Assembly: GCF_002278135.3 (NCBI RefSeq)
Contig: NZ_CP029425.2
Location: 5,556,001 to 5,620,000 of the forward strand
DNA length: 64,000 bases
Direction of reading: 5' to 3'
Source: Bradyrhizobium ottawaense
GTDB taxonomy: Bacteria; Pseudomonadota; Alphaproteobacteria; Rhizobiales; Xanthobacteraceae
Each line of letters starts with the position of its first letter. The stretch's first letter is position 1. The notes below the pieces were generated by a model that did no database searches, was not told where the DNA came from, and saw only the letters and a list, made by a program, of their open reading frames with translations. Below are positions 1 to 64,000 of the stretch, piece by piece. Position numbers and translations under genes: made by a program.

Positions 1-63
1 GCCGACCACGGCCATGGGCGCGCTGTCGCCCGCGTTCAGCCCGGTTCGCAACAATCTGCTCAT
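1..63 (-). CDS. Start of an unidentified gene downstream of hyuB (partial)
   Basis: An ATG at 61-63 on the minus strand opens a frame that runs off the window edge after 21 codons. It lies 10 bases beyond the hyuB stop and has a weak purine-rich stretch (GAAGGG) upstream, so it is probably the third gene of the hyu transcript. The visible peptide starts MSRLLRTG and ends APMAVVG, which is too short to assign a family. Confidence 0.4.
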   Translation of the reverse strand, partial: MSRLLRTGLNAGDSAPMAVVG

Positions 64-73
64 CGCAATCCCT

Positions 74-1654
74 TCACTCCGCAGCATCAGCGCCGTAGCC
101 ACCGCCGCCGCAAGTCTCGACGGTGACAAGATCGCCTTGCTGCAGCACGAGGTTGGATTTGCCGTCGATCGCGACGTTGGCGCCCTGCCTGACAAGCGAG
201 ATGCGACAGGCCTTCCCGGGTTCGCCGCCCTGCATCCCGAATGGCGGAATCACCATGCGCTCGATGCAGGTCGTCAGATGCATCGAGGGCGCCAGAATGC
301 GGTAGGCACGCACGACACCATCGCCGCCGCGGTGGGCGCCAGCGCCGCCGGATTGCCGGCGAATGGACTGCTGCTCGAGGCGGATCGCGTAGTTCGCCTC
401 GATCACCTCGACCGGCGTGTTGGAGGTGTTGGACAGATGCACCCGGGTCGCCGAGATGCCGGCCCGATCGTGCCGCGCGCCTTCGCCGCCCCCGTGGACC
501 TCGTAGAGCATCTTCCAGGAACCGTCCTGCCGCGGCTGCGCAAAGAACAGGACGCCCGCGGTGGTCGCGCCGCCCGCGGACAATCGTTCGGGGATGGTAT
601 CCTGCATGGCGCGGAAGATCGCATCGACGATGCGCATCGACGTCTCGTGGTTGCCCGCGGCGACGGAGGCCGACCAGCCCGGCTCCAGGATCGAGCCCGG
701 GCGGGTGACGATGGTCAGGGGGCGGAGCGCACCGGCATTCTGCTGCATGTCGCGCCCGCTCATGATGCGCGCGGCGTAGGCGACGGCCGAGCGCGCCATG
801 AACGGCGTCGTGTTGCAGAAATTCGAGACGCGGTCGCAGCTCCCCGAAAGGTCGAAGGTCGCCTCGTCGCCGGCAATGGTAATCCTGACGTGGATACGCG
901 CGGGCGCGTCGTTCACGCTGCCGTCGTCGAGATGGTCTTCGCCCTCGTAGACCCCGTCCGGCAACGCGCGGATAGCCTCGCGCATCTCGATTTCGGAGAG
1001 GTCGTGCAGGCGCGACTGCGTCGCGGTGAACACCGCCTTGCCGTGCTCGCGGCAGAGATCGACGATGCGCCGCTCGCCGGCCTTGGTCGCCGCGATCTGC
1101 GCGAGAAGGTCGCCCTCACAGGATTCGGCGTCCCGAACGTTGGCCTTGAGCAATTGCACGATCGGCGCGTTGATTCCGGCCGCGGTCGCGATCAGCACTG
1201 GCGGGATACGCATCGCCTCCTGAAACGTGTCGATGGCTTTTGCAAAATAGCTGCCGGGCCAGGTGCCGCCGATATCCGGCCAGTGCGCGAGGCTGACCGC
1301 GAACGCCACGATCTCGACATCGACAAAGACGGGGCGGACGACCTTGACGTCGTTGAGATGATTGCCGCCGAGCGCGCCGACATTGTAGATCAGCACGTCA
1401 CCGTCGTTCAGGCTGTCGCGCGGCACCACCTTCAGCAATTCGGGGACCGTGTAAGCCATCGCGCCGAGGTGGATGGGGATGTCGCGGCCCTGCCCGACCA
1501 GACCGCCATGGCCGTCCGTGATCGCCGACGACAAATCGCCGGCCTCGCGCAGCAGCGGCGAGCGCGCCGAGCGCGTCATCACCAGGCTCATCTCCTCGGC
1601 CGCAGCCGAGAGTCCGTGCCGGATGACTTCGACGACGAACGGATCGAGCTTCAC
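74..1654 (-). CDS. hyuB: Hydantoinase B / oxoprolinase family protein
   Basis: This is the B subunit of an ATP-dependent hydantoinase/oxoprolinase-type enzyme, which with HyuA opens hydantoin, 5-oxoproline or related cyclic amides in the cytoplasm. The family call rests on the N-terminal LDPFVVEVIRHGL segment, the SPLLREAGDLSSAI and GGNHLNDVKV motifs and the Gly-rich C-terminal tail (CGGGGYG). The GTG at 1652-1654 is chosen as start because it overlaps the hyuA stop in a GTGA junction and has GGAGG just upstream; the frame is open further but that part lies inside hyuA. The product is 526 aa. The true substrate cannot be told from sequence; acetone carboxylase and N-methylhydantoinase subunits share this fold. 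Confidence 0.88.
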   Translation of the reverse strand: MKLDPFVVEVIRHGLSAAAEEMSLVMTRSARSPLLREAGDLSSAITDGHGGLVGQGRDIPIHLGAMAYTVPELLKVVPRDSLNDGDVLIYNVGALGGNHLNDVKVVRPVFVDVEIVAFAVSLAHWPDIGGTWPGSYFAKAIDTFQEAMRIPPVLIATAAGINAPIVQLLKANVRDAESCEGDLLAQIAATKAGERRIVDLCREHGKAVFTATQSRLHDLSEIEMREAIRALPDGVYEGEDHLDDGSVNDAPARIHVRITIAGDEATFDLSGSCDRVSNFCNTTPFMARSAVAYAARIMSGRDMQQNAGALRPLTIVTRPGSILEPGWSASVAAGNHETSMRIVDAIFRAMQDTIPERLSAGGATTAGVLFFAQPRQDGSWKMLYEVHGGGEGARHDRAGISATRVHLSNTSNTPVEVIEANYAIRLEQQSIRRQSGGAGAHRGGDGVVRAYRILAPSMHLTTCIERMVIPPFGMQGGEPGKACRISLVRQGANVAIDGKSNLVLQQGDLVTVETCGGGGYGADAAE

Positions 1655-3660
1655 GTTGCCCTCCGCGTCAGGAACAAATTGCCTGAAACGTCCGGCCTCG
1701 CCTGCCAGCCCGGCGGCACCACCACCGTCGACCACGCGTCTTCGATGATGGCCGGGCCACTGACGGTGTCGGCCAGCGATGCGCGGTCGATAATCCCTGT
1801 CGCGATGTCGTGGAAGCCGTCGAACGAGCAGAGGCGCGTGCCTGATGACAGCGCCCTCGCCGCCGTCGCCGGCCGGCCCACCACCGTTGTCGACGGCCGA
1901 CGCGCCTGTATCCGCACGGATTCGATGACGCAGGGCTCGCTCGTCGCATAGCCGAAGAGTTCGTGATGCCGCGCCAGAAAATCGCTCTTGAGCCTGATCA
2001 CGTCGAGCGGCAGTGCGAGCGGGACTGGAATGGCGTCGTTCTGCGCCGCGTAACGCATCAGCGCCACCAGCTCGACTTCGATCTCCGCCTTCGCGACACC
2101 GTTGGCGATCAGGGGCGCCGACGCATCGTCAATGAGCGTCCCAATGCGCTCCGATACGCGCACGAGATCGATGCCGTCGAGATCGGCGCGCAGGGTCTGC
2201 TGCTGCAGGAAGCTGAAATCGGCGGTGAGACAGCCCAGCGCCGAGAACGCGCTCGATGCGCTGGGCACGACGACCTGCGCAATCCCGTAGAGATCGGCGA
2301 GGCCCGCAGCATGCATGGGGCCGCCGCCGCCGAAGGCGAGCAGCGTGCAGTCGCGCCCGTCGATGCCGCGCTCGACCGTGACGCGGCGCAGCGCGCGGGC
2401 CATCGTCGCGTTGGCGACCTTGATGATGCCGAGCGCCGTTTCGGTCAGGCTCAGCCCCAACGCCCGCGCGATCGGCGCGATGACGCGCTTGGCCGCATCG
2501 ATGTCGATGCCGATGCGGTCGCCAAGCTTCGTTTCGGGATTGAGATAGCCGAGCACGGCGTTGGCGTCGGTGATGGTTGGCTCGCTGCCGCCGCGGCCGT
2601 AGCAGGCCGGACCCGGCTCGGAACCGGCACTCTCCGGCCCGACCGTCAGGCCACCCGGGCCGTTGCGCACGATCGATCCGCCGCCCGCCCCGATGGAGTG
2701 GACCGCAAGCATCGGCTGGCGCAGCGGCTTGTCGCCGAGCATGCGGCCGTCGGTCATCTCGGCCTGGCCGTCGACGATCAGGCACACGTCCGTCGTGGTG
2801 CCGCCCATGTCGAAGGTGAGCATGCGCGGCGTGCCGAGCTGGCGCGCGATGCTGACCGACGCCGAGACGCCGGCGGCCGGGCCCGACATCGCCATCACAA
2901 GCGGGCGACGCTTCACCGCGGAGATCGGGATCATCGCGCCGGCGGAATGAAACACCTGCAGGCCGGGGCCAATCGGCAGGCGTTGCTCCAGCTCGCTCAG
3001 ATACTCGACCGCAATAGGCATCGCGGCCGCGTTGAACACGGTCGCCGAGGTCCGCTCATACTCGCGTGCCTCGGGGTTGACCTCATGTGACAGCGAGACA
3101 TGGGCGACGACGTCCTTGAGGCGCTCGCCGAGCATTTTTTCGTGCACGGGATTGGCATAGGCGTGAAGGAGAGCCACCGCGACGCTCTGAACGCCGGTCT
3201 CCTTCAGCCAGGCCACCAGGCGCTCGATCTCCGCTTGTTCCAGCGGCTTCAGCACCCGTCCCTCGTGATCGAGGCGCTCGGCGAGCCCGAAGCAGCGCTC
3301 AGGCGGCACGAGCGGCGGCGATTTCGGCGGAATGTCGAGACGGTAGAGATCGCGGCGGCGATAACGCGCGATCTCGAGCACATCGGCAAATCCCTCGGTC
3401 GCGACCAGCGCCACCTTCGGCAGTCGGCCCTCGACGATGGCGTTGGTCACGCGCGTGGTGCCGTGGACGAAGCGCCTGACCTCGCTTCTGCGCAGGCCCA
3501 CCGCCTCGATCGCCTCCAGCATCGCCTGAACCGGAGCGTCGGGGCGCGACGGCACCTTTGCAATCCGCGCCTCCGATGAATCGCGCCGGATCGCGATGAT
3601 ATCGGTGAAGGTGCCGCCGATATCGGTGCCGACCTCCCAGTGATTTTCGGGGGAGCTCAT
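1651..3660 (-). CDS. hyuA: Hydantoinase A / oxoprolinase family protein
   Basis: This is the ATP-binding A subunit partnering HyuB. The N-terminal phosphate-binding motif GTDIGGTFTD (residues about 11-20) and a second ASKHA-type motif, TFDMGGTTTDVCL, near residue 280 mark the hydantoinase A family, as does the FVHGTTRVTNAI segment near residue 65. At 669 aa it has normal length for stand-alone A subunits. It is translationally coupled to hyuB (4-base overlap). The ATG at 3658-3660 lacks a clear Shine-Dalgarno sequence. An AraC gene is divergent about 580 bases away, but no direct link is evident. The substrate is unknown. Confidence 0.9.
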   Translation of the reverse strand: MSSPENHWEVGTDIGGTFTDIIAIRRDSSEARIAKVPSRPDAPVQAMLEAIEAVGLRRSEVRRFVHGTTRVTNAIVEGRLPKVALVATEGFADVLEIARYRRRDLYRLDIPPKSPPLVPPERCFGLAERLDHEGRVLKPLEQAEIERLVAWLKETGVQSVAVALLHAYANPVHEKMLGERLKDVVAHVSLSHEVNPEAREYERTSATVFNAAAMPIAVEYLSELEQRLPIGPGLQVFHSAGAMIPISAVKRRPLVMAMSGPAAGVSASVSIARQLGTPRMLTFDMGGTTTDVCLIVDGQAEMTDGRMLGDKPLRQPMLAVHSIGAGGGSIVRNGPGGLTVGPESAGSEPGPACYGRGGSEPTITDANAVLGYLNPETKLGDRIGIDIDAAKRVIAPIARALGLSLTETALGIIKVANATMARALRRVTVERGIDGRDCTLLAFGGGGPMHAAGLADLYGIAQVVVPSASSAFSALGCLTADFSFLQQQTLRADLDGIDLVRVSERIGTLIDDASAPLIANGVAKAEIEVELVALMRYAAQNDAIPVPLALPLDVIRLKSDFLARHHELFGYATSEPCVIESVRIQARRPSTTVVGRPATAARALSSGTRLCSFDGFHDIATGIIDRASLADTVSGPAIIEDAWSTVVVPPGWQARPDVSGNLFLTRRAT

Positions 3661-4243
3661 GTGCGGGGGCAGCGACGGATGAGGTCCGAACCGGACGCCG
3701 GGCTGTTACCGTCCATCGCGACATCCAATGCCCAACCGAGAGCGCTCATCATGCATCCCTTGTCTTGCCATTGTCCGCGAGTGTGCGACAGAGCGGTCAG
3801 GTCGGGATAGAGCCAGGTTTGTCGCAAACCACCGGGCTGGCGCCGCGAGCTGCAAGTTCGGTTGCACGTTTTGGTGCAGCTGTGCCCGCGCGGAGAGCAT
3901 GCAGATGTCGAGTGCTGGACGCCAGCAGAGTGCATCGCACCACGGATTTTTCGGCGCAAACCGTCACGTCCGTTGCGCTGCAATCCGAACATCCGAAATC
4001 ACCTGTCTAATTTGCAGGCGATCGAACGGCGCTGCGCGAGGTTCGGATGCCCATGAGCTATGCACGGCAGGCGGCTCAGCCTTTCTTTATTGTACGGTCA
4101 GTAAGCGAGGATATCGTCCGGTCCAATCGATGGGCGACAGCGCAGCCATCCGTTGAGACCAGCTCGTTAGAAACCATCGAGATTCGGACGTCCTGCGTTG
4201 AAAGTCACGATCGCGGGCCAGATATTGCCTGAACCCGCCAGTC
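3661..4243. other. Non-coding stretch between hyuA and the AraC gene
   Basis: About 580 bases separate the two divergent genes. Short open frames exist on both strands, but none has a recognisable product or a convincing ribosome binding site. An inverted repeat, TGCAA-N6-TTGCA, at 3851-3866 could be an operator. Promoters for hyuA and the AraC gene should lie here; I cannot place them. Confidence 0.5.
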
Positions 4244-5092
4244 ATGTTCGGATCGACCATCGCCCGCATGCCCTTCTTCCGGCTCAACGACGACCATATG
4301 AACCCCGATGATCTCGGGGATTTCGATCCTGAAACCGTGCCTCGCGCCGTCGCCGCTTTCGGGGGCCACATGGTCACCAAGGGCATGGAGCTGGCCATGC
4401 ACGAGCATCGCAAGGACGAGCTCGTCCTGACCATGCGTGGCATCGTCAGGCTGGAGGCCGGTCACGGCGTCTGGATCGTCCCGCCGCGCTGTGCGGTGTG
4501 GATTCCCGGCCATGTTCCGCACAGCGTCAGCGTCGCTGGCGACGTCGAGATGCATTGCCTGTTCGTCGAACCGGATGCGGTGCCGGCGCTCCCGCGGCAA
4601 TGTTGCACGCTGACGATCTCGCCCTTGCTCGAGCATTTGCTGGTGCACGCCACCCACATGCCGGTCATGTACGATCCCGACGGCGCCGACGGCAGGATCG
4701 CCGCGGTGCTGCTCGACCAGCTGTCGCTGGCCCCCGCCGAAGAGCTGCGCTTCCCCATGCCGGCCGATGCCAGGCTGCGCCGGATCGCCAGCGCGATGAT
4801 GACCGATCCTTCCGATCGCGCGACGATCGAGGATTGGAGCCGGCGCATGGCCGTCGCCCCGCGCACCCTCACCCGCATCCTGCAACGCGAGACCGGCATG
4901 AGCTTCGGCCGCTGGCGCCAGCAGCTCCACATCCTGATCGCGCTTCAGCGCCTCGACCAGGGCGCATCGGTCCAGGCCGTGGCGCTCGATCTCGGCTATG
5001 AGGGGGCCAGCGCCTTCGTCACCATGTTCCGCAAGGCACTGGGCAAGCCACCGGCGCGATACCTGGCCGAACGCCGCATCGGCGCACACTGA
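4244..5092 (+). CDS. AraC-family transcriptional regulator with cupin sensor domain
   Basis: This is a cytoplasmic transcription factor of 282 aa in the longest form. The N-terminal half looks like a cupin-type sensor (HEHRKDELVLTMRG near residue 50 and VWIPGHVPHSV near residue 88). The C-terminal 100 residues hold two helix-turn-helix motifs, with the AraC signature around VALDLGYEGASAFVTMFRKALGKPP. The arrangement resembles NimR-like regulators. The ATG at 4244 has no good Shine-Dalgarno; ATGs at 4268 and 4298 are alternatives. It sits 106 bases upstream of the O-methyltransferase on the same strand and may control that unit or the divergent hyu genes. The effector is unknown. Confidence 0.85.
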   Translation: MFGSTIARMPFFRLNDDHMNPDDLGDFDPETVPRAVAAFGGHMVTKGMELAMHEHRKDELVLTMRGIVRLEAGHGVWIVPPRCAVWIPGHVPHSVSVAGDVEMHCLFVEPDAVPALPRQCCTLTISPLLEHLLVHATHMPVMYDPDGADGRIAAVLLDQLSLAPAEELRFPMPADARLRRIASAMMTDPSDRATIEDWSRRMAVAPRTLTRILQRETGMSFGRWRQQLHILIALQRLDQGASVQAVALDLGYEGASAFVTMFRKALGKPPARYLAERRIGAH

Positions 5093-5198
5093 CCGGAATT
5101 CGCAATCGATTGTCCCGTTCGCGGAATGCGGTCTGAGGGACCATTTCGTATCCAGGCTCCGAAGCGCCCGGCGGGCGCATCGCAAGGAGCCGACCGAC

Positions 5199-5891
5199 AT
5201 GGATTCACTCAGCAAGGGCGTCGTCGCCGACGTCCTCCATCGTCTTCATCAGGAAGCGGAGATCGCCGACGGCCAACTGATGCAAACCTTCGCGAACGAA
5301 GCGAAGAGCCGGGATGAGATCATCAGCAAGGCCATCGCGGCCGAGAGCCGCGATCTGAACGAAGTCTATCGCGGACTTGCGGACAATTTCCTGAGCGTCT
5401 CTCCGCGGTTCGGACGCTTCCTCTACATGTGCGTCCGCGCCTCCAAGGCACAGCGCATCGTCGAGTTCGGCTCCTCGATGGGGATTTCCGCGATCTACAT
5501 GGCGGCGGGCTTGCGCGACATCGGTGGCGGCCGCCTGATCGGGACCGATCTCGAACCCGGCAAGATCGAGCGGGCGCGGGCAAATCTTGCCGCCGCGGGG
5601 CTCGCCGACCTCGTCGAGTTCAGGCACGGCGATGCGCGCGAAACGCTCAGCTCCGGCCTTGGCGACGAGATCGACATGGTGATGCTCGATGGCGCTTTCA
5701 CTCTTTATCTTCCCATTCTCAGGCTGCTGGAGCCGCACTTGAAGCGCGGCGCGCTCATCGTCGGCGAGAACGCGCTCGAGGAAGCCTCGGGCTATATCGA
5801 CTACGTGCGCGATCCCGAGAACGGTTACCTCTCACTGTCGCTGCCGTTCGAGCCGGGACGCGGCAACGAATTCACGATCAAGACCAGATGA
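5199..5891 (+). CDS. Class I SAM-dependent O-methyltransferase
   Basis: A 230-aa cytoplasmic methyltransferase related to the catechol/caffeoyl-CoA O-methyltransferase family (methyltransferase family 3). The SAM-binding motif I is EFGSSMGIS (near residue 90), followed by GTDLEPGKIERA and the VMLDGAF strand. The ATG at 5199 is chosen because AAGGAG lies about 9 bases upstream; the frame is open further but without family similarity. The stop overlaps the start of the next gene (ATGA), so it is translationally coupled to the siderophore-interacting reductase. That pairing suggests action on a catechol-like or siderophore-related compound, which is inference only. Confidence 0.85.
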   Translation: MDSLSKGVVADVLHRLHQEAEIADGQLMQTFANEAKSRDEIISKAIAAESRDLNEVYRGLADNFLSVSPRFGRFLYMCVRASKAQRIVEFGSSMGISAIYMAAGLRDIGGGRLIGTDLEPGKIERARANLAAAGLADLVEFRHGDARETLSSGLGDEIDMVMLDGAFTLYLPILRLLEPHLKRGALIVGENALEEASGYIDYVRDPENGYLSLSLPFEPGRGNEFTIKTR

Positions 5892-6682
5892 TCGGCATGG
5901 CGGTGAACCCTGCGATGGAGCCAAACTTGAACGAGCCCGCTCACGAGCCACAAACGTCCGAGCCATCGCGGGCACCGCAGGGACGGGTCACGCGGATGTT
6001 GCTGCGATGGCTGATGCGCCCTGCGCGCGTTGCCGGCATCAAGACGCTCTCGCCGCACTTCCGGCTCGTCGAGCTCGAAGGCGAAGCGCTCAGAAACGTC
6101 GCCTGGGCGGCCGGCGACAAGATCCAGGTCGCGATGGGCTCGGGCCTGAGCGCGCGCACCTATACGCCGATGTGGTGGGACGCCGGCAACGGCAGAACGC
6201 GGCTGCTGGCCTTTGCACATGGCGAAGGCCCCGGCAGCCGCTGGGCTAGCAGTTTGCGCGAAGGTGACAGCTGCCAGTTCTTTGGTCCACGCCGCTCGCT
6301 CGACCTTGCCGACCTCCAAGCGCCCATCGTTCTGTTCGGCGATGAAACCTCGTTCGGCCTTGCGGCGGCGTTGCGCGACAGCCTGCAGGCTTGCGGCGCG
6401 CTCCATCTGTTCGAAGCCGCTGATATCGCGGAGTCGAGACTTGTGCTGGGCTCCATCGGCCTCGGCCACGCCAGGCTAATGGCACGCAGCGCCGATGACA
6501 CCCATCTTGCAACCGCCGAATCCGAGTTGCTCCGCCTTGCCGCAAACGGCGCACAGTTCGTCCTGACCGGCAAGGCATCCTCGATCCAGCGTGTCGGCCG
6601 CGCCTTGAAGGCCGCCGGCGTCGCATTATCGCGGATCAGGGCAAAAGCCTATTGGGCACCGGGCAAGACCGGCCTGGACTAG
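5888..6682 (+). CDS. Siderophore-interacting protein (FAD/NAD(P)H ferric-chelate reductase family)
   Basis: A 264-aa protein of the SIP/ViuB/YqjH family, flavoproteins that reduce ferric siderophores in the cytoplasm so that the metal is released. The FAD-binding motif SARTYTPMWWD (around residue 90) corresponds to the RxYT pocket; the NAD(P)-binding half begins at APIVLFGDETSFGLA. The ATG at 5888 overlaps the methyltransferase stop; a second ATG nine bases on is possible. It converges with the minus-strand PepSY/receptor genes (6732-10514). Both arms carry metal-chelate uptake functions, so they may serve one system. Metal specificity cannot be deduced. Confidence 0.82.
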   Translation: MIGMAVNPAMEPNLNEPAHEPQTSEPSRAPQGRVTRMLLRWLMRPARVAGIKTLSPHFRLVELEGEALRNVAWAAGDKIQVAMGSGLSARTYTPMWWDAGNGRTRLLAFAHGEGPGSRWASSLREGDSCQFFGPRRSLDLADLQAPIVLFGDETSFGLAAALRDSLQACGALHLFEAADIAESRLVLGSIGLGHARLMARSADDTHLATAESELLRLAANGAQFVLTGKASSIQRVGRALKAAGVALSRIRAKAYWAPGKTGLD

Positions 6683-6731
6683 AGAGGAGCCGATAGAACC
6701 GCCGGCCGTTGGTCAAGACACGCGGTCTCGG

Positions 6732-8153
6732 TCAGGACCGCAGACGCCGCCAGCCAATCGCGATCCCGGTGACGGAGAACGCCAGTCCCAACGCACACAG
6801 TCCAACGATAAGGGCATCGCGCAGACGCGGATGCGCCAGCAGGACCGGAAAATCGAGCGTGTGGAGCGCGCTGTAGAACCAGCGGTAGGCTCGCCGCGAG
6901 GCATCCAGCCTTTGCAGCACACTGCCATCGGCACCGTCGATATCGAACCAGAGGTCGCCGCAGCGCAAGCGGTAGACGGGCGCACCGGGAATAGCTGATT
7001 GCGCGGGGTAGTCGTCGTTGCCAGCAAGAACGGACGGCGCGCCGCAGCCGGCGGCGAGGCGCGCCACCAGATTCTGGATCTCATGCACGTCCAGAAATTC
7101 CGTTGGTCCATCGCGGGGCGCGTCCCCTGCCTTGATCAAGACCTGACGGTCGAGGCCCACCCGGTCGCGCCGGTAGACAGTGCCGTTGAAGGCAAACCAT
7201 TCGATCTCCCGGGCCGAGAGCGATATCGGCTGCCGATCGAGCCATGAGGCAGCCGCCCAATCAGGCAACGCGTTCATCACGCCGGATTCGGCCGCGGTCA
7301 ATTGTCCGCGCGAGAACAGCCGGCCGTGATCCATGGAGAGCCAGCCGCTGAGACTCCATGTCAGCACGAACATTGTTGCCGTGAGGCCAATGACGTGGTG
7401 CAACGCGTGCCAGCCACGATAGGGCGAGGACATCCGGCGCCCTCGCAGCTGCACTCGCGCGATCCCGAGCACCGCGCCAAGCATCGCCGCGATCAAGGCC
7501 AGCAAGGACAGCGTCCAGACGACGCGATCCCACAGCGACCAATTGCTTCTCAGGACTGTCGGGTAAATCCAGTGCAGCACACTGCCGGCCCAATTCCAGC
7601 CCCGCTCGCGCCGCCTCGTGTCCAGGACGATCTCGCCGGTGGACGAGGAGACATAGACTTCCGTCCCGGCGGCATCGCCGAGCGCCACACGAAACAGCGG
7701 CCGGTGGCGATCGAAGCCGTTCGGCACGCTCCACTGATCATGGTCCGAGAGCGCAACGACCGCGGCCCGCGCGGCATCGGGCCCGCGATTGCGCCCGTGC
7801 TCCCGCGCGATGGCAAGCGCGGTATCGGCAATCGCGACCGACGCATCGCCTCCGTCGGAGGCGCGGACCGCGCGCACGCGCGATGATCCCGACACGATGT
7901 AGACCGCTGCATCGCTCCGCTGGATCAGCCGGACGTGCACGGCGCCCGCGACCCCGCTCGCAGCGACCGCCTCCACAACCGGGATCCTCGCCGCTCCGCG
8001 ATCCACCGGCGCAAGGCCGGCAAACCGTTCCGCTTCCGTCAGCGACGGAAACGGAACGAAGTGCATCACGATCCCCGTCGCAAACCACATCGCGAACAGC
8101 AGGCAGAACGCGATCCCGAGCCAGCGATGCGTAACGACGATCGCGCTCATCAT
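6732..8153 (-). CDS. PepSY-associated TM protein (putative inner-membrane metallophore reductase)
   Basis: A 473-aa inner-membrane protein with four predicted membrane spans: the N-terminal VTHRWLGIAFCLLFAMWF segment, one near residue 210 (LSLLALIAAMLGAVLGI), one around WHALHHVIGLTATMFVLTW, and the C-terminal LIVGLCALGLAFSVTGIAIG. Periplasmic PepSY-like domains lie between. Paired histidines in the helices (HRWLG, HALHHV) resemble haem-binding positions of FoxB/FpvG/PiuB-type proteins, some of which reduce ferric siderophores. It starts 12 bases after the receptor stop, so the two are one operon under the cobalamin riboswitch. Tandem ATGs at 8153 and 8150 leave the start ambiguous. Confidence 0.82.
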   Translation of the reverse strand: MMSAIVVTHRWLGIAFCLLFAMWFATGIVMHFVPFPSLTEAERFAGLAPVDRGAARIPVVEAVAASGVAGAVHVRLIQRSDAAVYIVSGSSRVRAVRASDGGDASVAIADTALAIAREHGRNRGPDAARAAVVALSDHDQWSVPNGFDRHRPLFRVALGDAAGTEVYVSSSTGEIVLDTRRRERGWNWAGSVLHWIYPTVLRSNWSLWDRVVWTLSLLALIAAMLGAVLGIARVQLRGRRMSSPYRGWHALHHVIGLTATMFVLTWSLSGWLSMDHGRLFSRGQLTAAESGVMNALPDWAAASWLDRQPISLSAREIEWFAFNGTVYRRDRVGLDRQVLIKAGDAPRDGPTEFLDVHEIQNLVARLAAGCGAPSVLAGNDDYPAQSAIPGAPVYRLRCGDLWFDIDGADGSVLQRLDASRRAYRWFYSALHTLDFPVLLAHPRLRDALIVGLCALGLAFSVTGIAIGWRRLRS

Positions 8154-8165
8154 CCGTTCAGCGCC

Positions 8166-10514
8166 CTACCATTTGAACGCGGCCGAGAGCTCATAGGTGC
8201 GCGGCGCACCGAGGAGGATCTGGTCGGGATAGAATGGATCGCCCCAGATCGCATAGCGCTTATCGGTGATGTTGCGCACGCGGAAGGTCAGGCGGGCCTG
8301 GTCGACCGCGTTGAATACCGTCTTGGGGATATCGACGAAGGCGTAGACGTCGGCGACGGTATACGCCTTCATCGTCACGACATTGGCATCGGTGTTGTAG
8401 CGGTCGCCGACATGGCGGCCGGTGATGCCGAGCTCCACCGGCCAGGGCGTGAAGAAGCGCCAGGATGCACCCGCATTCGCCACGATGCGCGGCACGTTCG
8501 GCGGCGTATTGCCGGAGAACGAGCCGCCGACGAAATTGTAGTCGGCATAGCGGGCGTCGACATAGGCGATGTTGCCCCACAGACGCAGTGGATCGATCGG
8601 ACGGACCGAAGCGGCGAGCTCGACGCCCTTCGACTCCTGTCGCCCGGCGATGTTGAGCGCCATGCCGCCGGCCGCGGCATAGACGTTCTTGCGCACGATG
8701 TCGTAGGCCGAGAAAGACCACTCCGCCCTGTTGTCCCAGAACAGGTGCTTGACGCCGGTCTCGTAGGTACGCGAGGTCGTCAGGTCGAGCGGCTGGGTCG
8801 GCGACAACAGGAAGCTGGTGTTCGCGGAGACGTCGGCGCCGGTGGCGTACTGGCTGAAGAAAGTCATGCCGGGCACGACCTCCCACGTATAGCCGATGCG
8901 GCCCGTCACCGGCGCCCAGTCTTTCGTGAACGGGAAGCCCGCGTTCACCAGGCCGGCGGCATCCGTCGAGTTGCGATCGAGCCCGATATGCTCGACGCGC
9001 AGGCCGCCGATCAGCGCGAAGGTCCGCGTCAGCTTCAGCCGGTCCTCGAACGACAGCGCCTCGTTGTCGATACGCGCGGTCTGCTGCTTGGTCGTGAGCA
9101 GACCGTAGAAGCCGCGGTTGGGATCGACCAGCGAAACATAATCGTTCGGGAAGTTTGCCGCGCCCGGCCTGACGAAGTCGAGATAGCTCGACGACAGCGT
9201 CGTGACCAGCCGGTTGTCGAAGCCTGCGATATTCGTGTCCCAGATCAAATCGGTGATGTTGCCGACGAGGCGCTGGCTGTGCGCGACATAGAAGCGCTCG
9301 CGATACACCTGGTTGTTGGTGGAATCGAACGCCTCGATCTCGTTGTTGAACCAGGTGCGCTCCGCACCGTAACCATAGGCCTGACTTTTCAGCGTCAGGT
9401 CCGGCGCCAGCTTCAGCTCGAAACCGCCGCGCAGCCACACCTCCTGCGCGACATTGCGGTTGTCGAGGACATTGTAGTTGGTATTGAAGGTGCGGTCGTC
9501 GATCGTGACAGCCCCAAGATCAGTCCTGTTGAAGTAGTTGCCGGAGACGATCCCCGTCGTCGCGTGCGATCCACTGAAAGCGATCGGCACCAGCGGCGCG
9601 CCCCAATAGGCTTTCGAGCGATCCTCGCGATACTCGATCGCGCCCCAGATCTTGAGACTGTCCGAGATGCGATAGTTGAGCTGGCCCGACACATCGAGCA
9701 TCTTGGTATTGGTGTCGTCGGCAAAGCCGTTGAGCGCCGAACTGCTGATGTCGAAGCGGTAGTCGAGGCCCTGCACATTGGTGCTGCCGCCCGAGCCGTA
9801 ATGCGCGCGGAACGAATTCAGCGAATCCCAGGAGAAATCAGCTTCGTTCCGGATCGCTCCCGTGTGCGGCTGCTTGGTCACAAAATTGATCGCCCCGCCG
9901 GCGGCGCCCTCGCCCGAGATCAGCGATGCCGGGCCCTTCAGGAATTCCACGGCTTCCAGATTGGCGGTGTCCATGATCCGCGAGGTCATGTTCTGCGGAC
10001 CGATCTTGATGCCGTTGTAGAGCGTGTTGATCTGGCTGTTGGTGAAGCCGCGCATCGAGAAGGCGGAAGGCTCGGCCGGATTATCGCCGGAGGTGACGCC
10101 GACCGCCCCCTGCGCCACGTCGGACACGGTGCGATAACCCTGCTCGCGCATGGTCTCCGCGGAGATCACCTCGACGGTCGCGGGCGTCTCGCGCACCGTC
10201 AGGCCGAGCCGCGAGGCGCTTTCGGCCACGGCATTGCTGTTGAGCGGCGTCGGGGGTGCCGCAGTCGGCACGGCAGGCTTCGGCATCGCTGCTGCGGTCG
10301 CCGGCCTGCGCGCTGCTGCGCGGCGCGTGCTCTGCGCCTCCCGGCCGGCAGGCTTGGCCTGCTTGCGGGATTGGGCCGGCGACACCTCGACCGGCGGCAG
10401 GGGCTCTCGGGCCTGCTGCGCCAGCGCAGCGGGCGGATCGAGAGCGGCAAAGGATGTGAGTGCCGCGGAGGCGAGCAGGAATTTTCGCGGTCGTACGATA
10501 CGGATGGAAGACAC
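8166..10514 (-). CDS. TonB-dependent outer-membrane receptor (siderophore-receptor type, B12-riboswitch controlled)
   Basis: A 782-aa outer-membrane receptor. It has a signal peptide ending near ALAQQ (residue 33), a Pro/Ala/Arg-rich linker with PLPPVEVSP as possible TonB box, a plug domain (LTVRETPATVEVISAETM ... SMRGF ... VEFLKGPASLISGEGAAGGAINFVTK), and a barrel ending in the aromatic tail YELSAAFKW. Plug and barrel look like ferrisiderophore receptors (FhuA/FoxA group) and the protein is longer than BtuB (about 600 aa). The start is GTG, with GAGG 9 bases upstream. A cobalamin riboswitch in its leader implies repression by B12, so the ligand may be a corrinoid, a cobalt chelate, or a siderophore under unusual control. 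Confidence 0.9.
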   Translation of the reverse strand: MSSIRIVRPRKFLLASAALTSFAALDPPAALAQQAREPLPPVEVSPAQSRKQAKPAGREAQSTRRAAARRPATAAAMPKPAVPTAAPPTPLNSNAVAESASRLGLTVRETPATVEVISAETMREQGYRTVSDVAQGAVGVTSGDNPAEPSAFSMRGFTNSQINTLYNGIKIGPQNMTSRIMDTANLEAVEFLKGPASLISGEGAAGGAINFVTKQPHTGAIRNEADFSWDSLNSFRAHYGSGGSTNVQGLDYRFDISSSALNGFADDTNTKMLDVSGQLNYRISDSLKIWGAIEYREDRSKAYWGAPLVPIAFSGSHATTGIVSGNYFNRTDLGAVTIDDRTFNTNYNVLDNRNVAQEVWLRGGFELKLAPDLTLKSQAYGYGAERTWFNNEIEAFDSTNNQVYRERFYVAHSQRLVGNITDLIWDTNIAGFDNRLVTTLSSSYLDFVRPGAANFPNDYVSLVDPNRGFYGLLTTKQQTARIDNEALSFEDRLKLTRTFALIGGLRVEHIGLDRNSTDAAGLVNAGFPFTKDWAPVTGRIGYTWEVVPGMTFFSQYATGADVSANTSFLLSPTQPLDLTTSRTYETGVKHLFWDNRAEWSFSAYDIVRKNVYAAAGGMALNIAGRQESKGVELAASVRPIDPLRLWGNIAYVDARYADYNFVGGSFSGNTPPNVPRIVANAGASWRFFTPWPVELGITGRHVGDRYNTDANVVTMKAYTVADVYAFVDIPKTVFNAVDQARLTFRVRNITDKRYAIWGDPFYPDQILLGAPRTYELSAAFKW

Positions 10515-10647
10515 GGTTTCGGGCCTCGGTATGACGTCAGTGGCACGTCACAGCGAACGAGGTCTCACCTTTTGGCCCTTCAGCCGTCCGATGAAGCCGA
10601 ATGTCTGTACTCCCCGACCGACATCTTCGCGTGTGACCACGGCTGAC

Positions 10648-10814
10648 GGCAGGTCTCCTGGCTCGCGGGTCATCACCACTTCGTCGCCTTCCCGGGACCG
10701 AGGACCCAGTGGCTTCTGACGAAGGATTATCCGCTCACAGTTGCGGGGGCAGCCACGGCGTTGGGGACAATGTCCCCGCACCGTATTCCCTTTTCATCCC
10801 CTCTCGGGGAAACC
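10648..10814 (-). promoter_or_regulatory. Cobalamin riboswitch 1, upstream of the TonB-dependent receptor
   Basis: On the minus strand the conserved blocks appear in order: GGTTTCC, AAAAGGGAA, CGGTGCGGGGAC, CCCGCAACTGTGAGCGG, the B12 box AGCCACTGGG (10705-10714), CGGGAAGGCG and GCGAGCCAGGAGACCTGCC. This matches the cobalamin riboswitch consensus closely. About 130 bases separate it from the receptor GTG, leaving room for an expression platform. High B12 should switch off the receptor and the PepSY gene. Confidence 0.95.
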
Positions 10815-10904
10815 GTCGCGAGCATCTAGGATTACCATCACAACAGAGTCAATGTGCCAGTTGCGGCGTTATGGCCACAACGACCAACTTCCTTGGAGAT
10901 GAGC

Positions 10905-11477
10905 ATGGAAGGCGAGACCTTCCTCTGGTTGATACGGCACGCGCCCGTCGCGGGCGTCACAGGCACGATCCACGCGTCCGACGCGCCGGCCGATCTCAGC
11001 GATCGCGCGCAACTGGACGCTGTGCGACGGCACCTGCCACCGGATGCCGCCGGCTATGCCAGCCCGTCGCGGCGTACGGTCGAGACGGCGCGCGCGCTGG
11101 GCCTCGAGCCGGAGCCCGTCAGTGAATTCCGCGAGCAGGATTTTGGTGACTGGACCGGCCATCGCCATGACGAACTCGAGGCGACCCGCGGTGAGGCCTA
11201 TGCGCAGTTCTGGAACGATCCAGCTGGCGGACGACCGCCGGGCGGCGAGAGCTTTGCGGATCAGGTCGCGCGTGTCCGGCTGGGCCTGTCGCGGATCGCA
11301 GCCGGATCGGCCACGCTCGTCGTGCATTCCGGCACCATCCGCGCCGCGCTCTGCATCGCGCTGGACCTGACGCCGACGGCGGCCTTGCGCTTCGTGGTCG
11401 ATCCGCTGTCGCTGACCCGGATCGATCGCCTCCTGAGCGGCTGGCGCGTCGTCTCCGTCAATCAGCGGATCAGTTAG
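10905..11477 (+). CDS. Histidine phosphatase, probable alpha-ribazole phosphatase
   Basis: A 190-aa cytoplasmic histidine phosphatase. The catalytic RHG-type motif is LIRHAPV near residue 10; FREQDFGDWTGHRHDE and the second histidine motif VVHSGTIRAA fit the phosphoglycerate-mutase fold. Its place among cobalamin genes suggests the alpha-ribazole(-5'-phosphate) phosphatase step of lower-ligand attachment (Salmonella CobC; not the CobC of Pseudomonas denitrificans). ATG 10905 is preferred because GGAG lies six bases upstream; ATG 10899 touches the same GGAG. It converges on cobT with an 8-base overlap. It has no riboswitch of its own on this strand. Confidence 0.8.
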   Translation: MEGETFLWLIRHAPVAGVTGTIHASDAPADLSDRAQLDAVRRHLPPDAAGYASPSRRTVETARALGLEPEPVSEFREQDFGDWTGHRHDELEATRGEAYAQFWNDPAGGRPPGGESFADQVARVRLGLSRIAAGSATLVVHSGTIRAALCIALDLTPTAALRFVVDPLSLTRIDRLLSGWRVVSVNQRIS

Positions 11478-12522
11478 GACGATCCGGCACATTGGCCTGC
11501 GCAAACGTCGCCATGCCGTTGTGGAGGCTGCAGGCGAGGCGCACCAGCGGCAGCGCGATGGCGGCGCCCGATCCCTCGCCGAGCCGGAGATCGAGGCTGA
11601 TCAACGGCTGCACGTTCAGCGCGCGCAGCACCAGCCGATGCCCTTGCTCCGCCGATTGATGCGACGGCAGCAGGAACGGCTGGCACGACGGATTGAGACG
11701 TGCCGCCGCCAGCGCCGCCACCGATACGATGAAGCCATCGATCAATACAGGGATGCGGCGCTGCGCGGCCGCGATGATCGCACCTGAGATCGCCGCGATC
11801 TCCAGGCCGCCAACGGCGCATAGGATTTTTTCCGGCGAAGCGCCGCCAACGCCGTGACGCGCGATCGCAGCATCAATCACACGGGACTTGTGCGCGCGCC
11901 CCGCCGCATCGATCCCGGTGCCGCTCCCCGCAATCTCTTCGGCGCTGATGCCGAGCAGGCCCGCCGCGATTGCCGCCGAGGTCGTGGTGTTGCCGATCCC
12001 CATCTCGCCGAAGATCAGGAGATCAGGCTGATGGGCAGCCGCACGTGCGACGGCGCGCTGGCCGGCCTCGAACGCATACCCCAGCTCGGCGGGTGCGAGA
12101 GCGGCTTCGACGCTGAAATCGCGTGTGCCGTGGCGCGGCTTGTCGGTGACGATTCCTGCCATCTCGTCCTGCGCCAGCGTGCCGGCGTCGACCACCTCCA
12201 GGCTCGAGCCAAGCTCGCGCGCCAGCACCGAGATCGCGGCGCCGCCGGCGGCGAAATTCGCCATCATCGCGATAGTCACGGCTTGCGGATAGGCCGATAC
12301 GCCCTGCGCGACGATGCCGTGGTCGCCGGCGAAGATGATGATCGGCACCCGTGCGGCACGCGGCTGTTCGGTCGCCTGCAGGCCCGCAAGCTCGATTGCG
12401 AGCTGCTCGAGCCGGCCGAGCGCGCCGGTCGGTTTTGTCAGTTGCGCCTGCCGCGCAATCGCCGCCTCGCGATGGGCCGCGGAGACATCGGGGCAGTTCT
12501 GGGGGACCCATTCGGGGAGCAT
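11470..12522 (-). CDS. cobT: Nicotinate-nucleotide--dimethylbenzimidazole phosphoribosyltransferase
   Basis: The enzyme makes alpha-ribazole-5'-phosphate from NaMN and 5,6-dimethylbenzimidazole, the lower-ligand nucleotide of B12. The 350-aa product matches the family length. Diagnostic segments are KPTGALGRLEQLA, FAGDHGIVAQGVSAYP, FGEMGIGNTTTSAAI and the C-terminal LRLGEGSGAAIALPL with the catalytic glutamate. ATG 12522 (MLPEWVPQ) is chosen over the longer open frame, which runs into cobF. It is the last gene of the riboswitch-2 unit cbiM-cobF-cobT. In Pseudomonas denitrificans nomenclature this protein is CobU; it is unrelated to the chelatase subunit also called CobT. Confidence 0.96.
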   Translation of the reverse strand: MLPEWVPQNCPDVSAAHREAAIARQAQLTKPTGALGRLEQLAIELAGLQATEQPRAARVPIIIFAGDHGIVAQGVSAYPQAVTIAMMANFAAGGAAISVLARELGSSLEVVDAGTLAQDEMAGIVTDKPRHGTRDFSVEAALAPAELGYAFEAGQRAVARAAAHQPDLLIFGEMGIGNTTTSAAIAAGLLGISAEEIAGSGTGIDAAGRAHKSRVIDAAIARHGVGGASPEKILCAVGGLEIAAISGAIIAAAQRRIPVLIDGFIVSVAALAAARLNPSCQPFLLPSHQSAEQGHRLVLRALNVQPLISLDLRLGEGSGAAIALPLVRLACSLHNGMATFAQANVPDRPN

Positions 12523-12532
12523 GCTGCCTCGC

Positions 12533-13282
12533 TTAACGTGCGCGCTTGAGAATGTAGCTGTCCATGATCCAGCCGTGCCGCTCGCGCGCTTCCTGCCGCG
12601 CCGCGACGATGCGCGGGCCAACCTCGGCGAGCGCGCCGGACATGATGATCTGGTCGGGCATGCCGAGATAGGCGCCCCACCAGATCTGCAAGCCCCGCTG
12701 ATCGAGCGATTGAAACGCCGTGCCGCCGTCGAGCATCACCACCACGGTATCGACATCTTGCGGCCAGCCGCCTTCGCGCAAGCGCCGCCCCGTCGTGACC
12801 AGAAAAGGCTCGCCGATGTCGTTGAGCGGCAGCGCATGCGCCGCGCACAGCGCCTGGATCGAGGTGATACCGGGCACGACCTCGATCGTCGGCAACGGAT
12901 TGAGCCGTCGTGCAATGCGCAGCGAGGAGTCATAGAGCGAGGGATCGCCCCAGATCAGCAGCGCAACCTTGCCTTCGCCTTCGAGATGGTTTGCGATCGC
13001 TTTCGACCAGGCCGCGGCAACCGCATCATGCCAATCGTCCACGCCCTTGCGATAGTCAGCTTCACCAGCGTCGCGCACGGGAAGGTCGAATTCGGCAATG
13101 ATTGTCTTGTCGCTGGTGAGCACGTCCGCGCAGATCGTCCGCCTGAGATCGGCGAGATCGGACTTTGCCGCCCCCTTGCGCGGAATCAGGACGAGATCGG
13201 CGGCGTTGATCGCCTGAACAGCGGCGCGCGTGAGCTGGTCGGGATCGCCGCAACCGATGCCTATCAGGGAGAGTGTGAGCAT
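12533..13282 (-). CDS. cobF: Precorrin-6A synthase (deacetylating)
   Basis: A 249-aa SAM-dependent methyltransferase that methylates C1 of precorrin-5 and expels the C1 acetyl group, giving precorrin-6A; the step is specific to the aerobic pathway. The N-terminal LIGIGCGDPDQLT is the tetrapyrrole-methylase P-loop-like motif, and VVPGITSIQALCAAHALPLNDIGEP is typical of CobF. The start codon follows a strong stem-loop that ends one base before the ATG, and no Shine-Dalgarno is visible. It lies between cbiM and cobT under riboswitch 2. Confidence 0.94.
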   Translation of the reverse strand: MLTLSLIGIGCGDPDQLTRAAVQAINAADLVLIPRKGAAKSDLADLRRTICADVLTSDKTIIAEFDLPVRDAGEADYRKGVDDWHDAVAAAWSKAIANHLEGEGKVALLIWGDPSLYDSSLRIARRLNPLPTIEVVPGITSIQALCAAHALPLNDIGEPFLVTTGRRLREGGWPQDVDTVVVMLDGGTAFQSLDQRGLQIWWGAYLGMPDQIIMSGALAEVGPRIVAARQEARERHGWIMDSYILKRAR

Positions 13283-13283
13283 C

Positions 13284-13320
13284 GCGAACGCGACGGGCGG
13301 CCCTGCTGGCCGCCCGTTCG
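13284..13320 (-). promoter_or_regulatory. Strong stem-loop between cbiM and cobF
   Basis: On the minus strand GCGAACGGGCGGCC pairs with GGCCGCCC and, after a five-base bulge, with GTTCGC, around a five-base loop. The hairpin fills the intergenic gap and ends one base before the cobF ATG. No T-run follows, so it is not a classical terminator. It could block cobF initiation, stabilise the cbiM mRNA end or mark a processing site. Confidence 0.65.
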
Positions 13321-13328
13321 CTTGTCTC

Positions 13329-14006
13329 TCAGGCCGCGTTGTGCAGGCGCGGGGTGACGAGGCCGGGCGCGGTGACGCCGCGCAGCGACTTCGCCAGTGC
13401 CAGCACCGCGAGATCGGCGAGCGGCTCGATCACGATGACGAGCGCATAGGACGCCGCGAACGTCGCGATGTTGGCGAGGTTGCTCATCGCAAAGCCCGAG
13501 CCATAGAGCGCCCAGAACGCCACCCAGGCGATCACGCCGGCCTGGTAGGTCGTCGAGAGCGCCAACGCCTGCCGATACTTCAAATCGACATAGGCGGTGT
13601 TGCGCGAGATGATCCGTGTGGCGATCGCCTGGATCGCGAACAGCGGCACCAGCAGCGTGGTGACGTTCATGCCGTATTGCGGGATGTCGGCCGGCTCGAA
13701 GAACACGCCCTGGAGCAGCAGACCGAAGGCAAGGCCGAACGCCGCCGGCGCCGCGCCGAACAGCAGGAACAGTGTCGAGCCGAGAATGAAGTGCACCTCG
13801 GAGACGCCGACCGGGAAGTGCGGCAGGATCTCGAAGAAAGTGAAGACGAGGACTGTGGTGGCCAGCGTCCGCGCCGCGAACGACGTGATGCCCTGCTCAC
13901 GCACGGTCTCGACCGCGAGCTTCAGCGCAACGCCGCCTGCGGCGATGCCGGTTGCGTAACTCAACACGAGCTTGGCGCCCGTCACGACCCCGGGTTCGAT
14001 ATGCAT
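13329..14006 (-). CDS. cbiM: CbiM-family ECF cobalt/nickel transport component
   Basis: A 225-aa integral membrane protein of the CbiM/NikM family, the substrate-binding component of energy-coupling-factor metal importers. The N-terminus MHIEPG matches the family's MHI start, where the N-terminal amine and His2 hold the metal. GVSEVHFILGSTLFLLFG, GLAFGLLLQGVFF and YGMNVTTLLVP are family segments; about six hydrophobic helices are visible. No cbiN, cbiQ or cbiO gene is found in the window, so it is solitary here. The leader carries cobalamin riboswitch 2, which supports cobalt as substrate; nickel is possible. Confidence 0.85.
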   Translation of the reverse strand: MHIEPGVVTGAKLVLSYATGIAAGGVALKLAVETVREQGITSFAARTLATTVLVFTFFEILPHFPVGVSEVHFILGSTLFLLFGAAPAAFGLAFGLLLQGVFFEPADIPQYGMNVTTLLVPLFAIQAIATRIISRNTAYVDLKYRQALALSTTYQAGVIAWVAFWALYGSGFAMSNLANIATFAASYALVIVIEPLADLAVLALAKSLRGVTAPGLVTPRLHNAA

Positions 14007-14059
14007 GGCTCAGTTCCTTCCTGCCGTCACACCCGACGGCCTTGGCCTCAAAACGTGCA

Positions 14060-14248
14060 GGGCCGGTCTCCTGGCTCGCGGTTCCCCGGGATTTCCGGCC
14101 TTCCCGGACCTTGCGGCCCAGTGGCTGATCGGAGTCCCTCACCGCTTACAGTCGCGGGGGCGGCTGGGGTTTTGGGCGCCGCAACTGGGTCCGCCCACCC
14201 CCATTCCCGATTATGCTCCGGCGCTTTGCGCCGCGTCGAGCACCATGC
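14060..14248 (-). promoter_or_regulatory. Cobalamin riboswitch 2, upstream of cbiM-cobF-cobT
   Basis: Minus-strand order: GGTGCTC, CGGGAATGGG, CCCCCGCGACTGTAAGCGG, the B12 box CAGCCACTGGGC (around 14116-14127), CCGGGAAGG and GCGAGCCAGGAGACCGGCC. It lies between the cobA stop and the cbiM start, about 54 bases before the cbiM ATG, so it controls cbiM-cobF-cobT separately from the upstream cobL-cobA genes. Confidence 0.95.
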
Positions 14249-14307
14249 CTCTCTTGTGTGCCCCTTTCGCTGAGCCTGCGTCAAGGGGCGAAGGGCGGCC
14301 AAGGCCG

Positions 14308-15039
14308 TCATGTGGGATAATCCCCCGCCAGCGCCCCAAACAGGATCACGGCGGCCGTCGAGGCGGCCCCGCCGCGCGCAAGCTGCTCGGCAAGCTCGGC
14401 GATGGTGGTGCGGACCAGCCGTTCGTCGGGGCGTCCGAGGGATTCGGCGAACAGCGCGGGGGTATCCGCAGCGAGCCCGTGCGCGATCAACTTTGCGGCA
14501 AGCGCCGGAAAGGTGCGCCGGCCCATATAGACCACGGTCGTCGCTTCCGGGTCGGCCAGTGCCCCCCAGTTCAGGTTAGGCGGCAACGCGCCGGTGACAT
14601 CAGCCCCGGTCACGAACTGCACCCGGCGCGAGGTATGGCGCCGGGTCAGGGGAATGCCGGCTTGCGCCGCGGCAACGCAGGCCGATGTCACGCCGGGAAC
14701 GATCTCGTAGCCGATGCCGGCCTCACGCAGCGTCTCAAGTTCTTCCTCGAGCCGGCCGAAAATGCCGGCGTCGCCCGACTTGAGCCGCACCACGCGTGCG
14801 CCTGTCGCCGCATAGTCGACCAGCAGGCGGTTGACGTGGTGCTGCTTGGTCGAGGGACGCCCTGCCCGTTTCCCCACCGCGACGAGATTGGCGCCTGGCC
14901 GGGCGAGATCGAGGATCGCGCCAGAGGCAAGATCGTCATAGAGCACGACGTCGGCTTCGCGCAGCCGCGCGGCGCCCTTGAGCGTGAGAAGCTCGGGGTC
15001 GCCGGGCCCGGCGGAGATGAAGGAGACGAATCCGCTCAC
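14308..15039 (-). CDS. cobA: Uroporphyrinogen-III C-methyltransferase
   Basis: This enzyme transfers two methyl groups from SAM to C2 and C7 of uroporphyrinogen III, giving precorrin-2, the entry to the corrin branch. The 243-aa length is that of monofunctional SUMT without CysG-type extra domains. Motifs: ISAGPGDPELLTLKG at the N-terminus, VRLKSGDAGIFGR, and EIVPGVTSACVAAAQAGIPLT. The GTG start overlaps the cobB stop (GTGA), making it the last gene of cobL-cobE-cobM-cobB-cobA. Confidence 0.96.
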   Translation of the reverse strand: MSGFVSFISAGPGDPELLTLKGAARLREADVVLYDDLASGAILDLARPGANLVAVGKRAGRPSTKQHHVNRLLVDYAATGARVVRLKSGDAGIFGRLEEELETLREAGIGYEIVPGVTSACVAAAQAGIPLTRRHTSRRVQFVTGADVTGALPPNLNWGALADPEATTVVYMGRRTFPALAAKLIAHGLAADTPALFAESLGRPDERLVRTTIAELAEQLARGGAASTAAVILFGALAGDYPT

Positions 15040-16346
15040 CGGTCCTCCGCGATCAGATGAAAGAAGGTGCCGGTGGCGTGGCCGCGCTGCGAGCCGGTCT
15101 CGGCGATGACTGCGCCAGTCGCATCATGCACGACCGCCAGCGGCGTATCAGGCTGGGCAAGAATGGTCGAATAGTGGAATTCGTGGCCGCGCAGGCGCGC
15201 GCCGGAGCGATGTCCCGGCATCGGCGCGGCGAGTTCGGCCAGACGATAACCGAGATGCATGCGGCGTTTGGCAAAGCTCGTCTCCAGGCCAAGCAGGCCT
15301 GTCATCTCGTGGCGGATTCCGTCCGCATCGGTCAAAGCGGTTCCCAGCACCATATAGCCCCCGCATTCGCCGTGCACCGGCCGCGTTTCGGCGAAGGCGC
15401 GCAGGCCGCTGCGAAAACGCGCATTGGCCGCGATCTTGCCGGCATGCAACTCGGGATAACCGCCGGGCAGCCAGCACACATCGGCGCTCGCGTCAGGCGC
15501 TTCATCGGAGAGCGGCGAGAATGTCGAGATCTCCGCGCCCGCCCGGCGCCAGGCTTCCAGCATATGCGGATAGACGAAGGAGAACGCCGCATCGCGGGCC
15601 AGCGCGATGCGCTGCCCCGGCGGTGTCACGTTCAGCCCATTCGCGGCAGGTTGCGGCGACCAGCTGGCAGCCGATCGCAGCACCGCATCGAGATCGACAT
15701 GCTCGGCGACGAAGCGCGCGGCCTCGTCGATCAGCTTGCCGATCTCGCCCTGCTCTTCGGCCTGCACCAGGCCGAGATGTCGCTTCGGCAGGCTGATCTC
15801 GGCATGACGCGGCAGCGCGCCGAACACGGCAATGCCGGAATCGTTGAGCGCACGCCGCACGAGGTCTTCGTGGCGCGGGCTGGCAACGCGGTTGAGCACG
15901 ACGCCCGCAAGGCGCACACCGGGGCGATAATCGCGAAGTCCCGCGGCGATCGCCGCCGCGGTCTGCGCCTGACCGGAAGGATCGATCACCAGCACCACCG
16001 GCCAGCCCAGCATCTCCGCAATGTCGGCGGTGGCACCGGTGCCGGAGACACCGCGCGCGGCGACGCCGTCGAACAGGCCCATCGATCCCTCGGCGAGCAC
16101 GACATCGGCGTCCGCGCCGCGGCTGACGAGATGGGCGATGCCCCCGCGGTCCATCGCCCAGCTATCGACGTTGACGGAAGCGCGCCCCGTGGCGGCGGCG
16201 TGGAAGGCGGGATCGATGTAATCGGGACCGCTCTTGAAGCACTGCACGTTCAATCCGCGATTGCGCCAGGCGCGCGCGAGCGCCAGCGTCAGCGTGGTCT
16301 TGCCGACGCCGGAAGCCGGCGCGGAGATGACGAAGCCTGCCGCCAT
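15036..16346 (-). CDS. cobB: Hydrogenobyrinic acid a,c-diamide synthase (glutamine-hydrolysing)
   Basis: A 436-aa ATP-dependent amidotransferase that amidates side chains a and c of hydrogenobyrinic acid. The N-terminal dethiobiotin-synthetase-like domain carries the P-loop SAPASGVGKTTL and FKSGPDYIDPAFH. The C-terminal class I glutaminase domain has the nucleophile in HGECGGYMVLG and the catalytic His region HEFHYST. ATG 16346 shares one base with the cobM stop (TGATG). The longer open frame upstream lies within cobM and has no family similarity. With CobN present, the aerobic hydrogenobyrinic-acid substrate is more likely than cobyrinic acid. Confidence 0.95.
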   Translation of the reverse strand: MAAGFVISAPASGVGKTTLTLALARAWRNRGLNVQCFKSGPDYIDPAFHAAATGRASVNVDSWAMDRGGIAHLVSRGADADVVLAEGSMGLFDGVAARGVSGTGATADIAEMLGWPVVLVIDPSGQAQTAAAIAAGLRDYRPGVRLAGVVLNRVASPRHEDLVRRALNDSGIAVFGALPRHAEISLPKRHLGLVQAEEQGEIGKLIDEAARFVAEHVDLDAVLRSAASWSPQPAANGLNVTPPGQRIALARDAAFSFVYPHMLEAWRRAGAEISTFSPLSDEAPDASADVCWLPGGYPELHAGKIAANARFRSGLRAFAETRPVHGECGGYMVLGTALTDADGIRHEMTGLLGLETSFAKRRMHLGYRLAELAAPMPGHRSGARLRGHEFHYSTILAQPDTPLAVVHDATGAVIAETGSQRGHATGTFFHLIAEDR

Positions 16347-17128
16347 CACGAGGCCTCCGGAAAGCGTGGCTCGGCACCGACAGGCCGATAGCGACGATCG
16401 TAGTCGGCGGCATAGAGGCGGCTCTCGTCGAAATCCGCAGCGCCAAGCGTTCTGCCGACCAGAATGATCGCGGTGCGCTCCATCTCGGTGCCGACGGCAG
16501 CATCGAGCGTAGCAAGCGTGGCGCGGACGATGCGCTGGTCCGGCCAGCTCGCGCGCCAGACGATGGCGACCGGGCAATCCGCGCCATAACGCGGCGCGAG
16601 CTCGGCGACGACCTTGTCGAGCAGATGGATCGACAGATGGATCGCAAGCACCGCACCGGTCGCGGCGAATGCGGCGAGCTTCTCGCGCTCGGGCATCGCA
16701 CTGGCGCGGCCGGGCGTGCGCGTCAGCACCACCGTCTGGGCGAGACCGGGCAGCGTCAGCTCAGCCTCCAGAGCGGCGGCGGCGGCGGAGAAGGACGGCA
16801 CGCCAGGCGTCACGGTGAAAGGGATACCGAGTGCGCGCAGGCGGCGGAGCTGCTCGCCCATCGCCGACCAGATCGAGAGATCGCCGGAATGCAGGCGAGC
16901 GACGTCCTTGCCTTCGGCATGCGCGGCGGCGATCTCCGCGATGATCTCGTCGAGCGATAGCGGCGCGGTATTGACGATGCGCGCGCCCGGCGGGCAATGC
17001 GCCAGCACGCCTTCGGGGACCAGTGAGCCCGCATAGAGGCAGACCGGACAGGCCGCGATCAGGTCGCGGCCGCGCAACGTCAGCAAATCGGGCGCGCCCG
17101 GCCCTGCCCCGATGAAATGCACCGTCAT
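16346..17128 (-). CDS. cobM: Precorrin-4 C11-methyltransferase
   Basis: A 260-aa tetrapyrrole methylase that methylates C11 of precorrin-4 to give precorrin-5. The N-terminus [56 protein letters not shown] and [14 protein letters not shown] are typical of CobM/CbiF. ATG 17128 overlaps the cobE stop (ATGA), and its own stop overlaps cobB. The start inside the longer frame is fixed by the family N-terminus. Confidence 0.95.
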
Positions 17129-17493
17129 GCGCCGTCTCCTTCCGCGATCGCGGCGGTCGCAGTGCGATCCCGCGAGACAACGCGTGTCGAGATCAGCCGT
17201 GCACGCGGCCCCGCCGCAGCGAGAGCTGCTGCTTCGGCGACCGATCCGATGCCGAACTTCTCCATCACGAGATTGGACCGGGTCGGCGTGGCTATCCTCG
17301 CCAACATGTCGGCCGGAACAGCCTTGATCGGCACGCCGCACTCAAGCGCGAGCTGCTTCAACGGCTCCGCGTCGGCCTTGTCGCTGACAGTTGCCATCGC
17401 AGTGAGGCCTTCGGGATCACCCGCAGCCAGCAGCGCTTCGCGCAGCGAAGCGAGAGTGACATCTCTCCTGAACCCAAACCCGGCCACCTTCAT
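17125..17493 (-). CDS. cobE: Cobalamin biosynthesis protein CobE (CbiG C-terminal-like)
   Basis: A 122-aa protein homologous to the C-terminal domain of CbiG. CobE is part of the aerobic cob gene set, with an incompletely defined role. [21 protein letters not shown] is the family N-terminus; [14 protein letters not shown] and [13 protein letters not shown] follow. The ATG at 17493 overlaps the cobL stop (ATGA), which decides it over an upstream ATG at 17508. It is coupled on both sides, to cobL and cobM. Confidence 0.88.
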
Positions 17494-18683
17494 CGGACCG
17501 TACTCCACTGCACCACCGGCCGTGCCGCCTCCCAGGACCGATAACGGCCGAGCGGGCCAGCATAAGCGATGTCGACCCGCATCAGCTCGCCGCCGTGGCG
17601 CTGGTGCAGATCGCCGAGCAACGCTTCCGTCTCCAATGTGACCGAATGTGCAACCAGCCGTGTGCCCGGTGCAAGCCGCGACCAGATTGCATCGAACATC
17701 GCGATGTCGAGACCGCCGCCGATGAAGACCGCATCCGGTGCGTCCAGCGCAGCGAGCACTTCAGGCGCTTTCCCCGTCACAATGGTGATCCGGTGCACGA
17801 GCCCGAACGCAGCGGCATTCTTGCGGATATTCGCGACGCGATCCTCGCGCGGCTCGATTGCGGTCGCCGTCCCGCCGCACAGCGCCCACTCGACCGAGAT
17901 CGACCCCGAACCGGCGCCGATATCCCACAGCCGTTCGCCCGGACGCGGCGCCAGCGCCGAGAGCGCGAGCGCACGCACCGGCCGCTTGGTGATCTGGCCG
18001 TCATGGACGAACAGATCGTCAGGACGCCCCGAGGCGTGGGGCATACCATGCGTGCCCTTCGCCTCAACGGCGACGGTGATCAGGTTTCCAGCGGGATCAC
18101 CGGCGAAACCGTCGGCGCGATGTTCTTGGATGCTTTCGCGCGGACCACCGAGTGCGGCGAGCGTCCAGAAGGCCGAGGCGCCCCATCCGCGCTCGCTCAA
18201 CCATTTTGCGAGATCGCTTGCCGCTTTCCCATCGCGCACGAGGCAGATGATGCGCGCCCCTCGCGCCAGATGCGGAACGAGACGTTCGAACGGTGCGGCG
18301 TGAAGCCCGAGGCAGACGGCGGATTCGAGCCGCCAGCCCAGCCGTGCGGCCGCAAGCGAGAAGGTCGACGGAGCGGAATGCGCGGTCCACTCGCCGGTCT
18401 GCAGCTTCTCGGCGAGACCAGCACCTGCGCCATGCCAGAACGGATCGCCGGAAGCGAGCACCACTGTCGGCCGGCCGCGGCTGCTCAGAACGACGTCGGC
18501 GTCGAACGGCACCGGCCACGGACGGCCGCGGCTGCCGACGCCGGCAAGCGCGAGATGCCGTGCACCACCGAAGACGGTTTCGGCCTCATTGAGCGCCTTT
18601 CGGCTTGCTTCGGACAGCCCGGCAAGGCCATCTTCGCCGATACCGATGATGGTCAGCCAGGGATCAGCCAAGGAATCAGCCAT
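17490..18683 (-). CDS. cobL: Precorrin-6Y C5,15-methyltransferase (decarboxylating)
   Basis: A bifunctional 397-aa enzyme that methylates C5 and C15 of precorrin-6B and decarboxylates the C12 acetate. The N-terminal CbiE-like domain starts at PWLTIIGIGEDGLAGLS, and the C-terminal CbiT-like domain carries the SAM motif LWDIGAGSGSISVEWAL near residue 245. ATG 18683 has GAGGG seven bases upstream. This start codon overlaps, on the other strand, the cobK start (shared CATG at 18681-18684), so any cobL-specific promoter would have to lie inside cobK. It begins the chain cobL-cobE-cobM-cobB-cobA. Confidence 0.95.
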   Translation of the reverse strand: MADSLADPWLTIIGIGEDGLAGLSEASRKALNEAETVFGGARHLALAGVGSRGRPWPVPFDADVVLSSRGRPTVVLASGDPFWHGAGAGLAEKLQTGEWTAHSAPSTFSLAAARLGWRLESAVCLGLHAAPFERLVPHLARGARIICLVRDGKAASDLAKWLSERGWGASAFWTLAALGGPRESIQEHRADGFAGDPAGNLITVAVEAKGTHGMPHASGRPDDLFVHDGQITKRPVRALALSALAPRPGERLWDIGAGSGSISVEWALCGGTATAIEPREDRVANIRKNAAAFGLVHRITIVTGKAPEVLAALDAPDAVFIGGGLDIAMFDAIWSRLAPGTRLVAHSVTLETEALLGDLHQRHGGELMRVDIAYAGPLGRYRSWEAARPVVQWSTVR

Positions 18684-19428
18684 GACGCGCGCCCTCATTC
18701 TGGGCGGAACTGCCGATGCGAGCCTGCTCGCCGCGGCGATCGCGCGCGCAGGCATCGAGGCCATCTATTCCTATGGCGGCCGCACCCGCGCGCCTGCGGA
18801 TCAGCCGCTGCCGACCCGCATCGGCGGCTTCGGCGGCGTGAGCGGGCTTGCCGACACCATCCGCAGCGAAGGCATTACGCATGTGATCGACGCGACGCAT
18901 CCTTTCGCTGCGGAGATGAGCCGCAATGCGGTCGAGGCGTGCGCGGAAACCGATACGCCGCTGATCGCGCTGGAGCGCGCGCCTTGGACCGGGATGTCCG
19001 GCGACAATTGGATTGAGGTCGCGAATGTCAGCGCCGCGGCCGCGGCGCTGCCCGAGCCGCCCGCAAACGTGTTCCTCGCCATCGGCCGCCAGCATATCGC
19101 GCCGTTCGCGACGAAGCCGCAGCATGCCTACACGCTGCGTTTCGTCGATCCGCCGGAATCGCCGCTGCCCTTCGCCGCCGATGTGATCGTGTCGCGTGGA
19201 CCGTTCACGTTGGACGGTGAATTGGAGATGATGCGCGAACGCGGCATCGGCTGGATCGTCGCCCGCAATTCCGGCGGCGATGGCGCGCGCGCCAAGATCG
19301 ACGCGGCCCGCTTGCTCGGCCTGCCCGTGCTCATGATCTCGCGGCCAAAGCTGCCCGAGCGGCTGCGGGTCGAGAGCGTGGCCGAGATCATGCAATGGCT
19401 CGGTCATTCTACCCGCCTCGGCGCATAG
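18682..19428 (+). CDS. cobK: Precorrin-6A reductase
   Basis: A 248-aa NADPH-dependent reductase that converts precorrin-6A to precorrin-6B. The N-terminus MTRALILGGTADASLLAAA, the DATHPFAAEMSRNAVEAC segment and IVARNSGGDGARAKIDAARLLGLPVLMI are CobK/CbiJ features. ATG 18682 has AAGGA about seven bases upstream. It is the only cob gene between riboswitches 2 and 3 on the plus strand: its start codon overlaps that of cobL, and its last 25 bases overlap the 3' end of cobJ. Promoter and any riboswitch are not visible; the upstream region is cobL coding sequence. Confidence 0.94.
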   Translation: MTRALILGGTADASLLAAAIARAGIEAIYSYGGRTRAPADQPLPTRIGGFGGVSGLADTIRSEGITHVIDATHPFAAEMSRNAVEACAETDTPLIALERAPWTGMSGDNWIEVANVSAAAAALPEPPANVFLAIGRQHIAPFATKPQHAYTLRFVDPPESPLPFAADVIVSRGPFTLDGELEMMRERGIGWIVARNSGGDGARAKIDAARLLGLPVLMISRPKLPERLRVESVAEIMQWLGHSTRLGA

Positions 19429-20138
19429 ACCCAGCGGCCGACGCGGCGCGTCTGCGAATTGCCGACGATCACCAGCGTGCGCATATCGGCCATCTCGGGC
19501 CGGGCTTCGTGCAGCGTGACAGTTTCGATCCTCTCGTCAGCTGTGCTGACCGCGCGCGCAAAAATCACGAGGCGCTCGCCGCAACCGGCGTCCTTCAGCA
19601 CCGCGAGCGCGCGGCCAAATCCTTCGGGCCGACTTGCGGAGCGCGGATTGTACATCGCAATCGAAAAATCAGCTTCGGCGGCGAGCCGCAGGCGCTTCTC
19701 GATGACTGCCCACGGCTTGAGATTGTCGGAGAGATTGATGGCGCAGAAATCATGGCCGAGCGGCGCGCCCGCGCGCGCGGCAGCTGCCAGCATCGCCGTG
19801 ATGCCAGGCAGCACGCGAATCGAAAGATTCCGCCATTGCGGCGCCTGTTCGAGCGCCTCAAACACGGCAGAGGCCATCGCGAAGACGCCGGGATCGCCGG
19901 AGGAGACGACGACGACCTGCCCGCCGTCTGCGGCAAGCCGCAGGGCTTCGCTCGCGCGCTGCAGCTCCTCGCGGTTATCCGAGGGATGCAGCTTGAGCCC
20001 AGCGCGCGCGGGCACGCGCGCGACATAGGGCGCATAGCCCAGAATATCGGTTGCGGAGGCCAGCGCAGCCGTGACCTCGGGCGTCACCAGAGCATCGCTG
20101 CCCGGCCCGAGGCCCGCGATGGTCAGCGTGCCCGTCAT
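19404..20138 (-). CDS. cobJ: Precorrin-3B C17-methyltransferase
   Basis: A 244-aa methylase that methylates C17 with ring contraction, giving precorrin-4. The N-terminus TLTIAGLGPGSDALVTPEV, VVSSGDPGVFAMA, LPGITAMLAAAARAGAPLGHDFCAINLSD and FSIAMYNPRSASRP are classic CobJ/CbiH signatures. ATG 20138 overlaps the cobI stop (ATGA). It is the last gene of the riboswitch-3 unit before the inverted cobK, whose 3' end it overlaps by 25 bases. Confidence 0.96.
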   Translation of the reverse strand: MTGTLTIAGLGPGSDALVTPEVTAALASATDILGYAPYVARVPARAGLKLHPSDNREELQRASEALRLAADGGQVVVVSSGDPGVFAMASAVFEALEQAPQWRNLSIRVLPGITAMLAAAARAGAPLGHDFCAINLSDNLKPWAVIEKRLRLAAEADFSIAMYNPRSASRPEGFGRALAVLKDAGCGERLVIFARAVSTADERIETVTLHEARPEMADMRTLVIVGNSQTRRVGRWVYAPRRVE

Positions 20139-20866
20139 TCGGCGGCGTCCAGGTGCCGGCCCTTGCCGTGTACCAGCACGATCGCGAAGTAAGGACAGTC
20201 GGCGCCGTCGACCTCGGCAAGCCGCACCACGCGCTCGCCCGCCATGGTGCCGCACTCGACCAGCCAGGCATCATCGAGCCGGCCGGCTGAGCTGAGCGCG
20301 CGGCGCACCTTTGCGAGATTGCGCCCGGTCTTCATGACGACAACCGCATCGGAATCGCGCATGCGCCGCTCGAGCTCGTCCTCGGCCAGCGTTCCCATCA
20401 GCACGGTCGTCACGTCATCGCCGAGCGCGATCGGCTGCCCGACGCCGTTCCAGCAGCCGACCATGCCGGGAATGCCCGCAATCACCTCGATCTCGACACG
20501 GCCCTGCAGGCGTATGTGCAGATGCATGAAGGAGCCGTAGAAATAAGGGTCGCCCTCGCAGAGCACGACGACGTCGACCGCGCGCGAAAGCCGCGCCAGA
20601 CGCTCCGCCCACTCGTCGTAGAAGCCCGCCAGCAGCTGCACGTACTCGGCGCTGTCGAAGGCGATCTCGGTGGTGACCGGATATTCCATGGGATATTCGG
20701 TGACATCGGCCGCCAGCATGCCCTCGACGATGCGCCGCGCCTGGCCCGGCCGGCCCTTCTTGCGGAAATAGGCGACGTGGCTTGCGGCGCGCACGGTGCG
20801 ATTGGCGCGCACGCTCATCAGATCAGGATCGCCAGGGCCGAGACCGCAGCAGATGATGCGCCCCAT
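20135..20866 (-). CDS. cobI: Precorrin-2 C20-methyltransferase
   Basis: A 243-aa SAM-dependent enzyme that methylates C20 of precorrin-2, giving precorrin-3A. Family features are the N-terminal IICCGLGPGDPDLMSVRA, VVLCEGDPYFYGSFMHL and IAGIPGMVGCWNGVGQPI, in agreement with CobI/CbiL. It starts two bases after the cobH stop and overlaps cobJ, within the tightly packed riboswitch-3 transcript. Confidence 0.95.
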   Translation of the reverse strand: MGRIICCGLGPGDPDLMSVRANRTVRAASHVAYFRKKGRPGQARRIVEGMLAADVTEYPMEYPVTTEIAFDSAEYVQLLAGFYDEWAERLARLSRAVDVVVLCEGDPYFYGSFMHLHIRLQGRVEIEVIAGIPGMVGCWNGVGQPIALGDDVTTVLMGTLAEDELERRMRDSDAVVVMKTGRNLAKVRRALSSAGRLDDAWLVECGTMAGERVVRLAEVDGADCPYFAIVLVHGKGRHLDAAE

Positions 20867-20868
20867 CG

Positions 20869-21498
20869 CTATTCGCTCCGGCTCGCCAAGGCGTTCACGG
20901 CGGCAACGGTAATCGCGGAACCGCCGAGGCGGCCCTCGACCGTCAGCGCCGGCGCCGGCGGATCGGCCATCAGCGCGGCCTTGGATTCGGCAGCGCCGAC
21001 GAATCCGACGGGACAGCCGATGATCGCCGCGGGCCGTGGGCAGTCACGGTTCTCCAGCATGTTGAGCAGATGAAACAGCGCGGTCGGCGCATTGCCGATC
21101 GCAACGATCGCACCATCGAGATGCGGCCGCCACAGCTCCAGCGCCGCGGCCGAACGCGTGTTGCGCATGGATTGCGCCAGCGCTGGAACGGCCTCGTCGC
21201 CGAGCGTGCAGATGACGGCATTGGCTGCCGGTAACCTCGCGCGCGTAATCCCTTCAGAGACCATGCGCGCATCGCACAGGATCGGCGCGCCTCGTTGCAG
21301 GGCGGCGCGCGCAGCGGTCGCCATGCCCTGCGTGAAGCGGATATGCGCCTCCAGGCCGACCATGCCGGCGGCATGGATCATCCGCACCACGATTTGTTCT
21401 TCGTCCGGCGTGAAGCGGGCAAGATCGGCCTCGGCGCGGATGGTCGCAAAGGACTGCCGGTAGATGGCCGCGCCGTCGGTCTCGTAAGTGTGCGGCAT
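20869..21498 (-). CDS. cobH: Precorrin-8X methylmutase
   Basis: A 209-aa isomerase that moves the C11 methyl group to C12, giving hydrogenobyrinic acid. The catalytic histidine lies in VVRMIHAAGMVGLEAHIRF (near residue 42). DARMVSEGI and IGNAPTALFHLLNML, followed by PAAIIGCPVGFVGAAESK, are family signatures. The start codon shares one base with the cobG stop (TGATG), pointing to coupled translation. Confidence 0.96.
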   Translation of the reverse strand: MPHTYETDGAAIYRQSFATIRAEADLARFTPDEEQIVVRMIHAAGMVGLEAHIRFTQGMATAARAALQRGAPILCDARMVSEGITRARLPAANAVICTLGDEAVPALAQSMRNTRSAAALELWRPHLDGAIVAIGNAPTALFHLLNMLENRDCPRPAAIIGCPVGFVGAAESKAALMADPPAPALTVEGRLGGSAITVAAVNALASRSE

Positions 21499-22661
21499 CA
21501 GTTTCCTCCCACGAGAATGGAGGGATCGCTGACGATGTCCGCGCCGTTCAGGCCGCGCAGCACCGGCTCGTCGCGGATCGAGCCGTCACGGACGAGATCG
21601 AAGCCGGCGCGGGTCGCCACCAGCGTGACCGCGGCCGTGCCGGAATGGGCACAGCCCTTGCCGCAGCCGGAGACGTGGAGCCGCGCATCGGAGGCGATGC
21701 GCGGGGCGAGCGCTGCTGCGAGCGCACGCGTATCGGCATGGGCTTCGCGGCAGCGCGGCGCGCCGCTGCAGGCGATGACGCGCAGCGCGGGATCAAAGGG
21801 CTCGGTGATCAGGCCCGGGGCGCTCGGCATCTCGCGCTCGCCTTCGCTCAGCACCATCCGCCAGGGCGTCATGCGCAGCGCATGTCCACAACCGGCGAAC
21901 TGATGCAGCGTCGTATGCAGCATCTGCCCGAACGCGACGCCGACCATCGCGCCTTGCGGATAGTGCCCGGGACGCGAGGCGGCCATCACGGGCGCGGGCT
22001 CGGTCTCGCCGCGCAGCGATTGAGGCAATGCCGCGCCGGACGCGATGTGGGCCGCCATGCGCCCTCGCCCGCCTGTCGCGCCGCCGGAGACCAGGAACCA
22101 GCTTGCGAGCGCGAGCGCCGTGCTCACGGCTTCTCCGCGTGCGACGGAGCGGCCCAGCTTTGCGCCATCGGCCCGCACCAGGAGACGGCCTGTGCGATCG
22201 CGCTCGATGCGGATGTCGGCGGAATCGCCGGCGAGCACGCGCGAGGTCCCGTCATCGATGGCGAAGCCGAATTTCGTTGGAAGCGCGAGCGAATTATCCT
22301 CGAGCGCTTCTTCCAGCTCGGCGGCAAGCGATTGTGTCGCGTCGCCAGCGCGCCAGAACGGCGTGACGAGGATGTTGCGACGGGCTTCCGTGGCCGGATC
22401 GGGATCGAGCAGCGCCAATCGTGCAAGGCCGTCGATCAACGGTCGATGGCCTGCTTCACTGACGCCCCTGATCTGCAGATTGGCGCGGCTCGTCACGTCG
22501 ATCAGACCATTGCCGTGTTGCCCGGCGAGCTCGGCAAGTCCGGAAATTTGCGGTGCTTCCAGCCGTCCACCGAACGGACGCACGCGCACCACGAGCCCGT
22601 CGCCCGAGAGCATCGGGCGCAGCGCGCCGGGACACCAGCCCTTGACCGTGGCCGCGCTCAT
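21498..22661 (-). CDS. cobG: Precorrin-3B synthase (oxygen-dependent)
   Basis: A 387-aa iron-sulfur monooxygenase that hydroxylates C20 and forms the gamma-lactone of precorrin-3B; it marks the aerobic pathway. It is related to sulfite/nitrite reductases: VTSRANLQIRG near residue 60 and a [4Fe-4S] motif of CSGAPRC (C-x5-C) followed by CGKGC (C-x3-C) near the C-terminus. ATG 22661 (MSAATVKGWCPGALRPM) overlaps the cobN stop (ATGA); the longer frame upstream is inside cobN. Confidence 0.93.
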   Translation of the reverse strand: MSAATVKGWCPGALRPMLSGDGLVVRVRPFGGRLEAPQISGLAELAGQHGNGLIDVTSRANLQIRGVSEAGHRPLIDGLARLALLDPDPATEARRNILVTPFWRAGDATQSLAAELEEALEDNSLALPTKFGFAIDDGTSRVLAGDSADIRIERDRTGRLLVRADGAKLGRSVARGEAVSTALALASWFLVSGGATGGRGRMAAHIASGAALPQSLRGETEPAPVMAASRPGHYPQGAMVGVAFGQMLHTTLHQFAGCGHALRMTPWRMVLSEGEREMPSAPGLITEPFDPALRVIACSGAPRCREAHADTRALAAALAPRIASDARLHVSGCGKGCAHSGTAAVTLVATRAGFDLVRDGSIRDEPVLRGLNGADIVSDPSILVGGN

Positions 22662-25600
22662 GAGGCCTCCCGCAGCGCCGCGGCGATCGAATTGCGGCGC
22701 GTTTGCCAAAGCGCCGCATCGTGCAGGCGCGCAAAACAGGTTTCCATCGCGGCGAGCGCCGACGGATTTTCACGCGCCATGAAAGCGCGGACGTCATCAT
22801 TGCCGAGCGTTGCATCGTAGTAGAGATCGAACAGATGCGGCGGCACGGTGCCGGCGAGATGCGCGAAAGCGGCCATGTGCTCCAGCGTCGCGGTGATTTC
22901 GGCGGCGCCGCGAAAGCCGTGACGCATCATGCCGGCGATCCAGGCCGGATTCGCGGCACGCGCACGGACGACACGCGCGATTTCCTCGGTCAGGGTGCGC
23001 GCATGCGGCTGCTCGGGACGCGTCGTGTCGAGGTGATAGAGCGCCGGCCCTGCCGCGCCGAGATGCGCGGCCGCGGCCGCAACGCCGGCTTCATGCGCGG
23101 CATAGTCGGCCGCGAGCAGCAGATCGGTCTCCGGCAAGTCCTGGACATGGACAAAGCCATCGGCCGCAGCGAGGCGCTGTTCGATGCCGGCGCGATTCGG
23201 CTGCATCTCGCCGTCGGCCGAGAACGCCCAGGACGATGCCGCCAGCCAGGCTTCACCGGCTGCCTCGCGGGTCTCCGGCGTGAAGGCATCAGGGATCGCG
23301 GATAGGCCCACGCCGTATTGTCCGGGGCGCGGCGCGAACACGCGGGAGGCGCGGTGGCGGTACGGATTCTCATCGCCCTCGTCCTCGCGCGCCGCAAGCG
23401 CTTCGGAGGCGGCCTCGAACAATTGCGCAAGGCCTGCGAAGACGTCGCGGAACAGGCCGGACACGCGCAGCGTCACGTCGATGCGGGGGCGGCCGAGCTC
23501 GGCCGGCGCGATGATGTCGTAACCGGTGACGCGGCCGGAGGCGTGATCCCAGCGCGGCGAAAGGCCGGCCAGATGCAGCGCCATCGCGAACTCCTCGCCC
23601 GCAGTGCGCATCGTTGCCGAACCCCAGAGATCGACGACGAGCCCCTTCGGCCAGTCGCCGTGATCCTGCAGATGGCGGCGCAGCAGCTCTTCGGCGAGTT
23701 TTATCCCCTGCGCATGTGCCGACGGCGTCGGCACGGAGCGCGGATCGACCGCAAAGAGATTGCGCCCGGTCGGCAGCACGTCTTGACGGCCGCGATAGGG
23801 CGAGCCCGACGGTCCCGGCGCAACGCGCTGGCCGGCAAGCGCGGCGCGCAGCGCTCCGCGCTCCGCCTCGCCGCAGGCGCCGCGGCCGAATACGTGCAGG
23901 CCGTCCCCGAATTGGCTTTCCTTGAGATCGCAGACGAAGCGATCAATCCGCGGAATGGCTTCGGCGGGCGCGGCCGAGGCATCCAAACCGAGATCGTCTT
24001 CGAGGCCTGCCACGCGCGCCTCGTCGCGGATCGCGGCAATCAGCCGTTGGCGGCGCGCGGGATCGAGACCATCAGCGGTCGAATATTCGTCGAGAAGTCG
24101 TTCGAGCCGGCGCAGGGCCTCCGGCACCGAGGATGTTTCCAGCGGCGGCGGCAGATGGCCGATGGTGACGGCGCCAATGCGCCGTTTCGCCTGCGCGGCC
24201 TCGCCGGGATCGTTGACGATGAAGGGATAGATGATTGGGAGATCGCCGATCAGGGCTTCCGGCCAGCAGTGCGATGACAGCGCCACGGATTTTCCGGGCA
24301 GCCATTCCAACGTGCCATGTGCGCCCATATGCACGACGGCATCGCAGGCCTGCTGCCGGAGCCAGAGATAGAACGCGACATAACCGTGGCGCGGCGTGCG
24401 GGCGAGATCGTGATAATCAATATCGCGCGTGGTCGCATCGCCGCGTTCCGGCTGAACCGCGATGATCGACTTGCCGCAAGCGACGGCCGCGAATTGAAAC
24501 ACGCCGTCCTGGCAGCTCGGATCATCCTCCGGCGCGCCCCAGGCTTGCGCGAGATCATCCTGCAAGACTTGCGGCAGGCGCGAAAGCGCCGCGCGGTAAT
24601 CGGCAACGTCCCAGGTCAGTTGCCGCTTGAGCAGCGTCTCGCCAAGGGTGTGGACCGGCGCAACATCGAAGCCGGCCTCCGCGAGATCCGACACCAGCGC
24701 CTCGACCGAAGCCAGCGCATCGAGACCGACCGCATGCGCGATCTGATGCGGCCGGCCCGGATAATTGGAGAGCACGAGCGCAATGCGCTTCTCGGCTGCT
24801 GGCTTCTCCGCGAGGCCCCGCCAAGCCGCGACGCGCGCGGCGACGGCCGTCACGCGCCCTTCATCGGCGCCGTGCGCAAGACGCGAAAATTGCAGATCGG
24901 GGTCACGCATCCCCGCCGATTTGAAGCTCACCACGCCCGCGAACAGGCGGCCATCGACCTCGGGCAGCACCACATGCATCGCAAGGTCGCCGGGCGACAG
25001 GCCGCGCAGCGAGTCCACCCAGTCCTCGCGCCGCGCGGTGGAGAGCGCGACCTGAAACACCGGGCAGGATGCGGCGTCGAATGGTGTCGTGCCGTCGTCG
25101 CCCATGGCCGAGAACGCCGTTGCATTGACGATCGCCGCCGGAGGATTTTGCGCAAGATACGCGCGCAGCCAATCCGCAACGCCCGCAGCCTTCAGCGACG
25201 TGACGAACGCGCCACAAGTGTCAAATCCCTTCTGACGCAACGTCGCGATCAGGGCATCGACCGGGCCGGTGTCGGCAGCGGTGAGATAGGAGCGATAGAA
25301 CGTCACCAGCGCGCGCGGCCTGCCCTCGCCGCCCACCGGCGCAGCAATGACACCACGCGCGGGATCGTAGAACCCCATCTCGGGCGCGGTCGTCTCGCCG
25401 ATAACTGGCCCGGCATAGAGGCCCGAGGCCAGCGCGAGCTGTGCAATCGCGGCCTGCGCCGCGACCGGGCCGCCGGTGTCGCAGAGCACCTTGAGCCGGC
25501 GCAGCGTCGAGACCGGCAAGGTCGAGTATGCATCGAGCCGCGTGTCGTCACGGCCATCGGCCGGTAGCACGGCCAGCACAATGCCACGGTCCTTCGCAAG

Positions 25601-25906
25601 CTGTTGCAGGGCCGCAAGCCCATACGGCCAGTAGGACTCCCCGCCGATCAACCGCACCAGAATGCCGCGCGCCTGCGACAGCGTGCGCTCGATATAGGTG
25701 TCGACCGACAGCGGATGACGCAGCTCAGCAAGGTTCGCGAGCCGCAGCGTCGGCAGGTTCTCGCGGCCACGCCGCCAGCCGGCTGCGAACGCCGCGAGAT
25801 CCGAATCCGAATACGAGAGCACCACGAGATCGGCCGGGTCCTGGCCGATATCCCTTGGCGTCGCGGTCTCCTCCAGACCGCGGCTCTCGCGGAAGACGAC
25901 GTGCAT
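22658..25906 (-). CDS. cobN: Cobaltochelatase subunit CobN
   Basis: The large subunit of the ATP-dependent aerobic cobaltochelatase, which inserts Co(II) into hydrogenobyrinic acid a,c-diamide together with CobS and CobT (chelatase subunits, not in this window). The 1082-aa product contains the conserved core HMGAHGTLEWLPGK (near residue 525) and IVNDPGEAAQAKRRIGAV. It appears shorter than the roughly 1270-residue Pseudomonas denitrificans protein. MHVVFRES is taken as the start because its ATG shares a base with the cobW stop (TGATG). Mg-chelatase H subunits are homologous, but the context settles the cobalt role. Confidence 0.95.
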   Translation of the reverse strand: MHVVFRESRGLEETATPRDIGQDPADLVVLSYSDSDLAAFAAGWRRGRENLPTLRLANLAELRHPLSVDTYIERTLSQARGILVRLIGGESYWPYGLAALQQLAKDRGIVLAVLPADGRDDTRLDAYSTLPVSTLRRLKVLCDTGGPVAAQAAIAQLALASGLYAGPVIGETTAPEMGFYDPARGVIAAPVGGEGRPRALVTFYRSYLTAADTGPVDALIATLRQKGFDTCGAFVTSLKAAGVADWLRAYLAQNPPAAIVNATAFSAMGDDGTTPFDAASCPVFQVALSTARREDWVDSLRGLSPGDLAMHVVLPEVDGRLFAGVVSFKSAGMRDPDLQFSRLAHGADEGRVTAVAARVAAWRGLAEKPAAEKRIALVLSNYPGRPHQIAHAVGLDALASVEALVSDLAEAGFDVAPVHTLGETLLKRQLTWDVADYRAALSRLPQVLQDDLAQAWGAPEDDPSCQDGVFQFAAVACGKSIIAVQPERGDATTRDIDYHDLARTPRHGYVAFYLWLRQQACDAVVHMGAHGTLEWLPGKSVALSSHCWPEALIGDLPIIYPFIVNDPGEAAQAKRRIGAVTIGHLPPPLETSSVPEALRRLERLLDEYSTADGLDPARRQRLIAAIRDEARVAGLEDDLGLDASAAPAEAIPRIDRFVCDLKESQFGDGLHVFGRGACGEAERGALRAALAGQRVAPGPSGSPYRGRQDVLPTGRNLFAVDPRSVPTPSAHAQGIKLAEELLRRHLQDHGDWPKGLVVDLWGSATMRTAGEEFAMALHLAGLSPRWDHASGRVTGYDIIAPAELGRPRIDVTLRVSGLFRDVFAGLAQLFEAASEALAAREDEGDENPYRHRASRVFAPRPGQYGVGLSAIPDAFTPETREAAGEAWLAASSWAFSADGEMQPNRAGIEQRLAAADGFVHVQDLPETDLLLAADYAAHEAGVAAAAAHLGAAGPALYHLDTTRPEQPHARTLTEEIARVVRARAANPAWIAGMMRHGFRGAAEITATLEHMAAFAHLAGTVPPHLFDLYYDATLGNDDVRAFMARENPSALAAMETCFARLHDAALWQTRRNSIAAALREAS

Positions 25907-26940
25907 CAGATACCTAGTCCTGCCTTGATGGCGGCCTCGTCGATATCGCCGTGCTCGCCGATCACGACGAGCTTCGACCGCCTGTGACCGGCACCCCACG
26001 GCTTGTCGAACTGGTGGCGCACGCGCTCGCCGACGGCCTGCAGCAGCAACCGCATCGGCTTGCCCGCGACCGCGATGTAACCCTTGGCCCGCAGCACGTT
26101 CTGCTCGCGTGCCAGCTTCTGGACGGATGCGACCAGCGCATCGACGTCGGCGACTTCAGGAAGGTCGACCACGACGGAGGCGAAGTCATCGTGCTCGTGC
26201 TCCTCCTCGCCGTCATGATGCGAGGGGCGCGCGGCGAGATCGTTCTCGGCGGCGGCGCCGAGACCGAGGATGACGCGCGCATCGATCGCGCCGTCGGTCA
26301 CGGGGAGCATCGGCACGCGGCGTGGCATCTCGGCAATAATCGCCGCCTTGGCCGCTTCAAGCCCCGCCGCGCCCGCAAGATCGGCCTTGGTCAGCAGCAC
26401 GATATCGGCGCAGGCGATCTGATCCTCGAACACCTCCGACAGCGGCGTCTCGTGATCGAGATTTTGGTCTGCCGCCCGCTGCGCTTCGACGGCATCAGGA
26501 TCCGGCGCAAAGCGGCCGGCGGCGACGGCCTCGGCATCGGCAAGTGCGATCACACCGTCGACGGTGATGCGCGAGCGGATCTCCGGCCAGTCGAACGCCT
26601 TCAGCAGCGGCTTCGGCAGCGCCAGGCCCGAGGTCTCGATCAGGATGTGATCGGGCCGCACGGGCCGCGCCAGCAGTTTTTCCATGGTCGGGATGAAATC
26701 GTCGGCGACCGTGCAGCAGATGCAGCCATTGGCGAGCTCGATGATGTTCTCCTCCGGGCAATTGGCATCGGCGCAGGATTTCAATATCTCGCCGTCGACG
26801 CCCTCACTGCCGAACTCGTTCACGAGCACCGCGAGCTTCTTGCCGCCGGCATTGCTGAGCAGATGCTGGATCAGCGTCGTCTTGCCGGAGCCGAGAAAAC
26901 CGGTGACCACCGTCACAGGGACTTTTGCGAGCGAGTTCAT
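25906..26940 (-). CDS. cobW: CobW-type GTPase (G3E metallochaperone)
   Basis: A 344-aa P-loop GTPase of the COG0523/G3E group, thought to deliver Co(II) towards the cobaltochelatase. The Walker A motif is GFLGSGKTTL (near residue 12), followed by the metal-binding CxCC motif in ELANGCICCTV and IETSGLALPKPLL. A His/Glu/Asp-rich stretch (HHDGEEEHEHDD, near residue 230) may bind metal. ATG 26940 overlaps the DUF1636 stop (ATGA). CobN lies immediately downstream, consistent with metal delivery to the chelatase. Confidence 0.95.
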   Translation of the reverse strand: MNSLAKVPVTVVTGFLGSGKTTLIQHLLSNAGGKKLAVLVNEFGSEGVDGEILKSCADANCPEENIIELANGCICCTVADDFIPTMEKLLARPVRPDHILIETSGLALPKPLLKAFDWPEIRSRITVDGVIALADAEAVAAGRFAPDPDAVEAQRAADQNLDHETPLSEVFEDQIACADIVLLTKADLAGAAGLEAAKAAIIAEMPRRVPMLPVTDGAIDARVILGLGAAAENDLAARPSHHDGEEEHEHDDFASVVVDLPEVADVDALVASVQKLAREQNVLRAKGYIAVAGKPMRLLLQAVGERVRHQFDKPWGAGHRRSKLVVIGEHGDIDEAAIKAGLGI

Positions 26941-27311
26941 TCGGCGGCCTCCGGCACGACGGCAATGGGGGGAATGCGGGCAAGCGATTGCTTGCGGAAT
27001 ATTTCCGGCCGGCTGCGCCAGGGCACGAGACCATCCGGCGCCGCCGCATAAGCCGCGGCGCCCGCGACCACATCCCGCGCATTCGCATCCGACAGGCGGC
27101 CATAGACATACGACCAGCGGCCGGGCGCGCTGAGCGCGACCGAGCAGCCCTGATTGCAGGCCGACAGGCATTCGACGGGAACCACATTGACGCCCTCGGG
27201 CACGCCGGCGTCGAGGATCGCCCCATGCAGGCGCTTGCCGGGCGTCGCCTCGCCCTCGCCAGGCGTCTCGCCGGCACGGCAGGTGATGCAGACGTGAAGT
27301 GTGACGGTCAT
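26937..27311 (-). CDS. DUF1636 family protein, possible metal or Fe-S binding
   Basis: A 124-aa protein that is the first gene after riboswitch 3. The cysteine arrangement (VCITCR near residue 8, then ECLSACNQGCSVAL near residue 47) resembles thioredoxin-like [2Fe-2S] ferredoxins and is the DUF1636 hallmark. ATG 27311 (MTVTLHVCITC) is preferred over a longer frame because the family begins there. It overlaps cobW and so is co-translated with the chelatase group. Its role is unknown; electron supply or metal sensing for cobalt insertion are guesses. Confidence 0.8.
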   Translation of the reverse strand: MTVTLHVCITCRAGETPGEGEATPGKRLHGAILDAGVPEGVNVVPVECLSACNQGCSVALSAPGRWSYVYGRLSDANARDVVAGAAAYAAAPDGLVPWRSRPEIFRKQSLARIPPIAVVPEAAE

Positions 27312-27422
27312 CGCCTCTTCCAGATAACAGCGGGAGGCGATGAGGCACACGGACCATTCTTCAGAAGGCCCGTTTCCCCGTCGCGGAACACCCCGTCCGC
27401 CGGTCCAAAACTCGTCCGCGCT

Positions 27423-27606
27423 GGCAGGTCTCCCGGCTTGCGGAGCAGGGTTTTGCCCTTCGATCCCCGCCTTCCCGATTCCCGCGGGAATCAGTGGCTT
27501 CGGGCATCTCTCCGGTCACGGTCGCGGGGGCGGCTGCATTTTGGACCCAAATCTTGCCGATTCGGACCCTATCGCATTCCCTCTTCGCCTGTCATAGGAC
27601 AGGAAC
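27423..27606 (-). promoter_or_regulatory. Cobalamin riboswitch 3, upstream of DUF1636-cobW-cobN-cobG-cobH-cobI-cobJ
   Basis: Minus-strand order: GGTTCC, AGAGGGAATGCG, CCCCCGCGACCGTGACCGG, the B12 box AAGCCACTGA (27491-27500 region), CGGGAAGGCGGGG and AAGCCGGGAGACCTGCC. The box has A instead of the usual G after ACTG. About 110 bases separate it from the DUF1636 ATG. The divergent cobO gene starts about 60 bases from its 5' end, so the two promoters share a very short region. Confidence 0.93.
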
Positions 27607-27665
27607 CAACGCCGGGCCACCATTTGCCGGTGGCCGCCACTTGTCAAGCCGAAGGACCGGGACCG

Positions 27666-28301
27666 ATGACGCCTGAACCGGATACAAAAACGGCCGAGGA
27701 AACCGACGCCCGCCACGCCACGAAAATGGCGAAGAAGAAGGCCGCCCGCGACAAGATCATGGCGACCAAGAGCGGCGAAAAGGGCCTCATCATCGTCCAC
27801 ACCGGCGCCGGCAAGGGCAAGTCCTCCTCGGCCTTCGGCATGATCGTCCGCTGCGTCGCCCATGGCTTCCCCTGTGCGGTCGTGCAGTTCATCAAGGGCG
27901 CCTGGGATACCGGCGAGCGACGCCTGCTCACCGGCCATTTCGGCGACCTCTGCCAGTTCCACGCCATGGGCGAAGGTTTTACCTGGGAGACGCAGGACCG
28001 CGCCCGCGACATCGCCGCCGCGCGCGCCGGCTGGGAGAAGGCCAAGGAGCTGATCCTCGATGAGAGCTTGCGCATGGTCGTGCTCGACGAGATCAACATC
28101 GCGCTGCGCTACGACTATCTCGACATCGCCGAGGTCGTCGAGTTTCTGACCACCTCGAAGCCGCCGATGACGCATGTCGTCCTCACCGGGCGCAACGCCA
28201 AGGACGAGCTGATCGAGATCGCCGATCTCGTCACCGAGATGACGCTGGTCAAGCATCCCTTCCGCTCCGGCATCAAGGCGCAGGCCGGCGTCGAGTTCTG
28301 A
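27666..28301 (+). CDS. cobO: Cob(I)yrinic acid a,c-diamide adenosyltransferase
   Basis: A 211-aa ATP:corrinoid adenosyltransferase of the CobA/CobO type that attaches the upper 5'-deoxyadenosyl ligand. The P-loop is [14 protein letters not shown] (near residue 42); [15 protein letters not shown] and [16 protein letters not shown] are signatures. The basic N-terminal tail ([12 protein letters not shown]) is family-typical. ATG 27666 has GAAGGA upstream. It is divergent from riboswitch 3, lacks one of its own, and precedes cobQ by five bases. Confidence 0.96.
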
Positions 28302-28306
28302 GTTCG

Positions 28307-29755
28307 ATGGCGCGCGCATTGATGATCCAGGGGGCCGGCTCGGACGTGGGCAAGTCGCTCATCGTCGCAGGCCTTGCGCGTGCCTTCACGCGGCGCGGCC
28401 TGCGCGTGCTGCCGTTCAAGCCGCAGAACATGTCGAACAACGCCGCCGTCACCATCGATGGCGGCGAGATCGGCCGCGCCCAGGCGCTGCAGGCGCTGGC
28501 AGCAGGCGTCGAACCGCACACCGACATGAACCCCGTGCTGCTCAAGCCCGAGACCGATGTCGGCGCGCAGGTGATCGTCCACGGAAAGCGCATCGCGACT
28601 GCGCGCGCGCGTGACTACGCCGCGATGAAGCCCTCGCTGATGGGCGCGGTGCTGGAGAGCTTTGAGCGGCTGAAGGCACGCGCCGATCTAGTGCTGGTGG
28701 AAGGCGCCGGCAGTCCGGCCGAGGTGAATTTGCGTAAGGCCGACATCGCCAATATGGGTTTTGCGCGCAAGGCCGACGTGCCGGTCGTGCTGATCGGCGA
28801 CATCGACCGCGGCGGCGTCATCGCCCAGCTCGTCGGCATCAAGACGGTGATCGACCCCGACGATGCCGCGATAATCCGGGGTTTTGTCATCAACAAGTTC
28901 CGCGGCGATCCCACCCTGTTCGACGACGGCTACAGGCTGATCGAGCAAAAGACCGCGTGGCGCGGCCTTGGCGTGCTGCCCTGGTTCGCCCGCGCCGGCG
29001 AGCTGCCGGCCGAGGATGCGCAGGGCCTCAGCGATGCGCGCAAGCCGGGCCAATGCAAGATCGCCTGCCTCGCGCTGTCGCGGATCGCCAATTTCGACGA
29101 TCTCGATCCACTCAAGCTCGAGCCGGGCGTCGATCTCGTGATGGTACGCCCCGGCGAAGCCATCCCCGGCGATGTCCGCCTCGTCATCATCCCCGGCTCA
29201 AAGTCCACCCGCGGCGATCTCGCCTTCCTGCGCGCGCAAGGCTGGGACATCGATCTGCTCGCGCATCACCGCAGGGGTGGCTATGTGCTCGGCCTCTGCG
29301 GCGGCTATCAGATGCTGGGACGCAGCGTCGCGGACCCACAGGGAATTGAAGGTCCCGCGGGCGACACGGCGGGGCTCGGGCTGCTGGATGTGGACACGGT
29401 GATGAGTCCGCAGAAGACGCTGACGCGGGTTACGGCTGTGCATGCCGCTACGGATCAGCCGATCGAGGCGTACGAAATTCACATCGGCCGTACCGATGGG
29501 CCCGATCGTGCGCGCCCGTTTGCGACACTGAACGGCGAGACCGAAGGCGCGATCTCGCGCGATGGCCGCGTGCAGGGCAGCTACCTGCACGGCCTGTTCA
29601 CGTCGGATGATTTCCGCAAGGCGTACCTCGCAAAGCTCGACATTCCCGCTGGCAACGAGCCCTACCACGCCCGGGTCGAGAGTGCGCTCGATGCGCTCGC
29701 CGACCACATCGAAAAGCATCTCGACGTCGAAGGTCTGCTTGCGCTAGCGCGCTAG
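28307..29755 (+). CDS. cobQ: Cobyric acid synthase (glutamine-hydrolysing)
   Basis: A 482-aa amidotransferase that amidates side chains b, d, e and g of adenosylcobyrinic acid a,c-diamide. The N-terminal ATP-binding domain has [30 protein letters not shown] and [13 protein letters not shown]. The C-terminal class I glutaminase domain has the nucleophilic Cys in [12 protein letters not shown] and His in [10 protein letters not shown]. It follows cobO by five bases and overlaps the convergent cobD by 12 bases. Confidence 0.96.
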
Positions 29756-30724
29756 CACCTCGGCAAGGCGCATCCATTCGGCTTCGCTGCCGGGAAGCCC
29801 GAGCCGAAGCCATGTCGGCTTTTGCGCAAAGACGCGCGACCAGATCTGGCTTTGTGCCAGTCTGTCTTGCGCGGCGAGCGCGTCGGGTGTCTCGTAGAGA
29901 CGGAACAGCGGCGTCCCCCCAAGCAGCATCCAGCCTTGCGCTTGCGCTATGGCATCGAGGCGAACACAGTCCCGGGCAAGTCGCGCTGACGTGGTCTCAG
30001 CCCAGGCGTCGTCGCGCAGCGCGCGACAGCCGATCGCGATCGCCGCTCCCGAAACCGGCCATGGACCCGACATCGACGCAAGCTTGCCAATGTCGGCGGC
30101 ATTGCCGATCGCGAAGCCGAGCCGCAGGCCGGCAAGGCCATAGAACTTTCCGAACGAGCGCAGGATCAGCAGTCCCGGTCGATCGGCTTCCGATGCAAGC
30201 GACAGCTGCGAAACGGCGTCGACGAAGCTCTCGTCGATGACGAGGCGGCCGACGCGCGGCAGCAGTGCGAGCAGATCCTTTGGTGCACGATGCTGTCCGC
30301 CGGGGTTGTTGGGATTGACGATCACCGCAAGATCCGCGCCCGCCAGCGCGTCGAGTTCCCTGACCTCCTGGACATCCCAGCCTGCGGCCGACAGAACCCC
30401 TGCGTATTCATTGTACGTCGGTCCGAGGATGCGGGCGCGGCCGGTTCGTAACAGCCGCGGCAGCAATTGAATGGCAGCCTGCGCGCCGCCCATCGCAACG
30501 ATCGGTGCGCTGGTGCGATAGGCATGCTGCGCCGCCTGATGCAGGGCGTTGATGTCGGATTGCGAGGGCAGCGCATTCCAATAGTGCGCATCGATCTCGC
30601 CGACGGGATAAGGCAGCCGGTTGATCCCTGTCGACAGATCGATCCAATCTTCCGCGCGTCCGCCGAAACGCTGCTGTGCCAGATCCAGATTTCCACCGTG
30701 CTCGCGCATGTCCCGTTCTTTCAT
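29744..30724 (-). CDS. cobD: Threonine-phosphate decarboxylase (CobC of P. denitrificans)
   Basis: A 326-aa PLP-dependent aminotransferase-fold enzyme, related to histidinol-phosphate aminotransferase, that makes (R)-1-amino-2-propanol phosphate for the B12 aminopropanol linker. The N-terminus has [13 protein letters not shown] and [14 protein letters not shown]; the PLP-lysine region is [30 protein letters not shown] is the substrate/PLP loop. ATG 30724 overlaps the cbiB stop (ATGA). An internal ATG at 30709 is also possible. Confidence 0.93.
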
Positions 30725-31662
30725 GCGAAAGCCAGGATCGCAAGGGTGCCAGCGAGCAGCACCATGGCGCGGCGGTAGACCGTCAGTGCCTCGGCGATAT
30801 CAGCGGCGCGCGGATCGCGCGCGCCCTCGTTGAGCCAAGGCTCGTCGGTCGCGCTGCCGTGATAGATGCGGGGGCCGCTGAGCCGGACGCCAAGCGCCCC
30901 CGCCATGGCCGCCTCCGGCCAGCCGGCATTGGGCGAGCGGTGACGCCGTGCGTCGCGCGTCATGCACGACAACGCCTCCGATCGCCGCGGCGCTAGCAGC
31001 ACGAACAAAAATCCGGTCAGCCGCGCCGGAATGAAATTGGCGACATCGTCGATGCGCGCCGCCGCCCAGCCGAAGGCCTCGTGCCGCTCGTTGCGATGGC
31101 CGATCATGGAGTCCAGCGTGTTGATCGCCTTGTAGCCGAGGATGCCCGGCAGGCCGAACAACGCGCCCCAGAACACCGGCGCCACGATGCCGTCGGAGGC
31201 ATTTTCCGCAAGGCTCTCGATCGCCGCGCGCGCGATGCCGGCTTCATCGAGCGCTGCGGGATCGCGGCCGACGATCCGCGAAACCGCGTCGCGCGCGGCG
31301 GCGATATCGCCAGCCAGCAATGGATTTGCGACGGCGGCCACGTGATCATGCAGCGAGCGCAGCGCAACCAGCGGCCAGGCCAGGATACCGACCAGCACGA
31401 TTTGGATCCAACTCGAGGAAAGCAAGGCCTGAAGCGCGCAGCCGATCGCAACGGAAAATGCGATCACCAGGAGCGATCCGGCGACACCAGCAGCGCGGCG
31501 GAGCGCCGGCGGATCTGACCCGCGATTCCAGCCGCGATCAATTGCACCGATCAGCCGACCCAGCCAGGTCACGGGATGACCGATCCGCGCGAACAGCCAA
31601 GACGGCCAGCCCAGGAGGGCATCCACCGCCATCGCCACCACCATCGCGCCCGCAAAGCCCAC
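30721..31662 (-). CDS. cbiB: Adenosylcobinamide-phosphate synthase (CobD of P. denitrificans)
   Basis: A 313-aa inner-membrane enzyme that joins adenosylcobyric acid and aminopropanol (phosphate). Several hydrophobic helices are visible, with the family motifs HPVTWLGRLIGAID (near residue 28), ESLAENASDGIVAPVFWGALFGLPG and AINTLDSMIGHRNERHEAFGWAAARIDDVANFIPARL. It is coupled to cobD by an ATGA overlap and divergent from cobU across about 120 bases, which must hold both promoters; no riboswitch is seen there. Confidence 0.95.
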   Translation of the reverse strand: MGFAGAMVVAMAVDALLGWPSWLFARIGHPVTWLGRLIGAIDRGWNRGSDPPALRRAAGVAGSLLVIAFSVAIGCALQALLSSSWIQIVLVGILAWPLVALRSLHDHVAAVANPLLAGDIAAARDAVSRIVGRDPAALDEAGIARAAIESLAENASDGIVAPVFWGALFGLPGILGYKAINTLDSMIGHRNERHEAFGWAAARIDDVANFIPARLTGFLFVLLAPRRSEALSCMTRDARRHRSPNAGWPEAAMAGALGVRLSGPRIYHGSATDEPWLNEGARDPRAADIAEALTVYRRAMVLLAGTLAILAFA

Positions 31663-31783
31663 ACACGCCTCCTGTCCCGCCCCTGTTGCGCAAAGCGAAG
31701 GCAGAGTGCAAGCCCCCGCCCGGCTGATTTCGGCTTTGTCTTTGGCCGCGTTTGGTGATTAGTCAGGCTTACAGGAGACCTTT

Positions 31784-32287
31784 ATGGCCGTCATCTTGAT
31801 CACGGGCGGAGCGCGATCGGGCAAGAGCAAGCGTGCGGAAATGCGCACGCGCGCCTTCCCCGGGCGGCCCGTCTATGTCGCGACGGCTGAGGCGCTTGAC
31901 AGCGAAATGGAAGCGCGGATCGCCAAGCACCGCGCGCGCCGCGGAACGGACTGGATCGAGCGCGAGGTGCCGCTCGATCTCGTCCCCGCGCTGATCGCGA
32001 CCGACGGTGGCGGCGCAACGCTCGTGGACTGCCTGACGCTGTGGCTCTCCAACCTGATGCATGCCGAGCGCGACTGGGAGCGCGAAGTCGGAGAACTCGC
32101 CGCCGCCCTGCCCCGCCTGAAAAGCCCCGTCGTCTTCGTGACCAACGAAGTCGGTCTCGGCATCGTCCCCGACAACGCGCTGGCGCGCAGCTATCGCGAC
32201 GCCGCCGGCATCATGAACCAGATCATCGCCGAAGCCGCCGACGAGGTCGAGTTCGTCGTCGCCGGTTTGCCCATGAAATTGAAATGA
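31784..32287 (+). CDS. cobU: Adenosylcobinamide kinase / adenosylcobinamide-phosphate guanylyltransferase (CobP)
   Basis: A 167-aa bifunctional enzyme that phosphorylates adenosylcobinamide and transfers GMP from GTP. The P-loop is ITGGARSGKSKRAE (near residue 6); FVTNEVGLGIVPDNALARSYRD near residue 112 is the family signature. AGGAG lies six bases before the ATG. Its stop overlaps the cobS start. The length is slightly short but normal for rhizobial CobP. Confidence 0.95.
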   Translation: MAVILITGGARSGKSKRAEMRTRAFPGRPVYVATAEALDSEMEARIAKHRARRGTDWIEREVPLDLVPALIATDGGGATLVDCLTLWLSNLMHAERDWEREVGELAAALPRLKSPVVFVTNEVGLGIVPDNALARSYRDAAGIMNQIIAEAADEVEFVVAGLPMKLK

Positions 32288-33066
32288 TGCCGCGCTCCGA
32301 ACTCTTCAAGGACATGGTCGCCGATCTCAGGATGGCGGCGTCGTTCGTCACGATCCTTCCCGTGGCATCGTCCAAGCCCGCGGCCGATGGCGCCGTCGCG
32401 CGTGCGACATGGGCGCTACCCGTGGCCGGACTGCTGGTCGGCCTTGCCGGCGCTTTCGTCTACAAGGTCGCCATCCGCTTCGGACTGACGCCGAACATTG
32501 CCGCCCTGCTCGCACTGGCCACGACCGCCCTCATCACCGGCGCGCTGCACGAAGACGGTCTTGCCGATACGGCCGATGGGCTCGGCGGCGGCCGCACGCG
32601 CGAGCGCAAGCTCGAGATCATGCGCGACAGCCGGATCGGGACCTACGGCGTCTGCGCGCTGATCCTGTCGTTCGGCCTGCGCTGGAGCGCACTCGCGGCG
32701 ATCGCCGATCCCTTGCTGGTGGCATTTGCGCTTTGCGCCGCGCACGCCGCCGCCCGCGCGGGCGTGCCGGCCTTCATGTCACTGGTACCGCCAGCGCGGC
32801 CTGACGGGCTGTCGGCGAGCGCGGGATCGCCGCCGGGCCGCAGCGTCGCCATCGCCTTCGCTCTTGGAACGCTCGCGCTCGCTCTCGCGTTGGGGCCGGG
32901 CAAGGCGCTGGTCGGCCTGATCCTGCTGTCGCTCGCCGGCCTGTTGCTGGCGCGGCTTGCCGTGCGCCAGATCGGCGGGCAGACCGGCGACATCCTCGGT
33001 GCGTTCGAGCAGATCGGCGAGATTCTCATTCTGCTGGTCGCGGCATCCTTCCGGATGGGAGGCTGA
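32284..33066 (+). CDS. cobS: Adenosylcobinamide-GDP ribazoletransferase (CobV)
   Basis: A 260-aa membrane protein, the cobalamin(-5'-phosphate) synthase that joins GDP-cobinamide with alpha-ribazole. The motifs HEDGLADTADGLGGG (near residue 92) and IMRDSRIGTYG hold the conserved acidic residues; several hydrophobic helices follow. Two consecutive ATGs (32284 and 32287) both overlap the cobU stop. bluB follows after four bases, so cobU-cobS-bluB form one plus-strand operon. Confidence 0.94.
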   Translation: MMPRSELFKDMVADLRMAASFVTILPVASSKPAADGAVARATWALPVAGLLVGLAGAFVYKVAIRFGLTPNIAALLALATTALITGALHEDGLADTADGLGGGRTRERKLEIMRDSRIGTYGVCALILSFGLRWSALAAIADPLLVAFALCAAHAAARAGVPAFMSLVPPARPDGLSASAGSPPGRSVAIAFALGTLALALALGPGKALVGLILLSLAGLLLARLAVRQIGGQTGDILGAFEQIGEILILLVAASFRMGG

Positions 33067-33070
33067 TCTC

Positions 33071-33703
33071 ATGGTCGAGTTCGACGACACCTTCCGTCAG
33101 CACTTGCGCGAGCTGTTCGTGTGGCGCCGCGATGTCCGCCGCTTTCGAGCTGACCCGCTGCCGGCCGGCGCCATCGATCGCCTGATCGAGACCGCCTGCC
33201 TGTCGCCCTCGGTCGGCCTCAGCCAGCCCTGGCGCTTCGTCACCGTCGATGATGCTGCACGACGTCGCGCCATCATCGATGATTTCACGGCGTGCAACGC
33301 CGACGCACTGAATTGCTATTCCGGCGAACGCGCGGCCCGCTACGCCACGCTGAAACTGTCGGGCCTTGAGCAGGCCCCCGGTCACCTCGCCGTGTTCGCC
33401 GACAAGGCCAGCGACATCGGCCACGGCCTCGGCCGTGCGACCATGCCGGAGACGACCGAGTATTCCGTGGTCGCCGCCATCACCGCGATGTGGCTCGCCG
33501 CGCGCGCCGAGAGCATCGGCATCGGCTGGGTCTCGATCCTCAACCCGGATCGCATCCACGTCGTCCTCGACGTGCCCGATACCTGGAAGTTCATCGCCTA
33601 TCTCTGCATCGGCTATCCGGAAGCCGAATGCGACCAGCCCGAGCTGGAGCAGGCGAAATGGGAGCACCGGCGCAGCGCGGACGAGTTTACGTTGCGGCGT
33701 TAA
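33071..33703 (+). CDS. bluB: 5,6-dimethylbenzimidazole synthase
   Basis: A 210-aa flavin-destroying nitroreductase-fold enzyme that converts FMNH2 and O2 to 5,6-dimethylbenzimidazole, the B12 lower base. Key segments are VWRRDVRRFRADPLP (near residue 16), ACLSPSVGLSQPWRFV, and ATMPETTEYSVVAAITAMWLAARAESIGIGWVSIL. ATG 33071 lies four bases after cobS. Its presence with cobT and cobS shows that the organism can make the complete lower ligand aerobically. Confidence 0.95.
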   Translation: MVEFDDTFRQHLRELFVWRRDVRRFRADPLPAGAIDRLIETACLSPSVGLSQPWRFVTVDDAARRRAIIDDFTACNADALNCYSGERAARYATLKLSGLEQAPGHLAVFADKASDIGHGLGRATMPETTEYSVVAAITAMWLAARAESIGIGWVSILNPDRIHVVLDVPDTWKFIAYLCIGYPEAECDQPELEQAKWEHRRSADEFTLRR

Positions 33704-33756
33704 GCGGATCGCGCCTCAAGCTCGCCAGTCAGATACCAGCAGTCGATCCATCCTCT

Positions 33757-33810
33757 GTCATTGCGAGCGAAGCGAAGCAATCCAGGATCGCGAGGGCTCT
33801 TCGCAATGAC
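33757..33810. repeat. Short palindromic intergenic repeat
   Basis: The 54-base element begins with GTCATTGCGAGCGAAGCGAA and ends with TTCGCAATGAC, so the ends are perfect inverted repeats of ten bases. I recall this type as an abundant intergenic repeat in Bradyrhizobium and related genomes. It lies between the convergent bluB and tpsB genes and could act as a transcription-end or mRNA-stability hairpin. Confidence 0.75.
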
Positions 33811-33836
33811 GGCGGAGAGAGCGGCACAACCTTCCG

Positions 33837-35543
33837 CTACGACCTGCTCCTGCCGGCCACCGCCGCCACAGGCGCAGGTGGCTCCGGCTTCTGGAACATC
33901 AGCAGCGGGCGGAAGATGACGCGGCCATAGGCCTCGTAATGGTTCTGGGTCGAGACCGCCATCTTCAGTGGCGTCGCGTAATTTGCCTCGAAGGTCATGA
34001 ACTGCGCATAGGTCCAGGAGAAACCGACGCCGACCGAGGCCATTTCGGTGACGCCGGGGAAGGTCGAATACACCGCACCCCAGTCGGTGAAGATGTAGGT
34101 GTCGAAACCCCTGAGCCATTGCGACCAGTTGTAGTGCAGCTCGGCGTTGAGATAATAGCCGCTGTCGCCGGAGGCCGCATTGGAGGGATAACCGCGTACG
34201 GTGGTGGGGCCGCCGATCGAGAAGATCTGATCGCCCGGCAGCAGCTTCTCCTGCGTGTACTGCCAGCTCGCCAGCACATTGGCGCTGAAGTTCTGGGGCC
34301 CTGCGGCGCTCGTCGCGATCAGCGAGCCGGTATAGGTGTTGAACGCGCGGTTGTTGCCGAGCACATAGTCATGCCACGCGACGTAGTTCACTGCCGGCGA
34401 GACCGTGATCGAATAGGTGTTGCCGGACTTGGTCACCGAGATTCCAGCCGTGGTCTTGTCGTAGTGGTCGTCGGTGACGGCGACCGTGGCAAAGCGGCTG
34501 ACAGTCTTGCCCTCGGTCAAGGCCGCGTTGAGCAGCACCAGCCAGTCCTGCGTCACCCAGACCGGCTGGCTGAAATTGACAGCGGCCTGGCTCGAGCGAC
34601 CGGTGACGTCGAGCGCGACGAACGGCCCCTGGACGATCTTGATCTTGCCTTCGGTATAGCTGACGCCGGCGCGGCCGCCCCAGGGATTGACCGGGATGCT
34701 GTAGGCGACATTGCCGTTGAGATTGCCGTCGGAGCGGACGCCGTAGAAGGTCAGGCGGTCGTCGACGCCGAACAATCCGTGGCGCTTGTAGAAGGCGCCG
34801 CCCTCCCAACGCCCGGTATTTTCGGAACCCTGATTGTCGGTGAAGAGCTGCAAGGTGTCGACCGGCGGCTCGATCACCGCGAACTGGAGGTCGGTGAGGC
34901 CGAAGCTCGTGCCGGGCTGCAGCAGCGCCTTGATCTGCACGTCGTTGGTCCGGTTGAACCAGATCACGTCGCGGTTGAGCTTTGGAACGTCGAGGACCTC
35001 GCCTTCGGGCTCCTTCACGCGATCGAGGATGTAATCGGTGCGAGTCTGCTTGTTGCCCTCGACGGTCGTCTTCTGCAGCCGTCCCTCGGTCAGCTTGACG
35101 CGGACGACGCCGCCCTTGGCATCCTGCTCGGGCAGGGTCGCGATGCCCGTGACGATGCCGCGCGCGGCATAGACCGCATTGATGTCGGCAACGAGCTGCA
35201 ACAGCGAGGCGATGTCGACGTCCTTGCCGACATATCTCTTCGCGATCTCATCCAGCTCCGCCGGCGTGATGAACTTGGACTCGTCGAACGTGACCTTGCG
35301 CAGGCGAAATTTCGGCCCGCCTGGCTTCAGGAGCTGGGACTTTTCCCGCTCGCCGCCGATCACCGCCGGCCCGGTGAGCTTGGGCGGCGCGCTCTGCTGC
35401 TCGAGCTGCCGCCGCTGCCGGTCGACGTCGTTCTGGATCACGCCGGGATTGATCGACTGGGCGCGCGCAGAGGCGATGCAGCAAGCTGCAAGCCCGATCG
35501 CCAACGACGCCCCCAGAATCCGCATCCCGAATCCAATTACCAT
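33837..35543 (-). CDS. TpsB-type two-partner secretion transporter (ShlB/FhaC family)
   Basis: A 568-aa outer-membrane pore that exports its TpsA partner. A signal peptide (RILGASLAIGLAACCIASARAQS) is followed by a Gln-rich linker, a POTRA domain (FRLRKVTFDESKFITPAELDEI, near residue 80), a second POTRA-like segment and a C-terminal 16-strand-type barrel. The TVRGYPSN motif near residue 447 is the conserved loop-6 VRGY signature. The first ATG (35543) overlaps the tpsA stop by 7 bases; ATG 35525 would give a cleaner signal peptide. It directly follows tpsA, so the partner assignment is strong. Confidence 0.92.
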   Translation of the reverse strand: MVIGFGMRILGASLAIGLAACCIASARAQSINPGVIQNDVDRQRRQLEQQSAPPKLTGPAVIGGEREKSQLLKPGGPKFRLRKVTFDESKFITPAELDEIAKRYVGKDVDIASLLQLVADINAVYAARGIVTGIATLPEQDAKGGVVRVKLTEGRLQKTTVEGNKQTRTDYILDRVKEPEGEVLDVPKLNRDVIWFNRTNDVQIKALLQPGTSFGLTDLQFAVIEPPVDTLQLFTDNQGSENTGRWEGGAFYKRHGLFGVDDRLTFYGVRSDGNLNGNVAYSIPVNPWGGRAGVSYTEGKIKIVQGPFVALDVTGRSSQAAVNFSQPVWVTQDWLVLLNAALTEGKTVSRFATVAVTDDHYDKTTAGISVTKSGNTYSITVSPAVNYVAWHDYVLGNNRAFNTYTGSLIATSAAGPQNFSANVLASWQYTQEKLLPGDQIFSIGGPTTVRGYPSNAASGDSGYYLNAELHYNWSQWLRGFDTYIFTDWGAVYSTFPGVTEMASVGVGFSWTYAQFMTFEANYATPLKMAVSTQNHYEAYGRVIFRPLLMFQKPEPPAPVAAVAGRSRS

Positions 35544-38500
35544 GCCTGTGCGAGACGGCCAACGGCCGGCTTTTCCGTTTCAACCGCCGCATCCTTCCAG
35601 CCCGGACGTCCCGCACGCTGCCCCTTCTGGCGCAGCTTGCGCATGTCGCTGAGCCCTTCGACGTTAACGGCGGGGCCGGAGCCGACGGCCTCGACCGGCC
35701 GTGGCGTCAGCAGCGCGTCGAGCCGCGCCTGGCCGGAGAGACCGAGCAGGTAGAAGGTCCCCCCATCCTTCTTCGCGAGCCAGGTCTCGATGCTCTCTTT
35801 GCCCTCGCCGTCGACCGAGATGTTGCGCGCCATGCTGGCACCGGTGAAGACATTGCAGCAGCTGTGGGTCGGGCCGTAATTGGTGACGGTCGCCGAGACG
35901 TCGCCGGTGTAGAACACCACATAGGCATTGCCGACATTGGCGTTGCCGAGCTGGCTCATCGTGAACACGCCGCCCGGCTGATACAGCTGCAGCGACGGCC
36001 AATTGGACGGCGCCGGCGTACGATTGTTCAGGAGTATCTGCTGGGTCGCCGTGGTGAGCATGAGTTGGCCCGGCACGTAGCCGTTCAGGATCGAGACGGC
36101 CGGCGCATCGGTCCAGAAGGTCGCGTCCACCACCCTGAACTGGTTGACGATGATGTGGTCGGGGTCGATCGAGATGTTGGCGGACTTCGCAACGCCGCCG
36201 TTGTAGCCGGTGACGTTCAGGATCAGCGGGACCGCCGGGTTCGAACGGATCTGCTCGCCCTTGACGTTGATCGTATCGGCCGCGAGGTCGAGCTCCCGCA
36301 CGACGCTGACCCAGTTGATCGTCAAATCACCCGACGAGGTCATCTTGACGACGTCGCCGCTGATCCGGTCGAGCGAGACCGGTCCGACCACATCGAAATG
36401 CGTGTCGCCGTGGGCGGAGATCGATCCGCCGCGGAGCGAGCCCGTGTCGGACTTGATGTTGAGATCGCCGGCATCGCCCGGGATCCCCGTCGTGGTGAGC
36501 TGGCTGAAGACGACGTCGTTCACGGCATGCAGGGTCTGCGTGCCGCCGCTGATGGCGGTGCCGACGGTGATCCCTCCGGTCGTCGCGGTGACGTCGAGCG
36601 TGCCGCCAACGTTGAGATTATCCCAATGAACGACCGTGCCGCTGAGGACTGCATTGCCGGCGGTGGCCGTGAGGTTATGCCCGGTGTTCGCACCCGCCGC
36701 GATCAGTCTCGCCGAGCCGTGGGCCGAGACCGAGCCGAGCGTCGGCGCGCCGCCTGAAATCACGGTCTGCGCGAGGATGAAACCGTTGTCCGCGTTGACG
36801 TTGACGCTGCCGGCATCGCCATTGATGCCCGTCGCCGTCAACGCATTGAAGGTGACGTTGTCATGGGCGTGGATGGTCTGCGTGCCGCCGCTCTGCGCGG
36901 TCTGGAAGGTGATGCTGCCCTGCCCCGCGGTCGCGACCAGCGTCGTCCCGACATTGAGGACGTTCCAGTTGATCGGGCCGGCGGCAGTCAGCAGGCCCGA
37001 GCCCGTCGAAGCCGCGAGCGTGTTGCCGCTGATGGTCGTGGCCGCAACGAGGCTCGCGGAGCCATGGGCCGAAACCGAGCCCATCGTGGTCGCACCGCCC
37101 GAGGTCACCGTCTGCGCCAGGATGAAGCCAGTGTCGGCGGTGACGTTGATGCTGCCGGCATCGCCGTTGATGCCGGTCGCCGTCAGCGCGTTGAAGGTGA
37201 CGTTGTCGCGGGCGCGAATGGTCAGCGTGCCGCCGCTCTGCGCGGTCTGGAAGGTGATGCCACCCTGGCTCGCCGTCGCACCCAGTGTCGTGCCGACGTT
37301 GAGGACGTTCCAGTTGATCGGGCCGGCGGCAGTCAGCAGGCCCGAGCCTGTTGAAGCCGCGAGCGTGTTGCCGCTGATGGTCGTGGCCGCAACGAGGCTC
37401 GCCGAGCCATGGGCCGAGACCGAGCCGTACGTGGTCACACCGCCCGACGTCACCGTCTGCGCCAGGATGAAGCCGGTGTCGGCGGTGACGTTGATGTTGC
37501 CGACGTCGCCGCTATTGCCGGTGGCCGCGAGCGACTTGAACGTCACATTCTGGGTCGCGTGGACCATCTGCGAACCGCTGCTGTCGGCTGTGCCGATGAG
37601 GATGCTGCCATTGTTCGCGACGGCGCGGAAAGATCCGCTCGCGCCGGTCGCCGTGCCCGCCAGCACCTGGTCGAGCCTCAGTCCGCCGGTGCCGATGATG
37701 TCCACACTGCCCTTCACCGCGGACAGCAGGCTCACCTCGGTGTCAGCGAGAACCTTGACGTAGATATCGCCGGCGCTCGCGCTCGCAGACAGCCGCGCGG
37801 CACTTAAGGTAAACCGCCCGGTCGCACTGCCGATGCCGTTCGATGCGCTCAGCGAGAGCTCGGCGCCCGCGCCGGAGGCGATGAACTTGGTCTGGCCGTC
37901 GCCATTGTCGATGATCGCACCGAGCGAGGCGACGCCGCCGGCGGTGACGATGATCGACGGGGCGTTCGAGGCGGCAGCGTAGGACAGCGAGGAGTTCAGC
38001 TGGCCGATCGTCGCATCGCCCGTGGTGGTCACCGAGATCAACCCGGGCGCGTTGATGGCCGAATAGGCGCCCATCGATAGCGTCGCGGCAACCAGCGTCA
38101 CGCCGCCCGTGCTGCTGGTCGCAACCACCGGCGCCGCACTGGTGCCGGCCGCGAAGGTCATGCCGCGATTGGCGAGCAGCTGCATCAGGCCGTCGCTGGT
38201 GATGCCAGTATTGATGGTGAGCGCGCCGCGCGCCACGTTCAGCGTCAACGCGCCGCCGGCCGTCAGCGCCCCATAGGGGCCGCTGGTGCCGACCGCGAGA
38301 TCGCCGGTGACCGCGAGGATGCTGACGTCGCCGACCGCCGAGCCGGTCACCGCGCCGGAGATGTTCACCTGCAGCGGCTGGAAGGCCCCGCCGTTGAAGC
38401 CGATGCTGCCGCCGGCGCGCAGGTCGAGGTCGGTGCCAAGGATGTGGATCGCGGAGCGGTCCGTGAAGCCGGCCTCGGCGTAGATGCTGCCGGTCGCGGC

Positions 38501-41500
38501 GAGGTGGATCGCATTGCCGGCGGCGATGTTGCCGAGGATGAGATCGCCGGTGGTCTGCTTCACATAGATGCCCTGCGCCGACGAGACCTGGTCGAGCTGG
38601 TCGTTGCCCGGATCGGCAAAAGCGATCTGAAGCGCGTTGGCGTTGGTCGCGGGATTGCTTCCGGCAGCGCCCGGCGCGCCGACATTGCCGTGCTCGGCGA
38701 TCAGGGTCAGGTTGGCGATATCGCCCGAGATCACGGCCCCGCCCACATTGGCGGAGATGCTGGTCACGGCGTCGAGCTTGACGTCGCCGCGGCCGGTCAC
38801 CTCGATGCCGTTGGTCTGCGCGGCCGTGACCGGGCCGTAATTGGCGGTGACGCCGCCGAGCGCGAGGCTGTTTTTGCTGCCGAGATAGACGTTGGTCAGC
38901 GCCTTGGCCGAGATCGCGATCGGGTTGTCGACGACGACGAGGTTCTGCTGCGACAGGCTGACCGTATAGGTTGTGACATGGGTCGTCGGATCCGTGACCG
39001 CGCCGACGGTGAGCTGGCCGGGGCCGGCGGTGGCCAGCAAACCCCTCTGCTCCGGCGTCAGCGACGAGGAATCGACGCTTGTGAAGGTGAAGGTCTGGGG
39101 CGCCGCCGAATTGCCGACCGAGCCGCGCGGCGCGTAGAGCATGATCTGGTTGGCGCTGACATTGGCGATGACGTTCTCGTCGATCGGCGGCGGTGCCGCA
39201 CCGACGGCCGACGACGACACCGTGTAGGCGAGCTGGCTCTGGGTCCACTGCGAGCCCGCGGTGATGATGCTGTAGACCCGCTCGGTCGATGCGAGCGTGT
39301 AGCTGTAGTTTGCATTGTAAGCGCCAAGCGCCGTTTGCAACGCCGTGTTGCTCGGCATCCGCTGGCTGGTGGTCGCCACGCCGTCGAACAGCTTGGTGAA
39401 CAGGGTTGCCGACAGCGAGCTGCCGAACACGGTCCCCAGCGGATCCGCGGGAGCGGCACCGAGCAATGTCGTCAGCGAGGTCTTGAGCTCGTCGGTGGTG
39501 ATCTTGCCGAGCAGGAACTGATCCCTCAGGAACCGCGTCGTGGCCTCGGTCTTCATCTGCGTCGCGGTGACGTCGGCAGGGTCGATGCCGAGCTTGGCGG
39601 CCACCTGCGCCCGCAGCACCGTCTGCCCCACCGAGGTCGGGTTGTAGGTGCTGCCGTTCGTAAAGGCGATGTTCTTGAGCTGGAAATAGTCGTTGTAGGC
39701 CGACGTCACCATCGACTGATAGCTGTTGACGGCGTTGGTGGCGGCGTTGCCACTGACAAGGTCGAGGCTGGCCTGGACGTCCTGAAGATGCTGGCTCTGT
39801 GCCTGGGTCAGGCCGACCGCTGCCCGGCCGTTCAGGATGTTGGCCTGGTTGCCGTCGGAGCCGGCGGCCTCCAGGAACACCGGGCCACCGGTCGACTGGA
39901 TCGTGCCTAGGCGGAGGTCGCCCTTGGACTGAATGATGTAGGTGCCGGTGGCCGAGGCGCTGTCGAGCACGCCGCCATCCACGCTGCCGCCCGCCTGAAC
40001 CGTCCCCGTCGCCTGGATCACCAGCGGATTGATGTTGGTCAGGGTGGACGCGCCGTTGACCACCGCGCTCGTCGCGCCGATGGCACCGGAGGCGGAGTTG
40101 ATCTCGATGTTCTTGCCGATCACGACGGGATTGGCGGGGTTGTAGGCGGAGGCCGAGTTGATGTCGCCGGTCGCCGACAGGAACACGTTGCCCTGCGGCG
40201 TGGCGCCTGCCGAATTCACCTTCACCTGGTTGATCGACAGCGAGCCGATGGCCGAAATCGCGATGTCGCGGTCGATCGAGCTGGCGGTCAGGCTGCCACC
40301 ATAGATCTGCACCTGGACGGGCGTCCTGTTGGCGCCGAGCGTGCCGATGCCGCCGTCACCCCGAAGCGTCACGCTCGTACCCGAGATCACCGGGTTGTTG
40401 GCATTGGCGCCGACCGTGATGGACGAGTTGGCGCCGGTGGCGGCCAGCGTCGTCGTTCCCTGCTGGTTGTTGATCGACCCGTTGATGACGATGCCTGAGG
40501 TCGAATTGACCACGACGTCGCTGCTACTGCCACCGGTGAACTTGATGTTGATCGGGTTCGACGCCTTGACCGTGTTGGTCAGCGAGAGCGTCAAATGATC
40601 ATAGATCGCCTGGTACCAGTTGTACTGGGCATCTGCGCCGCAGCACGCGTTGGAGTGGGTGTTGAGTCCAACGGGGCTCCCGTCCGGGTTCGTGCCCCCC
40701 GCCCAGTGATAGCTGCCGGTGGCGGTCGTGACCTTCTGGTAGTTGGTGCTCTGCGTGCCTGAAACCAGGCTGGTCGAGCGGGTCCAGCTCTCGCCGGTGG
40801 TCTGATTGGGCGTGAAGCTCCAGCCGTAGTCGAACTGCGTGCTGGTGGGTAGACGATCCAGCGTCGCGGTGTCGACCCATTGATAGAGCATGTTCTCCTT
40901 CGTCGCGTACTGGATACCCGCCGTACCGGTCCTCGCTGCAAGCATCGACGGGTCGATCGCGGCCGCAGTGACACTGTTGGTCTCGTACCGCGACACCTGC
41001 TGGCTGCTTGCAGCCTTGGGATCGTAGACCCACCACGTCGTCTTCCCCTTGAGCTGGTCGACGATCTCGACCACGCTCTGGGCAGTGACGCTGGTATTGA
41101 TGGTGTTGGTGACGAGCTGGAGCCCGCTGGTGTTGTTGACGGTGACCGTGCCGGCGCCGCCTTTGATCTCGATGTTACCCTGGGTCTGTGTGCTGTCGGT
41201 CGAGGTCGAGATGATCTTGCCGTTGAGGTAGACGTAGCCGCCGGCGCCCTGCGCCACGCCATTCAGGATGAGCTGGTCGGTGAGAGCGTTGTACCTGACC
41301 CCGATCTTGGCGTCGCCGCTGGCCGACGCCGTCACGGAGCCCGAGATATCGTAATAGACGCCGTTGCGCGCATTGGCCTGGGCCGCGGCAAAGTCCGCGC
41401 CGCCGTTGCGGTTCTTGAGGCCGTTGCTGCCATAGATGGCATCGTACGCCGCGGCGCCGATGTCGACCGAGTAATTGCTGCTCGAGCCGGCCTGGATGGT

Positions 41501-44500
41501 GCCGTTGATGTTGATCACCGACGCCGAGATGATGACCGCCTGGCCGCTGATGGTCCGGGAGGCTGTCGCGGTGGCCGGCGAATTGGCGGTCTTCGGCGTG
41601 ATCGCATCCGGCTGGATGTTGATCACCTGGAAGAAGCCCGAGCTGTCGCAGGCTGACGCACAGTTGAACGGCGTCTTGTACGGACCGCTATCGGTGTAAA
41701 CGTTGCGGCCGTCATAAGTCGTTTTCTTCCACTGCGCGAGCACGACATTGGTCGAGTCCTGCGACTGCCCCTCGATGATCTTGAGGGTCGCGATGTCAGG
41801 CACGCTGCCGGCATCGGGAGTGCTGGTGTTCCCAGGCGTACCCCTGCCCACCGGCAGGAAGATCGATGAATAGAGCGAGGTGCCGTCGTAATACGTCATC
41901 AGCATGCGCGCGGTGAAGATCGTGCTGGCGTCGGCGTTGCCGACGGGTTGATACACGCCGTGGCTGCCGTCGGTGCAGCAGTAATAGAAATAGGGGTGAT
42001 CGGTTCCCGAAGCGATATGCGGAGCGGTATAGTAGTCGCCGTAGGCGCCGAGATAGGTCGCCGCCGTCATCACCGCGGTCAGCGTGTCTTCCGGCCTGTT
42101 TTCAGTGGTGGCCCATTGCGAGGTGACGGCGCTGCCGCTGTCGTAGAAGCTCCCGATACCGCCGAGGAAGGTGAAGGTGCCTTTTGGCACCACGATCTGG
42201 ACGGTCGCGGCACTGAGCGACTGCGATGCGACGACGCTGCCGAGATTGTTGATGATCTTGAGCAGGCCGTTCGCGTTGTTGACGGCGCCATTGAAATAGA
42301 TGTCGGGCGTGCGGGTCAGCACGTTGCCGTTCTGGTCAATGCCTTGACCGGAGTCAGGATCCAGGCGGTTATAGGTGGCCGAGATGTCGATGACCGGTGT
42401 TGCGCTCGGCATCGCGGTGAAGGTCACATTGGAGTGCGAATCCGGGTCGACATGGTCGATCTGGCGGTAGGTGATGTTGCCTCCGCTCACGTCGGTGACC
42501 GTGAGGTTGCCGAGGCTCATGAAGTCGAGGCCCTTGTTCTCGATCTTGATCAAGGGCGAGCTGCGCGCAATCACCGCAGGCGCGGCCGGGTTCGTGCCGC
42601 TGTTTCCGGTCAGCTTCTGCGCCAGGATCGAGACGTTGCCGGCGGACACCAGCATGTCGCCGAACGCGAAGGCGTTGCCGGGTGCGTCGGAGGTGAACGG
42701 CGCCTGCTTGATCAGCGTGTCGATCTGGCGCTGGATGTCGCCGGTCGGATCGGTGCCGGACGGCGCCATCGTCGCGGGCGCCGTAGGCGTGGCCGCCGCG
42801 AGCTGGGAGCGTACTTGCGCCTCTGTCAGGCCCGTCAGCGACGCCAGCTGGTTGACCACCAGCTGGTACGGATTGAAGTTGCCGACCACAGTGTACTGGA
42901 CCGTCTGGTGGTTCCAGCTCATCACCGGGCTGAAGTGATTGACGTCGGATACGGCCTCGAGGGTCAGCGCGGAGTAAGGGCTGGTCGTGCTCAGGGTCGG
43001 CGTGCTCGCGCCGAGCTCGATCGTGATGGTCACGTCGTTGTTGATGCCCGCCACCACCAGGCCGTTGAGCGCGACATCGCCGGTTCCGCTGGTGTGGCTG
43101 TGATTGTCGCTGTTCTTGGCGCTGAAGATGTCCAGATACGGATTGTAATTGCTGCCGTTGCCGGCGGCCGTGACCTGCCCTTGCGTTGCGCCCAGATAGA
43201 TATTCCGCGCGCCGAGGATGCTCGAGGTCGGGGCCAGCGTCAGGCTCGTGCTGTCGTCGGCATTGGCCGTGCCGCGGTACAGCGTGGAGATCGGAATGGC
43301 GGTGTTGTTGTAGACGACCGTCGTCGCCGTCGCCTGCACGCTGCTGAAAACGAGGCCATCGCCGGACAGGCCGGCATACATGGTGATGTCACGCCAGGCC
43401 ATGATCTTCGCGCCGGCGCCGACATTGACGGACTGGTTGGCGTGAACCCAGCTGTTGGTGCTGGCGCCGACGCCAGCGATCGCGCCATAGAGGCTGGCAT
43501 TGGCGTTGGTCGCCGCCGCCATCTTCGCGGCCGTGCCAATATAGATCTTGCCGGCGCTGAACAGCTCGTGGGCGTTGATGTTGACCGCGAGCGTGGCGTT
43601 CGCCGTCATGTTGGATTCGGCGCCGCCGCCGGCGAAGAAGCTGGCGGTGGCAAGGCTCGCGGTGTCGTTGGTGTTCAGCGTGTTGTAGGCCTCGATGTTG
43701 ATCACGGCCGTCGAGGTCCTGGGATCGTCGTTGAGGCTCAGCACCGTGCCGGCGCCGATATTGGTGGTGACGTTCTGCGTCACAAAGGACTCGCTGAGCG
43801 CGGCCGCCCCTGAGAACGAGCCGCCGGAACCCGAACGCGCGCCGCCGCCACCCTGGTTGACGATATCGTTGGCGATCACGACCATGTCGCCGGCCGCCGA
43901 ATTGATGATCAGATGCGTCCCGATCTCGGCCGTGGTGGTGGAGTCGACGTCGTTCCGCGCCTTGCCGGCGGATACGCCGGCCGTGGACGCCTGATAGGCA
44001 TCGCCGCTCGCCGCGTAATTCGTGGTGTGCTTGGCATTGATGCGGAGACCGCCGAAATAGAGCGTGTCATCAGCCGTGCCGCCGTCGAAGCGCGCGTTGG
44101 TCACGGCGGTCGAGCTGGTCGTTGCGACCGCGGCCGCGCCGGCATAGGTGCCGCCCGCGCCGACCGTCGCGTTGGAGACGTTGGTATCCGTGCCGGTGGC
44201 CGTGATCCGCAGGATACCGGTGTAATTGCCGTGATTCAGATTATCCATGTCGGCAGGCGCACCCAGATAGGCGTAGGTATGCGCGCTGGACGAGGTCTGC
44301 GCGACGGTGGCGCCGAGCGCCAGGAATCCGGTCGAAAGACCCGTCGCCTCGGCGTATTGGGCGCTGTCGTTTTCGGCCGCGATGCTCACATCGGCGTTGG
44401 GCAACGTAATCCCCGTCCCGCCATAGGCGCTCACGGTCGCGTTTTCCGACGCCTTGGCGTAGCTGCCCTGCGCGCCGATCAGCGAGCCGCCGCCGCCCGC

Positions 44501-47500
44501 GAGCGCCTTGGCCCACGTCGTCGTGCCGCTGGTCGGAACCAGCGCCATGGCGGTCACCGCAAGCGCACCACCCGAGAAGCTCGTGTTGTCGCCAACATCG
44601 GCAGTGACCGTGGCGCCGACCGTGGACTGGGCGATGGCGACGCCGACCGCGGCACCGCCGACCGAAACGCCGATCGCCTCGCTCGATAGATTGGGCGTGA
44701 TCGAGGCCGACACCAGTGTGCCGACGCCGGTCGCGGATGTCGTGATCGAGGCACTGCTGCCGATCTCCGCCAGCACGGACGAGTTCTCGTGCGCCTCCGC
44801 ATCCGCACCGACGCCCGCGACGATACCGCCGCCGAGCGCGGTGGCCGTCGTCGTCAGCGTGCCGGCACCGCTTGCGCCAACTGCCAGAGTCGCGACGTTG
44901 ACGGTGGAGCCGTTCAGAACCCTCGCGGCGACCGAACTCGCTCGGCTTGCCGTCGCGACCGAAGCACCGACCGCCACGGCACCGCCGGTGACGCCACCGG
45001 TGAAGACGACCTGGGTCGTCGAATCCTGCGCCATGACGGCGGCGCCATTGCCGGTGCCGCCCGTGCCGGTGATCTGGCCGCCGAGCATGGCCACCACGGA
45101 GTTGCTGACATTGCCGACCGCGACAGCCGCCTGGGCGCCAAAGTAAAGCGCCGCACCGCCGGCGATGGCCTCGGTGTCGACGGTCTTGCCGGCATAAGGC
45201 CCGGTAGTCGCGTCCTTGACGACCGCCGCAACGGTGACAATCGGCGCCGAGACCGCCAAAGGCGTATCGGCGGCCACCAGCACGCCGGAGCCGTTGCGTC
45301 CGTAGTCACTCAGATTGGCGAGCACGGTGCTGTTGACGCTGGTGTAGCCGATGCCCGCACCGATGCCGACATTCTTGGCAAAGCCGGCGCCGAGCAGATA
45401 CATCTTGGCCGCGTTGGCGCTGGTGGCGGCGACGTTGACCTGCGTGCCCGTGACGTTGCCGCCCGCGATCTGCGCGACGACGACGTCGTTGCCGCCGCTC
45501 AGCACATTGCTGACGTCGTAGGTCGAGCTGACATTGGCACTGTTCGGATTGCCGGCCGTGCCGCTGGCGACGGCGTTGCTCCCGTGGGTGTTGCTGGTGC
45601 CACTGTTGACCGACGCGATGGTGCCGCTGCCGCCCTGATTGAGCTGACCGGTCTGCTGGCCCTGGGTGTCGGCATCGGCGGTGTTGGTGCCGATGATGAT
45701 GACGCCGACGGTCGCGCCGATGCCGACGCTGCCGCCGATGCCGGCGGTGACCGCGTAGGACAGCACCTCCTTAGTGCTGAGCGCATTGACGTTGATCGCG
45801 CCTGACGAGTTCAGATTGCTGTTCCAGCTCTCGGCAACGGTCCGGCTCTTGAACACGATGACGTTGGCTGCGGCGCCGACGCCGACGCCTCCCCCGCTGG
45901 CGCCGACCGCAAGTGCGCCTGCGATCTCCTTGATCGCCACGTCTTCGTTGGCGTTGATCGTCACCGCACCGGCCGTACCGCCCGTCACCCCCTGCAGCGT
46001 AGTGTCGTAGACGCCGGCGATGGTAGTGTTGTTGGCGACCTCAATGTTGGCCATGCCGGCGATAGCCGCCGTCCCGGTCGAGAGCGCGCCGCCGATCGCA
46101 TAGGCCTCGAAACGGTTCTTGGTCTTGGCCTCGACGTCGAGCGCGCCGCTCAGATTGAGCGCGGTCGTGTGCGCCGCGCCGTTGCCCTGATAGCGGAACT
46201 CGTCGCCGACATAGGCCAGCGTCCGGTTCGAGGAGACCTGGACCAGGAACGCCGCGCCGATCGCGGCCTGGCTGCCATAGGCGCCGGAGCCGTTCGCGGA
46301 GAAGATGCCGGTGTTGTTGTTGGCGTTCACCGTCAGTGACGAAGCCGTCAGCGCGCCGCCGTCAACATAGGCTTCCGTGGTCGCCTGGAAGACGTTGAGC
46401 CCGACCGAGCCGGTGTTGAAACCGATCGCGATCGACGACGCATCCTGCTCCGCATTGGCCTTCACAGTGACGGCGCCGACCGTCTCGCTCGACGACTGCA
46501 CGCCGCCGACAGTGGCATTCGTGATATAGGCCAAGGTCTCGCGCGACATCGTCGTCGAGATGATCGTCGCGCCACCGCCGCCACTGCTGCCGTAAGCGAT
46601 GCCGGCGCCGAACGCGCCGGAATAGGAGAAGCTCGACGCGGCTACCTCGATCTGCGGCTTGAGCGTCGAGGAGGTCAGGCGCGTGTCGATGGCCGCGCTG
46701 TCGATATAGGCTCGCGTCGCCCCGCTCATCACATTGGTGATGGGGTTGATCATGATCGCGATGCTGGAACTCGCGGCAAGCGAGGCGACGTTGGTCACGA
46801 CGGCCTGGTGCGAGCTCGCGACCACGGCAAGGCCGCGCACGGTGTCCTGGTTCTCGGAGAGGTCGGGCGTGGTGTCGGTCGGCGCATGGGCGGCGCCGAG
46901 ATCGAACGCATGGACGAGCGTGCCGTTGTTGACCGACAGCGTATCGGACGAACTGGTTCCGAGCGCATCGACTTTGGTGTTGGCACCACTGATATAGGCT
47001 GCGGTGGTTCCGGTGATCTGGTTGGTCACCAGCGAACCCGCGCCGCCGGCCGCCCCCTTGCTGATCGACAAGGCACCGGCGAACACGGCCGCCTTGTCGT
47101 TGTTGCCGGCGATCACCCCGACATTGTTGGCGGCGGTGACGTCAGCGCCGTTGATGCCGTTGGTACCGGCGGCGGTGATGCTAGCCGTGACATTGGTCCC
47201 CATCAGATTGGTGGCGACCGAACCGGCCAGCCCGACCTGCGAGGACATCGCGACACCGACGGCGACCGTCGAGATGCTGGCATTCGAGTTCGCACCGACG
47301 GCAACGCTGCCCGAGGCCGTCAGCTTGGAGCCAGTGACGCCGGCACTGACATTGTTGGCGATGCTGCTGTAGACCAGCGCCAGGCCCGCGGCGCTGCCTT
47401 GCGACGCGGCGCCCGCAATGGCGGCGGTGCCGGTGATGCTGGAATTGTCGGTCGCGTTGACGGATATGTTGCGTCCGGTGACGGAGGATTGCGACGCGCT

Positions 47501-50500
47501 CGACAGGTTGTTGCCGATGGCGGCCGAAACGGTGTTGGCGATCGAGCTGATCGTTGTGCCGCCGACGCCGGCAAACTGGCCGGTCGCAAGGCCGAACCCG
47601 ATCGTAACCGCCTGGATCTTCGAGGAATCGACCGCACTGACGCGGACATTGCCTGGGGCCGACATCAGCACGTTGGCTATGTAGGCCGAATGCGTGGTGG
47701 CGATGGTGTTGTAGACAATCGAGGCGCCCGCATTGTTCTTGCCGGCCTGGATGAGACCCGCAACGGAGACGATGCTAGCGCCGGGACCATTGCCCGTGCC
47801 GTCGTTGAGCGCGGCCGCGCTGAAGTCGATGCAGTTCTGCCCGCCCGTGCCGCCAGCGACCGTGCAGGTGTCGGTGGCGAGATGGTTGTTGTTCGACTTC
47901 TTGACGAGGTTGCCGAGCGCGGTGTCCAGCGCCGAGACGGCGCCGCTGTCCGCCAGCACCGTCACGCGCCCGACGTTGATGCTCACCGTCGCGCCGCTGT
48001 TGATGTAGGCCGTCGTGGTCGGCGAGATCTCGCTGACGACGATCGCGCCGGCAAGCCCGTTGGACCCCGCCCCGCCCGAGGCCGCGCCGGCCGCGATCAC
48101 GCTGGCGCTGTCGGCCAGCACCAGCAGGGTGTCGTAGTTCGAGATCGAGGTGCTGCGGATATGCGCATCGGTCGCGTTGCCGCCGGTGGGATCGGCGATC
48201 GAAGCATAGGTCAGCCCGATGCCGACGCCAGCCTGGCCACCCGAGATATAGAGCGAGCCGCCACCGATCGCGATGTTCGTGGTCTGGTAGGCGTCGACCT
48301 CGAGCGCGCGGTTGACGCCGGAGGATTGGCCCGTGATCGTCGAACTCTCGATGTAGGCGTTGGCGCTGTCAGTGATGATGCCGACCGAGGCCGACAGCGA
48401 CGCCGCATTGGATTTCGAGCCCGCCACGCCGAGGGCGACGACGGTCTCCCAGCCGCCATTGAGCGCCTGCACCGTCACCGAACTCTGGTTGTTCATGGTG
48501 GTGCCGTAGATATAGGCGAGCGTCGAATTGTTCGACATCGCCGCCGCGATCGCACCGCCGATCGCGGCCCCCGTGGCGGACCCTCCGGCCAGATTGAGCG
48601 CCGCAGAGCCGGAACCATTGTTGAGCATGGTGTCGTTGAGCGCCTGAACGATCGTGTTGGTCACCACCGCACCGATCGTGGTGTATTTGTTGACTGTCGT
48701 ATTCTTGATGTAGGCGCTGGTAGCCAGCGAGACGTCGCTCACCGACGAGCTGCCGGCAAGATCGAGGCTGAAGCCGCTGGTGCTCGATCCCGAGGTCGAA
48801 CCGATCTTGCCCGCCGCCGTCGTCACGCCGGCGGTGCCTCCGGTCGAGGCGGCGCCGGCAGCGCCTGCCTTGTCGGAGAAACTCGACGACGCCGGGTCGG
48901 AGACGGCTGCCGCGACGGCAGCAGCGGTGATGCGCCCCGAAGTGGTCGCGCTGAGTGTCAGATTGTCGACATTGACCGCCCCGCTTCCGCCGCTGGTGCC
49001 GGCGAACGGATCGTTGGCGCTGAACACGCCGGGCCGGATGTCGGAATGGTTGTCGCCGATATAGGCGGAGGTGTCGGTATTTGCGCCGAGATAGGCGACC
49101 GACAAGCCGACCGCCGAACCGCCGCTCCCGTTATAGCTCATCGCGCCGGACAGCGTCACGACCGACAAATCCTGCTGCGCCAGGATGCCGACGGTCGGTG
49201 CATAGACGGTCGCCTGGCTCGAGATCGACGCGTGCGTCGTGTTGTTCAGGAAACCGAGCGAAGTGATGCCGTTCAGCGCCAGCGTGCCGGCAGCCTTGCC
49301 GGACGACGGTGCGACGGCGACGAACTGGTCGGAAGTGATCGCGTTGACGGCGATGTCGTCCGCCGCACGCAGCGTCGCACGGTCCGAAACGCCGGCGATG
49401 GTATTGGTGTTGAACTGGACGAGATTGAGCGCTCCGCCGACCGAGGAGCCGCCCGAGGTGTTGCCGAACAGGAAGCCGAGCGTGCCGACATTGCCGGCGG
49501 CGTCGATCGACGCCGTGGTCGTGGTGGCCGCGATCTGGAGGCTGGCGTTGTAGGTATGGACGTCGCCATTGTCCATCCCGACCGACCAGCCGGTGCCACT
49601 GCCGCAGGCCGCGGTCGCGCAGGTTGCCGTCAGGCTCGCGCTGCCGGCCACCCACGCCGTGGTGTTGTTGTTCACGACGAAATGGTTCAGCGAGCCGGCG
49701 ATGCCGATCGTGTCGCCGGCGTCCGCCGTGGCATTGGCGTAGCTGGTCAGGATGTTGCCGCCGACGCCGAGATTGCCGTTGAGGTGGCTCAGCACCGCGC
49801 CCAAACCATCCCACTTCAGCCAGGAAATGGTGATCGGCAGTTCGGTGGTGGCATCGACGGCGATGTTCGCCGCGTTGATCAGCGTGCCATTGCCGACATA
49901 GGCGTTCGAATTATGCGTGAAATTGCCCCAGGCGACGGCCGCGCTGATCGCGGTGCTCTCGCCGGACACCGGGTCCTTCGTGATCGCGCTGGACGTCGCA
50001 TTGCTGCGAACGCCGCGATCAATGACATTGCTGGCAACGGCAACGTTGCCGCTGGCATAGATGCTCGGCGCGCCGCCGCTCGGATTCTGCGCGATCGCAG
50101 CGGTCGCGCTCTGGGTGCTGTTGGCCAGCGACAGCGCGCCTGCGACCTTGAAATCGAAGCTCAACGGCACCAGCGATCCCATGTGGTCCCTGATGATCGA
50201 CGTCGGCGAGGTGACGGCGCGCAGTCCTCGTTCGATCGCCGCGATCAGTGCCGGCAGGCCGGCGATGGACGAAGCCATCGTGGAATTGAGCGTGGTGTCG
50301 GACGTCGCTTCGACCAGGACGGAGCCGTTCATCCGGTTGGCGGTATCGGTTCCGAGCGATGCGCCGAGCGTCGCGGTCGCGGACGTCGTGATGTCGCTGA
50401 TGGCGAACGCGCCGCCGACAGCACCGCTCGCCCCCGTTCCGGGCGCCGCAACCGACGTTGCGCTGGTCGAGAACGAGTTGTTGTTGATCGCGCGCACCTT

Positions 50501-52531
50501 CAGGGTGCTGCCGCTCGTGTTCACCGTGCCGGCAGCAATATGCGCGCCGGTCTCGACGTTGGCGGTCGTCGTCACCGAGCCCTTGGAATAGGCCACCGTC
50601 GGGACGATCTGCGCGCTCGTCGATGCCGCGAGGGCAGAGACGGCGATGGTCGCATCGTTGAGCGCCTTGATCTCGAGGTTGCCGCCGGCGTTGATCGTCG
50701 CGCCCGAGGCGATGTTGGTGGTCACGTTGCCATCGATCTTACCGACGACCACACCGGCCGCGACCGGCGTGAGACTGCCGAGCAAGGTGGATGCGACCGC
50801 CGGATCCGACGCGGTCTCGGTGGCATGTGCGGAAATGGTGACGTCGCCGCGGCCGTTGATGTCGGCATGGCTGTTGATGTTGATCGTCGCGGTCGCGCTG
50901 GCCGCGACATAGCCGCCATTGAGCCCGAGCAGCGAGGCGGCGAGCGTCGAGCCGACGAGCGCGAGATCACCGACCGCAGAACCGTTCAGGAAACTCGACA
51001 CGGCGGTCGAGGTCGCGGTGATCGAGACGGTACCACCGGTAATCTTGCCGTCGACCGTGATCGCCGTCGTGGCTGTGGCCTGACCGGACAGCTTGATGTC
51101 GCTCGCCGTTGCCGTCAGCGTGACGTTGCCGTCGGCGTAGCTGGTCCCACCGAAATTGACCGACTGCGCCAGGATCTGCGCACCATTCTTGATATCGATG
51201 TTCGGCGCGTCGATGATGACGTTGTTGGCGTTGCCGGTCGAATGGCCGGAGCCGTCGAGGCGGCGGGCATCGATCACCGCATGTGCGGCGAGCGTAATGG
51301 AATGATCGGCCTGAATGAGGTAATTGGCACCGGCGCTGAGCCCGGCGAGCGCAGCCGCGACGGAGCTGTTCGAAAGCGTCACGCCGGTGTCGCCCTGGGA
51401 GGCGTCGCCGACGACCAGGTCGGTCGGATCGATCAGCAGCGTGCCGGCCTTGCCGTTGGCCGCGCTGAGATTGACCTCGATGCCCCGGCCGATGTCGATG
51501 ACGCCGTTCGCGCTGAAATCGACCAGACCTGCATTGCCGGTCTTCGCGCTGGCGTTGAACCTGGCCCCGCCCGTCACGGTCAGATTCTGCGCCGCCTTCA
51601 GACGGATCTCGCCGGCATCGCCGGTCTTGCTGGCGATATTCAGCCTGGCGTTCTTGCCGATATCGATGTTGTTGCCGGCCTGCACCGTGATGTTGCTCGG
51701 CGTCGAGGTCTTGCTGTGCGCGGTCAGGCGGCCGTTGACGCGAGCGTTGTTGACGGCGCCGATATGGATCGAACCGTTGCTGACGGTGATCGAGCTGGCG
51801 CTGCGCAGGCCCTTGGAATTGACGGATGCCGCGAACTTGGCGGCGTGGTCGAGATTGGCGATGTCGCGCTGGGTCGCGCCGCCAACGAAGACGTTCTGCC
51901 CGGTCAGACGCACGCCGTCCTGGGCATTGACCCGGCCGTAGATTCGGATGTTGCCGTCCGGCGAGACCGGGAACGAGCCCGCCATGAGATTGCCGACGGC
52001 CGTGCCGTTGATCGCGCCGCCGGGACCGATCAGGCTGTCGGTGAACTCCCGTGTCGGGGTCGAGACGTTGAGGCTGCCGACATTGACCACGCCGCTGCGG
52101 CCGACCACGAACCCCTTGGGGTCGGCGAAATAGACGTTACCGCCGATTGAGCCGTTCATGTAGGAGTTCAGCGTGCCGTTGACGTAGACCGGCGCGTCGC
52201 GAACGATGTTGACGAGATTTCGCGTCCCCGTCGGCAGTTGCAGGTTGACCGTATTGCCCTGCCCGACGCTGAACTGCGAGAAGGAGTTGAAGGCGTTGTT
52301 GCCCGAGACCGTCGACGTCGTGACGTTGGTGACGCTGCCGGAGGTCTGAAGGCTGGTCCCGGTGCGGCCGTCGGGAACGATGACGTTCGCCGTCTGCGCC
52401 TGAAGGCGGACGCTGAACACCGGCAGGAAGACCATCTGCATCGCGCAGAGCAGCGACATCGAACGGAACCGCGCCAGCCGGCGCAGCGTCGTCCGCTCGT
52501 CATCGTTTCGCGCCGCAGATGGTCCGCGCAT
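35537..52531 (-). CDS. Giant filamentous-haemagglutinin-type TpsA adhesin (5664 aa)
   Basis: A secreted beta-helical adhesin of about 560 kDa. The extended signal peptide has a basic N-region (about residues 1-24), a hydrophobic core and likely cleavage after SVRLQA (near residue 46). Next comes the TPS/haemagglutination domain (NNAFNSFSQFSVGQGNTVNLQLP, GNVYFADPKGFVVGRSGVVNVGSLN). The rest is Ala/Gly/Thr/Asn-rich parallel beta-helix sequence resembling LktA-family filamentous adhesins. Tandem 115-aa repeats lie at about residues 4990-5330. Mature cysteines occur in close pairs. GAGGA lies seven bases before ATG 52531. No frameshift is visible. Likely roles are surface or root attachment or biofilm (inference). 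Confidence 0.92.
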   Translation of the reverse strand: MRGPSAARNDDERTTLRRLARFRSMSLLCAMQMVFLPVFSVRLQAQTANVIVPDGRTGTSLQTSGSVTNVTTSTVSGNNAFNSFSQFSVGQGNTVNLQLPTGTRNLVNIVRDAPVYVNGTLNSYMNGSIGGNVYFADPKGFVVGRSGVVNVGSLNVSTPTREFTDSLIGPGGAINGTAVGNLMAGSFPVSPDGNIRIYGRVNAQDGVRLTGQNVFVGGATQRDIANLDHAAKFAASVNSKGLRSASSITVSNGSIHIGAVNNARVNGRLTAHSKTSTPSNITVQAGNNIDIGKNARLNIASKTGDAGEIRLKAAQNLTVTGGARFNASAKTGNAGLVDFSANGVIDIGRGIEVNLSAANGKAGTLLIDPTDLVVGDASQGDTGVTLSNSSVAAALAGLSAGANYLIQADHSITLAAHAVIDARRLDGSGHSTGNANNVIIDAPNIDIKNGAQILAQSVNFGGTSYADGNVTLTATASDIKLSGQATATTAITVDGKITGGTVSITATSTAVSSFLNGSAVGDLALVGSTLAASLLGLNGGYVAASATATININSHADINGRGDVTISAHATETASDPAVASTLLGSLTPVAAGVVVGKIDGNVTTNIASGATINAGGNLEIKALNDATIAVSALAASTSAQIVPTVAYSKGSVTTTANVETGAHIAAGTVNTSGSTLKVRAINNNSFSTSATSVAAPGTGASGAVGGAFAISDITTSATATLGASLGTDTANRMNGSVLVEATSDTTLNSTMASSIAGLPALIAAIERGLRAVTSPTSIIRDHMGSLVPLSFDFKVAGALSLANSTQSATAAIAQNPSGGAPSIYASGNVAVASNVIDRGVRSNATSSAITKDPVSGESTAISAAVAWGNFTHNSNAYVGNGTLINAANIAVDATTELPITISWLKWDGLGAVLSHLNGNLGVGGNILTSYANATADAGDTIGIAGSLNHFVVNNNTTAWVAGSASLTATCATAACGSGTGWSVGMDNGDVHTYNASLQIAATTTTASIDAAGNVGTLGFLFGNTSGGSSVGGALNLVQFNTNTIAGVSDRATLRAADDIAVNAITSDQFVAVAPSSGKAAGTLALNGITSLGFLNNTTHASISSQATVYAPTVGILAQQDLSVVTLSGAMSYNGSGGSAVGLSVAYLGANTDTSAYIGDNHSDIRPGVFSANDPFAGTSGGSGAVNVDNLTLSATTSGRITAAAVAAAVSDPASSSFSDKAGAAGAASTGGTAGVTTAAGKIGSTSGSSTSGFSLDLAGSSSVSDVSLATSAYIKNTTVNKYTTIGAVVTNTIVQALNDTMLNNGSGSAALNLAGGSATGAAIGGAIAAAMSNNSTLAYIYGTTMNNQSSVTVQALNGGWETVVALGVAGSKSNAASLSASVGIITDSANAYIESSTITGQSSGVNRALEVDAYQTTNIAIGGGSLYISGGQAGVGIGLTYASIADPTGGNATDAHIRSTSISNYDTLLVLADSASVIAAGAASGGAGSNGLAGAIVVSEISPTTTAYINSGATVSINVGRVTVLADSGAVSALDTALGNLVKKSNNNHLATDTCTVAGGTGGQNCIDFSAAALNDGTGNGPGASIVSVAGLIQAGKNNAGASIVYNTIATTHSAYIANVLMSAPGNVRVSAVDSSKIQAVTIGFGLATGQFAGVGGTTISSIANTVSAAIGNNLSSASQSSVTGRNISVNATDNSSITGTAAIAGAASQGSAAGLALVYSSIANNVSAGVTGSKLTASGSVAVGANSNASISTVAVGVAMSSQVGLAGSVATNLMGTNVTASITAAGTNGINGADVTAANNVGVIAGNNDKAAVFAGALSISKGAAGGAGSLVTNQITGTTAAYISGANTKVDALGTSSSDTLSVNNGTLVHAFDLGAAHAPTDTTPDLSENQDTVRGLAVVASSHQAVVTNVASLAASSSIAIMINPITNVMSGATRAYIDSAAIDTRLTSSTLKPQIEVAASSFSYSGAFGAGIAYGSSGGGGATIISTTMSRETLAYITNATVGGVQSSSETVGAVTVKANAEQDASSIAIGFNTGSVGLNVFQATTEAYVDGGALTASSLTVNANNNTGIFSANGSGAYGSQAAIGAAFLVQVSSNRTLAYVGDEFRYQGNGAAHTTALNLSGALDVEAKTKNRFEAYAIGGALSTGTAAIAGMANIEVANNTTIAGVYDTTLQGVTGGTAGAVTINANEDVAIKEIAGALAVGASGGGVGVGAAANVIVFKSRTVAESWNSNLNSSGAINVNALSTKEVLSYAVTAGIGGSVGIGATVGVIIIGTNTADADTQGQQTGQLNQGGSGTIASVNSGTSNTHGSNAVASGTAGNPNSANVSSTYDVSNVLSGGNDVVVAQIAGGNVTGTQVNVAATSANAAKMYLLGAGFAKNVGIGAGIGYTSVNSTVLANLSDYGRNGSGVLVAADTPLAVSAPIVTVAAVVKDATTGPYAGKTVDTEAIAGGAALYFGAQAAVAVGNVSNSVVAMLGGQITGTGGTGNGAAVMAQDSTTQVVFTGGVTGGAVAVGASVATASRASSVAARVLNGSTVNVATLAVGASGAGTLTTTATALGGGIVAGVGADAEAHENSSVLAEIGSSASITTSATGVGTLVSASITPNLSSEAIGVSVGGAAVGVAIAQSTVGATVTADVGDNTSFSGGALAVTAMALVPTSGTTTWAKALAGGGGSLIGAQGSYAKASENATVSAYGGTGITLPNADVSIAAENDSAQYAEATGLSTGFLALGATVAQTSSSAHTYAYLGAPADMDNLNHGNYTGILRITATGTDTNVSNATVGAGGTYAGAAAVATTSSTAVTNARFDGGTADDTLYFGGLRINAKHTTNYAASGDAYQASTAGVSAGKARNDVDSTTTAEIGTHLIINSAAGDMVVIANDIVNQGGGGARSGSGGSFSGAAALSESFVTQNVTTNIGAGTVLSLNDDPRTSTAVINIEAYNTLNTNDTASLATASFFAGGGAESNMTANATLAVNINAHELFSAGKIYIGTAAKMAAATNANASLYGAIAGVGASTNSWVHANQSVNVGAGAKIMAWRDITMYAGLSGDGLVFSSVQATATTVVYNNTAIPISTLYRGTANADDSTSLTLAPTSSILGARNIYLGATQGQVTAAGNGSNYNPYLDIFSAKNSDNHSHTSGTGDVALNGLVVAGINNDVTITIELGASTPTLSTTSPYSALTLEAVSDVNHFSPVMSWNHQTVQYTVVGNFNPYQLVVNQLASLTGLTEAQVRSQLAAATPTAPATMAPSGTDPTGDIQRQIDTLIKQAPFTSDAPGNAFAFGDMLVSAGNVSILAQKLTGNSGTNPAAPAVIARSSPLIKIENKGLDFMSLGNLTVTDVSGGNITYRQIDHVDPDSHSNVTFTAMPSATPVIDISATYNRLDPDSGQGIDQNGNVLTRTPDIYFNGAVNNANGLLKIINNLGSVVASQSLSAATVQIVVPKGTFTFLGGIGSFYDSGSAVTSQWATTENRPEDTLTAVMTAATYLGAYGDYYTAPHIASGTDHPYFYYCCTDGSHGVYQPVGNADASTIFTARMLMTYYDGTSLYSSIFLPVGRGTPGNTSTPDAGSVPDIATLKIIEGQSQDSTNVVLAQWKKTTYDGRNVYTDSGPYKTPFNCASACDSSGFFQVINIQPDAITPKTANSPATATASRTISGQAVIISASVININGTIQAGSSSNYSVDIGAAAYDAIYGSNGLKNRNGGADFAAAQANARNGVYYDISGSVTASASGDAKIGVRYNALTDQLILNGVAQGAGGYVYLNGKIISTSTDSTQTQGNIEIKGGAGTVTVNNTSGLQLVTNTINTSVTAQSVVEIVDQLKGKTTWWVYDPKAASSQQVSRYETNSVTAAAIDPSMLAARTGTAGIQYATKENMLYQWVDTATLDRLPTSTQFDYGWSFTPNQTTGESWTRSTSLVSGTQSTNYQKVTTATGSYHWAGGTNPDGSPVGLNTHSNACCGADAQYNWYQAIYDHLTLSLTNTVKASNPINIKFTGGSSSDVVVNSTSGIVINGSINNQQGTTTLAATGANSSITVGANANNPVISGTSVTLRGDGGIGTLGANRTPVQVQIYGGSLTASSIDRDIAISAIGSLSINQVKVNSAGATPQGNVFLSATGDINSASAYNPANPVVIGKNIEINSASGAIGATSAVVNGASTLTNINPLVIQATGTVQAGGSVDGGVLDSASATGTYIIQSKGDLRLGTIQSTGGPVFLEAAGSDGNQANILNGRAAVGLTQAQSQHLQDVQASLDLVSGNAATNAVNSYQSMVTSAYNDYFQLKNIAFTNGSTYNPTSVGQTVLRAQVAAKLGIDPADVTATQMKTEATTRFLRDQFLLGKITTDELKTSLTTLLGAAPADPLGTVFGSSLSATLFTKLFDGVATTSQRMPSNTALQTALGAYNANYSYTLASTERVYSIITAGSQWTQSQLAYTVSSSAVGAAPPPIDENVIANVSANQIMLYAPRGSVGNSAAPQTFTFTSVDSSSLTPEQRGLLATAGPGQLTVGAVTDPTTHVTTYTVSLSQQNLVVVDNPIAISAKALTNVYLGSKNSLALGGVTANYGPVTAAQTNGIEVTGRGDVKLDAVTSISANVGGAVISGDIANLTLIAEHGNVGAPGAAGSNPATNANALQIAFADPGNDQLDQVSSAQGIYVKQTTGDLILGNIAAGNAIHLAATGSIYAEAGFTDRSAIHILGTDLDLRAGGSIGFNGGAFQPLQVNISGAVTGSAVGDVSILAVTGDLAVGTSGPYGALTAGGALTLNVARGALTINTGITSDGLMQLLANRGMTFAAGTSAAPVVATSSTGGVTLVAATLSMGAYSAINAPGLISVTTTGDATIGQLNSSLSYAAASNAPSIIVTAGGVASLGAIIDNGDGQTKFIASGAGAELSLSASNGIGSATGRFTLSAARLSASASAGDIYVKVLADTEVSLLSAVKGSVDIIGTGGLRLDQVLAGTATGASGSFRAVANNGSILIGTADSSGSQMVHATQNVTFKSLAATGNSGDVGNINVTADTGFILAQTVTSGGVTTYGSVSAHGSASLVAATTISGNTLAASTGSGLLTAAGPINWNVLNVGTTLGATASQGGITFQTAQSGGTLTIRARDNVTFNALTATGINGDAGSINVTADTGFILAQTVTSGGATTMGSVSAHGSASLVAATTISGNTLAASTGSGLLTAAGPINWNVLNVGTTLVATAGQGSITFQTAQSGGTQTIHAHDNVTFNALTATGINGDAGSVNVNADNGFILAQTVISGGAPTLGSVSAHGSARLIAAGANTGHNLTATAGNAVLSGTVVHWDNLNVGGTLDVTATTGGITVGTAISGGTQTLHAVNDVVFSQLTTTGIPGDAGDLNIKSDTGSLRGGSISAHGDTHFDVVGPVSLDRISGDVVKMTSSGDLTINWVSVVRELDLAADTINVKGEQIRSNPAVPLILNVTGYNGGVAKSANISIDPDHIIVNQFRVVDATFWTDAPAVSILNGYVPGQLMLTTATQQILLNNRTPAPSNWPSLQLYQPGGVFTMSQLGNANVGNAYVVFYTGDVSATVTNYGPTHSCCNVFTGASMARNISVDGEGKESIETWLAKKDGGTFYLLGLSGQARLDALLTPRPVEAVGSGPAVNVEGLSDMRKLRQKGQRAGRPGWKDAAVETEKPAVGRLAQAW
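36540..37560 (-). repeat. Tandem 345-bp repeats inside the tpsA coding sequence
   Basis: Near-identical blocks recur with a 345-base period; for example GATCGGGCCGGCGGCAGTCA starts at 36971 and 37316. Each encodes about 115 residues (ADTGFILAQTV ... GSVSAHGSA ... INWNVLNVGTTL). At least two copies are almost identical and further copies on both sides are more diverged, as expected for recent duplication within a beta-helix. Confidence 0.85.
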
Positions 52532-52600
52532 GTCAGATCCTCGTCATCGGCATTGGCGCCGATCCACAACCGGGTGGGAGAATGTCGTGCGATCCCGACA

Positions 52601-53350
52601 TCAGAACTGGCCGGGCGGCAGCTTGAAGATGTCGGGGCTCTTGGCGTCGGCCACGTAGAACAGCAGCAGGCTGGTCGGGGTCAGCACACGCTGGTTGTTC
52701 TCCTTGTTCTCGAACGTGCCCTGGAGGAGCAGGATCACCGAGCGATCCCTGGCGTCGCTGCCGCGGAACATCACGATGCCGCCGGCGACGGGCATGTTGA
52801 CCGCGATGGAGTCGGGCTTGAAGCCTTCACCCATGAAATGGGCGCGCAGGATGTTGGCGTTGGAGAACAGCTTCTCCGGCGTGATCGCTGCGTCAGTCGC
52901 CTTCGACCAGACCGCGCCGACCTGAATCAGCGACTTCGACTTGTAGCCGAACACGTAGGAGAGCTCGGCGGTGCCGCCGTTCGGCAGCAACTCCGGAACG
53001 GACAGCAGAATGCTGTGCGTCAGCTCGGACGCGTTGTCCTGTGACTTGATGGCGTCGGGCTTGGCGTTGAAATCCTTCGTCATCGCCGCGCGCACATCGG
53101 CCTCGTTCATGCCGAACTTGGCGGAGCGGAAACCGTCAATCGCCTTGATCTTGTCGTCCGCGGCCGGTGTCTCGGCCGAATTCGCCCCGGCGGCGACGGG
53201 CGTGCCGGCTGCAGCGGGAGCGCCGGCCGCAGCCGCTCTGGGTGCCGGCGCAGCCTTCTGCTTCGGTACGGCGCCCTGGGCCGCGAGCGGTCCGGCAGCA
53301 ATGACGGTGAGCAGGCCGACGACGGCCGGAATGAGATAGATTTTGCGCAT
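52601..53350 (-). CDS. Small exported protein of unknown function, upstream of tpsA
   Basis: A 249-aa protein with a signal peptide (RKIYLIPAVVGLLTVIAAGPLAAQ), an Ala/Pro/Gly-rich low-complexity linker (residues about 28-65) and a globular domain starting near FRSAKFGMNEADVRAAM and ending LPPGQF. I do not recognise the family. ATG 53350 has GAAGG six bases upstream and is preferred over ATG 53386. It lies 69 bases upstream of tpsA on the same strand, so it is probably the first gene of a three-gene secretion operon. It could be a periplasmic chaperone or accessory factor, or be unrelated. Confidence 0.75.
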   Translation of the reverse strand: MRKIYLIPAVVGLLTVIAAGPLAAQGAVPKQKAAPAPRAAAAGAPAAAGTPVAAGANSAETPAADDKIKAIDGFRSAKFGMNEADVRAAMTKDFNAKPDAIKSQDNASELTHSILLSVPELLPNGGTAELSYVFGYKSKSLIQVGAVWSKATDAAITPEKLFSNANILRAHFMGEGFKPDSIAVNMPVAGGIVMFRGSDARDRSVILLLQGTFENKENNQRVLTPTSLLLFYVADAKSPDIFKLPPGQF

Positions 53351-53643
53351 CGAGAACCTTCGAAACAACTTGAAACAACGCTTCAAAAATCGGCAGCTGC
53401 GAAATCGCCTTCCGCGAACCGTCGTCGCAAACGAGACGGAAAATGTTGCAACGCGAAGGCGTTACAAGGCGTCACGAAGGAGACAACGCTCGAAACAGCG
53501 ACTCTTTGGCAGCGTAGGAATACGGTATCGGGCTGCCAAACGCTGCGAATGAGCATTCATAAGCGCATTTTTTCATCAATTGTGGATGCCGGCCGTTCGC
53601 GCTAAGCATCCGCTCCGGGGCAAGCCACCATGCGAAGAGTTTC

Positions 53644-54675
53644 ATGACCGAACGGCCTTCCGCTCTCGCGGTCGATCGCCGCGGGTTCATTCGCCTTGCG
53701 GGCGCAACCGCCGCGGGATGGGTTGCGCTCGGCGCAACGTCGGATCGCATGCGGATCGTCGGATCGCTGACCGCATTGCCGCTCGACGACGAGCTGACCC
53801 GGCGGAGCCTGATCGACAGCACGACCTCCCGCCTCGGTGGCCTCGTCGCCGGCTTGAGGCAGCGCGGCTGGGTCGAAGGCGTCAACTTCCGCCTCGAGCT
53901 CCGTTCGACCTTCGGCGCACCGGACCGGCTGAAGGCCGCGATTCAGGAATTGCTGGAGCTGAAGCCGGACGTGATCCTGACGGGGTCGACGGTCGAAACC
54001 GTGGCGGTCCTTGCCGCCACCAGGACCATCCCGATCGTCTTCGCGACCGCCAACGATCCCGTCGGCAATGGCTTCGTCGAAAGCCTTGCGCATCCCGGCG
54101 GCAACGTCACCGGCTTCACCAACAGCACCGCCGAGATGGGCGGCAAATGGCTGCAGCTGATCCGCGAGGCCGTGCCCGATCTTGCGCGCGTCGGTATCCT
54201 GTTCAACCCTTCGACCACCCCTCGCGGCGGGCGCTTCTTCCTCGACTCGATCGAGCAAGAGGCCGCCGAGTCCGGAGTGTCCGCAATCCCCGCCCCCGTC
54301 GACGCGCCGGCGGACATCGACGAAGCCGTCAGGCGCTTCTCCGAGCCGCCGAAGGCGGCGATGATTGCGCTGGTCGACAGCTTCCTGGTCGTCAACCGGA
54401 AGGCGGTCGTGGCGGCGGCCGCCAAGTATCGCGTGCCCACGATCTATCCGTTTCATTACTTCATGGACGCCGGCGGGTTGATGAGCTACGGGCCGACGCT
54501 GGAAGTGCGCTCGGCCGACTATGTCGATCTCATCCTGCGCGGCACCAAGGCCGGCGACCTGCCGGTGCAATCGCCGCGCAAATACGAGCTCTTGATCAAC
54601 CGCACCGTCGCCCGCACGCTGGGATTGACCATACCATTCACGCTGCTCGCGCGCGCCGACGAGATCCGCGAGTGA
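53644..54675 (+). CDS. ABC-type substrate-binding protein with Tat-like signal
   Basis: A 343-aa periplasmic binding protein of the ABC_sub_bind (TrpX-like) family. The N-terminus has a twin-arginine motif, DRRGFIRLAG (near residue 11), followed by a hydrophobic stretch, so Tat export is likely. Family features are LAGLRQRGWVEGVN-like sequence near residue 70, TIPIVFATANDPVGNGFVESLAHPGGNVTGFT, and GLMSYGPTLEVRSADYVDLILRGTKAGDLPVQ. No permease or ATPase gene is adjacent. Its stop overlaps the start of a hybrid histidine kinase (GTGA), suggesting that it acts as the periplasmic sensor for that kinase. Confidence 0.88.
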   Translation: MTERPSALAVDRRGFIRLAGATAAGWVALGATSDRMRIVGSLTALPLDDELTRRSLIDSTTSRLGGLVAGLRQRGWVEGVNFRLELRSTFGAPDRLKAAIQELLELKPDVILTGSTVETVAVLAATRTIPIVFATANDPVGNGFVESLAHPGGNVTGFTNSTAEMGGKWLQLIREAVPDLARVGILFNPSTTPRGGRFFLDSIEQEAAESGVSAIPAPVDAPADIDEAVRRFSEPPKAAMIALVDSFLVVNRKAVVAAAAKYRVPTIYPFHYFMDAGGLMSYGPTLEVRSADYVDLILRGTKAGDLPVQSPRKYELLINRTVARTLGLTIPFTLLARADEIRE

Positions 54676-57365
54676 ACGAAACGGTCGACCAGGGACATTT
54701 GCGAACGCCTCCCGGCCGGCTGTTCCGCAAATATCTCTACTCGATCGTCGCCCTCGCCTTTGCCGCGCTCGCCATCAACACGGGCTTCGACGTCTGGTTC
54801 TCCTATCGCGAGCAGAAGCAGCTTCTGGCGGCGACCCAGCGCGAGCAGGCGGCGTCCGCTGCGATTCAGATCGGCCAATTCATCGGCCAGATCGAAAACC
54901 AGATCAGATGGCTCTCGCGCCTGCCGCCGGAGCTGTCGACCAACGAAGACGAACGCCTGAACGCCATCCGTCTCCTGCGCCTCTCCCCGGCGATCGCGGA
55001 AATCGCCGAGCTCGACTCGCACGGGCTTGAACAGATGCGTGTGTCCCGCCGTGTGGCAGACCGAATCGGCAGTAAAGCCGACCTCTCCGCCTCGCCCGCC
55101 TTTCGCGGAGCCAATGAAAGCCGGGCCTATTACGGGCCGGTCTACTTCTTCGGCGATACCGAACCCTTCATGACGCTCGCCACGCGGGGGATTGGCCGCA
55201 ATCCCAATGTGATCGTCGCCGAGGTCAATTTGCGTTTCATTTGGGACCTCGTCGCCGGGATCAGGGTCGGCAACACCGGCAAGGCCTACGTGGTGGACCG
55301 CACGGGTATCTTGATCGCGCATCCCGATTTGTGGCGAGCCCTGCAACGCAGCGATCTCTCCGGCCATGCCGACGTCCGCGCCGCGCTCGACGGCGTGGGG
55401 CCGCCCTCCGGCGGCCTGATCAAGGAGGATCTGTCCGGCCAGCGCGTGCTGTCGACCTATGCGACGGTCCCCTCGCTCGGCTTGCTGGTGTTCGTCGAGC
55501 TGCCGCTCAGCGAGGCCTATGCGCCGATCTATGCGTCGATTGGCCGTTCGACCTTTCTCCTCGTCGTCCTGCTGGCCGGTGCGGTGCTGGTCTCTCTCTT
55601 TCTCAGCCGGCGCATGACGGGGCCGATCCAGCTGCTGACGCAGGGCGCACGGCGGATCGGGAGCGGCGATCTCGGCCTGCGGCTCGCGATCAAGACCGGC
55701 GACGAGCTGGAAGCGCTCGGCGACCAGTTCAACCGGATGGCCGCGCAACTGCGCTATTCCTACGCGACGCTGGAGCGCAAGGTGATCGAGCGCACCTCGG
55801 AGCTGGAGAAAGCGCGCGATCAGGCCCTTGCCGAGCACGATGCCGCCGAGCGCGCGCGCAGCGCGGCGGTGGCGGCCAATGAGACCAAATCGCGCTTCCT
55901 TGCCGTCGTCAGCCACGAGCTGCGCACGCCGCTGAACGGCGTCATGGGCGTGCTGCAGCTGCTCGACGACGGCAAACTCGGCGAGGCGCAGCGGCGCCAC
56001 CTCACGACCGCGGCGGCATCGGGGGAGACGCTGATCGCGCTGGTCGATGCCATCCTGGAATATGCGCGCCTGGAGGCCAGCGCCGAAGCCCTGGAGCCGC
56101 GTAATTTCCACCTCGACCAGCTGATCGAAACGGCCGCCGACCTGATGCGGCCCCAGGCCTTCGGCAAGGGAGTGACCTTCGACCTTGCCTGCGATGCCTC
56201 GGTCAGGACCTCGGTGCACGGCGATCCTGTCAGGCTCAATCGAATCCTGCTCAATTTAATCGGCAACGCCATCAAGTTCACGCCATCAGGCGCGATCGCC
56301 GTCAACGCAGCCGCCGAGCGCCATGATGGTCATGTCCTGCTGCGCGTGACCGTTCGCGACACCGGCATCGGCATCGCCCCCGACATGCATGAGCGGATTT
56401 TTGAGGATTTCGTGCAGGCGGACGACAGCATCGCGCGGCGGTTCGGCGGCACCGGCCTCGGACTCGCGATCGCGCGGCGTCTCAGCCGTTTGATGCGCGG
56501 CGAGCTGACGGTGGAGAGCACGCCGGGCGCGGGTAGCACGTTCACACTCGAAGTGCCGCTCGATCCGGCCGTCAGCGGCATTGCCCAAGGTGCACTTCCG
56601 CCACCGTCGCGGCGCCTCCGCGTGCTGCTGGTCGACGACGACCCCATCAATTGCGAGGTCGGCGAAGCAATGCTGAATCGGCTCGGCCATCATGCCACGA
56701 TCGCCAGAAACGGCGCCTCGGCCGTCGCACTCGCCCGCGATCACGCGTTCGACGTCATCCTGATGGACCTGCACATGCCCGACATGGACGGCGTCGAGGC
56801 GGCGTCGCGGATCGGCAAGCTCGGTCTGCCGAAAATGCCGCGCATCATCGCCGTCACCGCGGACGTGTCCTCCAGCGCACGCGAGCGGCTCGCCGACGCA
56901 GGCATTGTCCAGATCGTCAGCAAGCCGATCCTGATCAACGCGTTGCGCGAGGCGATCGAGGACGATCCGGAGGTCGCGCCGGCAGCCGTGCAACTCGCCG
57001 CGGGCGCCTTGATCGACCGGCACTATCTCGACGACCAGAAGGAGCTGCTCGGCGCCGCGCAAATCACAAAGCTCCACCACTTGCTGGAGGAGACCAGCGA
57101 AAAGCTGATCGACGACATCACCAAGGCTGCCGCGACCGGCGACCATAAACAGCTCGCCCGACACGCACATCAACTCGGCAGCGCCGCCGGCGCGCTCGGC
57201 CTCGTCCGCCTGTTCGAGCGCTGCCGCGAGATCGAGCTGGCGTCGCCTGCGATGTCGGCGCCTGAGTGCCAGAGTGCCGCGCGTGAGCTCGCTGCGCTGC
57301 GAGCAGCCTCGATGAGCGCGCTCGACGATCTGCTCCGGCCCGCCGAGCAGCGGTCGGTCAGCTAG
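54672..57365 (+). CDS. Hybrid sensor histidine kinase with REC and HPt domains
   Basis: An 897-aa inner-membrane phosphorelay kinase. Order: TM1 (about residues 22-42), periplasmic Cache-like sensor, TM2 (about 292-315), HAMP, coiled coil, HisKA with phospho-His in SHELRTPLNG (about residue 415), HATPase_c (GTGLGLAIARRL), receiver domain with phospho-Asp in LMDLHMPDMDG (about residue 699), and C-terminal HPt with AHQLGSAAG (His about 833). The GTG start overlaps the binding-protein stop; the frame is open further upstream but lies inside that gene. The layout resembles TorS-type kinases fed by a binding protein. No cognate output regulator is adjacent. Confidence 0.92.
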   Translation: MNETVDQGHLRTPPGRLFRKYLYSIVALAFAALAINTGFDVWFSYREQKQLLAATQREQAASAAIQIGQFIGQIENQIRWLSRLPPELSTNEDERLNAIRLLRLSPAIAEIAELDSHGLEQMRVSRRVADRIGSKADLSASPAFRGANESRAYYGPVYFFGDTEPFMTLATRGIGRNPNVIVAEVNLRFIWDLVAGIRVGNTGKAYVVDRTGILIAHPDLWRALQRSDLSGHADVRAALDGVGPPSGGLIKEDLSGQRVLSTYATVPSLGLLVFVELPLSEAYAPIYASIGRSTFLLVVLLAGAVLVSLFLSRRMTGPIQLLTQGARRIGSGDLGLRLAIKTGDELEALGDQFNRMAAQLRYSYATLERKVIERTSELEKARDQALAEHDAAERARSAAVAANETKSRFLAVVSHELRTPLNGVMGVLQLLDDGKLGEAQRRHLTTAAASGETLIALVDAILEYARLEASAEALEPRNFHLDQLIETAADLMRPQAFGKGVTFDLACDASVRTSVHGDPVRLNRILLNLIGNAIKFTPSGAIAVNAAAERHDGHVLLRVTVRDTGIGIAPDMHERIFEDFVQADDSIARRFGGTGLGLAIARRLSRLMRGELTVESTPGAGSTFTLEVPLDPAVSGIAQGALPPPSRRLRVLLVDDDPINCEVGEAMLNRLGHHATIARNGASAVALARDHAFDVILMDLHMPDMDGVEAASRIGKLGLPKMPRIIAVTADVSSSARERLADAGIVQIVSKPILINALREAIEDDPEVAPAAVQLAAGALIDRHYLDDQKELLGAAQITKLHHLLEETSEKLIDDITKAAATGDHKQLARHAHQLGSAAGALGLVRLFERCREIELASPAMSAPECQSAARELAALRAASMSALDDLLRPAEQRSVS

Positions 57366-57585
57366 ATTTGCTCAGATCGAGCTCTTAGCGTTTTGCCCCC
57401 GAGCAGTCCAAGGCGGCTGAAATCGCACATTGACGTCTGAGAGTCCCCGGCGTTGAATGGAGTTTTCGACGTGGCGGAGGAGCTGCGGCGTCCCGTCGCC
57501 CGACAAGCGGTCGGTTAGCCGCTCCTGATCTTCGCCTTCGGGAAGTACAGTTTGGCTTCACCGACGCGCTGGGAGGTCGAGAGCC

Positions 57586-58545
57586 ATGAGATTTCCAACT
57601 GCTCTATGCGTGGTCTCGTTGGCATTGCTCTCCGCGGCCGGGGCGCGAGCGCAAATCCAGGAGGGCCCGCCATCATGGGCCTACCCGGTCAACCCGCCCA
57701 ATTTTCAACGCACGCCAGACGATGGCACGATCAGGCACGTTCCTGACAGCGCCGCCGGTTTTACGCTCACGCAAGTGCGCGATCTGTTCGCCGCGCCCGA
57801 TTGGCATCCGGACGATCATCCACCAATGCCAGACATCGTGGCGAGGGGGAGAAAGCCGGAGGTGTTCGCGTGCGGCGTCTGCCACCGGGCAGACGGACCG
57901 GGCGGTCCTGAGAATGCCAGCCTATTTGGCCTCTCCGCGGAATACATCATTCAGCAAACGGCGGAGTTCAAGACGGGCCTGCGCACGAACTCGGTGCCTC
58001 GCGTCGCCACCGACCTGATGATCAAGTTGTCCAAAGCGGTGACCGATCAGGAACTCGCAGAGGCCGCAGCCTACTTCGCCTCCATCAAGCCCAGATCGAA
58101 TATTGTCGTCGTAGAGGCCGAGGCGGTGCCAAAAACACAGGTGAGAGACCTGTTCCTGGCTCCGCTGGACGGCGCCGAGAAAGAGCCCATCGGCCAGCGC
58201 ATCATCGAGATCCCGGAAAACGTTGAACACTTTGTCAGCCGAGACTCGCGCGCTCGTTTCATCGCCTACGTCCCGGTGGGCAGCGTCCAGAAAGGACGGA
58301 CGCTGGCAACGAACAGCGATCCGCGCGTCCAGTGCGGGACCTGTCACGGTGCTGACCTCAGCGGGACTGCCATCGCGCCGGGGCTTGCGTCCCGTTCGCC
58401 CACCTACATGTTCCGGCAGCTCTATGACTTCAAATCGGGTGCGCGGAAGGGGGCCAATAGCGAACTCATGAAACCGGTTGTCGAGAATCTCGGCGTCGAC
58501 GACATGATCGCGCTGGTCGCCTTTTCAGCGTCGCTCAAGCAATAA
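57586..58545 (+). CDS. Periplasmic diheme cytochrome c
   Basis: A 319-aa exported cytochrome. A signal peptide (residues about 1-22, ending SAAGARA) is followed by two class I cytochrome c domains with CGVCH (residue 96) and CGTCH (residue 250). Methionines further along each domain could be the sixth ligands. GGAGG lies about nine bases before the ATG. It resembles cytochrome c553/c4-type soluble carriers or the electron-accepting subunit of a dehydrogenase, but no dehydrogenase gene is adjacent. Partner and pathway are unknown. Confidence 0.88.
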   Translation: MRFPTALCVVSLALLSAAGARAQIQEGPPSWAYPVNPPNFQRTPDDGTIRHVPDSAAGFTLTQVRDLFAAPDWHPDDHPPMPDIVARGRKPEVFACGVCHRADGPGGPENASLFGLSAEYIIQQTAEFKTGLRTNSVPRVATDLMIKLSKAVTDQELAEAAAYFASIKPRSNIVVVEAEAVPKTQVRDLFLAPLDGAEKEPIGQRIIEIPENVEHFVSRDSRARFIAYVPVGSVQKGRTLATNSDPRVQCGTCHGADLSGTAIAPGLASRSPTYMFRQLYDFKSGARKGANSELMKPVVENLGVDDMIALVAFSASLKQ

Positions 58546-58809
58546 CATTCTTCGGGGCTGTGCAGAGTGGGCCAGCCGGCGCGCTTCCTGCGCTCATGAG
58601 GGTCCGATTCTGGCCCAAAGCCACCCTAAGCGTTCGCTCCATGTCTGCGCGCGGACTTATTCCGGTTAACCGGCCAAGAAGGAGGTCAATCTCAACGACT
58701 CCGGTCGGTTCTTCAGCAGGTCGCCCGGCCGGCAATGTGCCGCCGGCCGAGCCAACACGCCACCCAAGGGATCAACTTCCTTCGTGTGGGACCTGTGACC
58801 ATTGCGCTG
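58546..58809. other. Intergenic region with a possible degenerate rhizobial repeat
   Basis: About 260 bases between the cytochrome gene and a convergent minus-strand gene. A short plus-strand frame around 58597-58660 reads MRVRFWPKA, reminiscent of the multicopy small reading frames containing RFxPKAD found in rhizobial intergenic repeats. I regard it as a decayed repeat and not a gene. Confidence 0.35.
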
Positions 58810-59286
58810 TCACGAACCGGACGTTTTAACGACGAGCTTTATGTTCAGCAGGTTGACGCCCTTGAATGGGTTCGGCGCGCTTTCGATTGTTCCCGTGCCC
58901 GTGGCGTTCGCATAGGCACCTGTGCCCGACAGGATGGTGTATTCGCCCGTCGATTTGCCGTCTTTGGCCGAACCGGTGTAGCGCGCGGTAATCGAGCCTT
59001 CCTCGAATGTGTACGTGCTGTAGCCGAAGAAGGGGCCCGACCCTTTGAGCAGGTCCGAAGTATTGACGAACTCTTTCACTCCGATACGGCCATCGTTGAA
59101 GACGGCGACCCCAAAGAATTTGCCAGACACAACCGTCTGTCCCTCGACGTTTGCGGCCTCTATGACCTTGAGGTCGATCGGCTTCGTAACCAGCTTGAAC
59201 TCAAGCACCCGCTCACCGGCTACGGCTGTTGACGCCGCGACGGCCAATGCCACGCCAGAAAGGAAAAGGGTGAGAGACTTCCGCAT
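58810..59286 (-). CDS. Small exported protein, allene-oxide-cyclase-like barrel
   Basis: A 158-aa protein with a signal peptide (LTLFLSGVALAVAASTAVAG). The rest is beta-rich with FFGVAVFNDGRIGVKEFVN, GYSTYTFEEGSITARYTGSAKDGKSTGEYTILSGTGAYANATGTGTI. That pattern resembles the allene oxide cyclase-like / dirigent-type barrel of small secreted bacterial proteins, but no enzymatic role is established. GGAGG lies five bases before the ATG. It converges with the diheme cytochrome gene. Confidence 0.65.
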   Translation of the reverse strand: MRKSLTLFLSGVALAVAASTAVAGERVLEFKLVTKPIDLKVIEAANVEGQTVVSGKFFGVAVFNDGRIGVKEFVNTSDLLKGSGPFFGYSTYTFEEGSITARYTGSAKDGKSTGEYTILSGTGAYANATGTGTIESAPNPFKGVNLLNIKLVVKTSGS

Positions 59287-59746
59287 AGCTTCCTCCTGCG
59301 CTTGTTGAAATCAAGTCGAGAAGTGTGAGCTACTCATCGTGCCCGGCTCTTCGCGGTGGCACGGAAGAGAGCCCTCGGAACGCCCCGACAGCGGTTGAAC
59401 TCTTTCTGTCCTGAGGCGCGAAGTCGGGACGCTAATATGAGTCCCAAGGCGCGGGAAGAAAGTTCAACTTTCCGGTGCGGTATAATCGTATCAAGCCACT
59501 GCGCGGACTCTCAGCAAAGGCACAACCATCATGGCCTTTGCTGGTAGCCGGACTTCATCCAGTCGTTCGCGGGAGAGCAATTCCGAGGAATCACTGTCAG
59601 CAACGTTGACAATAGAAGAACCCTTGCCGCTCACCCTTTCAAAGGAAATCCCCCGACTGTCCGCCGTGTAGCTCGCCTTCTTGACTCATCGCGAGAGATC
59701 GCTGCGAGCCGTTGCCCGGGCAGAGTCATGGCTTCCCGACCCAGCC
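59287..59746. other. Non-coding stretch, no gene recognised
   Basis: About 460 bases between the minus-strand small exported protein and the 3' end of the minus-strand LysR gene. Only short frames without ribosome binding sites are present. A TATAAT hexamer occurs near 59482, but I find no well-spaced -35 element. The promoter for the small exported protein should lie in the first 100 bases. Confidence 0.5.
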
Positions 59747-60658
59747 TCAGCCCCCCTGCGCGCCGACTTCTTCATCGCGGCCAAACCGCTCAACGAGAAA
59801 GTCGATGAAGAGCCTGACCTTCACCGACAGGTGCCGCGTCGGCGGATAGACCGCATAGAGCGCGAGCGGCGGCGCAAAATAGTCTTCCAGGACTGCGCGC
59901 AGCTTGCCTGTCCGCAACGCGTCGGCAGCGATGAACTCCGGCAGCAGCGCGAGCCCCCTGCCCTTGATCGCGACGTCGCGCAGCACCTCGGCATTGTTCA
60001 CGCACAGCGACCAGGCCGGCTGGATCCAGTGATCGCCGTCGGCGCTTGTTAGCTTCCACTGATTGCCGGTGAGCAGGTAGCCGTAGGTCAGCGAGGCGTG
60101 CTCGCGCAGATCCTGCGGGTGCTTTGGCGTGCCGTGACGTGCGAGATAGTCCGGCGAAGCGCAGATCATGCGCGCCACCGGCATGATTTTTCGCGCGATC
60201 AAGCTCGACGATTCCAGTTCCGCGATCCGCAAGGTCACGTCAAAACCGTCCTGGACGGGATCGAGCAGGTCGTCACTGAGCACGATCTGGAGCTGGAGCT
60301 CGCCATAGCGCGCCATGAAATCGGCGAGCACGGGCCCGAGCCGCATCGTGCCGAACGACATCGGCGCGTTGACGCGCAACAATCCGCGCGGCGCCGACTG
60401 CGCCTGCGTCACCGCCTGGTCGGCCGCCTCGACCTCCGAGAGGATGACGAGCGCGCGTTCGAAATAGCGCTGGCCGTTCTCGGTCGGGCTGGCATGCCGT
60501 GTGGTCCGGTTCAACAGCTGGACGCCGAGGCTCTCCTCGAGGTCGGCGATGTACTTGCTGATCGCCGAGCGCGACAGCCGCAGCTGCCGGCCAGCTTCCG
60601 CAAAGCTGCCGCTTTCCACCACCTTCACGAAGGCCCGGAGACTGCCGAGCTTATCCAA
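59747..60658 (-). CDS. LysR-family transcriptional regulator
   Basis: A 303-aa regulator with an N-terminal winged helix (LRAFVKVVESGSFAEAGRQLRLSRSAISKYIADLEESLGVQLLNRTTR) and a full effector-binding domain (LRVNAPMSFGTMRLGPVLADFM onwards). The start appears to be TTG at 60656-60658: an in-frame stop lies 11 codons upstream and no ATG or GTG intervenes. It is divergent from a VOC dioxygenase/hydrolase pair across about 130 bases and probably regulates it. The ligand is unknown; aromatic or quinone compounds fit the neighbours. Confidence 0.9.
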   Translation of the reverse strand: MDKLGSLRAFVKVVESGSFAEAGRQLRLSRSAISKYIADLEESLGVQLLNRTTRHASPTENGQRYFERALVILSEVEAADQAVTQAQSAPRGLLRVNAPMSFGTMRLGPVLADFMARYGELQLQIVLSDDLLDPVQDGFDVTLRIAELESSSLIARKIMPVARMICASPDYLARHGTPKHPQDLREHASLTYGYLLTGNQWKLTSADGDHWIQPAWSLCVNNAEVLRDVAIKGRGLALLPEFIAADALRTGKLRAVLEDYFAPPLALYAVYPPTRHLSVKVRLFIDFLVERFGRDEEVGAQGG

Positions 60659-60786
60659 GGGCTGCTTCCGCCGATTGTTTCCAAATCATAGACATGGCCG
60701 TCATATTTGCATGGATTGTCTCCAATCCAAAGCGGAACGATATTTCCGGCCAGAGCAAGACGCTCCCCGAACTCTGGAGGACGACA

Positions 60787-61725
60787 ATGTCTGGACTGCA
60801 CCATGTCACCGCGATTGCCGGCGACCCCATCAGGAATTTCGGCTTCTACACGCGGGATCTCGGCCTGCGCTTCGTCAAGAAGACGGTCAATTTCGATGAT
60901 CCCGGCACCTATCACTTCTATTATGGCGACGAGACCGGCCGCCCCGGCACCATCCTGACCTTCTTTCCGTGGGCGGGCGTTCCGGCCGGGCGCCGCGGCG
61001 TCGGCGAAACTCATCAGACCGCCTTCCGCGTGCCGCAGCGCTCGCTCGGCTACTGGACCCAGCGTTTCACCGAGAAGGGCATTGCCTACGAGGCGCTGGA
61101 GAAGCGCTTCGGCGAATCCGTGCTGCCGTTCACCGATCCCGATGGCATGGCGCTGGCGCTGGTCGCCATTCCCGGCGCCGAGAGCGAGCCCGGCTGGAGC
61201 AACGGCGACGTGCCGGCCGAGCACGCGATCCGCGGTTTCCATGGCGTGACCTTGCTGCTCGACAGCGCGGCGAAGACGGCCGCTGTCCTCACCGACGTGT
61301 TCGGCTTCAAGGAGACCGGCCGTGAAGGCTCGGTGATCCGCTTCAAGGCGCCCGACGATGTCGTGGGCAGCGTTGTCGACATCTACGAGGCCAAGGGCTT
61401 TTTGCGCGGCCATCAGGGCGGCGGCTCGGTGCATCACATCGCGTTCCGCGCGGCTGACGATGCCGAGCAGGGCAAGATGGCGCAAAGGCTCGTGAGCAAT
61501 CACGGCCTGCATCCGACCGAGCAGAGGGACCGCAACTACTTCCGCTCGATCTACTTCCGCGAGCCCGGCGGCGTGCTGTTCGAGATCGCGACCGACATCC
61601 CCGGCTTCACCGTCGACGAACCCGTCGCGACGCTGGGACGTGACCTCAAGCTGCCTGTTTTCCTCGAAGCGCAGCGCAAGCAGATCGAGGGTGTTCTGCT
61701 GAATCTGGAAGAGACCGTGTCATGA
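60787..61725 (+). CDS. Ring-cleaving extradiol dioxygenase (VOC superfamily)
   Basis: A 312-aa glyoxalase/bleomycin-resistance superfamily enzyme resembling Bacillus MhqO, a hydroquinone-associated ring-cleaving dioxygenase. Two VOC modules are visible; metal ligands are likely His in GLHHVT, His in GGSVHHIAFR and Glu in GGVLFEIATD. GGAGG lies six bases before ATG 60787, which also matches the family N-terminus. The frame extends further upstream without support. The gene overlaps the hydrolase (ATGA). A role in quinone or hydroquinone detoxification is inferred from this pairing. Confidence 0.88.
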   Translation: MSGLHHVTAIAGDPIRNFGFYTRDLGLRFVKKTVNFDDPGTYHFYYGDETGRPGTILTFFPWAGVPAGRRGVGETHQTAFRVPQRSLGYWTQRFTEKGIAYEALEKRFGESVLPFTDPDGMALALVAIPGAESEPGWSNGDVPAEHAIRGFHGVTLLLDSAAKTAAVLTDVFGFKETGREGSVIRFKAPDDVVGSVVDIYEAKGFLRGHQGGGSVHHIAFRAADDAEQGKMAQRLVSNHGLHPTEQRDRNYFRSIYFREPGGVLFEIATDIPGFTVDEPVATLGRDLKLPVFLEAQRKQIEGVLLNLEETVS

Positions 61726-62348
61726 CCGAGACTGAATTCATCCATCGTTTCGAGCCCGCGGCCAGCGCGGGCTCTCCTCCGCTCCTCCTGTTGCACGGCA
61801 CCGGCGGCGACGAGAACGACCTGCTCGGGCTCGGCAAGATGATCTCGCCGGGGTCCGCCCTGCTCTCGCCGCGCGGCCGCGTGCTCGAGCACGGCATGCC
61901 GCGCTTCTTCCGCCGTCTCGCCGAAGGTGTATTCGACGAGGACGACGTCCGCCGCCGCGCGAACGAGCTCGGCGAGTTCGTCAACGCGGCGCGGCAGCGC
62001 TACGGCATCGCCGCGCCGGTCGCCGTCGGCTTCTCCAATGGCGCCAACATCGCAGCCGCGCTGTTGCTGCTGAAGCCGGAGGTGCTTGCAGGCGCGATCC
62101 TGCTGCGCGCGATGGTGCCGCTGTCGGATCCGCCCAAGGCCGAGCTTGGTGGCAAGCCAGTCCTGCTGCTGTCCGGACAGGCTGATCCGATCGTGCCGGC
62201 CAGCAATTCGGCCAAGCTTGCGGCTCTGCTCTCGCAAGCAGGCGCGAGCGTGACCCACAGGGTCCTGCCGGCGGGCCATCAATTGTCGCAAGCCGATTTG
62301 ACGCTCGCCCGCGACTGGATCGGCAACGTCGACGCCAAGGCAGCATGA
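61722..62348 (+). CDS. Alpha/beta hydrolase (phospholipase/carboxylesterase family, MhqD-like)
   Basis: A 208-aa serine hydrolase. The oxyanion region is LLLHGTGGDENDLL (near residue 22), the nucleophile is in VGFSNGANIAAALL (near residue 107), Asp is in SGQADPIVP and His in PAGHQLSQAD, a complete catalytic triad. It is co-translated with the dioxygenase, as in the mhqO-mhqD arrangement of Bacillus, where the hydrolase may process ring-cleavage or thiol-adduct products. The substrate is not known. Confidence 0.88.
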   Translation: MTETEFIHRFEPAASAGSPPLLLLHGTGGDENDLLGLGKMISPGSALLSPRGRVLEHGMPRFFRRLAEGVFDEDDVRRRANELGEFVNAARQRYGIAAPVAVGFSNGANIAAALLLLKPEVLAGAILLRAMVPLSDPPKAELGGKPVLLLSGQADPIVPASNSAKLAALLSQAGASVTHRVLPAGHQLSQADLTLARDWIGNVDAKAA

Positions 62349-62389
62349 CCTGGCAGGCAGCGCATCGTTTCCAAACGGTGCGCCGCCGC

Positions 62390-62519
62390 CTTCACTCGAA
62401 CCGCCCATCGTAGGTCGCACCCATACGGCCTTGATCGCGCCGAAGGGATGCTCGACTGTCTCACGTCGCGTCCGCATGGCGTCTGGAGTGGAATCCAGCC
62501 GCCTCTGAACTCTCAACAA
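62390..62519 (-). pseudogene. Transposase relic (IS1182-like C-terminal fragment)
   Basis: The minus-strand frame from 62519 reads RLDSTPDAMRTRRETVEHPF then GAIK, which matches the conserved C-terminal DDE-transposase segment with ETVEHPFG. The next expected block, MGAT, appears shifted into another frame, so the relic carries a frameshift as well as lacking both ends. It lies between the hydrolase and the truncated LysR gene. No terminal inverted repeats were identified. Confidence 0.7.
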
Positions 62520-62550
62520 GTGAGCATTTCGCTACTGGCAAACGCATTGC

Positions 62551-63150
62551 CTACGCGGTGGGCGTCGCGCCATGCGCTGAGTGCGATGGTACACCCCTTA
62601 CGAAGTCTATGAATGCGCGCAACGGCGCCGGCACGAGACGTCGACCAGGATAGTAGAGAAAGGGCCCCGAAAAGCTCTGCCACCAGGGTTCGAGGACCGG
62701 CTCGAGCTGACCACTGGCGAGATGGGGACGAAGCCAGTCCTCGAAGAGGGTGACAATGCCGGTACCGGCGATGGCGGCGGCAACGGCGAGATCTGTCGCC
62801 GCCCCGACGCTGACCAGCAGCGGTCCTTTGGGTTCGACGCGAACGATTTCGCCCTCCCGTTCAAACTCCCACGGAGCCACCATCGCGCCGGACGAAAGAC
62901 GACTGCCAAGGCAAGCGTGGTTGACGAGCTCGCGAGGATGATTGGGCCGGCCGTAGCGATCCAGGTAGCTTGGAGAGGCAGCGGTTGCAAAGCGCTGAAC
63001 GCGAGGACCGATTGGAATCGCCATCATGTCCTGCTCCAGACGCTCGTCGTATCGGATGCCAGCATCACAACCAGCGGCCAGAACGTCGATAAAGCTATTC
63101 TCCGCAATCACTTCCAGCCGGATGTCAGGATAAGCGGCGAGGGAGATGAC
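62551..63150 (-). pseudogene. LysR-family regulator lacking its DNA-binding half
   Basis: The frame encodes only the LysR effector-binding domain, from LAAYPDIRLEVIAENSFIDV through AGCDAGIRYDE to the C-terminus. The expected 90-100 N-terminal residues, including the helix-turn-helix, are absent: an in-frame TAG at 63151-63153 and the start of the plus-strand aldo/keto reductase occupy that place. An internal ATG at 63111 could yield 186 aa, but not a DNA-binding protein. A nearby transposase relic suggests a rearrangement. Confidence 0.8.
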
Positions 63151-63152
63151 CT

Positions 63153-64000
63153 ATGCCCAACACCGACCAAACTGCCAGCTTTGACCTCGGAGACCGCCGC
63201 GTGAAGCGGCTTGGCTACGGTGCCATGCAGCTTGCTGGCCCGCACGTGTTCGGTCCGCCCAGAGATCGCGCCGCCGCATTGGCTGTGCTGCGAGCGGCCA
63301 TCGCGTCCGGCGTGAACCATATCGACACAGCCGACTTCTACGGCCCGCATGTCACAAACCAGTTGATCCGTGAGGCGCTGCACCCCTACCCCAAGGATCT
63401 CGTCATCGACACCAAAATCGGGGCTCGGCGTGGCGCGGACGCCTCATGGAATCCGGCCTTCTCGCGCGAAGAGCTCACCCAGGCGGTCCACGACAATCTG
63501 AAAAATCTCGGGGTCGACGCACTCGATGTCGTCAACTTTCGCGTCATGATCGACCGGCATGGCCCGGCCGAGGGCTCGATCGAAGCGCCGCTGAACGTCT
63601 TGGCCGATCTCCAACGTCAGGGCCTGATAAGGCATATTGGGCTGAGCAACGTGACCGCCACGCAGGTCGCGGAAGGACGCAAGATTTGCAAGATCGTCTG
63701 CGTGCAGAACCAATACAATCTGGCCCACAGGTCTGACGACTCCTTGATCGACGACCTTGCCCGGGACGGCACTGCCTACGTGCCGTTCTTTCCGCTCGGC
63801 GGGTTCACCCCCCTGCAATCGTCCACTCTAACCGATGTCGCTGCTCGCCTCGGTGCAACGCCTATGCAGGTCGCGCTTGCTTGGCTACTTCGTCGCTCAC
63901 CTAACATCCTCCTTATCCCCGGCACTTCGTCCGTCGCGCATCTGCGCGAGAATCTCGCCGCGGCCGAACTCGATTTGCCGGATGATGCGATCGATGAGCT
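63153..64000 (+). CDS. Aldo/keto reductase (partial, cut by window end)
   Basis: An NADPH-dependent TIM-barrel oxidoreductase, open for 282 codons to the window edge. It resembles the YdbC/PdxI-type subgroup. Catalytic residues seen: Asp and Tyr in VNHIDTADFYGP and Lys in LVIDTKIGARRG. Where most family members have the active-site His (LHRPD-type), this protein has VVNFRVMIDRHG. IRHIGLSNVTATQVAEG and the cofactor segment LIPGTSSVAHLRENLAA follow. GGGAG lies about eight bases before ATG 63153, within the remains of the LysR gene. Confidence 0.88.
   Translation, partial: MPNTDQTASFDLGDRRVKRLGYGAMQLAGPHVFGPPRDRAAALAVLRAAIASGVNHIDTADFYGPHVTNQLIREALHPYPKDLVIDTKIGARRGADASWNPAFSREELTQAVHDNLKNLGVDALDVVNFRVMIDRHGPAEGSIEAPLNVLADLQRQGLIRHIGLSNVTATQVAEGRKICKIVCVQNQYNLAHRSDDSLIDDLARDGTAYVPFFPLGGFTPLQSSTLTDVAARLGATPMQVALAWLLRRSPNILLIPGTSSVAHLRENLAAAELDLPDDAIDE

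Follow-up and report, generated by a model that had tools for sequence, protein, structure and literature searches.

Our analysis reports on an open reading frame, ORF X, that lies on the back of the cobalamin gene cobK in a 64,000-nucleotide stretch of Bradyrhizobium ottawaense DNA (the window). We consider it likely that a riboswitch-led mRNA runs across cobK with X translated as a bridge, and that selection acts on the translation of X and not on its protein. Functional antisense ORFs are disputed, and X offers a clean sequence signal of translation in an antisense frame, with no stops against about 168 expected in the loci that keep it.

The junction genes are listed in Table 1. As the preliminary description had stated, cobK fills the whole gap between cobJ and cobL; its TAG stop (19426-19428) lies inside cobJ, which ends at 19404 on the minus strand, giving a 3' overlap of 25 nt (19404-19428), and its ATG (18682-18684) shares the CATG at 18681-18684 with the ATG of cobL (18683-18681). 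The element that it called riboswitch-3 also proved real, as an RF00174 match. In our reading of the conserved N-termini, cobJ probably starts at 20138 and cobL at 18683, which matches better than a second in-frame ATG at 18764. The coordinates of cobW, cobN, cobG, cobH and cobI (20135..27000) are those of the ORFs searched and not mapped starts. The downstream cistrons cobE-cobM-cobB-cobA together span 14308..17493 on the minus strand; cobE gave no match in the NCBIfam profile search.

Table 1. Cobalamin genes, riboswitch and ORF X in the window.
Feature	Position	Strand	Evidence
Cobalamin riboswitch aptamer heading the cobW-to-cobJ block	27406..27625	-	RF00174, 101.1 bits
cobW	25906-27000	-	NCBIfam, above cut-off
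cobN	22658-25909	-	NCBIfam, above cut-off
cobG	21498-22709	-	NCBIfam, above cut-off
cobH	20869-21498	-	NCBIfam, above cut-off
cobI	20135-20866	-	NCBIfam, above cut-off
cobJ, precorrin-3B C17-methyltransferase	19404..20138	-	TIGR01466, above cut-off
cobK, precorrin-6A reductase	18682..19428	+	PF02571, E=5.5e-70; NF005968
ORF X, proposed translation bridge, 243 codons + TGA	18676..19407	-	Sequence, stop avoidance, start placement
cobL, precorrin-6Y C5,15-methyltransferase (CbiE + CbiT)	17490..18683	-	TIGR02467 and TIGR02469, above cut-off
cobE	up to about 17493	-	Named from position
cobM	16346-17128	-	NCBIfam, above cut-off
cobB	15036-16349	-	NCBIfam, above cut-off
cobA	14308-15039	-	NCBIfam, above cut-off

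The cobJ-cobK-cobL (JKL) order is old and is kept well outside the Bradyrhizobiaceae. The antisense placement described for the window is borne out in relatives: among 118 cobK loci (from four genome draws, the best new loci of each up to a limit of 30, together with that of the window) all three genes are present in 81, and in all 81, as in the window, cobK stands in the middle and opposite in orientation to both flanking genes; in one of these (L067) cobJ lies about 1.3 kb away. The remaining 37 loci have no cobJ and/or no cobL within 1.5 kb, and in one of them cobK and cobL are co-directional. A further 80 named loci are unfit for an estimate of prevalence, because the scan that gave them ranked candidates by similarity to the CobK of JKL loci. 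Both the spread of the order past the Bradyrhizobiaceae and ORF X itself had been overlooked in the preliminary description.

ORF X lies opposite nearly all of cobK. Its ATG (19407-19405) overlaps the TGA stop of cobJ as ATGA, and its own TGA (18678-18676) falls within the start of cobL (ATGGCTGA). X is codon-aligned with cobK and is therefore open only if cobK avoids TTA, CTA and TCA. In the window by itself the open frame is unremarkable, with 0.7 antisense stops expected, and the evidence is comparative, with expected counts derived from the codon use of the cob genes within the same locus. With five low-GC loci set aside overall, excluded post hoc after their stops had been seen, the three codons are absent opposite X in 107 loci (92.4 expected) and in the 76 loci of a separate named hold-out set (75.7 expected); the 183 X-keeping loci of both sets pooled thus hold no antisense stop against 168.1 expected. 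Across all 80 hold-out loci the three codons occur 38 times against 119.8 expected, and the other A-ending codons 1448 times against 1619.3, a mild general shortage. Counted over cobK in the 107 loci, CTA occurs 0 times against 32.7 expected, TTA 0 against 17.9 and TCA once against 43.4, while the 11 other A-ending codons stay near expectation (1741 vs 1803.9). The neighbouring genes use the same three codons freely (cobJ 128 observed/135.1 expected, cobM 97/93.7, cobL 301/238.0); the scatter from gene to gene exceeds binomial, from cobI (81 vs 111.8) and cobW (63 vs 89.1) on the low side to cobL and cobG (157 vs 125.4) on the high side, with no gene near zero. Codon bias as the cause of the open frame is ruled out by these neighbours and by the other A-ending codons. 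Immediately beyond the X start, the cobK codons give 1 vs 1.6 and 3 vs 2.3 expected.

Thinning the loci to representatives by CobK identity, as a control for relatedness, leaves X open in 70 of 73 at 65% identity (34.0 expected) and in 19 of 22 at 55% (7.0 expected). The two other antisense frames of cobK are rich in stops (637 and 546 in 109 loci), and neither was retained as the translated one; against permuted synonymous codons the first is low (637 vs 782.6) and the second high (546 vs 407.2), a shift that we take to be codon context since it recurs in loci without JKL (546 vs 589.6 and 298 vs 254.5). These comparisons strongly support selection that holds the antisense X frame open, as would be expected of an antisense gene, and from the conservation of the frame across cobK we infer that it is translated.

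Stop avoidance is specific to cobK between cobJ and cobL and is absent in other arrangements. Where cobK lies elsewhere, antisense stops number 206 against 188.8 expected, and the frame is open in 22 of 63 scored loci (of 70 without cobK in the middle; 23.5 expected). Five loci (L209, L225, L084, L085 and L067) have an open frame in a cobK that is missing one or both of cobJ and cobL as neighbours, with just 0.0-1.3 stops expected in each. Clusters of the other main type (H-L-I-J-M / K / A-B) were rejected as a second case of a bridge, as cobK is not sandwiched there; the antisense stop count of this type, 83 vs 76.7 in 20 loci, matches expectation. Eight of nine inspected loci of this type have a CbiD-like ORF, recognised by eye, upstream of cobK on the same strand, whereas the remaining locus, L195, has its longest ORF on the opposite strand and an ORF of 370 codons on that of cobK. 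X is missing from five JKL loci, namely L214 (cobK GC 38%, 16 antisense stops), L236 (45%, 13 stops) and L313, L316 and L317 (locus GC 42-43%, 11-12 stops each), with 29 stops set aside from the first set and 35 from the hold-out. The lowest GC among loci retaining X is 0.52; at low GC the bridge can thus be dispensed with. The cobK-cobL gap of L214 is AT-rich and about 124 nt long; neither L236 nor L313 has such a gap.

The start of X is tied to the end of cobJ. A start codon lies within -5 to +8 of the cobJ stop in all 183 loci (ATG in 151), the frame of X relative to cobJ being identical in 180 and different in three, and X starts at -4 in 92 of 109 loci. This test is partly built in, since A, G or T before TGA places a start codon in the X frame at -4; the cobJ stop is TGA in 171 of the 183 loci, a prevalence that leaves the control frame no fair match. 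Subject to the same caveat, the start of X lies on or abuts the upstream stop, as in a translationally coupled cistron. All 13 loci with a gap between cobJ and cobK (2-259 nt) keep X open across the gap, with its start at the cobJ stop. Of 106 loci, 71 carry a Shine-Dalgarno-like motif ahead of X, a raw count uncorrected for chance, and at the other end the cobL-frame ATG or GTG closest to the X stop lies most commonly at -8 or -4. The X start is the complement of the codon for His242 of CobK, a residue present in 164 of 183 CobK proteins from X loci vs 8 of 71 others and encoded by CAT in 137 of the 164 (usual CAT share 0.56); X seems in this way to fix one residue of CobK.

Avoided stops and conserved placement, together with the similarity of X to its counterparts in relatives, would also suit a real gene whose functional protein is encoded wholly on the strand opposite cobK; a few such antisense genes have been claimed in E. 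coli. We regard this reading of X as unlikely, even though 49 database proteins match ORF X. In a comparison of 32 Bradyrhizobium-type and 52 broad loci, codons that keep the same CobK residue show an X identity of 0.697 vs 0.508 expected, and this ratio of 1.37 is close to those of the antisense controls at cobJ (0.670 vs 0.501; 1.34) and cobL (0.626 vs 0.463; 1.35). The 4-fold and synonymous divergence of cobK falls within or close to the range seen in the neighbouring genes, although among Bradyrhizobium-type loci its 4-fold divergence is by a small margin the lowest of the four genes compared. The N-terminal extensions of X at cobJ-cobK gaps look repeat-derived by eye, and the window's X has no match in Pfam or NCBIfam and no predicted fold (AF2 pLDDT 35.7, 20-row alignment). 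X as a conserved protein is thus unsupported; independent constraint on its amino-acid sequence is slight or absent, and selection for that sequence, the other mark of an antisense gene, is not seen.

Of 55 long JKL loci, 37 have the cobalamin riboswitch upstream of the cobJ block and 14 show none in the fetched stretch. No riboswitch turned up in the cobJ-cobL interval, either in the window or in any of the 55, and one belonging to cobL was rejected on this count. The preliminary description had offered cobL either a promoter within cobK or read-through from the riboswitch-led transcript; a strand kept translatable, with no riboswitch between the two genes, favours read-through and makes the promoter the less favoured branch. 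A search of 17300-20400 for sigma-70-like promoters, the type covered, found none (0.3 expected by chance), and the sole terminator-like site lies within cobJ (19579-19567, minus strand; 1 vs 1.8 by chance). C-rich, Rho-site-like RNA particular to antisense cobK was looked for and not seen. It is very improbable that cobL is driven from inside antisense cobK with X a mere by-product of GC-rich codon use. In-register antisense frames are commonly open in GC-rich genes, that of cobJ in 55 of 109 loci over the compared stretch, and the five low-GC loci survive without X. The codon use of each locus is, however, already contained in the expectation from which X departs; eight of the 183 loci, with a cobK GC of 0.54-0.61, are also free of stops (1.6-4.7 expected in each); and codon use cannot account for X being kept through the cobJ-cobK gaps. 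An extra cobL promoter inside cobK may exist besides read-through. A noncontiguous operon whose antisense stretch is untranslated and would serve chiefly for reciprocal control of cobK through RNase III and polymerase collision develops the second branch of the preliminary description. It shares the layout of S. aureus menE-menC-MW1733-ytkD as outlined in a review (PMC7154746), but is scarcely credible, because avoidance of stops in a single frame would not be expected without translation; reciprocal regulation of cobK could nonetheless operate alongside the bridge.

The comparative data suggest a model for the translated bridge. A single polycistronic minus-strand unit, led by the riboswitch, would carry cobW-N-G-H-I-J-X-L-E-M-B-A and would be complementary to cobK in the cobJ-cobL interval, with cobK expressed from a separate plus-strand mRNA. 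Ribosomes that end cobJ would restart on the overlapping ATGA of X, cross the antisense stretch by translating the stop-free frame and end within the cobL start, where a restart on cobL is possible. The ribosome-covered mRNA would escape Rho termination, a ribosome would trail RNA polymerase during collisions with cobK transcription, and ribosomes would be handed over to cobL. We infer read-through and the translation of X from conservation, and likewise which of these benefits (Rho, collision or coupling) may count.

This model offers a testable explanation of how an operon could traverse an oppositely oriented gene and still keep its downstream genes from being lost to Rho or polymerase collision. 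If it is general, a single antisense frame devoid of stops would point to an operon with an inverted gene inside it. The model also means that the opposite strand partly dictates which codons cobK uses, and perhaps one residue of CobK, and that changes in cobK could reduce the output of cobL-E-M-B-A with CobK unaltered. Papers on Pseudomonas denitrificans from 1990-1992 reportedly assigned cobK at first to the cobJ/cobL strand and subsequently revised this to the opposite one; presumably the originally assigned 'cobK' may have been X.

Termination-reinitiation coupling occurs at ATGA overlaps, and X resembles such cases in its start at -4 of the cobJ stop and in the start of cobL near its own stop; unlike in usual ATGA coupling, the cistron in the middle is no known protein but an antisense frame. 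The open-licence papers searched yielded no account of X or of any translated bridge across an inverted gene, and an RNA-seq study of Gluconobacter oxydans leaves cobJ, cobK and cobL unnamed in the portions of its main text consulted (PMC5756330). We think it likely that X represents an apparently undescribed kind of element, an ORF on the strand opposite a pathway gene, an ORF that is selected for being translated and not for its product, and that lets a riboswitch-led operon cross an inverted gene. The parallel with Staphylococcus drawn in the preliminary description holds for the layout: as in the noncontiguous operon menE-menC-MW1733-ytkD-MW1731 of S. aureus (Saenz-Lahoya et al. 2019, as outlined in PMC7154746), an opposite-strand gene sits within a run proposed to be one transcript, with the two RNAs expected to be complementary along the inner gene. 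It does not extend to the antisense stretch, which the same outline calls an internal untranslated region in S. aureus, whereas the cob stretch has a conserved, stop-free and translatable frame that adjoins both neighbours. X also resembles pop, the gene antisense to ompA (PMC7103648): each is a long reading frame nested on the strand opposite an annotated gene, and each is probably translated; unlike genes of that type, X shows little or no amino-acid constraint beyond that of cobK, and its start follows the neighbouring gene of the operon.

In the window, which spans positions 5556001-5620000 of a single-contig, 8.59-Mb genome, a minus-strand frame, ORF X, runs opposite nearly all of cobK and offers a possible translation bridge from cobJ to cobL. 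The preliminary description had placed cobK on the plus strand between cobJ and cobL, both on the minus strand, with a 25-nt overlap between cobK and cobJ and a CATG common to the cobK and cobL starts; coordinates and Pfam/NCBIfam identities bear out the arrangement, and the sequence confirms both junctions. J, K and L are identified by both Pfam and NCBIfam, and W, N, G, H, I, M, B and A by NCBIfam; the CobE label comes from gene position only. The ATG of X overlaps the cobJ stop as ATGA, and its TGA lies inside ATGGCTGA at the cobL start. Its codons are in register with those of cobK, so X is open only if cobK is without TTA, CTA and TCA, each of which reads as a stop in X (hereafter antisense stops).

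Features of the cob region in window coordinates.
Feature	Position	Strand	Remarks
cobK	18682-19428	+	Pfam and NCBIfam
ORF X	19407 to 18676	minus	243 codons
Cobalamin riboswitch	27406-27625	minus	upstream of cobW-N-G-H-I-J
Cobalamin riboswitch	10631-10832	minus	precedes TonB-dependent receptor-like ORF 8166-10514 (ORF named by eye)
Cobalamin riboswitch	14044-14262	minus	precedes CbtA-like ORF 13329-14006 (ORF named by eye)

The antisense position of cobK noted in the preliminary description also holds in relatives. TIGR00715 matched 69 of 193 genomes in a class draw, 124 of 149 in an order draw, 56 of 119 in a family draw and 56 of 61 in a genus draw, the four draws overlapping. At most the best 30 matches per draw, with 1.5 kb either side, gave 118 loci including the window's own; all 81 that hold cobJ, cobK and cobL have cobK antisense in the middle (in one, L067, cobJ is about 1.3 kb away), and 37 are without one or both neighbours inside 1.5 kb. 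A further 120 longer stretches, mostly 19 kb, were picked from the class and order matches; in three of these long loci, from rare orders (L153, L190 and L191), cobK and cobL run in the same direction. In one locus, L250, the cobJ frame reaches 292 nt into cobK, counted from the cobK stop; an assembly error or a frameshift in cobJ is the probable cause.

Cobalamin riboswitches were sought in 55 long loci with this gene order (JKL loci) by an nhmmer profile seeded with 10 aptamers found by Rfam in the window and 14 loci; it agrees with Rfam on the negatives, giving no hit in the 9 of those 14 loci in which Rfam has none. A same-strand riboswitch lies upstream of the J block in 37 of the 55 and downstream of L in four; neither the J-K nor the K-L interval has one in any of the 55, and in 14 none was found anywhere in the fetched stretch.

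Merging identical cobK stretches reduced the 239 loci (118, 120 and the window) to 180, of which 109 were JKL loci (gaps <600 nt) and 71 were not. Expected stop counts were taken from Leu and Ser codon use in the other cob genes of the same locus, which for short loci (3-4 kb) means few genes (cobJ, cobL and whatever else was present). Across the 109 JKL loci cobK holds 30 antisense stops against 112.8 expected, and the frame is fully open in 106 against 54.6; two low-GC loci, L214 and L236, account for 29 of the 30. In the remaining 107, CTA occurs 0 times (32.7 expected), TTA 0 (17.9) and TCA once (43.4), this one (L230) upstream of the X start and outside X, while the 11 other A-ending codons number 1741 against 1803.9. 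Neighbouring genes in JKL loci are not depleted comparably (cobJ 128 against 135.1, cobL 301 against 238.0, cobM 97 against 93.7, cobI 81 against 111.8). Nor is cobK in non-JKL loci, with 206 stops against 188.8 (63 of 70 scored) and an open frame in 22 of 63, where 23.5 are expected. At 70% GC the cobK of L152 (short form L045), which has no adjoining cobL, carries 3 antisense stops against 0.7. The other cluster type stands at expectation (83 against 76.7, 20 loci); in eight of nine such loci inspected (L205, L207, L231, L168, L142, L218, L210 and L188) an ORF that is CbiD-like by eye precedes cobK on its strand, which suggests a separate cbiD-cobK unit.

A hold-out of 80 named loci was gathered after the hypothesis had been set down; one of the 80 was dropped because its cobK matched a first-set locus. 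By record titles it includes many Bradyrhizobium, along with Acetobacter, Sphingomonas, Novosphingobium, Acidovorax, Delftia, Comamonas, Tepidicella and Halomonas; many of its loci we take to be Rhodobacterales. The JKL order is present in 80 of 80, in a scan biased to close CobK relatives. Inside X, 76 loci carry 0 stops where 75.7 are expected, with three loci set aside (L313, L316 and L317; locus GC 42-43%, 11-12 antisense stops each in cobK); single stops in L241, L278 and L291 come before the X start and are not part of X. With all loci kept, the counts inside X are 29 against 110.9 in the first set (109 loci; 107 open against 55.1) and 35 against 115.3 in the hold-out (79 loci; 76 open against 36.3).

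The five exceptions, L214, L236, L313, L316 and L317, were set aside because the X frame is lost; they have GC of 38-45% and keep the cobJ-cobK-cobL order, and the lowest GC among X-keeping loci is 0.52. The X bridge can thus be lost, and such loci may use a different promoter or be less subject to Rho. Their K-L gap is AT-rich in L214, not in L236 or L313.

Leaving out the last 8 cobK codons, 70 of 73 representatives at 65% CobK identity are open against 34.0 expected, and 19 of 22 at 55% against 7.0; the three that are not open are low-GC exceptions. In the first set alone 48 of 51 clusters are open against 24.5 expected, the highest of 20000 simulations being 36. Shared codon ancestry is a weak explanation, because mean 4-fold divergence of cobK across 52 broad loci is 0.540 (cobI 0.513, cobJ 0.554, cobL 0.556).

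The start of X follows cobJ. The offset of the X frame to cobJ is constant in 180 of the 183 X-keeping loci, and an X-frame start codon lies within -5 to +8 nt of the cobJ stop in all 183 (ATG in 151), against 3 of 183 in a control frame (ATG in 0), a control not wholly fair since a TGA cobJ stop (171 of 183) preceded by A, G or T itself makes an X-frame start at -4. More telling are the 13 loci in which cobJ and cobK do not overlap (gap 2-259 nt): in every one the gap is open in the X frame and X starts no more than 4 nt from the cobJ stop, and in 10 one or more of the other frames is closed. In L176, L145, L128, L150, L187, L066 and L082 the gap is 170-259 nt long and looks repetitive by eye; the X frame stays open through it, which extends X at its N-terminus. 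At the other end, a cobL-frame ATG or GTG lies near the X stop in 105 of 106 first-set loci, most often at -8 (44) or -4 (22), although this is not a rigorous test, since the nearest start was taken. Opposite the X start, CobK carries a His codon in 164 of the 183 X loci, compared with 8 of 71 other CobK (60 gapped there) and one of five exceptions; in distant CobK this C-terminal stretch does not align with certainty. CAT makes up 137 of these 164 codons (84%), compared with a share of 0.56 elsewhere in these genes, as a preference for ATG over GTG would predict.

Little if any constraint acts on the X product itself, because divergence and identity ratios are close to those of neighbours and controls: 4-fold divergence in 32 Bradyrhizobium-type loci is 0.352 for CobK, 0.357 for cobI (31 loci), 0.383 for cobJ and 0.443 for cobL, and X identity at codons of unchanged CobK residues is 1.37 times expected (antisense cobJ 1.34, antisense cobL 1.35). 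Neither Pfam nor NCBIfam matches X, and AlphaFold2 on a 20-row alignment gave pLDDT 35.7 and pTM 0.10. Among the 7989 candidates sharing most words, the only ones scored, it matches 49 database proteins, 47 without a precomputed Pfam domain, one with PF01609 and one with PF02571; all seven that carry a source name are called hypothetical protein. Some genomes and metagenomes annotate X as an unnamed or hypothetical protein (P0004-P0052), and cobK may be missing from some annotations that call X.

The best explanation for the X frame is selection for being translated: it spans, stop-free, the distance from the cobJ stop to the cobL start, and it is kept where cobK separates cobJ and cobL, with little if any constraint on its own sequence. 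Read-through, X translation and regulation are sequence-based proposals; X translation might also affect cobK expression. A ribosome trailing RNA polymerase during collisions with cobK transcription may be one advantage of translating the antisense RNA. Rho acts on exposed untranslated RNA, and translation of X would shield the cobJ-cobL RNA from it across cobK.
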